From the NCBI GenBank assembly GCA_029964075.1, contig CM057140.1, forward strand, positions 5,784,643-5,848,642: DNA of 64,000 nucleotides, in the 5' to 3' direction. Shown here piece by piece: positions 1 through 64,000 of this stretch (the first letter of the stretch is position 1; every line of letters begins with the position of its first letter). The notes under the pieces were generated by a model. That model saw only the letters and a list, made by a program, of their open reading frames with translations, searched no databases and was not told the origin of the DNA. This stretch comes from Patiria pectinifera (Eukaryota; Echinodermata; Asteroidea; Valvatida; Asterinidae). Position numbers and translations under genes: made by a program.

Positions 1-100
1 CATTACCGAATAAAAAAAAAAAATAGATTGGGCGCCTGGGCAGGCTTGGCAGGGGTCATGGGGTCATTGTGCAAGACAGTGTTGCAGTCAAGTACTTTTT

Positions 101-540
101 TTGAGTGCCGTGTACTGCCGAGTACTTATAAAATGGCCGAGTACGAGTACGAGTACGAGTACCTCCGAGTACAACAACGGGTCTCCGAGTACGAGTACGA
201 GTACTCACATTTCCGAATACTGCCATACGGCAAATGGTTCATTGTGCGTAAGTCAGACCGATATATACAGACCCACTCACGGCTAGCTGTTAAATGTGTT
301 TGTCCGGACTTGCACAGAAGAAAATCAGGAAATCTCGATTTCTCAACAAGCCAATCAACTATTTCAAACTGAAAGTATCGATACAATAAGGCCATGGTAA
401 GTGAAGCTATAACATTTTTCGATATGTCGAGTCCGAGTACTTTGCTGCCCTAGTACGAGTACTTTCATTTCGAGTACGGGTACTTTGACATTTGAGTACG
501 AATATGAGTACGAGTACTCCAAAAAAAGGGACAGCGGCAT
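101..540. repeat. GAGTAC-rich simple repeat cluster
   Basis: Clusters of the hexamer GAGTAC lie at about 139-165, 185-212 and 425-520, separated by 30-200 bp of unique sequence. The hexamer leaves both strands open and creates spurious Glu-Tyr and Ser-Thr rich ORFs, so no gene is called. A degenerate cluster of the same hexamer recurs at 39440-39550. Confidence 0.8.
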
Positions 541-1517
541 GGTCGGTGGATATGAAACATTCAAAATATGGTCTAGCCACGCCCGTATATGTGTATTGTG
601 CTGTTCAAAGTACGCTTAGCCTGTCGATTGATTGGTTCAAAATCATCGAGTATTGGTTTTTGGTACTTCTACTTTAATACCTTGCATGCAAAAAAGATGG
701 CCTTCGTCTTGTTTGCATGCACACATCTTTGTCAGACGACTGGAAAACAGTCAGAAATGTGTACTTGAACTCGAGCTTTTCGGTTTTCTGTCACATTCCA
801 GGATCGAATCGAATTAAGGCCGGTCTGTACTATTATCGCCTCTGGGAGATAATCCAAAGTGTTAATAATTGACCATGGAACAATTGACCTTTGTTCCAAG
901 GATTATTGTACGAGTGTCGTACATCAAAAACGGGTTTGTTAATGCGTTTGACAAGAAATGGTATCAAACCAGAAGAATTTTTTTTCTTGGCAATTCTACC
1001 ACGCACCGGGGGCTTGTGCCCAACCAAGGTCGACACGGAAACATCCAACAGTAGGGATGTAGAATTAAACATGTTGATTGAAGGGAGTACATTTGTGGAG
1101 GATCGTTGGTGGTTCTAGAGGGGGTGAAACACCCAGGATACAATTTGGATGATGTTCATATGAATCAACACGGGAAAATCAGTATAAGACGACCATTTTT
1201 ACCGCATGTGCTAAGTTAAACGTTGCAGTTGCAACTTTAAAATAAAACAAACAAGAAGATCGTTAATTCGGTGGCTTCAAACGTAACAATTATTTCGGTT
1301 GACAACCATTGCTGTGATGGTCTTTACCGAGTTTGTAAGATTGTTGTGCGAAAGGTCGTTATAAACATCCATAAGCTGTTCTAAAGATATTAAGGCTTCT
1401 AAAGAAAAGACGGGTCAAAGAATGTATATAGATTGATGGTTAATATTCCACTTAATGACATGTTATGGCCTTTAATAACAGTTCAAATTACTGAAGAGGC
1501 TACCCTGCTGAAATAAA
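541..1517. other. Intergenic stretch without recognised gene
   Basis: No convincing coding region. Two overlapping 60-80-residue ORFs at 833-1118 on opposite strands match no family I recognise and have no splice or repeat context. A short inverted repeat around GCATGCA lies at about 683-722. Confidence 0.5.
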
Positions 1518-1525
1518 AGTATACT

Positions 1526-1719
1526 CAGTGGCGTAGCCACGGGGGCCGTGGGGGACAGCCTACCCCCATGAAACCTTGTCGCCCCCAGTTGCCTCCCCCC
1601 CCCCCACTGAGATTTTGAGTTTCTAAAAAAAGTATCATTGATATACATGACGTTCCCCCATGAAATGTTCCACCCCTCCCCCCGTGCCCCCCACTAAAAA
1701 ATTTCTGGCTACGCCACTG
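1526..1719. mobile_element. hAT-like MITE with perfect 8-bp target duplication
   Basis: A 194-bp non-autonomous element with inverted ends CAGTGGCGTAGCCA and TGGCTACGCCACTG. It is flanked on both sides by AGTATACT (1518-1525 and 1720-1727). An 8-bp target duplication with CAG-starting ends fits the hAT superfamily. The interior is rich in G and C homopolymers and contains a segment (about 1607-1632) shared with copies at 20095, 20509 and 46650. It encodes nothing. Confidence 0.85.
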
Positions 1720-1727
1720 AGTATACT

Positions 1728-2060
1728 TCAAAAGATGTTACTTTATTCTGTAATTAGGACTTGTTTGATAAAAAAAGTTTTAGGCAAACAAGATGTTTGA
1801 TGAGTTTCATATTGTAGTTGATGCTGCATGTTACCCCGTTGCTCAAACAAGAGTGAATTCGAAGCAGTTACCATTTTTGTGGGACACGGACCCACACGGC
1901 CGGGGTCTGACAATTGCACACATTTGCTTGTCTTTTCGAACATGACGTCAGTTTCACTATATATAGGGGCTGGGCGAAAGTGGTTTTATCAACTGTGAGC
2001 CTTCTCCTGTGGTAACAGTGGATCCGTTCTACTTGTCATTCTTGTACACAATAATTCAAA
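1728..2060. other. Flank of the DIRS element, no gene
   Basis: Nothing recognisable between the MITE and the DIRS left end. A TATATATAG tract lies near 1957 and the short ORFs show no family features. Confidence 0.4.
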
Positions 2061-2098
2061 CAATTGAATTATATGAATAATAATGAAGTACAAGTCGA

Positions 2099-2236
2099 AG
2101 AGGGTTTGCATTCCTTTCCACGTGATAGGTATGCAGATCACACAATACATTCAAAGTATGTATTGATATTCAAATGAGCCCGAAGGCGAGGTCCGTATAT
2201 AAGCCCGGATAGGCAGGAGCAGGCCATCTTTTCTGA
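2099..2236. repeat. DIRS inverted terminal repeat, left
   Basis: About 138 bp starting GAGGGTTTGCATTCC. It is the reverse complement of 16415-16551 with a few mismatches. It includes CACGTGATAGGTATGC and the segment around ATTTGAAT/ATTCAAAT. Confidence 0.9.
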
Positions 2237-2308
2237 TTAGCAAATATAGTGTCCATGTTTTGACAAACAATAGTGTTCTGGTTGGGCAGATAAGTAATAT
2301 ATGGGATG

Positions 2309-2426
2309 GACCCTCTTCGACTTGTACTTCATTGTTATTCATAGAATTCAAATTATATTTCATTTATTCACATAATTTTTGAATTCTGTTTCATAACATT
2401 CGTACAAGTCTTCAGAGGGTTTGCAT
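2309..2426. repeat. DIRS internal complementary region
   Basis: Positions 2309-2352 are complementary to the outer left end (2061-2106, around AAGTACAAGTCGAAGAGGGT). Positions 2381-2426 are complementary to the outer right end (16541-16584, around GTACGAATGTTATGAAAT). In DIRS1-class elements such a region templates the junction of the circular DNA intermediate. Having both halves next to one terminal repeat is diagnostic of the class. Confidence 0.85.
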
Positions 2427-2540
2427 GTTCAAAGCTACTTGTGAGACGTGATGGTCAAAACACACACACAAAAAATAAATCAACAAGTAATCACATGATT
2501 GTTATCAACACACTGGGTAATATATAGTTTCCAGTACAAA

Positions 2541-3170
2541 TTACATACTTGAAGATAGTATCGTTTTTCCGAAGGCCATGTTATCTTCGATAGTTTTATC
2601 GTAAAACCTAGCAAAGGTATTTGCATCTCTCCAATTTGCAGTTTTTATGATGTCTTGAAGGGTAACTCCATGGGCAAAGGCCATTGAAGTGGATGCACTG
2701 CGATAACTGTATGCAGTATAAATGGAGGGATCTATTCCTGCATCATGCAAGACATCCTTCATCCATCTAGCTAAAGTTGATGTGGTCACACTTTTATGGG
2801 GTTTTATAGTAGATACGAATAGCCTTGACTCATTACTTATTACTCTGATATCTTCTGTACAACTAATGTAGTCTTTCAAGGTGGAGAGAACACATAATTT
2901 GGGGTTCTCGTCGAATTTAGGGATAACAATCTTATTGTTAGATATACCTTTTTTAGGAGAGTTAGTCTTTAAGATCTCCATTACTGATATGGCACAACTA
3001 TTATCCAAAAAATTAAGATACTTAAGATCAATATTAGCAAGTGTTTGAGTTCGCTGAGCGGACACCAAAGCAAATAGAGCTAACAGTTTCTTGCTCAAAC
3101 TTAGTAGTGAAAGCTCACTATTTTGAGGTAGAGAAATAATATAATCTAGAACAGTAGAAACATTCCTCAT
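2541..3170 (-). CDS. DIRS tyrosine recombinase (catalytic His replaced)
   Basis: An uninterrupted 209-codon frame for the C-terminal catalytic domain of a DIRS tyrosine recombinase, which integrates the circular DNA form. Visible catalytic positions are Arg40 in SAQRTQTL, Arg157 in YSYRSAST, Trp180, and the probable Tyr190 nucleophile in FARFYDK. The first residue of the expected HxxR motif, residue 154 (codon at 2709-2711), is Tyr rather than His, a single C-to-T change on the coding strand. The frame is shorter than a full recombinase, so the N-terminal part lies in a broken stretch toward 3258. It is the last gene before the internal complementary region, the usual DIRS place. Family assignment is strong; activity is unlikely. 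Confidence 0.85.
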   Translation of the reverse strand: MRNVSTVLDYIISLPQNSELSLLSLSKKLLALFALVSAQRTQTLANIDLKYLNFLDNSCAISVMEILKTNSPKKGISNNKIVIPKFDENPKLCVLSTLKDYISCTEDIRVISNESRLFVSTIKPHKSVTTSTLARWMKDVLHDAGIDPSIYTAYSYRSASTSMAFAHGVTLQDIIKTANWRDANTFARFYDKTIEDNMAFGKTILSSSM

Positions 3171-3258
3171 TTGATTATATTTCGGTTTGGGGGGTGTGAT
3201 ATTAAATACACCGTTTATTAACCTTACAACCAGAGGATGTTGACCGGCTGCATGTCCC

Positions 3259-4433
3259 TCAATTCAAGGAAGGGTCGATGATAGAGCAGATCAATACAAG
3301 TTCAAAGTGGAATATGACTTTCCAATTCCAAGAAATTTGGAATTCCAAGAAATTGACAATATCCGCTATAGCGGGTGATAATGGATTAGTTTTTTGTTGA
3401 CTCATACTGTTTCTCAGTTCTGGATCGTCAAGAATTGGCAATGAGGTTGGAAGCTTCAATTGAAAAGCCTTTTGCTTTCTAGTGTTCCCTGAGATGACCC
3501 AAGCGGCCAGGTGTGGGTTGGAAATCGGTTGTTGGGGTTGAGGTACTAGGCAATCCTCCGGTAGTTTGATTGGGTTGGCGATGAGCATGTGGAGTAGCTG
3601 TGGGAACCACGGTTGAGCTTTCCACATAGGTGCTATGAGAATGCAAACTGGTGATTGGTCTCGTGAGACTTTGTCCAGAATTCTAGAGATCAAACAAAAC
3701 GGTGGGAAAATGTAAGGCGTCATATCTGACCACGACAATGAAAAGGCATCAATGGCCCAAGCACAGGGATCTGTTTTCCAAGAAACGTAATATTCTAATT
3801 GATGATGTACAGATGATGCAAACAAATCAACATCAGGATGTATCGTTCTATAGACAATCTTGTCAAATATGTGAGGTAGAAGACTTAAGTCTTTAGTTAG
3901 TCCTTTCTAGAGAGAGAATCTGCTATTACATTTTCTACACCAGCAATATGGGCAGCGGATGTTTCTTTCAATGCACCAATCATGAATAGATTTCGCAATG
4001 TCATTTAGGTGCCGAATGGTTCCTCCCATTTTGGCAATATATGCAACCGTAGTGCTATTGTCTGATTTGATCGGATCATGAGCACCAGTGAGATATCCGC
4101 AGAGAGTCGGCAGCGACTTTTTTTTACTGCCAATAATTCTAGCATATTAATATGCCACAGCTGTTAAGTTTTAGACCACTTACCCTGAATGTAGGAATTG
4201 TCTGTTTCGGAAACAGCTCCCCAGCCTGTATTGCTGGCATCTGAGGAAATAACCATATCAATAGATGGTATTTTAAAGGATGCTTTGGCCTCATTAGAGG
4301 AAAGAGCCAACCACCAATTGATTTCTTGGATAATGATCATTTCAACTGGAATCTTTTCGTCAAAATTGCCATTATTTCTCATAAGAGCTCTCGTTTTTGC
4401 GAATTCAAGTTCTTTGAAGTGCAGTTTCCCTTG
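3259..4433 (-). pseudogene. DIRS RNase H and C-terminal pol region, broken
   Basis: Minus-strand remnant of the RNase H half of DIRS pol. From the 5' side it reads GKLHFKELE, then SSDASNTGWGAV (RNase H first Asp region, about 4240), then KSDNSTTVAYIAKMGG (about 4060), then AIDAFSLSW and APMWKAQPWFPQLL in 3825-3259. The order and motifs match DIRS1-type RT-RNase H polyproteins. Several in-frame stops and shifts separate the blocks (for example near 4163 and 3900). The 5' side ends at the foldback insertion, and the reading frame resumes directly at 7374 on its other side. Confidence 0.82.
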
Positions 4434-5870
4434 TAGTCCAGCGGATATGTGACAAAATATCGATGAATTGTGCACTTTTGCATAAAAGCGTGAATCTTGG
4501 CACAGATGTTTATATTCATGCGAGAAAATGTTTTAGATGTGGAGCCATCGCAAATTTACCCTATTAGGGGCGTGGCATCCATTTAAAAAAAGGGGCGGGA
4601 CTTGTCGTGCCCGCAGTGAAAATGGTTTTTCCCACTTGTTACAAAAGCAGGAAACTGCACAAAGACATAATTATATAGATTATTAGTGTTTTCCAGATTC
4701 GGAGCCACCACAAAAGTACCTTTTTTGGGGCGTGACACCCATTAAAAGAAAAGGGGGGTAATTATTATGCCCACTTTGGAAAACATGGTGCCCATATTTC
4801 ATGAACGAATAAAATGTCCCACAGACGTTTATATTCATACAAAAAACAATTCCAGATGTGGAGCCATCTCGAATACACCCTTTTAGGGGCGTGGCAACCA
4901 TATAAGAAAAAAAAGGGGGGGCGGGGTTTTCAATATGCCCACCCTGGAAATATTGTTCCCACACTCATAGAGAAATGGAACTTTCCACAAACATTGACAT
5001 TCATGAGAAAAAGAATTCCAGATGTGGAGCCATCTCTAACACACCCTTATAGGGGCGTGCAACCATATAAGAAAAAAAAGGGGGACGGGGTTTTCATTAT
5101 GCCCACCCTGGAAATATTGTTCCCACACTCATAGAGAGAAATGGAACTTCCACAAACATTGACATTCATGAGAAAAAAAATTCCAGATGTGGAGCCATCT
5201 CGAACAAACCGTTTTAGGGGCGTGGCAACCATATAAAAAAGGGGGGCGGTGTTTTCATTATGCCCACCCTGGAAATATTGTTCCCACATTCATAGAGAAA
5301 TGGAACTTTCCACAGACATTAACATTCATGAGAAAAACAATTCCAGATGTGCAGCCATCGCGAAAACACCTTTTTTCGGGGCGTGGCAGCCATATTGGAA
5401 AAAAAAGGGGGCGGGGTTCTCATTATGCCCAACATGGAAAAAAATGTGTCCACATCTCATAAACGAATGAAGCTAATTCCCACAGACAATAATATTCACG
5501 AGAAAAAAAAAGTCACACGTGAAGCCATCGTAAACACACCCTTTTAGGGGCGTGGCAGCCATAGCAAAATAGGGAGGGGGTAGTCATGATGCCCCTATAA
5601 AAGAAAGTCATGCCTACCTTTCATTAATGGATTAAACTCCACACAGACAATATATTCATGAAAATCTTACTTTTTTTTAATTCGAAGCCATCACAAACTT
5701 ATCCTTTTAGATGCATGGCATCTATTTAAAAAAACAACGGGGGGGGGGGGTGCTACTAATCATTTGCCCACCATCGAACTTTCATAAATGACTGAACTTC
5801 ACACAAACTTGGTGCAAGATAATAAATTCATATGTAGAGCCACAGCAAACTCATCCTTTTAGAGGTGTGA
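4434..5870 (+). repeat. Foldback copy 1, left arm: about nine 165-bp tandem repeats
   Basis: Units are marked by GATGTGGAGCCATC at about 4535, 4690, 4855, 5020, 5188, 5347, 5518, 5683 and 5835. Each unit also carries CCTTTTAGGGGCGTGGCA, a poly-A/G tract and TTCATGAGAAAAA. Spacing is 150-170 bp. The outermost unit adds the terminal segment with CACTTTTGCATAAAAGC. Confidence 0.88.
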
Positions 5871-6378
5871 GGGGCCTACTCACTGTGCCCACTATTACAT
5901 TTTTTTTTATTTTGTTGTCGATTTCTTATAATGTTGATTGGCCCATAACCTTTATTATTTGGTAATACAATGACTTACACCAAAGAGCATGGGTAAGTAC
6001 AGGTAGGCTAACCCGTGTTATAGGGTTCAATGTGTGTACTTGCACCTATGTTATCATGCACATCTAAATACCAGAGTGAATTCATAATTACAAATACACA
6101 ACACACAATGGCAGCCCTAAACTCTAACATTTAACATTTAAGGGCCATGGAAATCCTTGTTTTTACGGGGGGGGGGGGGGAAGTGTAAAATCACCCTACC
6201 CCCTACCCGTTGCGCCGCATTGACAGTGGTGGTCACGTCCACTATGACTTCACATTCAATGAATCTGTGTACCCCCACCACACAACACCTCTGTTCTCTT
6301 AAAAATGGTATATCAAGCTCTGATGAGTGGGTTTTTTTTCACCCCGACCAAATCCATTAAAATTTGTTATACTTTATA

Positions 6379-6690
6379 CAGGTGCGACACTGCATATGCC
6401 TTTTGGTCTGTCAGAAAAAAAGGCAGGGGAAACAATGTATTTGAAGAAGTAACACCAGTCTTTCCAAGACTAACTGAGGTACCCCAGTTTATACCCCAAT
6501 TCAGAAACTGCTGCAGTTGAAAGGTTAACAATAATTCTACAGACGACAGAACCAGTAACTGGGTTAATATAGATGAGGCAAGAATGCATAGTGTAAGAAA
6601 ACAAAGTGTTTGCCAACAGTAACTTCCAACTATTAAGGCGGCCCTACTCCAACACATTAAACAGCTATCTGAGGTGGATTTTATTATATG
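6379..6690 (+). pseudogene. Remnant of the foldback-element nuclease gene (copy 1)
   Basis: Plus-strand decayed coding sequence. The frame from about 6379 reads YRCDTAYAFWSVRKKG and then NVFEEVTPVFPRLTEVPQF. This aligns with the intact-looking region of the copy at 47759-57577 (YTGCDTVSAFLSIGKK then NMFEEVTASLKRLTEVPQL). Similarity continues with frameshifts through NIDEAR (about 6570) and the AALLQHIK region (about 6640-6665). It covers only the TGCDT-to-C-terminal part, so most of the gene was deleted. Finding it between the same arms links gene and arms as one family. Confidence 0.75.
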
Positions 6691-7370
6691 AAACGCGGTC
6701 AAAATTTTCCACGTTGTGCATATTGAGTACCCCCCCATTTTAAAAATGGATGCCGCGCCTCTAAAAGGGTAGGTTTGTGATGGCTTCACATTACAAAAAA
6801 AAAAAAAAAATTATGAATATATTGTCCAAGTGGAATTTAATCCATTTATGAAAGGTAGGCACAACTTTCTTTTATAGGGGCATCGTGACTACCCCCCCCC
6901 TTTCTATTATGGCTGCCACGCCCCTAAAAGGGTGTGTTCGCGATGGCTCCACATCTGGAATTGTTTTTCTGATGAATATAAACGTCTGTGGGACGTTTTA
7001 TTCGTTCATGAAATATGGGCACAATGTTTTCCAAAGTGGGCATAATAATTAAAAAAAAACTTTTCTTTTAATGGCTGCCACGCCCCCAAAAAGGTACTAT
7101 TGTGGTGGCTCCGAATCTGGAAAACACCAATAATCTATATAATTATGTCTTTATGAAGTTTCCTGCTTTTGTATCAAGTGGGAAAAACCGTTTTCACTGC
7201 GGGCACGACAAGTCCCGCCCACTTTTTATAAATGGATGCCACGCCCCTAAAAGGGTAAATTTGCGACGGCTCCACATCTAAAACATTTTCTCGCATGAAT
7301 ATAGACATCTGTGCCAAATTTCACGCTTTTATGCAAAAGTGCACAATTTTTTCACATATGCGCTGGACTA
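6690..7370 (-). repeat. Foldback copy 1, right arm: about four inverted 165-bp repeats
   Basis: Reverse-complement units of the left arm, marked by GGCTCCACATCT or variants at about 6780, 6944, 7108 and 7268. Each has TGCCACGCCCCTAAAAGGGT. The outer end (7290-7370) is the inverted copy of 4434-4520. Confidence 0.87.
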
Positions 7371-7373
7371 TTG

Positions 7374-8260
7374 CGGGAAGGCGTCAAAGGTTGAAACAAT
7401 CAAACCTATGACTTTGGCAAGTTGACGGATAGTGACAACTTCTCTTGATACAGTTTGAGTTCCTTCGAACTTCAGTTTTTTGACTTTCGACTCTGGAACA
7501 CTGATAGTCATAAATTTAGAGTCAATCTCGAACCCAAGGTAGATCAAATGAGATTGTGCTTTTAGACAGGATTTTTCCCTGTTAATTATGAATCACAAGG
7601 ATTCGAGCAAGTGTACAACAAAATTAGTGTGTCTTGCACTTTCTTCTGCTGACGATGCCATGATAAGGATATCATCCAAATAAATTATCAATCGAATGCC
7701 CTCACTTCTGGCTGATGCTATCACTGGTTTTATTACCTTGATAAATATGCGAGGGGCTGGACTTAACCCGAAGGGCATATGAGTAAATGTGTATAATGCG
7801 TTCTCCCATGAGAAACACAGGTAAGATTGATCATTCAAACACATAGGAATTAAAAAATAAGCATTTTTTTCAGATCGATGGAGGTAAGGTCATCGTTATA
7901 TTGAATTATGTCCTTGAAAAGTTACACATTCTCCTTTTTGAAGTGTTCCTATTTTACAAAGGTATTCAAACCTTTCAGATTTATTATTTGTCTCAAGCCA
8001 CCGGACTTTTTAGGAATAATGAAGATGTTTGCCACAACTCGACACTCAATTTTTTCAATGGGTCGAATAGCTCCCTTGGTGAGCAGTTCTTTAATCTCCT
8101 TGTTTACTGCAAGGATTTCTTCATTAGAGAAATTTATGGTTTTTTGGCTTGGTCATTTTCTACCGGGCATCAAACAAAGTCGATTTTGCAACCTGATATG
8201 GTGTCAAAAATCCACCTGTCTGAGGTGATTTGAGACCAATTATTATAGTACAGTCTTAAG
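7374..8260 (-). pseudogene. DIRS reverse transcriptase, broken
   Basis: Minus-strand RT domain of the DIRS element. The best block (7844-7593) reads CFSWENALYTFTHMPFGLSPAP followed by LIIYLDDILIMA, containing the YLDD catalytic motif. Upstream (about 8230-7860), shifted frames still give pieces typical of DIRS RT such as KKSGGLRQIINLKGLN, HNSIEDDL and FKKENV. Downstream (7590-7374), ILNREKS, YLGFEIDS and FDAFPQ lead straight to the foldback insertion. Stops near 7860 and 8100 and frameshifts mean it is not functional. Confidence 0.82.
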
Positions 8261-8337
8261 CGTCCGGCACTTGCCGAAGTACATGTATAAGACAAATGAT
8301 CAAGAACAAACCAATTTTTTTTGTCTCTGGTCTGTCT

Positions 8338-11300
8338 TAATAATTTAATAATAATAATAATTTATTCATTTATAGAGCTCAAATTCCAATATGATTTTGT
8401 TCAAATGCGCTGTATAGTAAAAATATTAATTAAAATACAAGAAAATACACTCTAAAAATGTACCATGACGCGCTATTACACACATCAAACATAAAAAGTA
8501 ACAGCAAAAAATTACTAGCAAGGAGCTTAGAACGACCCACCTTTTCACATGTTAAAATACAAAAAAGTAACAATAAAATAAGTAAAAGGCCAACTTAAAA
8601 AGATGATTTTTTAACAGAGACTTGAAGTTATCAACACTGTTAGCTCTCCAAATGTGAATCGGGAGGGCATTCCAGAGTGTAGGGGCAGCATTAACAAAAG
8701 CACGATCCCCAGGGGTAACTTTGGTACGGCGAAAAGGGTAGCCCAGGAGAATGCCATCGTGAGAACTACGAAGATTGTAACGGGATGAGGGATTCTTAAT
8801 GATAAGTTGGCTAAGGTAAACCGGAGCTAAACCATAAAAACATTTATAAGTCAACAACAGAATTTTAAAATTAATCCTAAACCTCACTGGAAGCCAATGA
8901 AGATCAACCATTTATGTAGGAACATGACAATACTTATAAGACGTAAAAACAAGTCGAGCGCAGGCATTCTATACTCGTTGAAGATGATTAACCTGACAGT
9001 CAGGTAAGCCATATAAAAGGCTGTTACAGTAATCTAAACGACTGGAAATGAAAGCACGAATCAAGGTTTCAGTACACTTAGTGGACAGGTATTGTCGTAT
9101 ACGTCTGATGTTATGTTAATAATAAAATGCACTTCCACAAACCTTTTGAACGTGAGTGTTCATTGACATATGTACATCAAACCATGAGCCTAAGTTACGA
9201 GTAATGGGTGCAGGTGTAACCATACAATCACCAACATGAATGGAATCAAGATTAACTTTCGACAACTGTTTGGGGGTCCCAATAATCATAAACTCAGTTT
9301 TACTGTCATTCAGCATTCAACCATTAGCCAACAACCAGTTACGTAAATCCTGAATACAGCTCTCCGTAGCTGCTAAGGACGATCTTTGATTTTCTGAATT
9401 GTCAGTGCTAAAAGAAATATACAGCTGGGTATCATCAACATAACAATGAACCTGTGGAAGATGGGTCTTAATGATGTCAAACAGTGGGCTTGTATACAAA
9501 ATAAATAAAGGCCCAAGACAAGAGCCTTGTGGAACGCCATAATCAATGTTAAATTGCTGAGACAGATTACCATTTATAGAAACACGTTGGGATCCACCAG
9601 ACAAGTAAGAATTAAACCATTTAAGAGCAGTACCATAAATACCAAATTTACTCTGGAGGGTATTTAGTAAAATGTTGTGGTCTAAGGTGTCAAAGGCGGC
9701 ACTCAAATCGAGCAAAACTAACAAAGAAACATGTTGTCTATCCATAGCCATTAATGAATCATTTCTTATCTTAAGTAAAGCCGTCTCTGTGCTATGATAC
9801 TGACGGTAGGCAGACTGGGCAATGGGATTCAATTTATACAACTCTAAATGGGCTTGTAACTCATCTGCAACAGCTCGTTCAACCAGTTTCGAAATAAATT
9901 ACTGACTGGCCGGTAATTTTCAACTACTAAGTCAAGGCCAGGTTTTTTAACAACGGGGACACAAGGGCTGATTTCCAGGTTGCAGCAAAATGGCCAGTGC
10001 GAAGAGAAGTATTAATCATACTAGTGACAACGGGTAAAATAACCTCCAAACTTTCAATGAGCAGTCTAGTTGGTATCGGATCAAGAATACAGCATTTCTT
10101 ACTGGAATGTAAAATGAGCTTACGAACTGAAGATTCTGAAAGCTGAGTACATTCAGTGAGAGTACCAACAGAGGGTGACGTTGGAGCAGAAAAATTACAT
10201 CTAGGCGAGCAGATCTCATTACTTAACCTAGACCGAATGTTGGCAATCTTCCGGACAAAAAAGGAACCCATATCATTGGCAAGAGAAATATCATCTAATC
10301 GAGGAGGCAGAACGGTAGGCTTGTCGAGGTTAAGAAGAGATCTGCTGGCCTTAAAAAATTCCTTTGATCATGACTGTTATTGTCAAAAAAAGTAGTGTAA
10401 AACTCACGGCGAGCACGGTTCATTAGAAAGGTAACTTTGTTTCTATGAAATTTAAATGAGTCTAAATCCTGTTGAAGATTAGAAAGTCGCCATTTACGTT
10501 CAGCTTTTCTTCTCTCCATTTTGGCCGTCTTAATCTCATCATTGATCCGCCGGACGCGTGGGCGGATTGGGATTGTTTTGGTTTTAAGTGGAGCGTGATG
10601 ATCTAGCAGGTTACGTAACCTAATGTTATATAATTCAGAATGTACGTCGAGATCATCAAATGAGTCGCTACACAAATCAGAGGCAGGTATATCATTCCGA
10701 AAAGCTTCCATATCAATGGAGTTGATTTTTCGAAAAGTTGTCTCTTTTACCGATAGAGATGGTTTACTCCAACGTAGGTTAAACAAGATGGAATAATATC
10801 AGAATACAAGTAATCTGGAGCGGGTGAGTCCTGGATGATAGACTCAGACTGCCGGGTAATTAACAGATCCAATGTGTGACCGTGATTGTGAGTAGGTTTA
10901 TCAACGTGCTGCTTCAAGTTCAATCATGAAAGCAACTCAGAGAAGCGAACAGCATCAGGGTTATCTGATGTATCGACGTGGATATTAAATTCTCCAGTGA
11001 TGACAAGTGGCTCATTGCAAAGCGCGATAGATTCCAGATAGTCTGAAAATTCTGTAAAAAATGTTGCTATGGTGACCTGATGATTGGGGGAACACGGTGG
11101 CCTGTACAGAACGACGAGCCTAAATGTCCGAGACCCAGTTCCAATAAGCCATTCGGAAAATTCAAAAGATTGACGATCTCCAAAAGAGAGTTTTTTTACG
11201 TCAATACCACAACGAAAAACAAGAGCAGTACCCCCACCAGAACGGATGCTACGAGGTTAATCATGGAGTTTGTAACCAGGAGGAGTTGCTTCAGCTCGGA

Positions 11301-11478
11301 TGGTATCACTAACATCCTTAAGCCACGTCTCAGTTAGAGCAACCACGTCAACGCGAGTACTGATGACATAATCGACTAAATCAGCTGCATCTGCATCTGC
11401 ATCTGCATCAATACTGCTCAACACTCCTTGTTGCGTTGCAGTTGGAGTAAACCGAGCAGGGTTGTGAGTGCGCATGGA
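8338..11478 (-). mobile_element. L2-like LINE, 3' part
   Basis: Minus-strand non-LTR retrotransposon inside the DIRS element. The 3' end is a short ATT-type repeat tail (8338-8360), as in L2/CR1-group LINEs. Reading from the 5' side: endonuclease part with VDVVALTETWLKD (11475-11257), linker region (10786-10295), RT start (10271-9927), RT core (9841-9317), C-terminal domain (8911-8552). The 5' start of the same element lies at 15161-15240, on the other side of the inserted CR1-like LINE. Confidence 0.8.
8552..11475 (-). pseudogene. L2-like LINE ORF2 (endonuclease-RT), broken
   Basis: Decayed endonuclease-reverse transcriptase. RT motifs in 9841-9317: SAYRQYHSTETALLKI, LLDLSAAFDTLDHNILL, YGVPQGSCLGPLF and CYVDDTQLYIS, so the catalytic YVDD is intact. 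The C-terminal domain (8911-8552) has DLHWLPVRFRINFKILLLTYK and AAPTLWNALPIHI, typical of L2/CR1 elements. At least four frameshifts or stops separate the blocks (around 9315, 9900, 10285 and 10800-11250). It would copy its own RNA by target-primed reverse transcription; this copy cannot make a full protein. L2-clade assignment is by motif wording and could be a related CR1 branch. Confidence 0.82.
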
Positions 11479-11483
11479 TGATT

Positions 11484-14400
11484 CTAGTTTCTTAAGTGCT
11501 TGTACAGTTGTTGCTTGAAGGGTAGTTTGTCAGTGATCGATGTAATATTCACTGGTAATTGATTCCACTCAGTTACTGTCCTTGGAAAAAAGGAGTATTT
11601 ATAACAGTCCTTTCTTGCTTGTAGTCTGAGGAAGGTGTTAGCGTTTGAGGATCTAGATGAGCGTGTGGTCGGGCGTAAGATGGTTCTTGCCGGGAGGGCT
11701 AGGTGACCGTGTAATCCATTGTTGAAGACGTTGAGGCGGTGCTCCTTTCTTCTCAGTGAGAGAGTATCCCATTTCAGTGCTGAGATCATTGCAGATGGGC
11801 TGCTCTTGTAGTCGTAGTCTCTGAACACAAATCTTGCTCCTCTACGTTGGACAGCTTCAATCTGTGATATCTGGTCTTGTGTATATGGATCCCAAGCAGC
11901 CGAGCTGTACTCTAAGTGAGGTCTAACAAATGTGGTATAGGCCTTGGTCTTGGTTCTTTTTGAGCAGATGGAGATGTTGCGACGTAGAAAGCCCAGACTG
12001 CGGTTTGCAGTGGAAGTGATCTTGTTGATGTGTTGATTCCATCTGAGGTTGCTTGTGATGTCAACGCCTAAGTATGTATGACTGTCGGTTTCCTGGAGGG
12101 TAGTGGTGCCTAGTTTGTATTTGTAGGTCGATGGGTTCTTGGAGTGAGTAACTTTCATGACGAAGCACTTCTCTGTGTTGAACTCCATTTGCCAGTTCTT
12201 TTCCCATTCTTTGAAGGTATCAAGGTCCTGTTGTAAACGGTCGGCGTCTTCTGGTTTCTCGATTGTGTTGTAAAGGATGCAGTTATCTGCGAAGAGTCGA
12301 ACAGATGAGGAGATGTTGCACGGCAAGTCGTTAATAAACAGCAGGAAGAGCAAGGGGCCGAGGACGGTACCTTGGGGGACTCCCGAGTCTACGTGTACCC
12401 ACTCCGAGTGACTTCCATCGATGACAACTCGTTGGTGACGGTCTTTTAAGAAGGATGAAATCCATTTGTAGGTGTTCCCCCTGATGCCGTAGTGGTTGAT
12501 TTTGAGAAGTAGTCTGTTGTGTGCCACTTTGTCGAATGCTTTCGAAAAATCCATTATTACTACGTCTGTTTGTTTTCTGTTGTCGAGAGCGAGAGCCAGG
12601 TCGTGTATTGTCTGGATGAGCTGGGATTCACAGGAGTGTTTGCTGCGGAATCCGTGCTGTTCCTCGCACAAGATATTGTACTGATCAAGATGATCTGATA
12701 TGTTGGAGTGCAAAATATGTTCCAGGACCTTGCTGCATATAGACGTCAGCGATACTGGGCGGTAGTTGGATGCCTTCGTTCGATCTCCTTTTTTGAAGAT
12801 AGGGCTGATGTTAGCTCTTCTCCAGTCTTCTGGCAGAATACCCGAGTCTAACGATCTCTGAAATATGCAGGTGAGGGCTGGAGCGATTTCAGATGCGTAC
12901 TCCTTCAGTATGCGGGCAGGTAGGTCGTCCGGACCAGCTGCTTTGTTGGGTAGTAATTTGGAAAGTTGTTTCCAAACTCCCTGTGTGTTTATGACGAGTT
13001 CCGGCATAGATGGAAAAGAATTATTGTCCATTGGCGGCATATTGACTGTATCCTCCTGAGTGAAGACTTTCCTAAATTGCTCGTTTAGGACTTCAGCTTT
13101 CTCCGTGCTTCCAGAGATCAGATCTCCCTTATCCCTGAGAGAGCAGATGCCGAAAGTGTCTTGCTTGAGGCTCTTGATAAAGCTCCAGAAGCTCTTGGAA
13201 GATGATTCACAGGATCGTTTCACGTAACTTCTGTGTTGTCTCCTCGTCATCTTTGAGACTTCCTTTCTGAGGGTTTGAAATCTCTCTTTGTCCTCTGGGT
13301 TTTTTGTCTTCTTGTACCGGTTGTAAGCTCGTTGTTTACGTTTGTGCAGTCTCTTGATGTCCTGGTTAATCCATGGTGATTGTTTGCCATTAGTGACAAA
13401 TTTTGAAGGTATGAACTTATTCATGGCTTCAGTCAAGCCCACTTTGAAGTCAGACCACAAACTGTCCGCTGGGCAATCCTGGTTGTCGTAATTGCCGATG
13501 ATGTTACTAGCAAGATTTGTAATCGCTTCCTTCAAGTTGTCAACCTCAGCTTTCCTATAGAGGTAAGTTCTCCTTGGTTTTTGTTTGATCTTGCGGGGTT
13601 TGGTGTTGACTACTATAAACGGTATACCGTCGTGGGCGCTCATGCCAGGCAATACTGTTGTCCTCTCTACAAGGGTAGAGTGAGTGGTGAGAAACAAGTC
13701 CAATATGTTGTCTATTCTGGTAGGTGTACTTATCATTTGTTCAAGTCCTTTGTCATTGATGATGTTGATGAATTCCTGTGATAGACCTGGTTTGTAGCCT
13801 CCTGGTATGGTTGAAACAGTACTCCAGTTAATGCCGGGTAGATTAAAGTCACCCCCGATCCATACCTGTTGGCCTTTGGACAGATCAATTTTGTCCATTG
13901 ACTGGCGTAATTGTTTTAAATATTCATACTCTGGAAGGTCAGTAGACTGTGGTCTGTAGAAAGCGCCGATAAGTAGGGGTTTTGATCCTACTATCTCTAA
14001 CTGGATCCATAATATTTCAGAGTTACTGTCAAGATCTGGTCGGTGAGATCCAACAAGGTCTCCCTTGAGCGCTATAAGAACTCCACCTCCTTTGGCGTTA
14101 CGATCTTTCCTGGTAACTTTGTAGTTAGGGGGGAAAATTTCGCTTGAGAGAACCGAGCTGTCAATATGGGTCTCCGTGCCGATAACGACATCTGGCTGGT
14201 TGATATCCAAAAATACTTGGAGAGCTGCTTTTTTGCTACGCAAACCTTGGAAGTTAACAACAACAATCTTCAAGTGGTGTCTCATGGTGGCTGTGTGTTT
14301 CTTTTGACTGGTGTTGATTGGGGGTCCTTCTTTGGGTCTACAGCTATTAGTAGCTGCCGGCGATGAGAAGGCAAGAGGTGGTGGAATGTTTGCTTCATCG

Positions 14401-14816
14401 TCAAAACTGCTTAAACTGTCTGACATGTTAGCATAGTCCAAAGAACAGGCTGATTTGGAAAAGTTAGGCATGTTGCAACTGCAGCAAATCCATGATACAT
14501 TACTGTTTCCCAATGCCTCATACACCAGGGTATTTATGTTCATGCAGCTAGCGTGATACCATTCCTCACATTCGTCGCATTGAACGGCCTTCTCTTCCCA
14601 TGTGCATGGCTGATGACATATTGGACATGGAAATAAGGGGTTTTCACTGGAGTTACTTAGACTGCCTTGAGTATTCGGTCCCGGGTTTAGTTCTGTATCC
14701 CCTGATTTGGTGATGATCATGATGCAGTAGTACACTAGGTACAGTTTATATTTGTTCCCCTTCAACTTCATGTTACCTGATGTAGCAAATTTCTTCCTTG
14801 TATGTTGGCCTAACAT
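11484..14816 (-). CDS. CR1-like LINE ORF: 2A-like leader, PHD finger, APE endonuclease, RT
   Basis: A continuous 1110-residue retrotransposon protein. Domain order: hydrophobic leader (about 24-37) ending in the 2A-like motif GDTELNPGP (39-47); PHD-type zinc finger (about 63-115, CPICHQPC … CDECEEWYHASC … CCSC); APE-type endonuclease (about 185-400, with NFQGLRSKK, TETH, GGDFN, SAHDGI); reverse transcriptase (about 620-920, with NYRPVSLTSICSK, GFRSKHSCESQL, MDFSKAFDKV, GVPQGTVLGPLLF); C-terminal domain with RPHLEYSSAAWDPY and AVQRRGARFV. The catalytic motif is FADN (residue 845, codon 12282-12284) instead of FADD, so the third catalytic Asp position is lost. The protein would nick DNA and reverse-transcribe its RNA at the target, but this copy is probably catalytically dead despite the open frame. 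Confidence 0.92.
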   Translation of the reverse strand: MLGQHTRKKFATSGNMKLKGNKYKLYLVYYCIMIITKSGDTELNPGPNTQGSLSNSSENPLFPCPICHQPCTWEEKAVQCDECEEWYHASCMNINTLVYEALGNSNVSWICCSCNMPNFSKSACSLDYANMSDSLSSFDDEANIPPPLAFSSPAATNSCRPKEGPPINTSQKKHTATMRHHLKIVVVNFQGLRSKKAALQVFLDINQPDVVIGTETHIDSSVLSSEIFPPNYKVTRKDRNAKGGGVLIALKGDLVGSHRPDLDSNSEILWIQLEIVGSKPLLIGAFYRPQSTDLPEYEYLKQLRQSMDKIDLSKGQQVWIGGDFNLPGINWSTVSTIPGGYKPGLSQEFINIINDKGLEQMISTPTRIDNILDLFLTTHSTLVERTTVLPGMSAHDGIPFIVVNTKPRKIKQKPRRTYLYRKAEVDNLKEAITNLASNIIGNYDNQDCPADSLWSDFKVGLTEAMNKFIPSKFVTNGKQSPWINQDIKRLHKRKQRAYNRYKKTKNPEDKERFQTLRKEVSKMTRRQHRSYVKRSCESSSKSFWSFIKSLKQDTFGICSLRDKGDLISGSTEKAEVLNEQFRKVFTQEDTVNMPPMDNNSFPSMPELVINTQGVWKQLSKLLPNKAAGPDDLPARILKEYASEIAPALTCIFQRSLDSGILPEDWRRANISPIFKKGDRTKASNYRPVSLTSICSKVLEHILHSNISDHLDQYNILCEEQHGFRSKHSCESQLIQTIHDLALALDNRKQTDVVIMDFSKAFDKVAHNRLLLKINHYGIRGNTYKWISSFLKDRHQRVVIDGSHSEWVHVDSGVPQGTVLGPLLFLLFINDLPCNISSSVRLFADNCILYNTIEKPEDADRLQQDLDTFKEWEKNWQMEFNTEKCFVMKVTHSKNPSTYKYKLGTTTLQETDSHTYLGVDITSNLRWNQHINKITSTANRSLGFLRRNISICSKRTKTKAYTTFVRPHLEYSSAAWDPYTQDQISQIEAVQRRGARFVFRDYDYKSSPSAMISALKWDTLSLRRKEHRLNVFNNGLHGHLALPARTILRPTTRSSRSSNANTFLRLQARKDCYKYSFFPRTVTEWNQLPVNITSITDKLPFKQQLYKHLRN
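14676..14702 (-). other. 2A-like ribosome-skipping motif
   Basis: Codons 39-47 of the LINE ORF read GDTELNPGP. The consensus of 2A peptides is D(V/I)ExNPGP, with release between Gly and the last Pro. The only departure here is Thr for Val/Ile. Skipping would release a 46-residue hydrophobic leader and start the PHD-endonuclease-RT protein at Pro47. 2A-like motifs are known at the N-terminus of APE-type LINEs from marine invertebrates. Whether the Thr variant works is not known from sequence. Confidence 0.75.
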
Positions 14817-15150
14817 GGTTGGCAGAGCTGGCAGATGTCAGCAGAGCTGTCGGTCACCAAGTCCAACCCGGCAATACTAGACCTCACGCCCGACGAGCCG
14901 CCGTAGTAACTACGCCATCGCCGATTTCACGTAGGTCGCCATATTGAATCGATGAGGCAAAATGAAGGTGTAGAAAACGAGTGGTGGAACTCAATATAAG
15001 TTCACGATGGAATCCTCAAACTTGTCCAAGTGCAATCCTTGATGTTCTAAAAAACACTTTTCTGGTAGATGGAATGAAACTACTGGATGGAAAAGGTGGA
15101 ATTTTCCTTGAAAAGCAGAGCGATGTGAAGAGAGAGCTGATCACGTTCGC

Positions 15151-15245
15151 GCATGCGCACTCACAGCCTGTCTTGTTTCTCAGTGTCTTGTTTGTTTCTC
15201 AGTGATCGGACATTGAGGGAACATAACTTCAAACAGGAACTAACA
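15151..15245 (-). pseudogene. L2-like LINE, start of endonuclease domain
   Basis: The frame reads LKLCSLNVRSLRNKQ, the characteristic opening of an L2-type APE endonuclease. It is cut at its downstream side by the CR1-like LINE, and the rest of the domain resumes at 11475. The junction with DIRS gag lies between about 15240 and 15290. Confidence 0.72.
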
Positions 15246-15279
15246 GATGGTGCAGCAATATACTCAGAGCATATACTTG

Positions 15280-16411
15280 AGTGGAATGGACGTCGCAGGC
15301 TTGGCCTGATGTCGTCCAAATGTACCCCCTCAGCGATTGTCGCTGTGGGTGTTGGCAAAATATGAAGGTGTTGATGAGCGTCCATAGGGTTGATCCCTTG
15401 ATCCACGTCCAGCATTATTGCCGTGGCGATTGCCTCTGGCTCTTTGTGTGTATGGTATAGCGCTGGTGCTGAGGAGCTTTTTTGTTGCTATCTGAATAAG
15501 TCAACTTTCTGCCGGCTTTAAAAGCTTCGGCCACCTGTTTCATTGAATCATAAGGTCTTGGCCAAATAGTTTTTCAGTAACTTGGGTGTTACGCGAACGA
15601 AGTCCCCTATTCATTGTGTTGAGACAGGGTTTTAATTCTTCCCGTCTTTTCATACTCAGTTCGTGCGATGCATTGCCAAGATAGGGTTATACCATCTAGA
15701 GCAAAATGTTTGATTTTTTTCTGTGTTAACTGGATTACCAGATTTGGTTGCTTCGCACAGCTCATTTATAATATGGAAGTATGGTATCATGCCTTTTACT
15801 ACATGTTTTTGGATCAATTGGGTAGCCACATCTTTGGTGCGGGCTGTTGCGGGAATTGTGCTCCACAAATCCGCATCTACTCTGGGTGCGGTCACCGCAG
15901 GTGAGTTTGCAGGGGTGGTATATTTCTCTGCAATCTTATTATAGTTTTCCTTTTTAATGGGCAGGGTAGCAGCCTTAATGGCTCTATCTGCCAAATTTGA
16001 AAATATCTCAGGGCCTTTAGCCTCAGTGCTTTCATACAAGTCACCACAAGGCAGGATATCAAAATCTCCCTGGCAGTCAACCCTGGGAGAGTTTGCTGTC
16101 ACGTTACTGATCAGTTCAAAGTCTAGACATGGGTCAAAGCAAAGTTGATCTTCAATGATGCTGTTACATGTTACCTCAGTTTTCGCTTCTTCTTTCTCCT
16201 GGTCTTTATTCAGGAGAGTCAGCAGCATGTTTTGCACTCCGGCAAAAGATGATGACCGCTTTTTAATGTCATCTGAGTTTGACTGAAGCTTAGCTTCTAA
16301 GCTGTCGTTTTCATTTGTAGCGACTCTGCCAGACTGCTGGTATTCAGAGTCGAAGTCCGTATGGACGTCAATCTCCAAGGCGTCCATCGCTGTCCGCAGT
16401 GCCATGCACAC
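15280..16411 (-). CDS. DIRS gag-like protein, 3' part frameshifted
   Basis: First gene of the DIRS element. An open 251-residue frame (16411-15656) starts inside the region just after the terminal repeat. It is acidic at first, then has DADLWSTIPATARTKDVATQLIQKHVVKGMIPYFHI and ends near NPILAM. A stop at 15656 is followed in shifted frames by VTEKLFGQDL (about 15570), AEAFKAGRKLTYSDSNK (about 15500) and a Gly/Arg-rich NNAGRGSRDQPYGRSSTP tail (about 15400). These are the usual downstream parts of DIRS gag. Gag would package the element RNA. The L2-like LINE lies immediately downstream. Confidence 0.72.
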
Positions 16412-16414
16412 GAA

Positions 16415-16551
16415 GAAAAGATGGCTTGTTCCTGCCTACCCGGGCTTATTTACGGGCCTCGCCTACGGGCTCATTTGAATATCAATACATACTTTGAATG
16501 TATTGTGTGATCCGCATACCTATCACGTGGAAAGGAATGCAAACCCTCTAA
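16415..16551. repeat. DIRS inverted terminal repeat, right
   Basis: Reverse complement of 2099-2236 with few differences. The outer end to 16584 matches the second half of the internal complementary region. It lies just upstream of gag, so it is the 5' terminal repeat of the element. Confidence 0.9.
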
Positions 16552-16584
16552 AGGCTTGTACGAATGTTATGAAATAGAATTCAG

Positions 16585-17627
16585 TTTTGCAATAGATTTC
16601 AGGCATGCAACTTTTCCTTGGATCTGCTGATGTCCTTCTTTTTTATTCTCATGTCATTCTGCCTCTCAAAATTGAACAACACAAGTATTCTAAATTTTGG
16701 AACTTCCTCTTTTTTGTGAATTTACAGTCGCATCCCTGAAATTTAGTTACTGGAAGAGATTAAAGCACGATTCATTCATCATCATCATCATTTCGGGGTT
16801 GCCTGGGTTGTGACGACATCACGAGCCAGTCCCTGAGTCCTCTTCCTCCAGCTGTCTCGATCTACCATGCAGACGATTCATTAGGCGAGCCATATTCGAA
16901 CTGTATTGACGACTCAATCGGAATCCCTTTTGTCGTCACGGTGAGTAGAATGGGCGTAAATTCCACCGGTTCGTGATACAAGTTAAACTTGAGACGGCTT
17001 TTTAAACTGGGTGCACATTTTATTTGTTTTTATCCTAATTAAACCACAGATGGCCCCGCGTTGATGATTCATGTAAGCTTGCCATTTGTGACTGTTTGTA
17101 AGGGATGGACGGTCCTTTTCCCCCTTGGCCCCTACTTTTGAGTGTTATGGAGACATTGAGTCTGCCTTGCATTTCCCTAGGGAGATGAAGCCATATGCTA
17201 AGATATACATGTGGTAGAGTCAATTAAGGCTTAGCAAGTTGGCGTGACCAGACATATGATACTCCAAGAAGGCTTCTCTTTGCGGCAATAAATCTTATCA
17301 ACATGGAAGTGATTTTACTAACCAATACCAAAATGACTTTGATTTATTGGTACGATTAATTCCCTTCCAGACAGTTTCTTTTGTTAAATGTACAATCAGC
17401 AAGTAATGAGTATTGACATTGAGGCTCTGATACAGAGAAGGAGGGTGTATGAAGAGAGGGAAAACATGGGGGGAGATGACCCTCCCTCCACCCACTGCTG
17501 TTCTGGAGGTTTATAGCACGATGCACAAGAACGAAGGTTGCCAAAATATTTCAAGTTTTTCTTGCACAACGTTAACTGACATGTCTTTATATCCAAAACA
17601 GTAATGGTCTGCTGAACTCCTGAGTAA
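16585..17627. other. Stretch without recognised gene
   Basis: Contains a short CAT repeat (about 16770-16792) followed by GTTGCCTGGGTTGTGACGAC and a region of no recognised family. Small ORFs here lack support. Confidence 0.4.
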
Positions 17628-17628
17628 A

Positions 17629-17769
17629 CTAATAGACCTGAGACATAATGACGTCACGCTTTGTTAACATGTACACTTTCTTTTTGGAGCTTGGTGGCTC
17701 TTGTGCCCACCTGGCTCCCATAGGAAAGTGCACATGTAAGCAAAGCATGACGTCATCAGTTCTATTAAT
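17629..17769. mobile_element. Palindromic MITE, about 140 bp
   Basis: Two arms, with ATGACGTCACGCTTTG on the left (about 17650) and CAAAGCATGACGTCAT on the right (about 17734), pair over about 60 bp around a short loop near 17700. The outer ends read TAATAGACCTGA and TCAGTTCTATTA. It is non-coding and probably a TA-target MITE; superfamily unresolved. Confidence 0.65.
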
Positions 17770-17770
17770 G

Positions 17771-18890
17771 ACTGCAGTAGTTTCGTGTACACAGGCCTAC
17801 ATATACACCCTTTTAAACCTTTGTGACTGAATGTTTTGATTGATCCAATAAACTGGGCTTGCCAATTTAAAATGTTAAGCTCCAAGATGCTCCAGTTAAA
17901 GCTACTTTGGAATTTTATTATTAGGCGACAGAAAGTTTTTCAACATCCAGAGAGTGAGCGAAAGTGCCGTCCAATTGGAGTCCTGGGCCCCTGGGTTTTA
18001 CACAACAGGTTGGTGATAACTTTGGAAAAATATTTCAGTTTCATTGGTGGATATCGAGTGGGTGCGGCACAAAGCAAGCACTTGCACATTTAACATGCAC
18101 ATTTCGATACCAAAGCCGTCATATATAACATTTTGCATGCGAGGGTTGAAATACAAAGATATACATCTAACTATAATTCCAGGAATTCCAGAGTGTGCGT
18201 TTGTATGATGCCTGTGTCATACGCATGCACACAGTACGCGGGATTCACGTATTTTCCGAAAGCATTTTCAAAGCGGCGGGGCCGGGATATATGCGTAGTG
18301 TATGTCTGCCTGCTATTTGGATTTGGGCAGATGGTGCCATTTGTCTACATTCAGTCTATATATTCAATAGCTATGTACGTTGTTCCATTGTTTCTTTTTT
18401 TTTTCTCGAAAGTCTACCACAGTTGAATTCTCCTTTAATTAACCTTTCCAAAGGTACTTCACTTCATTCGGAAAAAACTGTCAAAGACGATGAAAAGTCC
18501 CAAGAATCAACGTTAATTTCTTTGCAATTGAGACACCGATGAACATTACAATCAAAGGTAATGTTTCGAGAGTATTTTCCCATGAAGTGTCTTGCCGAAA
18601 AGCTCACATTATTTTCTGCTACTAAATTATCGTGTGTTTTTTTCTGTCGACTTATTAATATATATATCTCGAATACCAACAACTGATTTGTAATATTAAG
18701 TGATTGAAAAAACGGCCTGCTGTGAGCTGTTTTTATGCAAAATGAGCAAGCGCATACACAATATGGCGCCATGAAAACAGCGGTGGAGAAACGTGTGTTT
18801 TTGAAGTTATTAATTCAAGTTGAATTATAAGCTGCCTGGATAATCCCTTGCCCTTCTTCGACTTAGTCAGCCTTTTACAGGGCGAAAATA
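17771..18890. other. Stretch without recognised gene
   Basis: No coding region supported. Several short ORFs of both strands lack family features. It lies upstream of the first duplicated 5' region of the LRR gene. Confidence 0.4.
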
Positions 18891-18899
18891 AAAGCGAAA

Positions 18900-19170
18900 C
18901 TCCATAGTCAGCAATTGAAAGAGGTAAAGTTGTTTCCTGCTTTACGCTTTAATCATTTTGCATGCCTTTTGTTGACAACAATGGACATATTTCACTGTGT
19001 CGCTGTTGTCATGGGATAAAAATAAACCTAGGAATTTCCCTTGGACCGTCGTCCGAGTTCACCACGTATCTGTTCAAGACCTGCAAGAGATACTCTGGAT
19101 TGAAACAGTGAACGTTTTTATTCTGATTTTTAATACAGTTTGAAAGAAAATCTATATTTAAGATCGATAT
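18900..19170 (+). promoter_or_regulatory. Duplicated LRR-gene 5' region, copy A
   Basis: Shares blocks in the same order with copies B and C: GTAAAGTTGTTTCCTGC, TTTTGTTGACAACAATGG, TGAGAATTTCCC-like AGGAATTTCCCTTGG, CTGTTCAAGACCTGCAA and CTGATTTTTAATACAGTT. It ends before the exon 1 homology, so it holds only the upstream part. Role as promoter or 5' UTR is inferred from position. Confidence 0.6.
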
Positions 19171-19264
19171 TACTCTGCAGTTTCTACTAGTGTAATATAG
19201 CTCCTTTATGCTGGACCGCAGTTTGGAGCGAAACTCTACCTAGTCATTTAAATCATATAGAGAA

Positions 19265-19665
19265 AACTTCAATACACAGCAATTGTAAGGGGTAAAGTTG
19301 TTTACTGCTTTACGCTCCAATAATTGTGCATGCCTTTTGTTAGCAACAATGGCTCCATTTCCATGTGACGATGCTGTCATGGGGTAAAAAATAAACCTGG
19401 GAATTTCCGCTGGACCTCCGTTGAGTTCATTACCACGTAGCTGTTCAAGACCTGTATTTAACAAGTGCTCTCGATTGAAACAGTCAGTGTTTTTATTCTG
19501 ATTTTTAATACAGTTGAAAGAAAAGTGAGATTTAAGATCGATGCACACTGCAATGTAAAGCCAACCATATTTGAAGCCAGACGATCTATGCAGTACGCGG
19601 CATTCCGCGTGTATACAGGCATGGAGCGTGGTTGGTACATGCAGTTCATTTGAGGCTTGACTTAA
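19265..19665 (+). promoter_or_regulatory. Duplicated LRR-gene 5' region, copy B, with aborted start exon
   Basis: Second copy of the 5' block. It extends through TATACAGGCATGGAGCG, so it keeps the exon 1 start codon at 19621. The frame reads MERGWYMQFI and stops at 19651-19653, against MERGWNMQLILGL in the functional copy C. It is therefore a dead or alternative first exon about 2.2 kb upstream of the real one. Confidence 0.68.
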
Positions 19666-20094
19666 TTGTATGTATAGCCTCAAGCATAAACATCTCTATC
19701 TGGCAGGCGGGGAGGGCGGCGGTCAAATGAACTCTAATTTGTTGTGCCGTGCTCTCTGTTGGGCAGTCAAGACGAAAGTGAAGCATATATTATACGCCTC
19801 CCTATGAGACTCAGACGTTTATTGTTATAGACGCAGTGGACTACAAAACCCATAACAATAGTTCCGTTTGCCCCTTGCGAGTTTTACTAAAGACTGTTAT
19901 GTAATCTCCCAGACAGTTTTTTTTTCAGTTAAACCCTTGCAGCTGAGAAAGTACAATCTTAAAGACTAATAATTATGTTGGGAATTCACCCACTGTAAAA
20001 GAAGGTACTCGGTCGTGTTCCATAAATAAGATTAATACTAGATCTAGATTAATCTTTTCTATAAGATGGAATTTTGAGTCGGGGTGAAAGAAAA

Positions 20095-20216
20095 AGTGGC
20101 GTAGCCACCGGGGGGGGGGACGACCGCCCCCCATGAAACCTTTTCGCCCCCCAGTCGCCCCCCCCCCCCCACTGAGATTTTGAGTTTCTAAAAAAATTAT
20201 CATTGATCTAAATCTA
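20095..20216 (+). mobile_element. Truncated hAT-like MITE (second copy)
   Basis: Starts GTGGCGTAGCCACC and continues with C/G-rich runs and ACTGAGATTTTGAGTTTC, as in the intact copy at 1526-1719. The 3' third with the right inverted end is missing. Confidence 0.75.
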
Positions 20217-20508
20217 AATAGTCTCGAATGATCCACATGATGACCACTGAGAAACGACCCTTCGACCGGCGACCGCGGACCAGTAAGCTGACAACCGGCG
20301 TGAAATAGCGCATAATGATAATCTAAAATGCGTATTTACACCCAATGCACTGCTCGCTCACACCACGGAATACGTATTATAGACAGGTGGTCCGTGGGTC
20401 ACACAGTTTCAGTCAGCGATATCACGCGAATCGACCCCACGCACAAACTTTTTCCTCCATTCATATAAGCTAAATAATAATAATACACCAATTAAAATTC
20501 CTTGAAAT

Positions 20509-21476
20509 CAGTGGTGTGGCCACAGGGGGGGGGGGCGTGGGGGGACCCCCCATGAAACCTTGTCGCCCCCCCCCCCAGTCGCCCCCACTGAGATTTTGAG
20601 TTTCTAAAAAAAATATCATTGATCTACTTGACGCCATGGGCGTCAATCCTGCATGGGGGGACAGGGGGACTGGTCCCCCCCCCCCCACCTTTTGAAGGGG
20701 GGGGGACACAATATCAAATGTCCCCCCCCCCCAGATTTTTGAACTCTTGTCTCATTTACAGGGCCCATTATGTACTAGAATATATCTTTTGCTTAGAAAT
20801 TATTGGTTAAAGTGGTCAGAAATTGCCTCAGATAGCACCCCAGAGCATTTAGAATCCAACATTTTTCGGGGCCCTTAAGTGGGCCCCGAACCCCACGCCT
20901 ATAGCTCGGAATTCTGGTAGCTGATTCAATGACTCCAACCTCGAAAACAATGTTCAAAAATTGTCTTAAGCCTTTAGCTGAGAAAACCTCGAAAATTATG
21001 TTTAAATTATTATCTTTTGTGCTAAGATAATTATTGGTTAAAGTGGTAAGAAATTGCCTCAGATCACACCACAGAGCATCGAGAATCCATTTTTTTTCGG
21101 GGCCCTTAAGCGGGCCCCGAACCCCACGCCTATAGCTCAGAATACCGATAGCTGATTCAATGACTCCAAACTCGAAAACGATGTTCAAATAATTATCTTT
21201 TGCTAAGAAAATATTAAATAAAGCATGGTGGAAAGTGGTAAGAAATTGCTTCAGATCACATACAGAACATTTAGAATCCAATTTTTTTCGGTGCCCTTAA
21301 GCGGGCTCCGAACCCCCACGCCGTAAGGGCTTCGCACTTCGCGCTCGAATCAGTTCTGATCAAGGTATTCCCCCCCCCCCCACTTTTGAGAAGCGATTGA
21401 CGCCCCTACATGACGCCCCCCGTGAAATGTTCCAGCCCCCAGCGCCCCCACTAAAAAATCCCTGGCTACGCCACTG
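20509..21476 (+). mobile_element. hAT-like MITE (third copy) split by a second MITE
   Basis: The left part 20509-20634 starts CAGTGGTGTGGCCA and the right part 21409-21476 ends TGGCTACGCCACTG. Together they match the 194-bp element. A second element (20635-21408) sits in the middle. The right end abuts copy C of the duplicated LRR 5' region. Confidence 0.78.
20635..21408. mobile_element. Nested element with GGGCGTCAATC inverted ends and inner tandem repeats
   Basis: Ends CATGGGCGTCAATC and GATTGACGCCCCTA. The flanking octamers CTTGACGC (20627-20634) and CATGACGC (21409-21416) differ at one base, consistent with a hAT-like 8-bp duplication. Inside are three tandem copies of a unit with AGAAATTGCCTCAGAT, GGGGCCCTTAAG and GGGCCCCGAACCCCACGCC at about 20815-21300, with spacing near 235 and 185 bp. 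No coding capacity. Confidence 0.7.
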
Positions 21477-21484
21477 GTTAGAAA

Positions 21485-21818
21485 TCAAAACTATAGTTGT
21501 TTCCTGCTTTACGCTTCAATAAGTTTACAGGACTATTGTTAGCAACAATTGATCATTTTTGTCACGATGTTGTCATTGAATACAGAATAAACATGAGAAT
21601 TTCCCTTGGACCCCCGTCCGGCTTTTACCATGCAGCTCTTCGAGACCTGCAACAAATGATCTCGACTGAAACAGGAAATGCTTTTGTTCAGATTTATTTA
21701 ACACAGTACGTTGAAAGTAAATCGAGAATTAAAATCAATAACACACTGCGGTGTGAACCAAACCATACTTGAAATCAGACGGTCTATGCAACACCCGGCG
21801 TACCGCGTGTATACAGGC
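21485..21818 (+). promoter_or_regulatory. 5' region of the LRR gene (copy C)
   Basis: Third copy of the duplicated 5' block, directly upstream of the start codon used in the gene model. Its first bases follow the right end of the nested MITE pair, so the upstream edge was altered by insertion. No clear TATA box. The exact transcription start cannot be read. Confidence 0.55.
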
Positions 21819-22015
21819 ATGGAGCGGGGTTGGAACATGCAGTTAATTTTAGGTCTGATGATGTTGCACTGTGCGACTGTAACCTTGACAGTTCATGCAA
21901 GCAAGGAAGCGTGTGAGGTGTGTGAGTGTAGCGACCACGGGCCTCGCATAGTTGACTGCAGTGACAGAGGTCTGATGGAGTTACCGAAGGGGATACCAAA
22001 CGACACCAAAGTCCT
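21819..22015 (+). CDS. LRR gene exon 1: signal peptide and LRRNT
   Basis: Start ATG at 21819. A hydrophobic segment MQLILGLMMLHCATVTLTVHA precedes CEVCECSDHGPRIVDC and GLMELPKGIP, a typical Cys-rich LRR N-cap. The donor GTAAGT follows 22015 (phase 2). The same start context recurs, aborted, at 19621. Confidence 0.85.
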
Positions 22016-25000
22016 GTAAGTGAAACAATTATTATTGCTGGCACTACAACGTCCTTTTTTTACCTTTCTGACTGACTCCCCCCCCCCCAAAAAAAAATGA
22101 CTTCCTGTCTCGTTTTTCTCTACCCCCGTTTTCCCCCAAGAACAACATGGGAAAGAGAAAACCGGAGACCATTTTGGTAAACAAAAAGCGAAAGAGAAGA
22201 ATCGAATCAATCTTGTACTGTACCTTCAATTGAAATCCTTCACTGCACATTAAAATGAAATCTTTTACTGTACAATACAATGACTGGAGAACCACTGAAA
22301 TGGCCATAAACTGCAAAAATATATACGTATACGTATGAAATAGATTTGAACAGGGACCTCAGATGATGGTCCCCGTCCCCGTTATTCGATTTTTTTTCCA
22401 CGGTCGATATATCTAAGCACGCAAATTTATGCGACCCTGCAACCCAGCCAATCGGAGTCGACTAAATTGTGACTAAATTTGTTTTTACTGAGTTACACAT
22501 GTATACCCGATCTCTTAAAAATATAATTAGTCCTGATTGCAAAGTTTCAATTTGTACGTATTTCTTTTACGAAACAAATTCCACTATATTCCAACCTCTT
22601 CTAGAAGAGTAACTTTATTTTCAACCTTGTTTCCCGGAAAAAATATTTTCGGATTTTTTTTTCCCTGTATATTGATTCCACACAGCAACAGCAAGTAATG
22701 TTTGCTGTGAATTATCACGTTCACGCCACCTCATCAAGAGCCCCCATTTCCATTTTGCTTATTTTTATGTTGTGCTGCCGTTTTTTACTGCGGGCACGAC
22801 CCTAAAAAGGTAAATTTGCGATTGCGCCATTTTCCGGCATGAATATGAACATCTCTGCCAAGTTTCACGTTTTTATGCAAAGGTGCACAATTCATCGATA
22901 TTTTGTCACATATCCGCTGGACTAATAATGGTCGGATAAGATTGCTACTTTTCAATTTAAAAGGCACTGTAAGCACAAGAAGGCACCAGAGTATTACTTA
23001 TTTGCATATGTGTGCATAGCCTTGGTCAAGGCGTTTGTCCCTATGGTATTCGGCGGCATATCTTTGCCGCACACTTCAAACAGAACAACGAAGACTAAAA
23101 TATTCTCCAGAAACCATGAGAAAACGTCGCCCGACACTATTCTACCGACTGCCGTTGACCAAAAAAATTGGCCAACAAAAACATCAGATTTACCTCAAAA
23201 CGGCCTCCAAATTACTAGATACGCCTCCTGAAATACAAGGAGAGATCGATGATTATATTCGAGGAACTAAAGATTGCTTTCGTGTTGGATGAAAAGTGAA
23301 ATTTCCCGTTCCGAGAGCGCCCCTCGCGATCGATCGTGAACACGCAAAATAGTAGACTGGATCTCGCTTGCACACACAAGTGCATTTCGAACTATGATAC
23401 GGAGTCGGGAACTTGGGCAGCTATCAGCGGAAACCAGTTAAAGCTAGTTCCCGACCCCATATCATCGTTCGAAAGCACTTAGTGTACAAACGAGATCCAG
23501 TCTGCTCATTTTCATAATCAATGCATCGCCCTCGGTAACGGAATCGCGCTGGGACCAGCAGATGAACGCTGGGCACGTACGTCCACATTGCATTGTTCAA
23601 ACACGAGTTGGAAATTTAACATGTTGACGATCGCGATGGAAGTTCTCGGAATTGAAAGGGAAATTTCACTTTTCATCCGACTCGTAAGCAAACTTGACTA
23701 CCTCGATTTTAATCATCGATCTCTCCTTGTACCTCAGGAGGCGTATCTAGTAATTTGGAGGCCGTTTTTAGGTAAATCTTCTGTTTTTGTTGGCCAATGT
23801 TGGTTTTCTGGGGGTCAACGGCAGTTGGCAGAATAGTGTCGCACGACGTTTTCTCATGGTTTCTGGAAAATTGCCACCAAAATCATCGAAAAATTTCCTA
23901 TTTTTGTCTTCGTTGTTCTTTTTGAAGTCGATAACTAGCTTCATGAACGTCTGCTGCATCGTATGAGGTATGAATTATGGAATCTGTGTCGGAATAATAT
24001 AGGGAAAATAACCGTTTTTGTAATGCACTGGGGATGTACAGTCCAAGATTTCGGGATTTTTACGACCCGGTGATTGTAACGTAGTTTTGACTCGAGCTCT
24101 AATGCGAAATGCATTAGAGCTGGAGTTACTCAAGCTAAGTAACTATAGGCAATATTGAGTGAAAATGTACATTTTTCTAAGAATCCCTTTTTTTTCTACC
24201 AGTTTTTGCTCGTAGAAGGTACAATTTTGAATGTTTGGCAAGTGCCCAACACCACACACACCTACATCATTTGAGAGCCTAACATGTCTACTCTTAGATT
24301 AGGCATAATGTGGAACTGTCAAATGGGGGAAAATTTGTCTTTTGGCTCATTTTGGTCTAAAAGTCACAATTTTGGGTCAAAAATATGATTTTACAAATGT
24401 TGTATTCTATATACCTGTGGGACCAGCCTGAACCATCGAGGAAAGTTTTACAACAAATTGACGTTCCATTAATTCACAAATACCATATTAAGATTATAAA
24501 ATGTAAAGTAACTAAAGGCAATATTGAGTAAAAATGTGAATTTTTCTCAAAATCGTGTTTGTTTTGGGGGGAACATTAAGGTAACATTTTGTTATTTGTC
24601 CGTTGCCAAACATCACACACCTACATTAAATAGGGAACACAATTGGTTAAATTTGGTATTTCAGCAAATTATGCCTTTTTATCAGCAAGCAAATGAAAAA
24701 AATCGATTATAGATCATTTTCACAATAACTTGACTACGACTTAGTGTATTTCTCACCAATTTAATTTAATAATTGTAGACATCTATGGAGCAAGTCACAT
24801 CTATGAAAGCAAGTTTTACAGCTAAATGTATATCATCTCCCATAAATTCACTACAGAAATCTTAGTATTACAAAATGTACAGTAACTATAGACACTATTG
24901 AGTCAAACTGGTTTTCTCAGAATCGTATTTCTAAAAAGCAAAATAAATGTTGAACTGCACAAATGTTATATTTAGGCATAAGATGGAACTGATGAGTGAC

Positions 25001-28000
25001 ATTTTGTTTGATAAGAATATGATTTGTTGCTACAATCCTGGCCAAATCTTGCTGGGCCCCCGTTCAATGTTGTCTCTCATTGCGCGATGTGTGCTCCATC
25101 AGCTGGAAACACAACATTGACCGGGGGAGTGGGTGACCGTGGCAGGCTCAGGAAGTGTCCCAACCATTTTGGCCGGGATTGTAGCATGAACTCTTGTCAG
25201 TGCTGGAGGTTTCTCTGATATACATCTGAAAAAGTCCCTAATTTGTAGCAGTGTTAAAGATGTAGCAGGTCTGTTTAGTTCACAAGACAGTAGAGTAGAT
25301 ACCTGAATGTGTCTGCATGTTTCATCCTCGAATACAGCTTGGTACTGCGGCGCTGCGAGCGTGGCTGCCCTTAAATCAGGTTGCCCTGGCCTCTTGACTT
25401 AAACCTTTGGTGAGCGAAGACGAGCAGTGATCTCGGTGACCTAGGGAATGTGTCCGTTCGGAAGGCCTTATGCCGCCATCACGTACAAAGTGGTCTCCTT
25501 AAGGATGTACAATTAATGGAAGGACACGAACTGACCGACTGAACAAACGATGAAGGCACAAACACTGACACCTTTATTTATCAGACAACAACGACAATCA
25601 AGTTATTTTAATACTTCATTGGGTTGAATTAGAATGAAGGGGTCAATCAACAATAATTACAGAATGAAACGGCACCTGCGTCAGGGGTGAACTATTCGCA
25701 TCCCCCCCCACGCTCTTTTGCAACTTACTATCGGGCACCCCAAAGTTACCGGCGGCAGGACTCCCGAGGCCCCAGTGGATAAAGCCCACGAGGTAGCAAG
25801 ACGTACACGGACCAAGCTTCACATCCCCGGTGTGTCTCCGGCTACTGACCCCCTGTCCTTGCCCAGTCGTCGGCACGTCGGTGCAGCAACACGACAACGC
25901 ACACACGTCTGTTCTCCACGAGACGCCGCAATCCACGTCCGTTCTCAACGATGCGCTGTGATCAACTCCTACTTTGGAACGCGCGCAGGGTTCTAACTAC
26001 AGAGGGCGCTGCGCAAGCTTGCTGCTTCTTGCACTATAAATTACTCGCTGCAAGCACACCATTGCGCTACAGTACCAAGGAGTGAAAGGATATGTGATCA
26101 TCATGTCCCTGAACACACGGTTTTCGCAGTCAACTACTTTCAGATATGATGTTAGGTTTGGCAAGAAGGTTTTGTATATTCTGAAGGCCAGAGGAGCTAC
26201 AATGTAAGCGCTTTGCAAATCTCTCCAAACCGGCAGAAAACGAGGAAAAGGTGCTAATATATGCAGTAATACAGTAGCTAGTGGTAAAGTCGTATGAACA
26301 GAGCGTGAAGGGTAATGAAGATAATGTGGAATATATCTAAGGTCAAAGGTCATAGATCAACGGTCAAATCAAGTCAATTATGATGCAATTCGTAAAAGTT
26401 TTGATTCAGTTTTTTATCTCTGAGGGTGGCATGGAACGAGGTTTGGCGAGTACCAACCCGTTCGTTGGTGACATGGAGATGGTAATTACCCCCAAGCCGG
26501 TGAAGAGCGAATTGTTAAGTTTTGCGACTCGACCTGTCGAGGAGAAGAACAACAGTTCAGCTCGAGTTGACATCTCATCATTGGGTCCGTGGCCACTGAA
26601 AAGAGAGGCACGGGTCCATGGTGATGTGGGTCAGATTGGTAGTTTGGAGCGACCAAATCGCAGGTCAAACATAACCCCTGATCGGTACAGCGGAAATGTG
26701 CTCTGGAAGGAGTACTTCCGCCATTTTGAGTCGTGTCGTGAGGTCAATATGTGGAGCGAGGAGCAGGCTGCGAGATGGTTAGCCGCAAGCTTGCAGGGAG
26801 ACGCTCTACTGTTGTTGGGTGACTCTGGCCACAAGTACACGTATAGTGCGCTTTCTAAAATTGTTGGAGCGCAGGTTTGGGTCAGCTCGACAGAGTGAAC
26901 ATTATCTCGTCGAACTGAGGCATAGGTGCCAAAAGCCGAAGGAGACTCTGCTTGAATTAGGGCAAGCGATTCACGAATTGACAGCGAGAGCATACCCTGA
27001 GTTGCAGGAAGATGCTCATGAGAGGTTGGCTAAGAACCACTTCATAGATGCTGTTGACAGTCATTCAGTTAGGGAGGGCATCAGCAGGGCTCGTCCAAAA
27101 ACTTGGGATGAAGCAGTCCAGGCTGCCCTGGAGACTGAGAATTTCGAGAAGGTGGAACAGCACAGATTAATTGCTGGACCGGAAGCCCGCCAAATTGGCG
27201 AGAGCTTTGGGCTTAGAAACTAAACAGAGGCTGGACACTCTCGAGGAATGTCTCAATAAGCAGGCTAAAACTTTCGACTCTGTGGCTGAATTGGTGAAGT
27301 CTTTGTCGGGTCAGATTAAAGGTCAAGGTCAGGGTAAGGGCGTGTTGTCTCCCCAGACTCACAAGCCCGGGAAGCCTGAACCTGGGGCATTGCGGTGTTT
27401 CAGATAAGGTGACAAAGGGCACTTCGCCCGGGAGTGCAAGAAAACTCCTAAGCAGGGAAACGTCAGTCAGCCCCCCGTAGAACCCGCGGGAGGGCTGAGA
27501 GGTCAAACGGGTTCAGAAGACAACACAGTGACAGCGAGGCTGGTGGTAGAGAGAAAAGGTCAAAGCTTGGAGACGGGCAACGAGTCATAACTCTGCCTGA
27601 TCCCAGTCGTGGAGCTCGGTAAAGTTTGTTTGTTGATGGGATGGTTAGGACGACAATTGTCGATTTTTGATCGACACGGGGTCCACCCATACTTTAATAA
27701 ATAGTACGGTGTACTACCAAATTCCGAAAGAAAAGAGGCCCGTCCTACAGACGGATGATGGTCAGGTGAAGCAAGTTGACGGTAGTCAGTTCGCTGTGTC
27801 GGGTATAGCTTGGGTAGAGGTACAAGTGGGTCGAACCACGCACCAAGTCAGGGCAGTGTTTGTCAACATGAAATAATGTGGTATCCTGGGCATGGATTTC
27901 CTGGTACCCTCAGGTGGAAATCTGGATTTCCAGTCGAAAGAGTGGAGGCTCAGTTGTGAGTGAATCAAATGCACCAATGGTGCTGGCGAGCCTTTTGTTG

Positions 28001-31000
28001 GTCGTGTTGTAGTTTCTCAAACTACGGTGATTCCGTCAGGTCATGAGGCCGTGGTCCCGGGCATAATTGCTCGGAAGGGTGCTGACTTGGTCGAGCTTGC
28101 CATGGTAGAACCGATGGAAGGTGGCGGTGACCTAGCCAAGAAGGGCTTGGTGTTGGCCAGATCTGTGGTTGAGACTGAAGCCGATGTTGTTGCGTTGCTG
28201 GTCTTTAATCACGGAAGGGAGAAAAGAGTTGCACGTGGAAGTTGATTCAATTCATGGTGAGTTGGATAGGGTGACAAATGCTGGTGAAGAGTTACCCCAG
28301 CGCTTGCAAGGTTTGTTTGCGATGGGGTACAGCCAATGTGGAGGCTATGTACCATGAGGACGTCCGGAAATGTCTGGTAGACTTTCAGGATGTGTTGTAC
28401 AATGGTGACCATGGCATTGGTCGCACGGACGTGGTGCGGCATCACATAAATACTGGTGATGCTAAGCTGGTGAAAGAACGGATGAGGCGTCATCCGTATT
28501 GTCAGGAGGAAATCCAGAGGCAAGTCAGTGATTTGCGAAAGAGTGGGGTGATTGAACCTTCCGACAGTCCATGGGCGGCAAATGTTGTTTTGGTTGACAA
28601 AAAGGATGGTACGAAACGCTTCTGTATTGATTACAGAAAGTTGAATTCGGTAATCATCAAGGATGCCTATCCTGTGCCGCGCATTGATGAATCATTTGAT
28701 GCGTTGGGTGGGGCGAAGTGGTTTCTTACACTTGATTTAGCGTCGGGGTGCTGGCAAGTCGCTCTGGATGAGGACGCCAGCCAAAAGTCAACATTTGTGG
28801 TGAGAAGCGGGTTGTACCGGTGGAAATGCATGCCTTTTGGGCTGTGCAATGCCCCGGCTACATTTGAGCGGCTCATGGAAAAGGTCATGGCCGGCTTGCA
28901 GTGGGAAATCCTACTGATTTATTTGGATGACATCATCGTGTTTGGCCAGTCGGTGAGGAAGACCCTAGAACGTCTCCGAGTTGTGTTTGACAGGCTAAGA
29001 AACGCTGGACTTAAACTCCCAGTTGGTGTCATTTGTTTCAGATGTCAGTGGCTTACCTAGGGCACATTGTGTCCTCAGAGGGGGTAGCCACGGATCCTCG
29101 GAAGATCAAGGCAGTGGCAAGTTGGCCTGTTCCGAAGTGTGTACGAGCTGTGCGAAGCTTTTTAGGCCTCGCATGGTACTACCGGAAGTTCATAAAGGGG
29201 TTTGCAGAAGTGGCGAGTCCACTTCATGCATAAACCGAGAAGTCAAGAGAGTTTGTGTGGACTGAGAGTTGTCAAGAGGCATTTGACGAGCTGAAGGGCA
29301 GGCTTCAAGCTGCCCCAGTTTTGTCATATCCGATGCCCGAGGTTCACTTCATCCTGGACACCGATGCCAGTGGTGAAGGTATCGGGGCGGTGTTGTCGCA
29401 GGTCCAGCGTGGTGACGAAAAGTGCTTGCGTATGCGAGCCGGAAGCTCAGGAAACCTGAGCGAAACTACTGTGTCACTCCTAAAGAGTTGTTGGCTGTGG
29501 TTGTGTACTTGAAGTATTTCAAACAATACTTGTACGGCCGCAGTGTAACGGTCAGAACTGACCATGCCGCATTGCGGTGGGTACTTAATTTTAAGAACCC
29601 CGAGGGTCAGCTGGCAAGGTTTATTGAGGTCCTGTCTCAATATGACTTGGTCATTGAGCACAGGAGTTTCAAGAAGCATGGTAATTCTGATGGGTTGTCG
29701 AGACGGCAATGCAAACAGTGCGGCCGTGAGGAGGTAGTCAAGGAGGAGGAGGCAACTGGTGTAGTACCCGAGGTTCAGCATCAGGGGAGTGAGTGTTTGG
29801 TTAGGGGCGTAGCTGCCCAACCAACCCTGTCTCGAAGTGCTTTAAAGGAAGCACAGTTACAGGATGACACCATGAGTTGGCTCGTGAAATTGAAGGAGGA
29901 TGGTGATTGTCATCCTGAGTGGAAGACGGTATCGCACTTGTCGGCAGCCTGTAGGACCTATTGGTCACAGTGGGACCAGTTAGAGTTCCGAGATGGAGTT
30001 CTGCATAGGAGGTGGGACTCCGACGACAAAAAATCCGTCCGGTGGCTGTTGGTGTTGCCACTGAAGTTCCGGAAGGAAATTCTGTCAAAGTAGCATGGTG
30101 GGCACTTTAGTGGTCATTTGGGGGTCAGCAAAACTCTGGCCAAAGTCAAAGCCAGGTACTTCTTGCCAGGCATGTCTGCGGACGTGCGGTCTTTTCTCCG
30201 AGGTTGCAATGTCTGTGCCAGGAGAAATTCGGCTGCTAAGAAGAGGGTTGCGCCCCTTCAGCAGTATCGAGTTGGTGTTCCGATGGAGCGAGTAGCAATA
30301 GACTTTCTCGGGCCATTGCCCATCACGGACAATGGTAATCGTTGGGTGTTGGTGGTTGGCGACTACTGCACTAAGTGGATGGAAGCATTTCCGCTTCCTG
30401 ACGCTACTGCGGTTACAGTCGCGCACACTTTGGTGACTGAGTTTGTCTGTCGATTTGGGGTGCCCCAAGAACTTCACTCTGATCAGGGCACAGACTTTGA
30501 GTCAGAAGTGTTCAGGGAAATGTGCCAAATTCTCGGCATTTTGAAAACCCAGACAACCACCTATAATCCGAAACCAGACGGCATGGTTGAAAGGTTTAAC
30601 AAAACATTGGTCAACATCGTGGCGATGCTCATTGACCCTATGCGTAGGCAGAAGGACTTGGATGAGTTCCTCCCCTTTGCGACCTTCGCTTACAGGTGCA
30701 CGCCGCAAGACTAGATTGGGGAATTGCCCAACATGATGATGTTGGGGCGAGAGGTGAGTGTCCCAGTGGATCTGGTGACAGGGTGTCTTGAGGTTGAGGC
30801 GGAAGCCACTACGGACTTTGCTGAAACGTTGCAAAGTAATATGCAGGAGGCCCATAATAGGGCGAGGATTTGTCTCGGGAAAACTGCCCGGAGGCAAAGG
30901 AAGAATTTTGACAGGAGAGCGTCTGAGCATGGGTTGAAGGAGGGCCTATTTGTGTGGCTACACAACCCTGCAAAGAAAAAGAACTTGTCCCCCAAACTCA

Positions 31001-34000
31001 AACTTAGGTGGGAAAGACCATGGCTTATTGTCAAGAAGTTGTCAGACGTGACAGTTCGAATCCAGCTTAGGCGTGGTGGTAAACCAAAGGTGGTCCATAA
31101 AGACCGATTAAAACTGTGTGTCGGTGAGGCAATCGAACCGTGGCATTGTCGATCAGAGGAACAGGTGACAGAAAGCCTCCCCATGGATGCAATCCCCGAG
31201 GTTGAAGATGACAAAGAGTCGTCTGAGGAGTTGGCCGAAGAGGCCGAAAATGAGGCTCCTGCAATGGGGGATTCCATTATAGAGGAGTTGACTCCAGGTA
31301 GTCCAGGTAGTCCAGCCAGTCAGTCAGAACGGCAGGATGAGTCACCGCTAAGACGGTACCCAAGACGGGCCCAAAAATTGACCCATCGGTATCGTTAGTG
31401 TCGAGATTTGTTGTTGAGGTCGTCTGAGGGATGAGGCCCCAGCCTCCTCTGGTTCATCCCCCGCATCCTCCATCCCCCCACTGGAAAAGGTGGCGAGAGC
31501 ATCCCAGCCACGCCCCGAAGTGTCCATTTCCCGAGAGACATCCCCCGATCTAGGATGAGGACGGCGACTGTTCGGGTCCAGTCATCATCTCAGACGTAGC
31601 TGGATGGCAACACCATCGTCTCCCGAAGAGAACTACCGGATGAGCTACAAGTAAGAGTCAGTTGAGGAGAACGGGCGTCCCGTCGTCCAGTGACAGAACG
31701 ACGCGTTCCAGTTTAATGATTTTGTGTGTGTGTGTATATAACTAATTGTCTAAAGTTTTTCATAGAATTAAACAGTTCTAAAATTCTATGTTCTGAAATG
31801 TTTTCCTAACTTTTTTCTTACAAGTTTTCTAAAAGTTTCATAAAGGTTCTGTAAAATGCTGTTGCCGGTAAAGAAAAAAAAAGGTTTATAATTTAATTTA
31901 AAAATTCGTTGTTGAAACTTTGCAAAATTTATCCAAGTTAAATCATGTAAAATTTGATTAGCGAAAATCTTGCCATCAAATTCAGTGCATTTCATCAGTC
32001 TTGAATTATCCTTAAATTTCTGCTTTTAATCTGTGTACAATAAGTGCAGATTTCCCCTAAATTCTTGTGAATATTTAATGAGCTAAAATTTGACTTGGAT
32101 GAGTATAATTGTTTTCCTTAAATTTCTTGTAAATATTTAATGAGCAAAATTTTGATTCAGCTGCTGTACGATAATACCCTGTTGAATCTTGTGAATATTT
32201 AATTAGCAAAATTTGGTGAAGTTGTACATGTACATGGATTTTCGACACGGTGTACTGTGCACTTAGAATCGTGTGCATATTTAATGAGCTGAACTTTGGT
32301 GTTCTTGCACATGTGAAACACTTGTACTTGTAACTGACATGTAGGTAAAGTACATGTTATATTTTGTGAAAATTTAATGAACTTTGATATCAGCTTCCCC
32401 TTTTATGTTTCTATTGTAATTTAAAGATGAAGTTAAGCTTTAAGTTTTATATTGAATTATGTAGAAGAAGTTAAGATGTAGTCACACTTTCCCTTTATTT
32501 TTGTATTATGGCTTTAGTATGGGGTCATCCTCTGCCATGCTCCGTCTTTGTGGCGGAAAGTGTTTAGTTGTGACGTCATACCATAGCACTAACGCTTTAT
32601 AATCGCTTGTGTGCAGTAACCGGGGGGAGCTTACGGGCTCCGTGGGCTGCTGCGCGTACATGATTGGCTAATTTTCCCCATAGGTTTAGCGCACCATAGG
32701 GTTAGTGCATGCACGTGGTTTGTAGACATGGCGTAGCGTCTGGTACATGTATATAAATGCGTGCCTGGAGATTTCATTTTGGCTTAGGAAGACTTTGATT
32801 GTTAGGTGAGATACTGCTTGTGTTCCTAGCTGTTTCAGGTGTTGAGTTCCGGGTGTCTGGAGATAGCGGGCTAGAGCGTAGCTGCGACGGCGGGCAGAAA
32901 AGTAAATTACTTGTACTCTGCATGTGTAATTGCTTAGGCGATTCGTGTACAAAGTCTGTGTAGCTGTACTGGGGTTGCGCTGGTACGTGTAGCTGAATTA
33001 TGGCTTACACACACGGCGTAGCGGGTACCCTGCTAACGGACTGTATACATTGCTAAGCGGCTGTTGTGCGCTTGTGACGCTGTGTTATTGCTAACTTAGC
33101 GATTCATAACTAGCGCCGTGTATATATAGTTGCTCATTGCTGCCATTGTTGTCTAGTGCTTAATGCTATGTGCGTTGTTGCATATCCGAGCAGCGGGCTA
33201 TCTCCAGTAACTAAGGACCCTGTTAATAAAACAACCCACCGAATCACATCCTAATTAATGTACCTGATTATTGTTGAATAAATTACGTTGTTGTTTGAGA
33301 TTACCGACAATACTGCTTCCGGTGTTTATGTTTACAGGTTTATTGTGCAATTAATTAATACAGATAGATAAACAACACTCATTCATAATCGGGCGGTAGA
33401 TTTTCACCAAAACGGACCTGCACCCTTAGCCTTGAAGGTCGCTCTGAGTTATCTCTCGTCTAGGGAAGAGCCTTGGTTTGGGAAGATTGTCTTCACCCCA
33501 CTAGGAGTCAGACTTATCCTAACATACTTAGGTTGGCCGGGGGGGGGGGGTGTTCCCGCCACACTATCTATTAACCATATTCACGTTTTTATTTAGCTCG
33601 GAAAACAGGCAAAAGTTTAGTAAATAACAAAACGATTACCTTCATGTTGTTTTAAGAAATACGGTTGTCAGAAAATTGCATATTTGCACTTAATACTGTC
33701 TTTAGTTACTGTACATTTTGTAATCTGAATATGGTATAAGAGAATTTATAGAACGGCAATTTGGTCTAAAACTTGCCTCGATGGTTCGTGCTGGTCCCAC
33801 ATTTATAGTCCCCTATTAAATACCAAATTTGTTAAATTAAATTTTTTTGGACCAAAAATGTGAGTTTTAGAACAAAATGGCTACAATCAAATCTTGAAGT
33901 AGACATATTAAACCTGCTCATGATGTATGATGTAGGTATGTGTAGGGTGGGGCATTTAAGTCAACCCAAATTTGGATTCCGCCGCTCGCCTATTAACACC

Positions 34001-37000
34001 TAACTGTATCTTCTCTGTTTTTACAAAGCAATTTGACTGGCAACAGCATTGACAAGCCTTTCGAAATTCCAGAGTCTGTGATGACTTTGTAAGTATTAAC
34101 TAAATTACAACATTCAACTGCCTCTTGTCTTGGTAGATCACAAATATTTGTGTCTATCGAAATACCGAAAGTTGCATCATGTGGTTATTTTCTAGGATAG
34201 CCCATTTCAAAATTGCGTTCTCTTTTATAATGACAATTGAACAATTGGACTATTTTCATGTCTGGCTTGCTCGTAGAGACGCTCGTGGAAATCAACTGCA
34301 AGACATCGACTTGGTCATGAAAAATGGAGTCCAGCTAACAACAGTGTGAGTCAATTTTAATTGCTAGCTTTTCGTTAATTATTATATTCAAATAACAGAA
34401 ATTTCACTCATATTATAGTCTATGTGCGTGAATCAGTCAAGCTTTTCGACTTTTAAAACATCCACATGCTTTAAGAGAATCAGTTTTCAAAGTGACGTGA
34501 TCCCGTAAGGCACCCGCCGCGTTAAACTGGGAAATTATAAACTACTTCGATTCTACGGATTAAATCACTGTAACTGTGATTTTTGACCTCCACAAATTAA
34601 TGTCAAACGTTTAACAATATTTGGACTTGAATTTCCTGGTTAGGCCAAAAAAAAAGTCTCCGGTTTCTGGTATGCGCGCGCGTCGCCGTAGCCATGCGCG
34701 TCGGCAAAATGAAAATGTTTTTTTTTTCAATGAAAGATGATGTCTCAAAACCGCCAAACTCACTGGTTTGACTGGAATCCTGCTGCTGCACAATTTTAAC
34801 GTAATTTTAGATTGGGTTATGGTCGAGAATAAGGTTTATGTGGCCTCTCTGGACTCCCATATATTTGCACTAAGTTTAGTCGGTCACCATTTGCAGTCAT
34901 CAGCCGACATTTGAAGCAAAACAATCAGGTACAAAAAAAAAGCCGCGTAGCCGCACCACTTTTTGGGCAAGCTCCATACTAGAAACCGGAGACTTTGTTT
35001 TTTGGCCTTATGTAATGTTGTAAAAACGTGCATGTGCACACGCAGGATTGTGTTGCATTATTTTGTAGCTGTTCGGCCATAGCATACATGGTGCTGGCGC
35101 AGGGGATTTTTTTCTTCGCTGTATCGCCAATATGATTAACATAAAGGAATTAACGTATATTTTAACATCGGTTTCTGTTCCAGGGATTTTGAAGGCAACA
35201 GAATGACGGCTATTGGTAAAGACACCTTTGCAAGATGTACACAGTTGACACATTTGTAAGTTTGCAAGTTTAAGGTCGTAATTTAAGGTCTATAATACGA
35301 ACCTCGTCCCCGTTTTGCTTTGTTTTAAACCTCGTCGCTAATAGTAGCCCCTGTGTGGGACATTTGCATCATGTAGGCCTATCCCAATTAGACATGGCAT
35401 GGTATTCTTATCGTGTACTTCGTGATTTGTTTCCAACGTGTTTTTATGACCTGCTCACATTAAGGAGCACCCTAATAAAAACAAGCAGAATATCTCAAAA
35501 GGATAGCTAAAGTTCTTGGTTCAACAGACCATTCCACAATGAAAACAAAAAATAAGAAGAAAAACAATGGTTATTGGGCTATGCCTCACTCAAAAGTGAA
35601 GAGAGACATGCCTATTAGCATCACATGCAGTCACATTTGATCAAAACTGATTGTTTACTTTAGTGTACTTAACATTTAGTCTGCATTTGAAGGACTGCCT
35701 GCCCTTGTAATGTATGTCTGAAAGAACTGATGACGGTAGCCTGTTCCAGATCTTCACTGCTGCAGGAAGTTAAGTAGCATAGATTGCCTGGTTTGTCGAG
35801 CAGCAGGTGGCCTTACCGGTGGTACCATGGATTTCAGCAAGGTTGGGCACTTGCTGCACTGTAATCTATATTTACAAACAGGAGACTGCTGCAACATTTC
35901 TTCGATGGGGTAAACTTAAAGATTATGCCTCGATTGATCTTGATTGCTTAACCATATTAGAGGGCAGCCTCTCCTTTGGATTTTGTTAAGAGTCGAAAGA
36001 TGGAAAGTGCTAGCTCCCATCCAGGCAGTGCTAGTGATATTCTTCAGATGTGTCTTCCATTCCAGTTTGCGAGAGAATGTAACTCAAAAAGTTTCATCTC
36101 CAGCCCATTACTGACAACCTGGCGTTGGAACATTACAGGCGGATGATTTTGCATGTCCTTCATGCTGAACACAGTGAGACACTGACTCAATGTTCATAGT
36201 CTCTCCTCGGTTGCTTGATCGTTCCAGGTCTTCCTGAAGTTGTTTAGCAGCTGCTAGCTTGAAGCTTGATCTTATTTCAGGAGGTGAGTTTTTGATGAAT
36301 GTGAATATCGTGGTGTCAACAGCATAGGCCAGAAGTTCTGAATGACAGATCACATCACGTAGATATTAGATGTAGATCAGGAACAGAGTGGAGCCAAGAA
36401 TACTGGGAACGGCAGCATTGATCTCATAGCGAATGACTTCCGTCCAGCAACCACTACCTCAAGATGTCTGTTGCATAAATCTGTTCATCCATAAAACTGT
36501 TCATCCAGGTAAAGCAGTTGGCCAGTGATTCCAAATGAACCTAGTTTTTGAAACAGACCATAATGCCATACTCTGTCAAATGCTCCTTTAAAGTCCAGGG
36601 CGACTACTCGAGCTTCAACTCTCTCATTTAAGATGGTGAACTATCGATGAGACCTTGTAGATGAGGATATCAGAGGCAGAGTGGAGGCTTCTGAAAACAA
36701 ATTGGTTATCTGATATGAGGTAGTTTTCAGAAATAGGTTTCCGTAGTTGATCATGTATGATGTTCTCCACCACCTTGCTGATAATAGATAGTATGGACAT
36801 CGGCCGGTAGTTTGACGGGCAAGATTGATCTTTATTCTTCTGCAAATGAACAACTCATGCAACTTTCCACTGTGAAGGGGAAATAGCCTTTGCTAAAGCT
36901 GAATCGGAAAAGTTTGGCGAGTGAAGCTGCAGGTTCTAGAGGGCAGTTCTTCACAACCTTGGCGGAGGTTAGGGCCTGATGCTTTGTTCTTACCCTGCTT

Positions 37001-40000
37001 TTTCAACTTCCTTTTTATGTCTGAAAGTGACATTGCTGAGGTGAACAGCAGTACGGTCCTGGATGACGGGTAATGGATCATCTGCAGAGTTGAGATTACG
37101 TTTGTTGGAAAAAAAGTTGGAGCCAGTATATCTTCAATCTTTTGAGCTGTTGAGAAATAGATGTTATTCTGTATTACGTGTTTTCACATTCAATGTAAAT
37201 TACCACGACATCACAGTGCCTAAAAAAAATCACCTTTTTTTCATTTTGCTGATATTAATAATGTCGTGTAACATTGCATGTTGGATGGGTTGACAATGTA
37301 AGATGACAACTTTGAAGCAGCAAAAAAAGTTTTTGGATCAAGCGCTTTGACGAATAGATCCCATTTGTAAACCCCCGGCGCCCCAATGGATGTTAACGTC
37401 CGTGCAGTTACAAAGCATCCAGTGCGACGGAAAATCTTACTTTGAAAAAGAACTAACCGTGCACGTGACACTATATTCGCCAGAGACTAACAAATGGTCA
37501 ATTCAATTTACTTCCAAGTACATCATTACCACACAGGTAGAAGAACTCGCGGAGGACATACAACATGAGCTGGAATGTGTCATCAAAGACTCTGTGCCTC
37601 CCAAACTCAGCTCTAACAGGTTTAACCAACCGTGGCTTAATTCTGACACCAAGCGTTCCTTAAGACGCAAGATTAGGGCCTACAGGAAAACTCGCTGCAC
37701 CAACAGAAACAAGGACTCTGCCCGCTTGCGACGGCTAAAGAGAGACGCCCATAAGATTTGTCGTAACGCGCACAACAAATACATCTACGAAATTGTGCAC
37801 AGTGAACCAGTAAGCGCTAGGAAAAAGAAGCTTGGTGCTCTTATAAAGTCCATGAACGAGGGTGGATTCCTACAAGCAGATTCATAGACAAACGCTGACG
37901 TCTTAAACCGGCAATTCACATCCGTTTTGTCCAAATATGATGGCTCCACACTTCCTGATTTAGGTTCCAGGAACTCTCCCGCCATGGAGTCCATCGCTGT
38001 GAGCCAGATTGGTGTTACCAAACAACTTCGGAACCTCAAGCCATTACTGCATCTGGCCCTGATGGCATTCAAACTAGACTTCTGAAGGAACTAGCTAAAG
38101 AAATCGCTCCTGCAGTCACACTCATATTTCAAGCCTCCATCAATCAAGGGTACCCTCGCAATGGAAGAAAGCTCACATCGTCCCTGTCTTTAAGAAGGGT
38201 AGCAGGTCAGACGCAGCAAACTACCGCCCAATCTCTCTCACATCGGTTTCATGCAAGCTCTGCGAGCACATTGTTTACTGTGGCAGTGATCCGTCATCTC
38301 GATGACTGCAATATCTTCTCAAACACACAGCACTAGTTTCGCCAAAGTAGAGCATGTGACACCGATTGGATGACAAATCACAAATTGATGTGATCCTACT
38401 TGACTACTTGATAAAGTCTCGCACCGCCACTTCCTGATGAAAGTTGACCACTATAGAAAACGAGACAGCACCTTGGATTGGACCCAGGATTTTATCCATA
38501 AACGATCCCAATTTGTCCGAGTTGACGGTCAGAAGAGCACCGAATCCCAGGTAACATCGGGAGTACCACAGGGTAGTGTCTTAGGCCCCACCTGATTGCG
38601 TCCCAACTTCCACAACAAGGCTGTCTGCTGAAGACGCAGCCAGCCTTTAAAAAGATCATGATGCCCTCTAAGATAGGGAGTCCAAGTGGCCGATGAGGTT
38701 TAACGTTAAGAAATGCCAGGTCTTTCGAATCACTAACAAACGTAAAGCCATCCTTGCATCATACACCATTTATTGACGCACTTAAGAAGTAACCTATTCT
38801 GCGAAGTACCTTGGAGTTGATCTCGACTCTCATCTCACCCCAACACCCATGTGGACACTATCAGTAGGAAATCCAATTCCACAACGTTTTTTTTTATCTC
38901 GCAACCTCAGACATTGAAGTTGAAATGTGAAGGAAGCTGTCTACATGAAGCACCACCTGTGTCAGACATACAGTGGACTATGCTTGCTCTACATGGGGGA
39001 ACCCACACACAGCGAAACACGCTTATGCTACAGCATCTGAACTGGCATCTGTTCAGGACTGACGTAGTACTCACAGTTGCTTGGTCATGATGTACGAAAT
39101 CAACTACAATTTAGTCGACAATGTTGAAAACCAGTCTCACCCAACATACTACACCAGCCAGAGGCCACGATTCCCGGTTCGTCATCCCACACACCAAGTA
39201 CTGCCTCTTCCCACGCACCATCCGGGACAGTAACAGCCTTGTGGTAGATCCAGTGGAGTACAAATCCCTCGACGCCTTCCAGCTGGCACTAAGGGATCAT
39301 CCACTGAAATAGTCAGCACAACCAGCTTTTTACTTGCAGATCTGTATATCTACATATTATTTATAATTATATAATTGCTCAGACCCATGCGCAACATATC
39401 GTGCATTTATCCTCGAAGAATCTGTGGAAAAATACAGATACGGGTACCTTTCTACAAGTAGGTGTATGAGTACACTTTTATGAGTACAAGCACTAGTATG
39501 AGTCATAAAAGAAAATACTCGAGTTCAAATACGATCACGAGTACAAAAATGTGCTATGGGGGAGGCAATCACATTAGCATGTGAGTTATAGTTTGTATAA
39601 TGTGTTCCTTGTATGATATTCTAGCCTGGCATAACTGTATATTCTTATTGGTCAATATTAACAAAATATTATGTATAGAGTATGACAATTTCTCTACCGA
39701 ATCGGTAGTGTACAAAAAAACAAGCATTCTCCAGGAGATAGTGAAGGCGCCTGTGACATCGTCACGCGTACTGGTCTCTTTTTCGTGCCGGCATCCGAGG
39801 CGCAACGCGTCCGGGTAGCCAAGCGTGACTTGACTAAAGTATATGAGCCTACTGGCGCCCGGTCCGTATATTGTTGATATTAATTGTGGAGCGAGAACCA
39901 GACTACCTGCCAGAAGGAAATCGTTGTCAGGCAGCCAATAATTCGAAATTGTAAAAGAATAATTCAATGACAAACTGTCGATGTTTCATCAAAAATAACA

Positions 40001-43000
40001 TGATTACTAGAAGATGACCAAAAAGAAATATCTATTTTCAGGATGAAATTCGAAAAAGGCAAGGGGAGCGCAAATTTAAGACACAAACTTTCTTGCAGGA
40101 ATTTAAGAGGGAATGACGTGACTAGTATTGAAGCGGATGCATTCAAGAGTTGCACCAACCTTCGATATTTGTGAGTATTAACGAATATATATTTGTTTAA
40201 ATAAGATATCGTTACACAATCAGTACATAGATATTTTACCATTAATTGACCACTTTTGTGCAGCTTGGGACGTGCTTTGTTAATTCGTGGTTTACAATAA
40301 TGTCAATGCCAATTTAGAGACATTTAAAACAAAGACAACATTCAGAACAGATACATTTAGCAATTTTGGTACTTAAGAGGGACTGACGGGGGCATTCGTA
40401 TTGCGGTGTGAGAGGTGAAATTCTTGGATCGCTGCAAGACGACAGACTGCAAAAGCATTTGCCAAGAAAGTTTTCATCAATCAAGGCGTGATTTTCGACA
40501 GAAAACTATCAATTTCAAGACAAAATGAATCTTCCAAAATTGATGTTGGTGGAGTTTCACAATTTGCTGCAGATCCTGTCCTGGGGATGGTTATAATGAT
40601 AGGTGAAGCCGATGTGAATAGGCCGAATGTCTGGGCGAATGAGAACCTCCTCCTACAACCCTCCCTTAATCACTCGAAACCACGGCCTATTGCATTCATG
40701 ACTGGGTCCAAAAAGATAGATGATATAAAATTGCCACATCTGCAAAAGAAAAATATGGAATGTTTTGGTTTAATCAGATTACTGGATAAAAACAAGATAT
40801 CAACCATATCAGCCAAGGAATTGACTGGCCCGAAGGACATGAGGGAATTGTAAGTTTCTTTTTATTCCTTAACTGTTACTTTGTGCAAGCAGTAATGAGT
40901 AACGAAACAGAAACAAATCATGATGATACAGGAATGAATTTTAATGACTGAGGGGGGTTGGCTTTGCATTGACGTTAATATTTGCATGACCTATGACCGT
41001 TGGAAATTGTGTAAATATAAACTGAATTAACATTTTGTTTCGCGTTTCTTTAATCTACAAGGGGTCTTGGCAGCAATAAGTTGAAGGAGCTCGGCCCAGA
41101 TACCTTCAAAGGACTACAGATTCGAGAAGTGTAAGAAACACTATAGGCACGGTGGAATATGGGCTCAGTGCTCGGAAAGGGAGAGCAGCGTCTTAACTAA
41201 ACACAGCAAAAAGAAGAAAGTCGACACTCATTGGAGGGGTCATATTTTTAATCTGATCGTCTTATGATGACGTCATTTATGTATACCTTTGGGAAATTCC
41301 GTGACCTACATTTGTGTACCCCGTTTACTGCAAAATACTGTTAATCGTTCAAGATTGGCAACGGTTAATGAAAAACGGTGCAGTTTGAAAAGTTGCAACT
41401 TACGAGATACACGAAGACAAAATGCGAAATGCAAAAACGCATGCCCGTACTTCATTGGCCCTTATATGGTCTTCAGTGTCCAAACACAGAGCGGATGATT
41501 CAATTTCACGCGCTCCCATGTTTACAACCACTATGTGATCGATATTTCATGCAGTTCGTTTCGGGCAGTCCCGCAGGAATTTGCACTCGACTCGCGCTCT
41601 CTTTAAATTTGCAATGTTTGCAACTGCATTATTGTCAATATTAGACATTCTTACTGGGAATGTTGTGTACTTTTGAAGCAACCGCCGCTTAAGTCCTTAT
41701 TCGTTGCATTACCTGTTCTCCTCCCCTTGTCTGATGACATCATGAATTTGAAACCTTGCCAAGTTCTTAGGAATATTGTGGACGTTTGAAGCAATACGCC
41801 GCTGGAGTCCTTATTCGTTACTTTACCTGGTGTTCTCCCCTAATATCAACATGCTTATGTACACTGATAAGCATTGCTAAATCTCAACGTGTTACTCTTT
41901 TTACCTACAGGATATTTCATAACCTTTAAACTTTCTTCATCAATCAAAACCCCGCTCGAATTTTTAACCCGTTGTCTCAAACTTCACGTGTTAAATTACC
42001 GTTGCCGCACGCGCGTTTACCCTGACCCAACGTAAGGGGAACCCTTCTTCCCCATGGCCCAATTGAATGATGTCGTCGTGTGTCATGAGTGACTCTACAT
42101 CACAATACCTAGTGTCCGGTCCTGCCCTATAGGCTAAACGATCTTGGGTATTATTCACATGTTTTGGCATTACAGGCGGATGGACGAGAACGATGTGCAA
42201 GTGTTAAAGGCATACACTTTCGGCGGAGTCATCTCCTCCATGTGAGTATACATGTAGGTCGTGGTGAGTAGAGAACTCAATAATAAGAAAGGCCTTCAGA
42301 GAATGAATTGATGCTCGTTTCTTTGTAATGCAGATGTCTACCAAAGGTGATTTGCTCAAACATTACAACTGGTACATGTCATGTTACTGTAGAATGATAT
42401 TTCGAGAATGAAGTACACATAACATATTATACTTTCAATTAAGAAGGCATAAGAGCTTTATTATTGTTTAGAACAAATACCAGAGATAACCCTGACGATT
42501 TGTTTATTATAGGCACACATTTTGCATTTAAAGTGTTTTGAATAAGAGGTATAATGAAGGGCAAAACCTAATTTCATCACCCCGGCGCAAAAGGTCCATC
42601 TTAGGCTAAAAAAAAAAATATTCGGTCACTGGTCAGACCAAAAGTCCGGAATTGACGCGGCCACGCGGCTTTTTTTTTTTGTTTTTTTTTGTTGTTTTTT
42701 TTGTTTTTTTTTGTACAGACAAGGTGGGTACTATTTTGCTTTTTTGGTGCCTCATGTACATTGGTGTTCTCCATAATTTGCCTTGGTGCTTTTTATCATT
42801 TGCATTGGTGCAATTTCCCATTCCTTGGTGCTCTTTGGTAAAAAAAAATTGAGGAGGTGCGGAAATAGAGGGCGCTGTTGGAGCTACCGCGGAACATTTT
42901 GGAAAAAAAAAGATCGACTCGCATGATTAAAATCGACGCGCGCGCTGATCAGAGACCGACTTATTTGGTTTTTTTTGGCCTTATAATAGTTTATGCGGTA

Positions 43001-46000
43001 CCCGCTGCTATGCACATCGGATTCGAACCGGCCAACCGATCCCGTTAGCTCGGTGGTCGAGTGGTAAGACATCTGCACTAGAAAGCAGGAGGTCGTGGGT
43101 TCGAGCCCCACCCGAGTGATTTTTTTCCAACTTTCACTCGGGAGGTAACTACCTGAGTATACAGTGTTTAAGAACGTCGGTGAAGGGCAAAACCTAATTT
43201 GAATAGGTATAATATACATACATGCATACCCTTTCCATTAATTATAAACAGCATTATCACATTACCACATTGAATATCATTATCAGTAACAGAACAAATT
43301 AATACTGAAACTGTGATCTCAATTTTCAATGTTTGACAGAGCTTTGGATAACAATAGAATTCTCGAGATTCCAGCTAGTTTATTTGTGGATCCCTCGAAC
43401 AAACAACAAAGGAAAGAAATCGAGAGATTGTGAGTATGATTGTACAAATACCATGGCCTTTAGGTTACGGTCATCTTGAAAACAAATTTTACCAATAAAA
43501 AGGGTTTCTTAGCCTTCAGGGCAGGGTATCACAGCAGGTGAAAAGACGGCGGTAATAAACCTGTTTTATTAAACCAGTTTGACGTATCCGATACATGTTA
43601 AATTGTTCAAATATTGTAACTCTTTTGTTTCTTCAGTTATTGTTATGAAAACAGGGTTAACCGAGTCGCCATTGGAGCTTTTCAAGGTGTTAACAAGTTC
43701 CACAAATTGTAAGTAAACTTCAACGTCAAATAAATAATAAAATGTGCTTTGACAGACTTTATATACGAAACGCATTGGGCATTTGGGATTATTTTTTGTT
43801 CAATATCAGACAAATACATGAATGCACTATTAGTTGCTTTCAAACTCTTCATTTTACACATCTGTCACACTGTATTAGGTTAATGCAGAACAATCACCTA
43901 ACGACTCTACCAGAGGGTTTGTTTGACACGAAGACTGAAATCCGTCAGTTGTAAGTGTACAACGTGTCCCAATAAACATTGTACATGAAGATGTCGCTGA
44001 TTTGCTCAAAAGATGTTCATACTAGCTAATCAATTTTGTATTATTTTGAAGTCTATGGATTTGTTTGTAATTGGTAAAAATTTCAAGAAAAGTCATATTA
44101 TTTTCCTCCTGCACAATTAGAATTCTGCGGCTAAACTTAGGCTAATACATTATTAGGCATTCCAAGTGGTATTATATTTGATTGCAAAATTCTATATCCC
44201 AAAATGCTACCTGTAAACACCCTTATCCAAATGCTTCATAAAGGCCAGGCAATATTCCAAGCACTCACAAGACATACCAATAACCCAATAATTGGCAGAA
44301 GTGCAGAAATTACATTGTGCAGGTCGCAAATTACGTAGCCTTACCAAATCAAAGATACATTTGGTTAACATTGTTGGATTTTCTTGAATTTTTGAAGCAA
44401 TTATAAACAAGACCATGGGCTTGAAAATGCTATAAAATTTGATAAGCTACTTTGAACATTTTTTTGAGAAAATCAGCGATGTTTCTTCATGCACAATGTT
44501 GATTTGGACACGCTGTACTTCTTCTTATTCATGTTTGAATATGTCTTAATGTCGCTTCATCGATAGTACAAAACTATAGGCAAGATGTTATTTTTATTAA
44601 TGAAGGTCCTTTCCAAAAAAAGTTATTCATTACTCTAACGTGAAATAATAGTCTCCGTTGACTGCATGACCTGAGTACATGTATGTTAAAACAAAATTCT
44701 TCAATCGAGATTCTTTATTATAACAGATTAAACACGAGTACATGTTTAATAACGCTTCTTTTAATAAAAGGATTATCACCAAAAATGTAATGAGGTTGTC
44801 ATATGTATCCGTTTCTATACCATACAGGTTGATAGCCGATAACTACCTAGATTTTCTACCAGAGAATATTCTAGTCAACACAACATTAACCGAAGTTCTG
44901 TAAGAGTTTTGACAGACTTTATTTTACGTTCTCAATCACCACACTTATACATAAGTCAATTTTTTAGCAACAACGTTGAGGTTTTTTTTCCCGACACAAT
45001 GCGCCAAAACAAATCCTTCCCTTGAAGCAAAGGCCAGAGGTGGCTAACTGTTTTTCGGGGCAGTACATGTATGTAACAGTCTAAATACGTTACCCAATGT
45101 AATATTTGGTAAGAGAATGGTCGTATGCACAGCGTGCCTAGATTCGAGCAGTCCTCACTAATCCTCGGAGTTTTTTTCCCCAAGAGGGACAACTATCAAA
45201 TTAGTCTATCGCAATTCTCAACCAAACCAACCCCATATAAAGAAATGAGCTCTGAAGAAAAAAAGTGCACCTTCGCTCTGTCTAACCTACATTGCTGACT
45301 CGAAAACACTTGAAGTGTGGTATAAATTATGCATGGGTTTGACGTTCCTTTTTTCTCTCAATATATTCATATTTTGAAGTGATATTGGCTTCAATCGTCT
45401 CACAACCATCCCCGATGGCTTATTTCGCAACCAGACCAAGCTAAGGGCACTCTTCATGCAACGCAATCAAATCAGGGTCATTACCAGAGGAATGTTTAAG
45501 GATCTTCACTCTCTAGAAGTACTGTGAGTCTTATCGCTTTTTTATTTTATTTTTGCTTACCGCTTATTTGTTTTAAAAATTCTAGGTTTAAATCAGTGTT
45601 TACTTATACAGGTATTTGCTGTTCCCAAGTTGCAGTCACAAGGCCATGCATTTGCAATCATTTGTCGATCGTGCCAGAATAATATTTTTGGGGGTACTTT
45701 CCTCTACCGGGATGTCGCGCTTCACACGGCACCCGCTAGCTGGCTAGAGTCATATACAAATGTATTTGAAACTTCGACCTCAATTTGCATGTTGACCACC
45801 GGTTGCCGTGGTAAACCTCTGTTGAAGCAACTTTGCCACATGTGTTATGTTTTGCGCTATAGCGAAACGTTTTGGAATGTTTTTATATATTTAAGCCTAA
45901 TGTTGTAACTTTTAACTATTCAAAGTCTGGTGAAAGAAGGAAATCTGCTAAAAAAGCAAAACAAAACAAATATATAATGTTAATCATGAACCTACCGTGA

Positions 46001-49000
46001 TATTAGAGGACTGTGAATTCGTATCATACATGCGACGATAGCCAACAACTTCACAAATAATTGAGTGTGCAAAGATGGTCAATAAGGCCGGTCCTTGCGC
46101 AGAATTACTGATTGCAGTAAGGGCAGGTGTTGGTTGGGGCTAACTAGGTGGAAAGGGGAAACTTGATCTGTTCTTACAGAGCTGTCGTTTCTGTTCGGCT
46201 TCACAGATGCGGCCTTTCTCATACTTCTTTACGCCGTGTATGACTAAGTTATAGGCCAGTTGGAGCGCTGCTGCGAAATAATCTCCCACGTCTCTAGATC
46301 TATGCTGCAACCTTTGACGGAGGCATTAAGGGTACCTTAATTTGTAACGTTTCCCGTGCCACCTTGAGTCTGCGCATATTAAACAACTTGCTGTTATAGC
46401 AGTATTGCAGATAGACCCCTATATCCCCGCAACAAAAGGTATCTGTCAGCATATCCAAGAACATCATGTTAATGGGTAGGTCCCAGGATGCAGCCTTGCT
46501 TCACTCCGTTGGCCACTCGGAAGGGCTCAGAGAATGCGCCGTTGTCTTGGACACGAGCTTGCATGCCATCGTGGATTTCACAGACCATGTTAATGAACAT
46601 GTCGGGGCAGCCAAAGTTGGACATAATCTTCCACAGGCCCTCTCGGCTTCAGTAGCGTAGCCAGGAATTGTTCAGTGGGGGGTGGGGGGGGTGCGCTGGG
46701 GGGCTGAAACATTTCATTGGGGCGTCTCGTAGATCAATGATAATTGTTTTTAAAAACTCAAAATCTAAGTGGGGGGGGCGACTGGGGGGCGACAAACATC
46801 AGACAGACATACATCAGACAAACAGACAGCGTAAAATTTGTTGATTTAAGATATATGTGTCGATCATGCCAGAACCTAAAGGGAACAAATTGCCTGGCCG
46901 TTGCAAATCCCTTTGGCGAAAACCAAGTTTTGTTTCGCTAAACAATGGTATGCCCTCGTGTAGTGATAAAGCGTTTCAAAATGATTTCCAGTGTCTTGAT
47001 TTTGTTTCATAGATCCGTATTTGGCAATCCTCTCATTGAGATACAAGCCTGGCTTTTCTATAACACGCAGCTCACAAATTTGTAAGTACATGCATATCAT
47101 CTACAATCAATTGTTTATTAAGTGATGTTATGGAGGTTGTATATTTATTTCACATTAACGTGCCGGGTGCACGATCCGTCATGTTTGCCGCCTATAGCGT
47201 GCTTGATCGGCTGTGCAGTACATGTACAATGCATTATGCGTAGCGTGCATGTTACGGGGTATCCGTCACGGTCAATATCCGATTTGAAAAGGTCTGGGCA
47301 GTTTTTCCCTAAATTTTGTAAGTGGACGTACTCACCTATGGCGTTTATGGCCCATTATTTACATGTCTGCAACCGGAGAGGTGTAATATGGCGGAAGCGT
47401 GGGTAACTGCTCAACTCGTTCGTCACATTAAGTACTTCTTTAACCAAAACAAGATCGATAAACCAAGCTCCGACCTATGAATCTTTAACCAATAACAGCA
47501 ACGTTTTATGTCCAGCATTGCGTGCACTTACATGACGCGCGTGTGTGGCGTGAATTTAGGTATCAATGATATACGGACTCATTGGAAGTATTACAAATAC
47601 CTCGGCGAAGATAGCTAGGAGAATGACCAATAAAAGGGTAAAAGCGTCCTATTTCTTTAAGTCGGATTTTCATTCGCCACCGGCTGAAACTTGCAGTGTT
47701 GTATGCCATTTCAAATTGGCACTTGTGTGACGCAAGTACGTTGTGTGCGGGGCAATTTTAGTCTAGCGGATATGTGAAAAAAATTGTGCACTTTTGCATA
47801 AAAGCATGAAACTTGGCACAGATGTTTATATTCATGAGATAATTTTTTTCAGATGTGGAGCCATCGCGAAGTCACCCTTTTATGGGCCTGGCAGTCATTT
47901 AAAAAGGGGGGGGGGGCTTTTTATGCTCACCGTTAAAAACGTTATGCCCACCTCTCAAAAATGCATATAGCTGCAAACAAACATATATTCATGACAAAAA
48001 CAAATAGATGTAGAGGTCTCGGAGAATAACCATTTTAGGGGCGTAGCATCCATTACAAAAAGGGGGACTTCATTATGTCCTCAGTGAAAAAAAAGTGCCC
48101 ATCTTTCATAAATGCATAAAAGTTCACAAAAACATATATATTCATGACCAAAAAAAATTCAGATGTAAAGGCCTTGAAAAATTACCCTTTTAGGGGCGTG
48201 ACAGCTATTTATAAAGGTGGGGGACTCGTTTTGCCCTTTGTGAAAAACAAATTGAGGCTGATATTTATAAATTCAGGAAGCATCATACAGACATATATTT
48301 ATGAAAAGAAAACCAGTTTAGATGTTAAACCCTAAAGGACATGCCCCTCTTGGGGGCGTGACAGTTATTTCAAAAATAGGGGGTGGGTGGGGGTTGTTGT
48401 ACGCACCATTGAAAAAAATTGACAACACTTCTAAATTGCATCAACTTCACACATGTATACATTTAATTGTATCTATGATTTTTTTTTTAGATGTGGAGAC
48501 CTGGCAAACCTAGCCCTTTAGAGGCGTGGCAGCCATTTTAAAACGGGGATCGAGTCACATTCAACGTACCCCCATTTGTAATTTTCGTTTTCTCTGGCCG
48601 GTTTTGTACAATGTTGGTTGGCCATTAATCTTCATAAATATTATCCCATTTAGTAACACTGCAACATCGGCATATATCATTTTACTTTAATTTACTCCTA
48701 ATTTCTTCATAAGTGGAATTAAATAGTTTAATAAGCTGACATTGAACATACGTGTACTTTCACATGCACCTCCTAGCTCAAGAAGATAGCACACCTGCAG
48801 GAGACATCAACACCCTGTATTCCCGGTAAGATCAATGACTCATGAGGTTCAACTAGAAGAAATGCTTCTCTTTAAAAATTACGTATAAAAAGACTGATGC
48901 CATCTACAGGTACAACATGGGAGGGTCTCCACTACAGTCCACTGTACTGATAATCATTTTTACCTTGCAACATTTTTCTGCAAAGTAAACTCAACCGGAG

Positions 49001-52000
49001 TCAAAATATCATCAGGACTGCAACAAATCAAATAAGACCGTCTACTTCAAAGAAATTTCCATCACTACAACATGGAGGTGAATTCGACTGCTTATAAAAC
49101 ACCTGTGCGCCAGCAATTGGAACACTGCAGTACAATCTCGGGCCCACATCATCAAACGTCCGTCGACCGTATTGAAGGTGTTCAGAACTGAGTTGCCAGA
49201 CTTTCATTGGCATCGGGTGAAAAAGAACCTGGATAGGGAATCGTTGGAAGAGAGACGGTTGACAGCTCACTTGACTCTTCCCTATAAAGTAGCTAACCAG
49301 TCTGCAGCCATTTACATCAATTATTCAACATCAACAAAGAAGCTCAGGGTTCCACAAACACCGGTACACAAATACCTCTTTGTCATAGAAAACTAAACTC
49401 TGCAGTTTCCACCACATGCACATAAAGCAGTACACTTAAGGGCTGCTTTGAAGCACTTGCACCTTCCTGTGCACCTTTTTTTGCAGGCCCAGCAAAGCAG
49501 TTCACGGCAAGATGCGCTAGCCTCAGGAAGCGTTGTCCATAGTGGCCTCCAGTTTGACGCATCTGTCCACCCCCATTCACCAGGAGATGACATATCGGGA
49601 TCTCTGATGAGAGATTTACCCCAACAAAATCCGCCTTGGTAGATGGCTCTTCTGATGTGTTGGATTAAGGCCGCCTTTGTAGGTGGAAGTGACTGCATGG
49701 TACGCCCTTTCTTCGTAAACAGATTCATTCGTGCCTCATCTATATTGACCAAGTTGCTGGTTCTGTCATATAAAAGGATTGTGAACCTTTCAAGCACAGC
49801 AATATCTGAATCTTGCATAAGTTGGGGCACCTCAGTTAATCTTTTTAAGGAGGCTGTTACTTCTTCAAACATATTCCATGTGTCTTATGCCCTTTTCTTC
49901 CCGATAGACAAAAAGGCAGATACTGTGTCGCAACCTGTATAAGCATGAAACATTGGCAGGGCTGCTGATTTTGCAGGGCCAATTGATGATGCAATTTGAT
50001 GAGCAGGAATACAACGAAAATTCTTTCCAACACCGAATGCTACCCCCATTTCTGCACCCAGAAGCTTGTTTACTGTTGATACAGCTAACAAAACCACATC
50101 AGTATCGACTGTACGGATGGGGGGTCTTCTGCAACCTTTTTTTTTTATATGCATCAGCTTCTTCATTGTTGCAAGGCGCTAGGTCAGACATGTCTTCTTC
50201 ATGGTTGCAAACAACTTCTGATCCTCTTGAGGAAATTGTTGTTTTTGTTGTCTCAATGGCTACAACATAGTTGGCTAGGATTGCAAACAATTCTTGTTTG
50301 TTTTGATCAAGTCGAAGAAACTGATCCCAGCTTCCTGGCAAGAGAGATGTTGATTGAATTCTACGTCTGATACCTTTCCCCCTTTTTGTCTTGTTTCAGA
50401 TTTGAGACTGTTGGGTATGTACACGTCAAAGACAAGGTATATTCTGCTGACCTTCTCCAGACGACTTTGGATGTACGGTACGAAGATTTTTGAAGCATAC
50501 TCCCCAAAGGTCTTAACACCTTTCGGCTTGATCATGTTTACAATAGCAGCTCCATCCACGATGATGACATCAACTGAAGGTACGACTGTTTGGGACTCGG
50601 CGCAGCTTTCAAGACAGTGCACCACACTGAGAGAGCGAAGGGGGACATGGTTGATTTTCATGTTTGAAAAACTTCTCCATGTTGCCATCACGCATTTGGC
50701 AGGCAATGCGCAATCTCGAAAAGAGAAAACAATCATTCTTGAGTGCAGATAACTGAAACTTTGCTTTAGACTTGAATGATTCGGATGATCAACTGAACAG
50801 TTGCAGTTTGTTTCTCTTGATTGTATCCGTAAAAGGCACGGTACGATCTACAAATCTGTCTGTTAGAAAAGAGCTATACTGCTCTTGGCCCAACTTGTAA
50901 GCCTTCTGCAAAGATGTCACCACTGCATCATCCATTATGTCTCTTGTGTCAAGTCGAAGCAGATCATTGCTTTCTTCCAAGAAAGGGTTGCCCATTTCTT
51001 CTACCACCTCGACAAGTGCCTTGGTCTGAGAGGCAAACGTCATTTGCACAGCTATTGTTTGCTCATGATGTTTCGTCGCATAGGTTGAACCTCTGTTTTC
51101 TATATACGACTCAAATTCAGAAATCGTGCGAGCAACTTCTGGTCCGGAAACCATCCATCGTCTGAGAGCCTCATTGTTTGAGGTAAGCCAACAACACCAC
51201 CGTCACCCTTAACCATAGCATTATTCTGTTCGTGCGCTTGGTCAATTGCTATGGCTGAGAAAGCAGAGTGACTCTTGTGAACTGTGAATTTCCCCTTTCG
51301 ACATTCTTCAGCAATGTTGGGGTGTGTCTCGCTGAGACTCACCATGTCTCGTACGTGGATCGGCAGCCACCTCGCATAGTTGTTGTGATCTAGGCTGAAA
51401 AACCACGGCGTCAGCTTTGTGAGGCAGTCGATGTACAAACCAAAATTTGCTTCTCGGAGTGACCTGACGTAAGATAAGACAAGAAGCTCTAACTGAAGAG
51501 TAGAGTACCAATACTGAAAGTGTGGATGGTCTTTACACTTCATAATTACACCAGTCATCTAGATCCATTGGTTGGTCTCCTTCAGTAATGGCTTCTGTGT
51601 ACTTGGTGTATACCTTCTTCAACAGTATATACAAACTGCAAGCAGTCACCTGATGAGCGTGCCTCGTTCGAGTGACATGGGATGCCTTGAGAAAGGAGTC
51701 GGCGATTCCAGCTGATGTTATTTTGGCCTGCACGAGGGCTTCAACCCTTCCACTATCTTCAAGCCAATCACCAATCGCCTTGAGAGCAGTTATTTCAGTA
51801 TGCAATCCACCAAGAAGGATGACAAAGTTATCCTCTCCGTACTGCTTTGGCCACCTCCACTGTATCTGTTTTGCAACTGCATACAATGGCTGATCCATTG
51901 TGATCACTGGTGTCTGACTAGGATTAAGATGTAGAACAGCCTTCTTAATCATGTCCATCGAACGTATCATCGCATAAGACTTGGATTGGTCGGGGAACAG

Positions 52001-55000
52001 GGGTAGCATTGCCATAATTGCCGGTTACAAATCATGCACACCTGTCTGATTTGTATGGTATGCTGACCATGAAATGTTGCTGTCCCTTCCAATGTCTTGG
52101 AGATACATCTGTTGGACATGCTGCAGCCACCTGAAAAGGAATAATACAAACAGAGCAAAAGTTTATAAGACATTACAATGGTTGTATCAAAGCAGGTGAA
52201 CCAAAAAAATGTTCAGTAATTTCAGTTTCAACGTGTCTATTCTTATGATGCTGTCAATTGTTACAATGCAAACAAATTGTGTTGCAAAATCATATGTATG
52301 ACACAAGTAAAACAAACAGCCTACCTGTATTCATTCTCTAATAATTGCTGATACACATGTCCGTCACTCTTGAATGGTCCACTTGTTCTTGGGACTGAAG
52401 ATTCTTCCTTTTTCACAAGTACTGGGGGTACACTCGTATACAATTCTGGCAGGTCAGACACTTTCTTCGTTGAAGCTACTGAATTCATAACAAGCTGACT
52501 CTGGCTGTTGATTTCTTCTTCAGGGCCCTTGGGGTGCTGGAACATTGAAATACCTGTTCCGTGAAAGGAATCAGTGGCTGTAGTTGAACTGGTGTTGTGG
52601 TCAATGTTGTCCACGGCCGAGGTGGTGAATTCCTTTAGCCGAAGATTTCGAGGACATACAACATTATTTGCAACATAGTGATCACATACAACATTTCCCA
52701 ATGCAGTTGAGATGCTCAAAACTCTGTCATAGGACACCGACAGACCTAAATCAAAGAGTGTGTCCACTAGGTCTCTCTTACGGGTTTTGGCATGCACCTT
52801 CATCCCAATATAGACAGGCAGAGGAGTTTTTTTTTGTTATGACGGGGACTACATGTACCGGTACTTGTCGCATCTCTACGTCTAGAGTAGCTGTTGAACT
52901 GCAGCAACTGAGCCATACTGAGGGTAATTTGGGAATCAGTGCTTTCTTCCAGCTCACTGTTATTTGAACCATTGAGGATCATCGATACAAGTGCTAATAG
53001 TGAGCGGGGCACAGATTTCTTTTGAAACTCTTTTTTGAAAGAGGCGGTAAATTTCCCTTCCACTTTAAGCATGTCTCTTCGAACGATATGTGCTGCCTTC
53101 GTAAGTATGATGGCTTCTTCATCGCTGTCATCATCTTTATAGGCCCTTTTCAAGGCGATTCCAACATCCTTGTCGAATGCAAGCAGTATATCCCTTCCAT
53201 CTTTTTGCGCTTGCTTAACTGGGAAATGTGCAAGAATACGCTCTTTCAGTCTTGTGTTGTGCAGGCGGGTTTTGTGTTCAACTCCAAGCTGCCAGAGGCG
53301 GTGGACATACATTCGGGATACATCTGCAAGCCTAAAAACTGGAGCAGTATCTTGATCATTTCTGGCTTCTTCTATGTATGCTTTTATCTCTGCAAATGCA
53401 ATACCATGCTCGATGCTGTCAGGGCAGTCTTCGCAATTCTTTCTCTTTAGTGCTGTACTTTATTGTACAGTGAAGCCAAACAGCACACATGGTATTGTAG
53501 CGGAATTACCAAATTTCCCCGGACGATTTGTTCCCCCGGTGGTCACCCAGCAGGTGTGGTACCTCCTTCAAGAGACCCAAGACCGGTGGAGTAGGCCCGT
53601 TGGGCAGAAATGTACCGCCTAATGCACAGGGCTAACGACTGGACCCTCAGTAAACCTCCTCGGGGACAGACAGGAAACAGGACAAGAGTAAATGGGACAA
53701 TGAAATAATGATGATGTGACATCCTTTAATTATCAATCACTTACGTACTGCTGCTTGAACCTCCCAGTTATCGATTAAGTTGTACCCTCAATAATTAACT
53801 GATTACAAGCAAATAAATGAATGAATGAGTGCCTCTGATCCGCCTAGCGCTAGCGGTGCCGCCTCCTAGCAATTGACGCGCCTCCTAGTTGGATCCTTTC
53901 GTTGTAGCCTCTCGAGGCTACGAGTGCCTCCCCCTAGGGTTTCCAAAGGTAAGTTAACTACCTTCCCCTAGTACACGGACCAGAAACTAATCCCTAGTTC
54001 CTTATCGGCATCCCACCGCAGTCCCACTCAAGTATTCCTAACAGTGGCCCACGCTCGAATCGAGGTAGCGCACACTGTAGCCTCCAATACCTGAGCTCAG
54101 CACTCCACACGTCCGTTCCCGACGATGTCTGAACACGCACTGCCGCTCGCGCTGAATGTGTGCAACTAGCGCAGTAGCGCTCTAGCGCCCTCTGTAGTTA
54201 GACTCTGAAAACTTGCTCGCGCTCGCATCGCATAGCAAATCTCGCTCATTTGCGTTACAGTATTTTGCCTTCTGTGCTACCATATCTCCAACACTCAATT
54301 TAACTAGCAGAAGATCATCCTGCAACTCAGTGGCACACTTGCGGACACGATAGTCCAGTTCCAATGTTAACACTTCGTGAAGTTGTTCTTGAAGAAGATT
54401 CTGATCACAGAAAAAAAACAGATAGCAACATCTGGTTGAGGGGAATCCGTCCTCCTTGTGTATTTCTTTATCAAAGAAGGTTCATCGTTAAGTTGGCATC
54501 GTTTCTCTGCTCGTTTCAGCTTAGTAGTGTTGAATTTCAAAAAAACAACTCTTATGCCACCTAGCCTTCTTCGTAAGCAGAGTAGCGGCAAGTCCTTGCC
54601 CTTCATTGATCAATCTAACATCAATGTCGATAGGCAATGACTGTAAATTATGGAAGTCCATAATGTTTTCAGCAAGAGTATGATACCCAGCGCCAACATC
54701 TGCACGGGTTGACTCAGCAGGACACTGGATTGGTTCAGCTCTGATCTCTTGACAAAGAACACATCTTGTCCAATCTGTTGACGACACAGATGGTTGGACA
54801 GTACCCTCCGTTTGTGGATCTTCATTGAAGTTTGTGCACATTGGATTTGCTTCAACATTGCTCTTTGTTGACTTCAATGCTTATGAGTTGGAAACACCAC
54901 CTTTTTTTACATAATTAGAGATGAGTTGAAAGGTACTGCATTTCTGTGAAAAAAAAAGATAAAAAAAGGATATATGTTTAATAAATTACTTTGCATATTA

Positions 55001-58000
55001 TCTGAAATTGAGGGCATTGAATGATTCCCTGATTGTTGTCATTGTTTTGTTTTATTTATCTAATTACTTATTTTATTATTTGTAATTTGACTTTCACAGG
55101 GTAGCCTCATAAATTAAATAGTGACAGCCTTGAGAGTTTTATATGAAATAGCAACATTAAGGATAAACAAGTACCTCAATATGAGACAAAACAATGACAA
55201 AATATTAGAAAGAATATTGAATAATCAACAAATAAGTGAAATAAAAAAAATACATGTAGACCAATAAATAATAGAACAGAACAGAAAATATATTTAACAA
55301 GTTGTTCAGAAAAGAAAACAAAAATAATTAACAACAATACAGCATGAAAAAAACATTCGTATGAAATTTAAAAAAAAAATAAAGGTTATAATCAACAGAA
55401 ATAAACACCATTCAAAATGACAAATTGTGTAAAGTTCCATATACATGGAGTAATAGAAATATAAGATTATAATTAATTTACCTTCGACAAAACTTGAAAA
55501 ATAGACATTCCCTGAACAAAAGCTGGATAGATTCATGAAATATAATGTTTGAAATACTGATAACAAAGAAAAAAATTCAAAAAAAGTTACAGGAGATTTA
55601 AAAACCTCATTAAAGGACTCAGCCACGGTCGTTGGGCTGTGGTTGACTTATTCCATCCCATCTGAAATGTGTGCCATGCAGCAGTTTGTCTTGGAAGCAC
55701 AACACGTACACCTTGTTGTTTCAGAACTGCATGAAACATGCGCCACGAATTGGAAAAAATAAATAAAAACATATCCTGCAAATCATGTAGGGTTTCAGTT
55801 TGAACAGTTACGAAATGAGACTCCGACTGTTTTACTAGAATAAAACAAAAGTAAAATGAGTTAGCGGCGGAGGCTAAAAATGCTTCATCGTGACTTGTAA
55901 TTCTAGCCTGCTATTCATCCGGCCACATAGTGTGCATGATGAGGGCGCTGAATAGTGTTCCGGTCTTATAACAACAAAATGTGGGACCGGTTCACGGCAA
56001 TATAACCAGTATGTTACTGCTGCGAAAAAGAACTAGGCCTAGGCCTAAATCCATGAAATCGCAGGTTGATGTTTTGGTGTGTATTATTAAAATGACCGCT
56101 CTATAGCCTGAGTTTTCTATTTCATACACAGTCAGAAAATATTAAAAGGCAAATGCCTAGGTCTACTGTTATTGCGATATACAAAGGCAACTCTGTCTGT
56201 TTTCTACTCCTCGGGCACCCGCTTCGTGGGCAAGAGACCATAGCACCCAACAATATTTTTCATAAACATTTGCTGAGAATCTGAAGTTAAATTATTTAAA
56301 ACCTAACAAATTCAATGTATTATTGAGCACATTGGCCTTTGAACAAGATTCATTCATCAGCATAGCAGGCCTAGCTTAGCCTTAGCCTAGGCCCTGCATA
56401 CATGTACATGGCATATGCACTGGCCCACACACTGGGTCTACAATTTATCACAGAGTTGCAAATGAAAACATGCTATATCCTCCAAAAGATACATTAAACC
56501 ATTATCTACAATAAAATCTAATAATAAATGTTTACCTTCATACACCTATTTAGCCACAGAGTATGACTAATTAATCACTATGAAGCATTTAGACCTGTCC
56601 CAGCAGACGAATAACTTTTCATGAGACTCCATCTTGGTTGATTTAACAGCTTAATTACGTAGTCTGGTGCAATGTTCAATTTACTGGTATTAAAGCTGCG
56701 CACAGAGGCAGGGTACCAGAGCACATTATTCATATGTAATAACAGAATGCATACTCCATAAAAGACACATGAAAGAGCATGTGGTTTCTGAGGTAACAAA
56801 AAGCAATAAAGGAAGGAACATTTCAATTTTTTTATGGATCCACATCTGAAATTATTACTTCCATGCAGCAAGTGGTTCAGTTAAGGTTGGCACTTTTTTT
56901 TTATTTGGGCAGAACATGTACCAACCCCCATTTTTAAAATGACTGCCACGCCTCTCAAAAAGTGGATTGATAAAGGCTCCACATCTGATTTTTATTTTTT
57001 ATTAATATATACAAACATATATACCTCTATGTGTGAATTTTTATTTATTTATAAAAGGTGGTCACGTTTTTTCAAGGTGGGCAAAGGAGCCCCACCCCCT
57101 TCTTGAAAATGGCTGCCACGCCCCTAAAAGAGTAAGTTTACTAAGGCTCCACATCTAATTCTTTTCCCCTCGTAAATATATATGTCTGTGTAAAATTCCA
57201 AGAATTTATGACACAAATGGGCCCTTTTTTAAGTGAAAATAATGAGTTTTCCTTCTTTTTTTTAAACGCTGCCACGCCCCTAAAATGGTAAATTTCCGAG
57301 TGCTTCATATCTTTTTTTTTTTCTTTTTAAGTCATGAATATGTATGTCTGAACGAAAATTCATGCATTTATGGACGGAGGATACATTTTTTTTAGGTGGA
57401 CACAAGAACTCCCTCCTTTTTTGTTAAAACAGCTGCCACAACCCTAAAAGGGTGATTTCGCGATGGCTCCACATCTTAAAATTTTCTTCTCATGAATATG
57501 AACATCTGTGCCAAGTTTCATGCTTTTATGCAAAAGTGCACAATTCATCGATATTTTGTCACATATCCGCTGGACTATTTGGATCTGCCAATTCACACAC
57601 TGTTATGCTTCAGAAACATTTTTGTCGTATGATACAAGAACAAATGTTAAATTATTTGCATTTTGTTTACTTCTAAGTGATTCATACCTCATAGGCAAAG
57701 CCAAAGCCGAAGACGAAATCAACTATTTCGAAAACCCCATTAATGATAACAACTTGGTTTATTGCTTGTAAACTTAATATGGCACACAATTATTCTTCAT
57801 TTTCAATTTTTTTGTTAGATACATGTTCCAAAACAACTTTTCTTCGATCGGAGAGAGACCATTTGCCACCGTCAATAACACAATCAAACAGGTGTAAGTA
57901 CATTAATAATGCAATTTTCTAATTTGTTCGCTTCTCCAAAAGGAGACATGTATTGAACACCATCATTTTGTCATAGCATACACTGTTGGGTTTCATATGT

Positions 58001-59959
58001 ACACCCATATCACTTTAAAGCCCAAATTTGTATGTTAGCATTTGCCGGTGTCACGGTCTCACTTCTCCGGCGTGCTGGATGGATTCTCCGGGTGAATGCG
58101 GCAGACAATTGAGCACGTTTCAGTGCACGTTCCATGAGCACGATTCATGCTCATGTGTCCACTGTGCTTACTTTCCTCGGGCTGTGTTATGGAGTCTACA
58201 GATCCTACCAAGTCCATAACACAGCGAGGGACACCCAAGAAGGTGTTATGTAACACTTCCTGTGGGTCAAGCTTATAGAGAGGAGTATGGGAATTGCCTG
58301 GGTAATTCCATGGTTTTGCAACAGTGTAGTGTGTGTGTGTGTGTGTGTGTGTGAGAGTTTGTCTTACATGATGGTGGGTGTGTGTGTGTGTTCATGGAGG
58401 AATAATTAAGAACGAATTCCTTGGTCTGTGCAAGATCTGTATTCCTTGCTCGTTCGTGGTTGTCTTTATTTTTGCAACATTCCTCCGTGATTTTTGCATA
58501 CGTGTATTGGTATTGGGAGTTGCGCGCGCCACGAAAATTCTGGATTCGACTGGTACCTTGTAACGTATACATTTGTACATACAAAGATCTCACGTGCACC
58601 AGTAAAACCCCAAAGAACGAAAAAACTCAGCACACAATAAAGTTAGCGAAATGTACACTACTGCGCAATTTGCGCATGCGTGTAGAGGCGAAATTTTCCT
58701 CTGCGGAGAAGCTAGCACGCCGGAGAAGTGAGACCGTGACACCGGTCCCAAACACGTTAAATGTGTGTATTTGGTTTGATGTTACATAGGTGGTTTCGCC
58801 AATTTGCCAGGTTTTGATAAAACACTTATGGTTAAGTATTGATTGGTTCTTACTTTTCCGATTTTTTTCCCAGATCGTTGTATGGCAGTCATTTGACAAC
58901 TATTTCCGATGTCGTATGGCAAGATTTGGGCACCAACTCCTATGTGTAAGTTACAGTTTGCGTTTTCAGGTTTCCGTGTTCAAGTTTAACCTTCATTTGA
59001 ACTACCGTGCTGCCAAAATTGTAACTGTTGTTATTTTTTCTTCATGTTCACTTGTGTTTTTTAATTGGAACAAATCTTAGCTAAACAACAAGGATTGACC
59101 TCATAAACTCTTCACGTGCCTCAGTTGTTAAAGTTTATGTACGTATACACCTATTTTGTATAACAATTATTGGTGTTGTTTCGACCACAATACCAAAACA
59201 TTATGTTCCTCTATTCTCAGGGCTGTTGATAGCACCCTCCAGTTTGTGCCTGTCACATGCCGGACTGACCTGGAAATGTAAGGATCGACTGTTATGACGT
59301 AATTATTACTTGATCGTTACTAGATATTTTGTTTCCTTCCTCTATGTTTCAAAGGGCTCATACATTAGTATGAGTAAGAAAAAACACCAAAATCGGGACC
59401 ATAATTTTAATGAAGTTTTGCATGTAGCACTTTCAAAAATCTAGAATATGAATACCAAAGTCATGAGCTTTCTTTTAGTACAAGAATCAATCAAATCACA
59501 TTCATCCCATACACATTCACATACATCCCTATATGTGATTTGTGTTCGTTTTGCTGGAAGAACACTTGCCTTTTTTGAGATCCGTGTCACGGATCATGAT
59601 GATGTCAAATAGTTTGCAAAATTTCGGGACTAGAAAAATTACATAAAATGTGTTCCTAAGGTAAGTTCACCTTATGGACCCTATAGACTTGACCTATCTT
59701 GCATTGGCACAGGGTAATATAGTAAAATGACACATCGACCTTGAGTTAACTTTTGTACTTTCCAATTGCAGTGAACAGGTTGGTGATGGGTTTGCCCTAC
59801 CGATACTTGTATCGAAGGAAGTGGCAAAACAATTCAATAAGTCTGGATTCTCCTGTTCAAGACGTGACTTCAAAATTGATTCGTGGCGATGTGTGCCCTG
59901 TGCCCAAGGATATTATGGAGATCCTTTGAACCATATACGCTGTAAAGCATGCCCAGCTG
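21819..59959 (+). CDS. Leucine-rich-repeat protein with Cys-rich ephrin-receptor-like region (18 exons, 3' end outside window)
   Basis: Host gene assembled from GT-AG exons: 21819-22015, 34029-34088, 34277-34345, 35184-35255, 40099-40170, 40778-40849, 41062-41130, 42176-42241, 43340-43429, 43637-43708, 43879-43950, 44828-44899, 45380-45523, 47013-47081, 57819-57893, 58874-58945, 59221-59277, 59772-59959. About 1588 coding bases. Every intron is phase 2 until the last (phase 1). Exon 1 carries a signal peptide and LRRNT cysteines; exons 2-16 carry LRRs of 20-30 residues, usually 24; exons 17-18 form the LRR C-cap and a CxxC…GYYGDP…C..CP motif like the ephrin-receptor (GCC2/GCC3) module. The product is likely a secreted or membrane recognition protein. 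I do not recognise the ortholog. Introns are packed with transposons, and no further exon was found in 59960-64000. Confidence 0.82.
22016..22789. other. Intron 1, first part, no gene
   Basis: Homopolymer-rich and AT-rich intron sequence. Minus-strand ORFs at 21893-22316 overlap exon 1 and a poly-C/poly-A tract and are rejected as genes. Confidence 0.45.
22790..22924 (-). mobile_element. Solo end fragment of the foldback family
   Basis: Reads CCCTAAAAAGGTAAATTTGCG, then ATGCAAAGGTGCACAATTCA, and ends TATCCGCTGGACTA, the right terminal segment of the foldback arms at 7230-7370 and 57440-57577. No matching left end is nearby. Confidence 0.82.
23100..23880. repeat. Long imperfect palindrome in intron 1
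   Basis: The left arm (about 23100-23415) and right arm (about 23440-23880) are inverted copies. Examples: GGCCAACAAAAACATCAGATTTACC with its complement near 23790, AAGTGAAATTTCCC with its complement near 23660, and GACTGGATCTCG with CGAGATCCAGTC (23354 and 23489). The central loop is about 40 bp near 23425. The right arm has extra sequence at 23520-23640. It is non-coding, probably a MITE or foldback remnant. Confidence 0.78.
24120..25020 (+). repeat. About 375-bp degenerate tandem repeats, three units
   Basis: Units carry AGTAACTATAGGCAATATTGAGT or variants at about 24138, 24510 and 24888. Between them are CACACACCTACAT and a TGGGACCAGCCTGAACCATCGAGG block. An inverted unit lies at 33600-33965 at the other end of intron 1. 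Confidence 0.75.
25346..26071. mobile_element. Solo LTR (726 bp)
   Basis: Begins TGCGGCGCTGCGAGCG and ends CATTGCGCTACA, with GTAC on both sides (25342-25345 and 26072-26075). It is related to the solo LTR at 53496-54259: both share the CCACGTCCGTTC block, a GAGGGCGCT/AGCGCCCTC segment and a GCGYTACA end. No internal retroelement genes accompany it. Confidence 0.72.
26410..27440 (+). pseudogene. Gypsy gag and zinc knuckle, broken
   Basis: Starts MERGLASTNPFVGDMEM. The capsid-like part has ITPDRYSGNVLWKEYFRHFE and AARWLAASLQGDALLLLGD. A frameshift near 26885 moves the frame to RFGSARQSEHYLVELRHRCQKPKETLLELGQ (26885-27223), and another near 27200 leads to the linker. The CCHC knuckle at 27391-27434 reads CFR-stop-GDKGHFAREC: a TAA sits inside the knuckle at 27406-27408. 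Gag would form the particle and bind element RNA. Confidence 0.78.
27640..27990 (+). pseudogene. Gypsy aspartic protease, broken
   Basis: The active-site motif IDTGSTHTLI lies at about 27670. A TAA at 27874-27876 is followed in the same frame by CGILGMDFLVPSGGNLDF, which includes the usual ILGMDFL block. The domain is complete but interrupted. It would process the gag-pol polyprotein. Confidence 0.75.
28278..29800 (+). pseudogene. Gypsy reverse transcriptase and RNase H, broken
   Basis: The RT frame 28278-29060 includes VLVDKKDGTKRFCIDYRKLN, YPVPRIDE, LDLASGCWQV, MPFGLCNAPATFERLM and the catalytic LIYLDDIIVF. A frameshift near 29030 leads to YLGHIVSSEGVATDPRK and FLGLAWYYRKFIKGFA (29033-29233), with a TAA at 29231. 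RNase H follows with FILDTDASGEGIGAVLSQ (about 29350), a further shift near 29420, then RKPERNYCVTPKELLAVV and VRTDHAALRWVL. Catalytic motifs look intact, but no full polypeptide can be made. Confidence 0.82.
30060..31398 (+). pseudogene. Gypsy integrase with C-terminal GPY/F-like domain, two stops
   Basis: The HHCC zinc region reads HGGHFSGHLG … CNVCARR (30093-30225), just after a TAG at 30091. The core has AIDFLGPLPI (first Asp), HSDQGTDFES (second Asp) and PDGMVERFNK (Glu). A TAG at 30712-30714 splits the core from the tail (30715-31398), which holds LPNMMMLGREV, a GPY/F-like LRWERPWLIVKKLSDVTVRI and an acidic end. It would insert element cDNA into the genome. Confidence 0.82.
32055..32390 (+). 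repeat. About 60-80-bp degenerate tandem repeats
   Basis: Five copies of CTTGTGAATATTTAATGAGC or close variants at about 32065, 32125, 32185, 32270 and 32364, each followed by AAAATTTGA-like sequence. They lie between the Gypsy integrase and the probable 3' LTR. Confidence 0.65.
32474..33563 (+). repeat. Probable Gypsy 3' LTR
   Basis: The region could start TGTAGTCACAC (near 32474) and end CCCGCCACA. It carries a TATA-like TGTATATAAATGCG at 32746 and AATAAAACAACC at about 33224. Without a 5' partner the limits are a guess. Confidence 0.4.
33600..33965 (-). repeat. Inverted copy of the 375-bp repeat
   Basis: Reverse complement of about 24240-24560. Shared blocks include CACACATACCTACATCAT-like sequence, TGGGACCAGCACGAACCATCGAGG and ATTACAAAATGTACAGTAACT. 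It lies just upstream of exon 2. Confidence 0.75.
34029..34088 (+). CDS. LRR gene exon 2
   Basis: Acceptor AAAG before 34029, donor GTAAGT after 34088. With the split codon it reads LNLTGNSIDKPFEIPESVMT, one LRR. Phase 2 at both ends. Confidence 0.85.
34277..34345 (+). CDS. LRR gene exon 3
   Basis: Acceptor GTAG, donor GTGAGT. Reads LDARGNQLQDIDLVMKNG then VQLTTV, one 23-residue LRR. Confidence 0.86.
34640..35010. mobile_element. MITE with about 30-bp inverted ends
   Basis: The left end TTAGGCCAAAAAAAAAGTCT continues with CCGGTTTCTGGTATG. The right end is its complement (CATACTAGAAACCGGAGACT … TTTTTTGGCCTTA). It is a 371-bp non-coding insertion in intron 3. Confidence 0.7.
35184..35255 (+). 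CDS. LRR gene exon 4
   Basis: Acceptor TTCCAG, donor GTAAGT. 72 nt reading VDFEGNRMTAIGKDTFARCT then QLTHL, one canonical 24-residue LRR. Confidence 0.9.
36080..37060 (-). pseudogene. LINE RT fragment in intron 4, minus strand
   Basis: Decayed RT. 36862-36624 has SNYRPMSILSIISKVVENI and ENYLISDNQFVFRSLHSASD. Farther on are motifs from the KNSPPEIRSSFKLAAAKQLQEDL region (36353-36108). Frameshifts and stops throughout. LINE clade unclear. Confidence 0.7.
37390..39440 (+). pseudogene. LINE fragment in intron 4, plus strand
   Basis: The frame 37540-37887 has QPWLNSDTKRSLRRKIRAYRKTR and LRRLKRDAHKICRNAHNKYI, the linker between endonuclease and RT. RT pieces follow in broken frames: KKAHIVPVFKKGSRSDAANYRPISLTS (about 38165-38245), then TSGVPQGSVLGPT-like sequence near 38555-38590. 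A C-terminal tail near RHPTHQVLPLPTHHPGQ or PHTKYCLFPRTIRDSNSL lies at about 39180-39240. It is CR1-like but strongly decayed, and lies head to head with the minus-strand fragment at 36080-37060. Confidence 0.72.
39440..39555. repeat. Degenerate GAGTAC-type repeat
   Basis: Variants of GAGTAC/ATGAGTAC recur (TATGAGTACAC, GTACGAG-like, ACGAGTACA), like the cluster at 101-540. Intron 4. Confidence 0.5.
40099..40170 (+). CDS. LRR gene exon 5
   Basis: Acceptor TTGCAG, donor GTGAGT. 72 nt reading LNLRGNDVTSIEADAFKSCT then NLRYL, a canonical LRR. Confidence 0.9.
40372..40486 (+). rRNA. 18S rRNA gene fragment (pseudogene) in intron 5
   Basis: About 110 bp closely resembling nuclear small-subunit rRNA: TTAAGAGGGACTG, GGGGGCATTCGTATTGCG, AGAGGTGAAATTCTTGGAT, GCAAGACG, AAGCATTTGCCAAGAA and GTTTTCATCAATCAA in the correct order. 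Scattered substitutions show it is an inserted, non-functional fragment. Flanks do not continue the rRNA. Confidence 0.85.
40778..40849 (+). CDS. LRR gene exon 6
   Basis: Acceptor ATCAG, donor GTAAGT. 72 nt reading LLLDKNKISTISAKELTGPK then DMREL, an LRR with a slightly atypical second half. The preceding intron is open in this frame for 290 bases, but the acceptor and 72-nt length fit the gene pattern. Confidence 0.83.
41062..41130 (+). CDS. LRR gene exon 7
   Basis: Acceptor ACAAG, donor GTAAGA. 69 nt reading LGLGSNKLKELGPDTFKGLQ then IREV. Confidence 0.87.
42176..42241 (+). CDS. LRR gene exon 8
   Basis: Acceptor TTACAG, donor GTGAGT. 66 nt reading VRMDENDVQVLKAYTFGGVI then SSM, one short LRR. 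Confidence 0.85.
42575..43180. mobile_element. tRNA-related retroposon with 20-bp target duplication
   Basis: A 606-bp insertion in intron 8 flanked by the direct repeat TGAAGGGCAAAACCTAATTT (42555-42574 and 43181-43200). The long duplication indicates target-primed retrotransposition. A tRNA-like unit lies near the right end, and the left part has long poly-T/G tracts. A second B-box-like GGTTCGAATCC is on the minus strand at about 43019-43029. SINE or chimeric retroposon; orientation unclear. Confidence 0.72.
43047..43119 (+). tRNA. tRNA-Ser(AGA)-like sequence, probably a SINE part
   Basis: It folds as a tRNA. The acceptor AGCTCGG/CCGAGTG has one mismatch; the D stem is GTC/GAC; the anticodon stem TCTGC/GCAGG closes an 8-base loop containing CTAGAAA; the T arm is GTGGG-TTCGAGC-CCCAC. 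The A box TGGTCGAGTGG and B box GGTTCGAGCCC are intact. The 8-base loop and its position inside a retroposon argue against a functional tRNA. Confidence 0.55.
43340..43429 (+). CDS. LRR gene exon 9
   Basis: Acceptor GACAG, donor GTGAGT. 90 nt reading IALDNNRILEIPASLFVDPS then a Lys/Gln/Glu-rich NKQQRKEIERL, an LRR lengthened by six residues. Confidence 0.86.
43637..43708 (+). CDS. LRR gene exon 10
   Basis: Acceptor TTCAG, donor GTAAGT. 72 nt reading FYCYENRVNRVAIGAFQGVN then KFHKL. Confidence 0.88.
43879..43950 (+). CDS. LRR gene exon 11
   Basis: Acceptor ATTAG, donor GTAAGT. 72 nt reading LLMQNNHLTTLPEGLFDTKT then EIRQL, a typical LRR. Confidence 0.9.
44828..44899 (+). CDS. LRR gene exon 12
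   Basis: Acceptor TACAG, donor GTAAGA. 72 nt reading LLIADNYLDFLPENILVNTT then LTEVL. Confidence 0.88.
45380..45523 (+). CDS. LRR gene exon 13, two fused repeats
   Basis: Acceptor TGAAG, donor GTGAGT. 144 nt, exactly two 72-nt units: LDIGFNRLTTIPDGLFRNQT and FMQRNQIRVITRGMFKDLHS. The intron between them is absent, so this is the only double-repeat exon of the gene. Confidence 0.9.
46190..46649 (-). pseudogene. LINE RT fragment in intron 13
   Basis: Minus-strand translation of 46640-46450 gives NFGCPDMFINMVCEIHDGMQ, ARVQDNGAFSEPFRVANGVK and QGCILGP, a non-LTR reverse transcriptase of the type with long HDGM…VTNGVKQGC blocks. Downstream frames near 46330-46400 give NMRRLKVARE. Both ends are missing; the 5' side abuts the MITE at 46650. 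Confidence 0.72.
46650..46797 (-). mobile_element. Truncated hAT-like MITE (fourth copy)
   Basis: Starts CAGTAGCGTAGCCAGG, then G-rich runs, TGAAACATTTCATTGG and AAACTCAAAATCT. It is the reverse orientation of the copies at 1526 and 20509. The other inverted end is missing. Confidence 0.75.
47013..47081 (+). CDS. LRR gene exon 14
   Basis: Acceptor CATAG, donor GTAAGT. 69 nt reading LSVFGNPLIEIQAWLFYNTQ then LTNL. Confidence 0.85.
47759..48545 (+). repeat. Foldback copy 2, left arm
   Basis: The terminal segment with CACTTTTGCATAAAAGC is followed by units marked AGATGTGGAGCCATCGCG or variants at about 47858, 48006, 48160, 48318 and 48490. Each has CCCTTTTAGGGGCGTG. Confidence 0.85.
49393..49884 (-). 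pseudogene. C-terminal part with CXC-type zinc region
   Basis: The frame reads MFEEVTASLKRLTEVPQL, FTILLYDRTSNLVNIDEAR, LPPTKAALIQHIRRAIYQGG, SPGEWGWTDAS and CRELLCWACKKRCTGRCKCF, then KCTALCACGGNC. The final nine cysteines in C-x(1-4)-C spacing look like a CXC (tesmin/MSL2-like) zinc-binding region, reported in several transposase families. It is homologous to the remnant at 6379-6690 in foldback copy 1. The frame ends in a natural stop at 49393. Confidence 0.8.
49885..50736 (-). pseudogene. XPG/FEN1/PIN-like nuclease core of the foldback gene
   Basis: Acidic motifs appear in the order expected of a FEN/PIN-fold nuclease: VDVIIVDGAAIVNM (Asp at 50554-50556), YLVFDVYIPNSLKSETR (Asp at 50425-50427), NNEEADAY (50153-50164), RTVDTDVVLLAV (Asps at 50104-50106 and 50098-50100), then FHAYTGCDTVSAFLSIGKK. 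Between EEAD and RTVDTD about 20-25 residues appear deleted. Frameshifts near 50280 and 50165, and a stop after GKKRA near 49888, break the domain. In active members it would cut DNA with two metal ions. The fold call rests on motif order, not a search. Confidence 0.65.
52135..52324 (-). other. Spliceosomal intron in the foldback gene
   Basis: On the minus strand the donor ACAG|GTAGGC lies at about 52324 and the acceptor CTTTTCAG|GTGGC at about 52135, giving a 190-bp phase 2 intron. Joining continues ENEYRWLQHVQQMYLQDIG, in frame with the downstream exon. A correctly placed intron indicates a nuclear spliced transposon gene. Confidence 0.7.
53496..54259. mobile_element. Solo LTR inside the foldback gene (764 bp)
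   Basis: Starts TGTAGCGGAATTACC and ends CATTTGCGTTACA, flanked by GTAT on both sides (53492-53495 and 54260-54263). Taking it out with one GTAT rejoins the host frame as GDMVAQKAKY followed by HVCCLASLYNK. This confirms the ends and the 4-bp duplication. Related to the solo LTR at 25346-26071. ORFs inside it are not genes. Confidence 0.82.
54878..56889. other. Foldback copy 2 interior, no gene recognised
   Basis: AT-rich from 54900 to 55600 with poly-A/T tracts. A 64-codon minus-strand ORF at 55587-55781 reads LKQQGVRVVLPRQTAAWHTF and could be a leftover exon, but it matches nothing I know. 55800-56889 shows only short unsupported ORFs. Confidence 0.4.
56890..57577 (-). repeat. Foldback copy 2, right arm
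   Basis: Inverted units marked by GGCTCCACATCT or variants at about 56975, 57145, 57300 and 57462, with GCTGCCACGCCCCTAAAA. A further weak unit near 56835 lies before the arm. The outer 90 bp is the complement of 47759-47848. Confidence 0.85.
57819..57893 (+). CDS. LRR gene exon 15
   Basis: Acceptor TTGTTAG, donor GTAAGT. 75 nt reading LYMFQNNFSSIGERPFATVN then NTIKQV, a 25-residue LRR. It is 242 bp downstream of the foldback element. Confidence 0.86.
58045..58745. mobile_element. DNA element with perfect 32-bp inverted ends
   Basis: Positions 58045-58076 (starting CCGGTGTCACGGTCTCAC) and 58714-58745 are exact reverse complements over 32 bases. The 701-bp interior has a TG repeat but no coding sequence of known type. 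No target duplication could be fixed at the edges. It lies wholly within intron 15. Confidence 0.8.
58328..58393. repeat. TG/GT dinucleotide repeat
   Basis: Two GT runs (58328-58353 and about 58377-58391) within the element with 32-bp inverted ends. Confidence 0.85.
58874..58945 (+). CDS. LRR gene exon 16
   Basis: Acceptor TCCCAG, donor GTAAGT. 72 nt reading VSLYGSHLTTISDVVWQDLG then TNSYV. Confidence 0.85.
59221..59277 (+). CDS. LRR gene exon 17
   Basis: Acceptor TCTCAG, donor GTAAGG. 57 nt reading VAVDSTLQFVPVTCRTDLE. It has the first Cys of the C-cap and no LRR signature. Confidence 0.78.
59772..59959 (+). CDS. LRR gene exon 18: C-cap and ephrin-receptor-like Cys module
   Basis: Acceptor TTGCAG, donor GTACGT in phase 1. 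188 nt with SGFSCSRRDFKIDSWRC, then CVPCAQGYYGDPLNHIRC and KACPAG. The CxxCxxGYYGDP…CxxCPAG spacing resembles the GCC2/GCC3 ephrin-receptor-like module, often repeated after LRRs in membrane proteins. The next exon should complete the module and lies outside the window or was missed. Confidence 0.82.
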
Positions 59960-59989
59960 GTACGTATGAAGTGCAGTTTTTATATCTGA

Positions 59990-60575
59990 AAGGCAGAGTT
60001 GTTATTACTCGTTTCAATGACTCGACTCAAGTCCGACTCGAGTCACCATTTTCGGTGACTCGATTTAACTCGAGTCCCAAAGGGTAAATGAATCGACTCG
60101 ACTCGAGTCTCAAAAATGAAAGCAAAACTGAAAATGAAAGCGAAAGCAAAAAAAAAATATTTGCAATGTCTTACGCCGGTGACGGTTTTTGTTCACGACA
60201 CATTAGAAGGTTCGCAGACTGATGTGTAATCATACATACGCGGTTTGATCAGTGTCCCCGTTAGTTATATTATGGCGATCAGCTACCCCCCCCCCCCTCA
60301 TCATTAAGAGTCAAATGTGGTGTCACCACATGTAGAAGACAGAAAGTAAAATTACAAAAGCCAAAAAATGCTTTTCTCTCTCGTGTTTATTTATTGTATA
60401 GGGTTCAAATATTTGTGACTTGATTTGACTCGAGCTAATACCTGACTCGACTCTACTCAACACTGTGACTCGACTCGACCTTTTTGACCTATGACTCGAC
60501 TCGACTCTAGTCACGTCTTTAAAATGACTCCACTCGACTCGAGTCACAGAAGTCAGTGACTCGTTACAACTTTGC
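59990..60575. repeat. TCGACTCGAGTC-rich simple repeat
   Basis: Variants of GACTCGACTCGAGTC cluster at 60005-60115 and 60415-60560, with a poly-C tract at about 60286 between them. The motif is palindromic (CTCGAG), so both strands carry open but meaningless frames. Confidence 0.75.
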
Positions 60576-60859
60576 TTAAAGGATATATTTTTCTTGAAGG
60601 AAATAGGGGGGAAAATCACCGTCTCTGTAAATGTTCATGTCATCGAGCAGGTTAATCGCTTGCAGATTATTTAGGTGCACTTGCTGTTTGTTCCACCCAT
60701 GGGTATGTGACAAGCATGTGAGAATATAGCTAGCGGTCTAAAAAGTTTCCTAATTATAGGAATGCACGGATTAAATTGTGAAGAGGTGTCTTCCCACAAA
60801 TTGAAGCACCACAACTATTCGCACTGTAACACATTCAATGCACATCATGCACTTGTGGA

Positions 60860-61480
60860 CTAGCGGATGTTTGTCCCAGAATCATGAACACCTGAGGTAC
60901 TTATATCATGCATCTTAGGTGCCAGATGACCCACAAGCACACATACTAGCACATACTGACTAGCACGTCTTTGTCCCAGAATCATGAACACTTGAGGTAC
61001 TATTAGCACATGTTTACTAGCGCATACTGACTAGCACATCTTTGTCCCAGAATCATGAACACTTGAGGTAATATTAGCACATATTAACTAGCACATACTG
61101 ACTAACACGTCCTTGTCCCAGAATCATGAACACTTGAGGCACTATTGGCACATGTTTACTAGCACATACTGACTAGTACGTCTTTGTCCCAGAATCATGA
61201 ACACTTGAGGTACTATTATCACATATTAACTAGCACATACTGACTATCACGTCTTTGTCACAGAATCATGAACACGTGAGTTACTATTGGCACATGTTTA
61301 CTAGCACATTCTGACTAGCACATCTTTGTCCCAGAATTATGAACACTTGAGGTTCTATCATCATATGTTTACTAGCACATGCTGACTAGCACGTCTTTGT
61401 CCCAGAATTATGAACGCCTGAGGCACGACTCTATGCACCTCAGGTGCTAGTTGACTCGACTAGCACATACTGGCTAGCAC
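60860..61480. repeat. 71-bp minisatellite, about eight units
   Basis: Units share TCTTTGTCCCAGAATCATGA, ACACTTGAGGTACTAT and ACTAGCACATACTGACTAGC. CCCAGAAT-type marks fall near 60875, 60975, 61046, 61117, 61188, 61259, 61330 and 61401, giving a 71-bp period after the first longer unit. Confidence 0.88.
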
Positions 61481-61522
61481 GTGAAATCACGAATACTTGA
61501 GGCACTTCCATCACTTCACGTA

Positions 61523-61765
61523 CATGGGCGTCGCGAGGGGGGGGGGGGGGCAAGGGGCACTTGCCCCCCCCCCCCCGGAAAAGCAAAAAAAATTAAAAAA
61601 AGAGGCGCGAAGACAAAGTGGTGTAAATTAAATGAGTTGGGGGTGGGCAAAATGTCCCTACCCCCCTCTAAAACTGATAAATCGAGAATGTGTTGAGAAA
61701 TACAAGCATTTTTATGGCAAAAAAATTGTTTGCCCCTCTAGAAAAAAATCCTGGCGACGCCCATG
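61523..61765. mobile_element. hAT-like MITE with perfect 8-bp target duplication (second family)
   Basis: Ends CATGGGCGTCGC and GCGACGCCCATG, flanked by TTCACGTA on both sides (61515-61522 and 61766-61773). 243 bp with G/C runs and no coding sequence. The ends resemble those of the element at 20635-21408. Confidence 0.85.
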
Positions 61766-61773
61766 TTCACGTA

Positions 61774-63769
61774 CATTAAGCGCTGACGCAGTGACATGTA
61801 CCCGAGGAGACAGTTTGAAGAAAAATCAAGCGCCCGGGCCTGCGACGTGCACGGAACACTTTTTCAAACACATATTATAAAACACATTTTTAGAACAGAA
61901 AATTCTCTTTCCTAACAAAAAGTAATTTACGTTGTTAAATAAGAAAATCATCATCAAATTTCAGATTTTGTTATAAAATGAAGAAATCATGTGTGACATT
62001 ATGTTACATTTAAGTAATATTTCCGACAGTCATTATTCACATCATCGCATAAACTATAAAAAGGAATTACGCCAAATTTAAAAGACCAGAACTGCACCTG
62101 GCGTGAAACATCTTAATTGACAATTATTAAATCCCTCCATAAAAATTTATTTAGGGTATCCTCTGACTACAAACGGAACTCCTCCCACTACGAAAAAGAC
62201 CCATCCAATTGCCCAGAAATCCCCCCCCCCACTAACACGGGGCAAAGTTTCAAGTTTTAAGCCATATGTTAATTAGTGATTTGTTTTTAAACTACTGTAC
62301 CTCTTCATTCATTGTCAGTTGTCGGGATGTATACAGGGATGTATAACCCCAGAGGGGTTAAGTTGACCTTTTCATAATAAGCAAACTTGTACATGTATGC
62401 TTTATATATCATTTTAAAATATCCTTAAAACAAAAAAAATGCTCTTATCCCGTAAACTTTGTTTTGTAAAAAAAATATCAGAATGACAATAAAACGTTTA
62501 GGCCCCTACAAAAAAAAAATTTAAAAAATGTTTCCAGTTTCTGGTTAAGACTAGAGTAAAAAAGTGGAATGTCGATTATTATTATTTTTTTTAATGTTCC
62601 ATATTGCACAACATAATGAGCGAGTTATGATATTCAGCTATTCCAAACCAAACCGTATCACCATGTTAGAAAATACAAAGATTAAAGAGCCATATGCACA
62701 TTAAGCAAAAATGAACCATCACCAAAAAAGTCCACAGTTTTTGATTCAGGGTTAACTAACTTGAAAATTGGAATGGCGATTGATTTTTTTTTTTATGGAC
62801 AAAGTCTGAACCAATCCCACAAGAACAGTCTTCAAACCAACTAAGCACACCATGGACACATCACAACTTATCGAGAAGATATGGACAGATGTCCTCGTGC
62901 TTCCAAATGAGACTTTGTAGGTGAACAATTTGGCCTCTGTCACGTAAGCCCTATGTGAAGAGTTTACCATTTTGTCAAAGAACACTCCAGTCTATTTATT
63001 TGTTACATCTCAAAGAAAAAAATAGCATGCACTTAGTGAGTTTCCTTAATTGTGTAGGTGTTTTTATTAATAAAAATATAAAGATGTGATAGATATATCT
63101 TTTTTTCCTGTGTTCACTTTAATTATTATCGAATCAACATTTCCAAGAAATTATACATATGGGTCTTTTCATGAATTGGCATACAGTTTGTGACATATTT
63201 TTGGATAAAGAATAAGTGGTAAGGAAGGCAGAATAGTCTTTAGGTTTGTTTTGACTCCTGTGGTTGTTTAAGCACGTTTCTAATCATTATGGTGCTATTG
63301 AGCATAATATTTGAAAGACAATTAAAAGGTTCCCAATAAAACATACAAACCACACATTTTTTTCTCAAAAATGTGGTTAGTACTTGTAAGTTTTATTCAC
63401 ATTTCCCATAATGAATAGCTCAGAAAAATAATCAGACCATCTAAAACTTGTATTTTGAAGATTTGAATACAAGTCTTTGCTAATTTATGGAATCTGCACA
63501 TTGATCCTGATTGTTTAACTCTTTAGTTTTTTTTTTGTAAATTAACGGATTTCACGGGATAGCACTAAGACTTAACATTATATTTCCAAATATTTGTAAG
63601 TAATGCGCCTATCAGATGTTTCCTCCCCCCCCCCCCCCTCCGCGCAGCCCAATGTCCGATGTCGGGATTTGGTCACGTTTTTCATGCCACAAGGTGGGGG
63701 ATTTTGGTCACTCAAATTACATTGTTACCATTGGTATGTACGGAGCTTTTAAAGGGACATAGGTGAAAA
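61774..63769. other. AT-rich stretch, no exon found
   Basis: Likely intron of the LRR gene. No acceptor-exon-donor combination with LRR or Cys-rich coding was recognised. A poly-C run lies at about 63625. Confidence 0.4.
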
Positions 63770-63774
63770 AAAAA

Positions 63775-64000
63775 ATTAAAAACATCTTCGTTAGAAAGAT
63801 AAAAAATCTGCGTTCGAACGAAAAAAATCTGCGTTCGAACGAAAAAAATCTTCGTTCGAACGAAAAAAATCTTCGTTCGAACGAACAAAATCTTCGTTCG
63901 AACGAAAAAACTCTGCGTTCGAACGAAAAAAATCTGCGTTCGAACGAAAAAAATCTGCGTTCGAACGAAAAAAATCTGCGTTCGAACGAACAAAATCTGC
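63775..64000. repeat. 21-bp tandem repeat centred on GTTCGAAC, runs off the window
   Basis: About ten units of the type GTTCGAACGAAAAAAATCTGC, with C/T variants (CTTCG or CTGCG). The period of 21 leaves a repeating 7-residue minus-strand frame (FVRTQIF), a by-product of the period. The core GTTCGAAC is a perfect palindrome. Confidence 0.9.

Follow-up and report, generated by a model that had tools for sequence, protein, structure and literature searches.

A DNA transposon with long inverted arms around a gene lies at nt 47759–57577 of the window, the 64,000-nt stretch of Patiria pectinifera contig CM057140.1 that was analysed. The ends of the element (47759–47782 and 57554–57577) form an inverted 24-nt pair with 92% complementarity. 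Over the terminal 19 nt, the two ends differ at one base, so the termini, described as exact in an earlier sequence-only reading, are inverted but near-exact. Both ends are flanked by TTT (47756–47758 and 57578–57580), the 3 bp target duplication already recognised in that reading. The terminal 19-mer matches the window at five places (three or fewer mismatches), compared to a mean of 0.01 in shuffled sequences.

The left arm (47759–48540, plus strand) consists of the terminal 19-mer followed by five units of about 160 bp, and the right arm (56936–57577, minus strand) of four such units and the terminal 19-mer (57559–57577). The unit core GGGGCGTGGCAGCCATTTT (up to five mismatches) is found on the plus strand at 47883, 48038, 48193, 48353 and 48521, and on the minus strand at 56936, 57106, 57262 and 57426. 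Units are 155–170 bp apart and all point inwards, in good agreement with the tandem repeats of about 165 bp in opposite orientation noted previously. Long inverted arms of tandem units are the structure by which Foldback elements are recognised. TRF, run on the window, did not report the arm arrays. Elsewhere in the window, the core is present only in a second element (4434–7370) and at a single site (31498), while the first 642 nt of the left arm have at least 100 matches in the genome (40 scored candidates of 453).

The middle of the element is occupied by a gene of about 1,500 codons on the minus strand (49402–54808), located from open reading frames and by tblastn with a 1,527-aa relative, an intact reading frame elsewhere in the genome to which it is similar from end to end. 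Its layout comprises N-terminal cysteine pairs, a central block with conserved D..D..GxxH..E residues, a C-terminal nuclease-like block (49885–50625, minus strand; motifs VIVDGA, VFDVY, NNEEAD, RTVDTDV and TGCDT in the alignment of relatives) and, as had been proposed, a cysteine-rich tail, which is CXC-like (49402–49520, minus strand; from the ORF list). The gene is disrupted by several frame changes, which also split the nuclease-like block, and by an in-frame TGA (49885–49887) that follows this block. Breaks at which the reading frames overlap are frameshifts and not introns. Of the large spliced gene envisaged originally, the large minus-strand gene was found, while splicing is reduced to a single GT-AG intron candidate (52131–52324, minus strand), picked out by eye from the printed sequence. 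With its gene dead, the window copy is not itself autonomous, whereas the earlier reading had named a probable autonomous family.

Ten window ORFs scanned against Pfam had no match above cut-off, no helicase family was found in the scans of these ORFs and four relatives, and no Pfam model reached its cut-off for the TGCDT protein family in the scans run. The Pfam TCR model matched the tail of two of the four relatives, far under cut-off (E 1.1 and 4.4). In the central block, D666, GxxH (694–697) and E884 are invariant in all six relatives, an earlier D at about 492 is present in all five rows that cover the position, and the only match is to Pfam DUF6589, again under cut-off (E 2.2e-4 at best).

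The C-terminal block is probably a nuclease of the FEN/XPG (PIN) type, judging from its motifs. The acidic motifs align in order, and with roughly the same spacing, with an archaeal FEN over 217 columns, a length matched by none of 300 shuffles; TGCD..GKGK takes the place of the FEN GTDYN..GIGPK. The score is not significant: shuffling the FEN columns gave at least this score in 67 of 300 cases, shuffling the family's columns in 36 of 200, and hhalign of the family against FEN gave a probability of 0.25% (E 0.24). Over 11 columns, a stretch from the centre of the protein scored comparably (16.86 versus 16.95). Among PDB profiles, the best hit was YacP (E 0.23), and a profile of six relatives found no meaningful match in PDB. 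Pfam XPG_I matched one of eight members under cut-off (E 0.074), and was outscored by two unrelated families in one member each (E 0.014 and 0.032). XPG_I has nine matches across the genome, none of which falls at the gene locations found. Thus, the acidic motifs of the proposed XPG/PIN-like nuclease occur in the FEN/XPG order but the similarity lacks significance by score, and the block differs from FEN1/XPG in being fused to a transposase-like protein. The nuclease of Academ elements is XPG-like.

The second element in the window (4434–7370; 2,937 bp, target duplication TTG) belongs to the same family, with eight units in its left arm and four in its right, and a gene remnant at 6374–6685. 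A solo terminal fragment of the family lies at 22795–22924 (minus strand). A decayed piece of the 3′ end of the gene, corresponding to 49623–49971 (minus strand) of the window gene, is kept between the arms of the 4434–7370 copy and of 19 of the 20 short elements fetched from elsewhere in the genome (L038 duplicates L020, flanks included); the only one without it is the 503 bp L021. Shorter, gene-less copies in the P. pectinifera genome derive from gene-carrying elements of this build. The target duplication measures exactly 3 bp in 22 of the 23 elements and 4 bp in none, while flanks paired across different elements match in 56 of 506 pairings. The earlier description of Foldback-type arms combined with short target duplications is upheld. 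The duplications are rich in TAA and TTA, yet TAG, TTG, TAC, TGA, TCT, TTT and others also occur.

A genome-wide search for the termini, as the sequence-only reading had suggested, revealed a repeat family: the 19-mer (up to two mismatches) occurs 390 times, compared to three for the reversed control, and among 100 of these places listed there are 35 convergent plus/minus pairs within 15 kb, and no divergent or same-strand pairs. Divergent gene copies on contigs C6 and C7 lie within their own long inverted repeats, which start T/CAGTC and have 3 bp duplications. The uninterrupted 1,527-aa relative, on C6, is enclosed in a 6,089 bp element whose termini are TAGTC, whose arms are 357 nt long and whose target duplication is TAT; for a further relative, the element measures 7,208 bp, its termini are T/CAGTC, its arms span 352 nt and its duplication is ATA. 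The arm of a copy on C22 (24.33 Mb) is homologous to the window arm from the first base onward. A TAGTC-type terminus with a matching 3 bp flank arose in 0–13 of 100 flank shuffles per locus (window, 9; C6, 8; C7:3.09 Mb, 1), and since this motif can arise by chance, it is the long arms that carry the evidence. The other long copy of the window element (C12:5547970–5555676) lacks the N-terminal half of the gene; both of its flanks are shared with the window element, so it was rejected as an independent insertion and is a segmental duplicate. Leaving this duplicate aside, one 163-aa piece of the window gene finds best matches of 44–56% identity, and hence no intact close partner. Outside this genome, no relatives were found in viral contigs (one protein and the three-row alignment A3), in a genome contigs database (A3) or in phages (one protein).

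We consider it likely that 47759–57577 is a dead, once-autonomous DNA transposon of the cut-and-paste type, that the enclosed gene encodes its transposase, and that AcademX is the best-fitting known family. Since copies of the gene lie in their own T/CAGTC inverted repeats with 3 bp duplications, the gene looks like the transposase family of these elements, as had been suggested for proteins with the TGCDT motif. Less in keeping with this are the gene loci without arms, an outcome that the sequence-only reading had itself named as adverse if it applied to most copies, and which is realised in part: among 15 gene loci, long arms were found around six and no clear arms at seven (about 1–10 kb of flank covered). 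These seven would suit a passenger, a gene of unrelated origin picked up on a single occasion by a Foldback element with its own (for example, Mutator-like) transposase elsewhere. So would the finding that, in the fetched set, these very arms enclose the long gene in only one insertion event, the C12 copy being a segmental duplicate. Such a capture is improbable, however, because short elements at other sites retain a remnant of the same gene, as does 4434–7370, and relatives occupy other long inverted repeats; it was the remnants that led to its rejection, and they bear out the earlier view of the gene as part of the element. A Mutator-like transposase also fits poorly with 3 bp duplications, those of the Mutator superfamily being 8–11 bp. 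It is highly improbable that the gene belongs to a multi-gene family of the cell that carries a PIN-like domain and is surrounded in some copies by coincidental inverted repeats and TAGTC ends. Long open frames in which arms were not detected (L041, L042 and L043), and the chance origin of terminal motif and flank, could be read in this way, but long arms at six loci and remnants in short elements with 3 bp duplications could not, and contigs C7 and C22 carry copies that share 99% identity over 266 aa, as expected if the gene is mobile.

The preferred reading, a transposon encoding its own transposase, leaves the choice of family. Harbinger target duplications are of the TAA/TTA type, which the duplications found here recall, the central block has only its under-cut-off match to DUF6589, and the Academ placement is by description and not by sequence. 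A non-Academ transposon, with a Zator-, PIF/Harbinger- or undescribed-type DDE transposase giving 3 bp duplications, and a PIN-like nuclease and CXC tail acquired independently, is nevertheless rather unlikely, as the duplications extend well beyond TWA. As summarised in PMC10045372, AcademX duplications are 3–4 bp and those of AcademH 9–10 bp, a difference the author links to the encoded nuclease or helicase. The 3 bp duplications and probable nuclease of the window family fit the AcademX lineage, and the AcademH features were not found. Other points shared with AcademX (Kojima 2020, cited in PMC10045372) are terminal inverted repeats and an element of several kb, and the DDE/D-like block, with no helicase family in the Pfam scans, would be in keeping with it; the long arms of direct units and the numerous short derivatives set the window family apart. 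Probably, then, an Academ-type transposase is combined with Foldback arms.

Foldback elements such as Tetris are mostly placed with Mutator (PMC4079207), and Galileo of Drosophila in the P superfamily (PMC3573991). The TIRs of Galileo resemble those of Foldback elements and in some cases contain tandem repeats, and its copies range from nearly complete to two-TIR forms, but its 7 bp duplications and P-type transposase (PMC3573991) differ from those of the window family. Tetris likewise has long inverted arms of tandem units, with duplications of 8–10 bp, and PMC4079207 knows of no complete, transposase-bearing copy.

The transposase would carry zinc-finger-like cysteine pairs near its N-terminus and a DDE/D-like block in its centre, followed by a C-terminal FEN/XPG (PIN)-type nuclease-like block and a CXC-like tail. 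It may bind the arm units and the terminal 19-mer, with the DDE/D block cutting the element ends and the nuclease block processing ends or flaps; insertion would follow at a 3 bp staggered cut, and internally deleted copies may be mobilised in trans. A more speculative, and quite unlikely, proposal is that repeat-built arms and FEN/XPG-like nuclease form a working pair, in which hairpins, cruciforms or flaps arising in excision or synthesis are resolved by the flap-type nuclease block. If so, this lineage would use the Foldback structure in transposition itself, and the structure would not be a by-product.

The definition of Foldback elements has traditionally relied on their ends, and often no enzyme is known for them. 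In the window family, such arms occur together with a transposase of another kind, which is DDE/D-like and has a probable nuclease block, and the family shows how Foldback elements that lack a gene originate from gene-carrying ones. In this one genome, the TGCDT protein family gains an identity as part of a mobile element.

The element at 47759–57577 is built largely as proposed in the sequence-only reading: its termini are inverted, TTT duplications flank it, its arms face inward and it holds a gene on the minus strand. The arms consist of five and four units with the core GGGGCGTGGCAGCCATTTT, and are oppositely oriented as had been described; the termini are inverted but not exact, with a mismatch at one of 19 bases. 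The proposed large, spliced gene (~54808–49402) is present and can be aligned along its whole length with the 1,527-aa open frame of a relative on contig C6 (~25–50% identity depending on the segment), but it is disrupted by frame changes and in-frame stops, and a single GT-AG intron candidate (52131–52324) was read by eye. The surrounding DNA is segmentally duplicated on the same contig, C12, of which the window covers 5784643–5848642. The two copies (window ~46729–63727 and C12:5547000–5564400, ~284 kb apart) match at ~90% identity over most of their length, are interrupted by insertions and deletions, and both contain the transposon.

The genome (613.5 Mb, 1,020 contigs) was searched with the arms and termini. 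The terminal 19-mer (outermost 19 nt of each arm) gave 390 matches with two or fewer mismatches, against three for the reversed pattern. Among 100 places listed, 70 formed 35 convergent pairs, and no divergent or same-strand neighbours were found within 15 kb. The pairs were spaced 0.4–3.5 kb apart in 33 cases, exceeded by C7:22943838–22955804 (12.0 kb) and C8:6181755–6189994 (8.2 kb). The part of the C8 pair examined looks like a short element, and the pair may be a nested insertion. The left-arm query returned 100 listed matches, with 40 scored of 453 candidates, and so gives a lower bound; 23 arm loci were fetched from these matches, and a paired element was found within the fetched stretch at all except L022, L030 and L031.

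The family was mobile in the past, and 3-bp target duplications flank its members. Exactly three identical flanking bases were found in 22 of 23 elements (20 fetched, two in the window, and the duplicate at C12:5547970–5555676), the exception being L028, and none showed four. The 23 include two non-independent elements: L038 mirrors L020 including its flanks, and the C12 duplicate has both flanks of the window copy. On the plus strand, 21 of 22 duplications begin with T (the exception is ATA in L018), a mild asymmetry, seen in few elements, two of them the non-independent ones.

Short elements tie the gene to the arms. In 19 of 20, the match to the window element covers both the arms and sequence within 49623–49971, the 3′ part of the gene; when translated, this remnant corresponds to the C-terminal region of the transposase, with stops. 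A second window copy (4434–7370, duplication TTG) has the same arms and gene-remnant pattern at the DNA level. The short elements therefore trace back to an ancestor in which these arms flanked this gene. This upholds the earlier claim that the gene belongs to the armed element; the alternative, that it is a passenger, is answered by the remnants, although these may reflect one or a few deletion events, amplified afterwards. Among the matches listed, the best short copies have arms ~70–74% identical to the window left arm, which makes their parent a relative of the window element rather than that element itself.

Long copies have decayed. The nuclease-block query gave 96 genome matches, some of them fragments of a single copy, and 15 gene loci were examined with flanks of ~1–10 kb. 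Whether full-length genes always lie between the arms had been set as a check; six of the 15 are enclosed by inverted repeats, and seven lack clear arms within those flanks. Four of the 15 loci have complete termini and a 3-bp duplication: the window copy and its C12 duplicate (both TTT), the C6 copy (6,089 bp, TAT) and, with C for T at one end, the C7:3.09 Mb copy (7,208 bp, ATA). At C22:24.33 Mb the arm is homologous to the window arm from the first base and the right end is damaged, while the C21:3.29 Mb copy has an imperfect left end and no duplication; by eye, it looks nearly identical to the C7:3.09 Mb copy, with different flanks. Arms at C6, C22:24.33 Mb, C7:3.09 Mb and C21:3.29 Mb are 263–357 nt long and 85–93% identical. 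A terminus of the TAGTC type with a matching 3-bp flank arose by chance in 0–13 of 100 flank shuffles per locus, so it is the long arms that bear evidential weight. Weaker arm-like matches were found at C7:3.09 Mb and C21 (E 6e-5), and one-sided matches at the C5 and C17 loci (E 2.2e-8 and 1.9e-5). The loci without clear arms are C20, C22:24.95 Mb, L041, L042, L043, C7:15.67 Mb (a 32-bp pair only, 84%, E 0.006) and C7:0.95 Mb, where arm-like matches (E 3.6e-4 and weaker) belong to an adjoining element. The latter (C7:954521–960213, L003/L004) has TAGTCCGTGGGC ends and a TTG duplication, does not contain the gene, and is apparently another family with a TAGTC end in common. Near a gene copy on C5, Gypsy-like retrotransposon reading frames were recognised by eye only (L009:765–4717).

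The alignment of six relatives covers the central region and the greater part of the nuclease block; in L041 and L043 the C-terminal end is missing. In C6 numbering, D666, G694, H697 and E884 do not vary, and all five rows that extend far enough have an aspartate near 492; this D..D..E plus GxxH arrangement is a candidate DDE/D site. Pfam DUF6589 matched three of four relatives scanned below cut-off (best E 2.2e-4). The Cys-rich tail noted earlier is supported as CXC by eye and by Pfam matches, far under cut-off, in two of four relatives.

The C-terminal block carries VLDMAA (1116), VWDNY (1160), EADTR (1256), VDSDV (1281) and TGCDT (1338) in the C6 relative. Against a profile of 30 archaeal FEN proteins (32 loci fetched), 217 columns aligned collinearly (probability 0.25%, E 0.24). 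Most FEN active-site acids fall opposite these family motifs. No shuffle reached 217 columns (largest 114), but the score was matched by 67 of 300 FEN-column and 36 of 200 family-column shuffles, and part of the protein's own central region scored nearly as well over 11 columns. The best PDB profile match was YacP, a PIN-like nuclease (E 0.23). Pfam XPG_I matched one of eight members (E 0.074), two unrelated families scoring better in one member each, and no genome XPG_I match overlapped the places where the gene searches had found copies. The weak YacP, XPG_I and collinear FEN signals agree in direction, and the block is taken as a probable nuclease.

AcademX is described, in the short account of PMC10045372, as having a short target duplication and a nuclease. 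The 3-bp duplication and probable nuclease fit that account, by which the family is probably AcademX; the Academ-type proposal is thus favoured but not certain. AcademH differs in duplication length and in its helicase, to which no match was found in Pfam scans of ten window ORFs and four relatives, and is excluded on both grounds. Foldback structure arises in different superfamilies (PMC4079207), and Mutator and P are given as homes of Foldback-like elements (PMC3573991, PMC4079207); both are excluded here by duplication length. In Galileo, repeated arm units are reported as transposase binding sites (PMC3573991, PMC4079207), and by analogy the arm units would be bound repeatedly by the transposase. 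The DDE/D block would cleave, the nuclease block would process the ends, and short copies would be mobilised in trans. The literature searched, whose coverage leaves out most subscription journals, gave no instance of Foldback structure paired with a nuclease-bearing transposase of Academ type.
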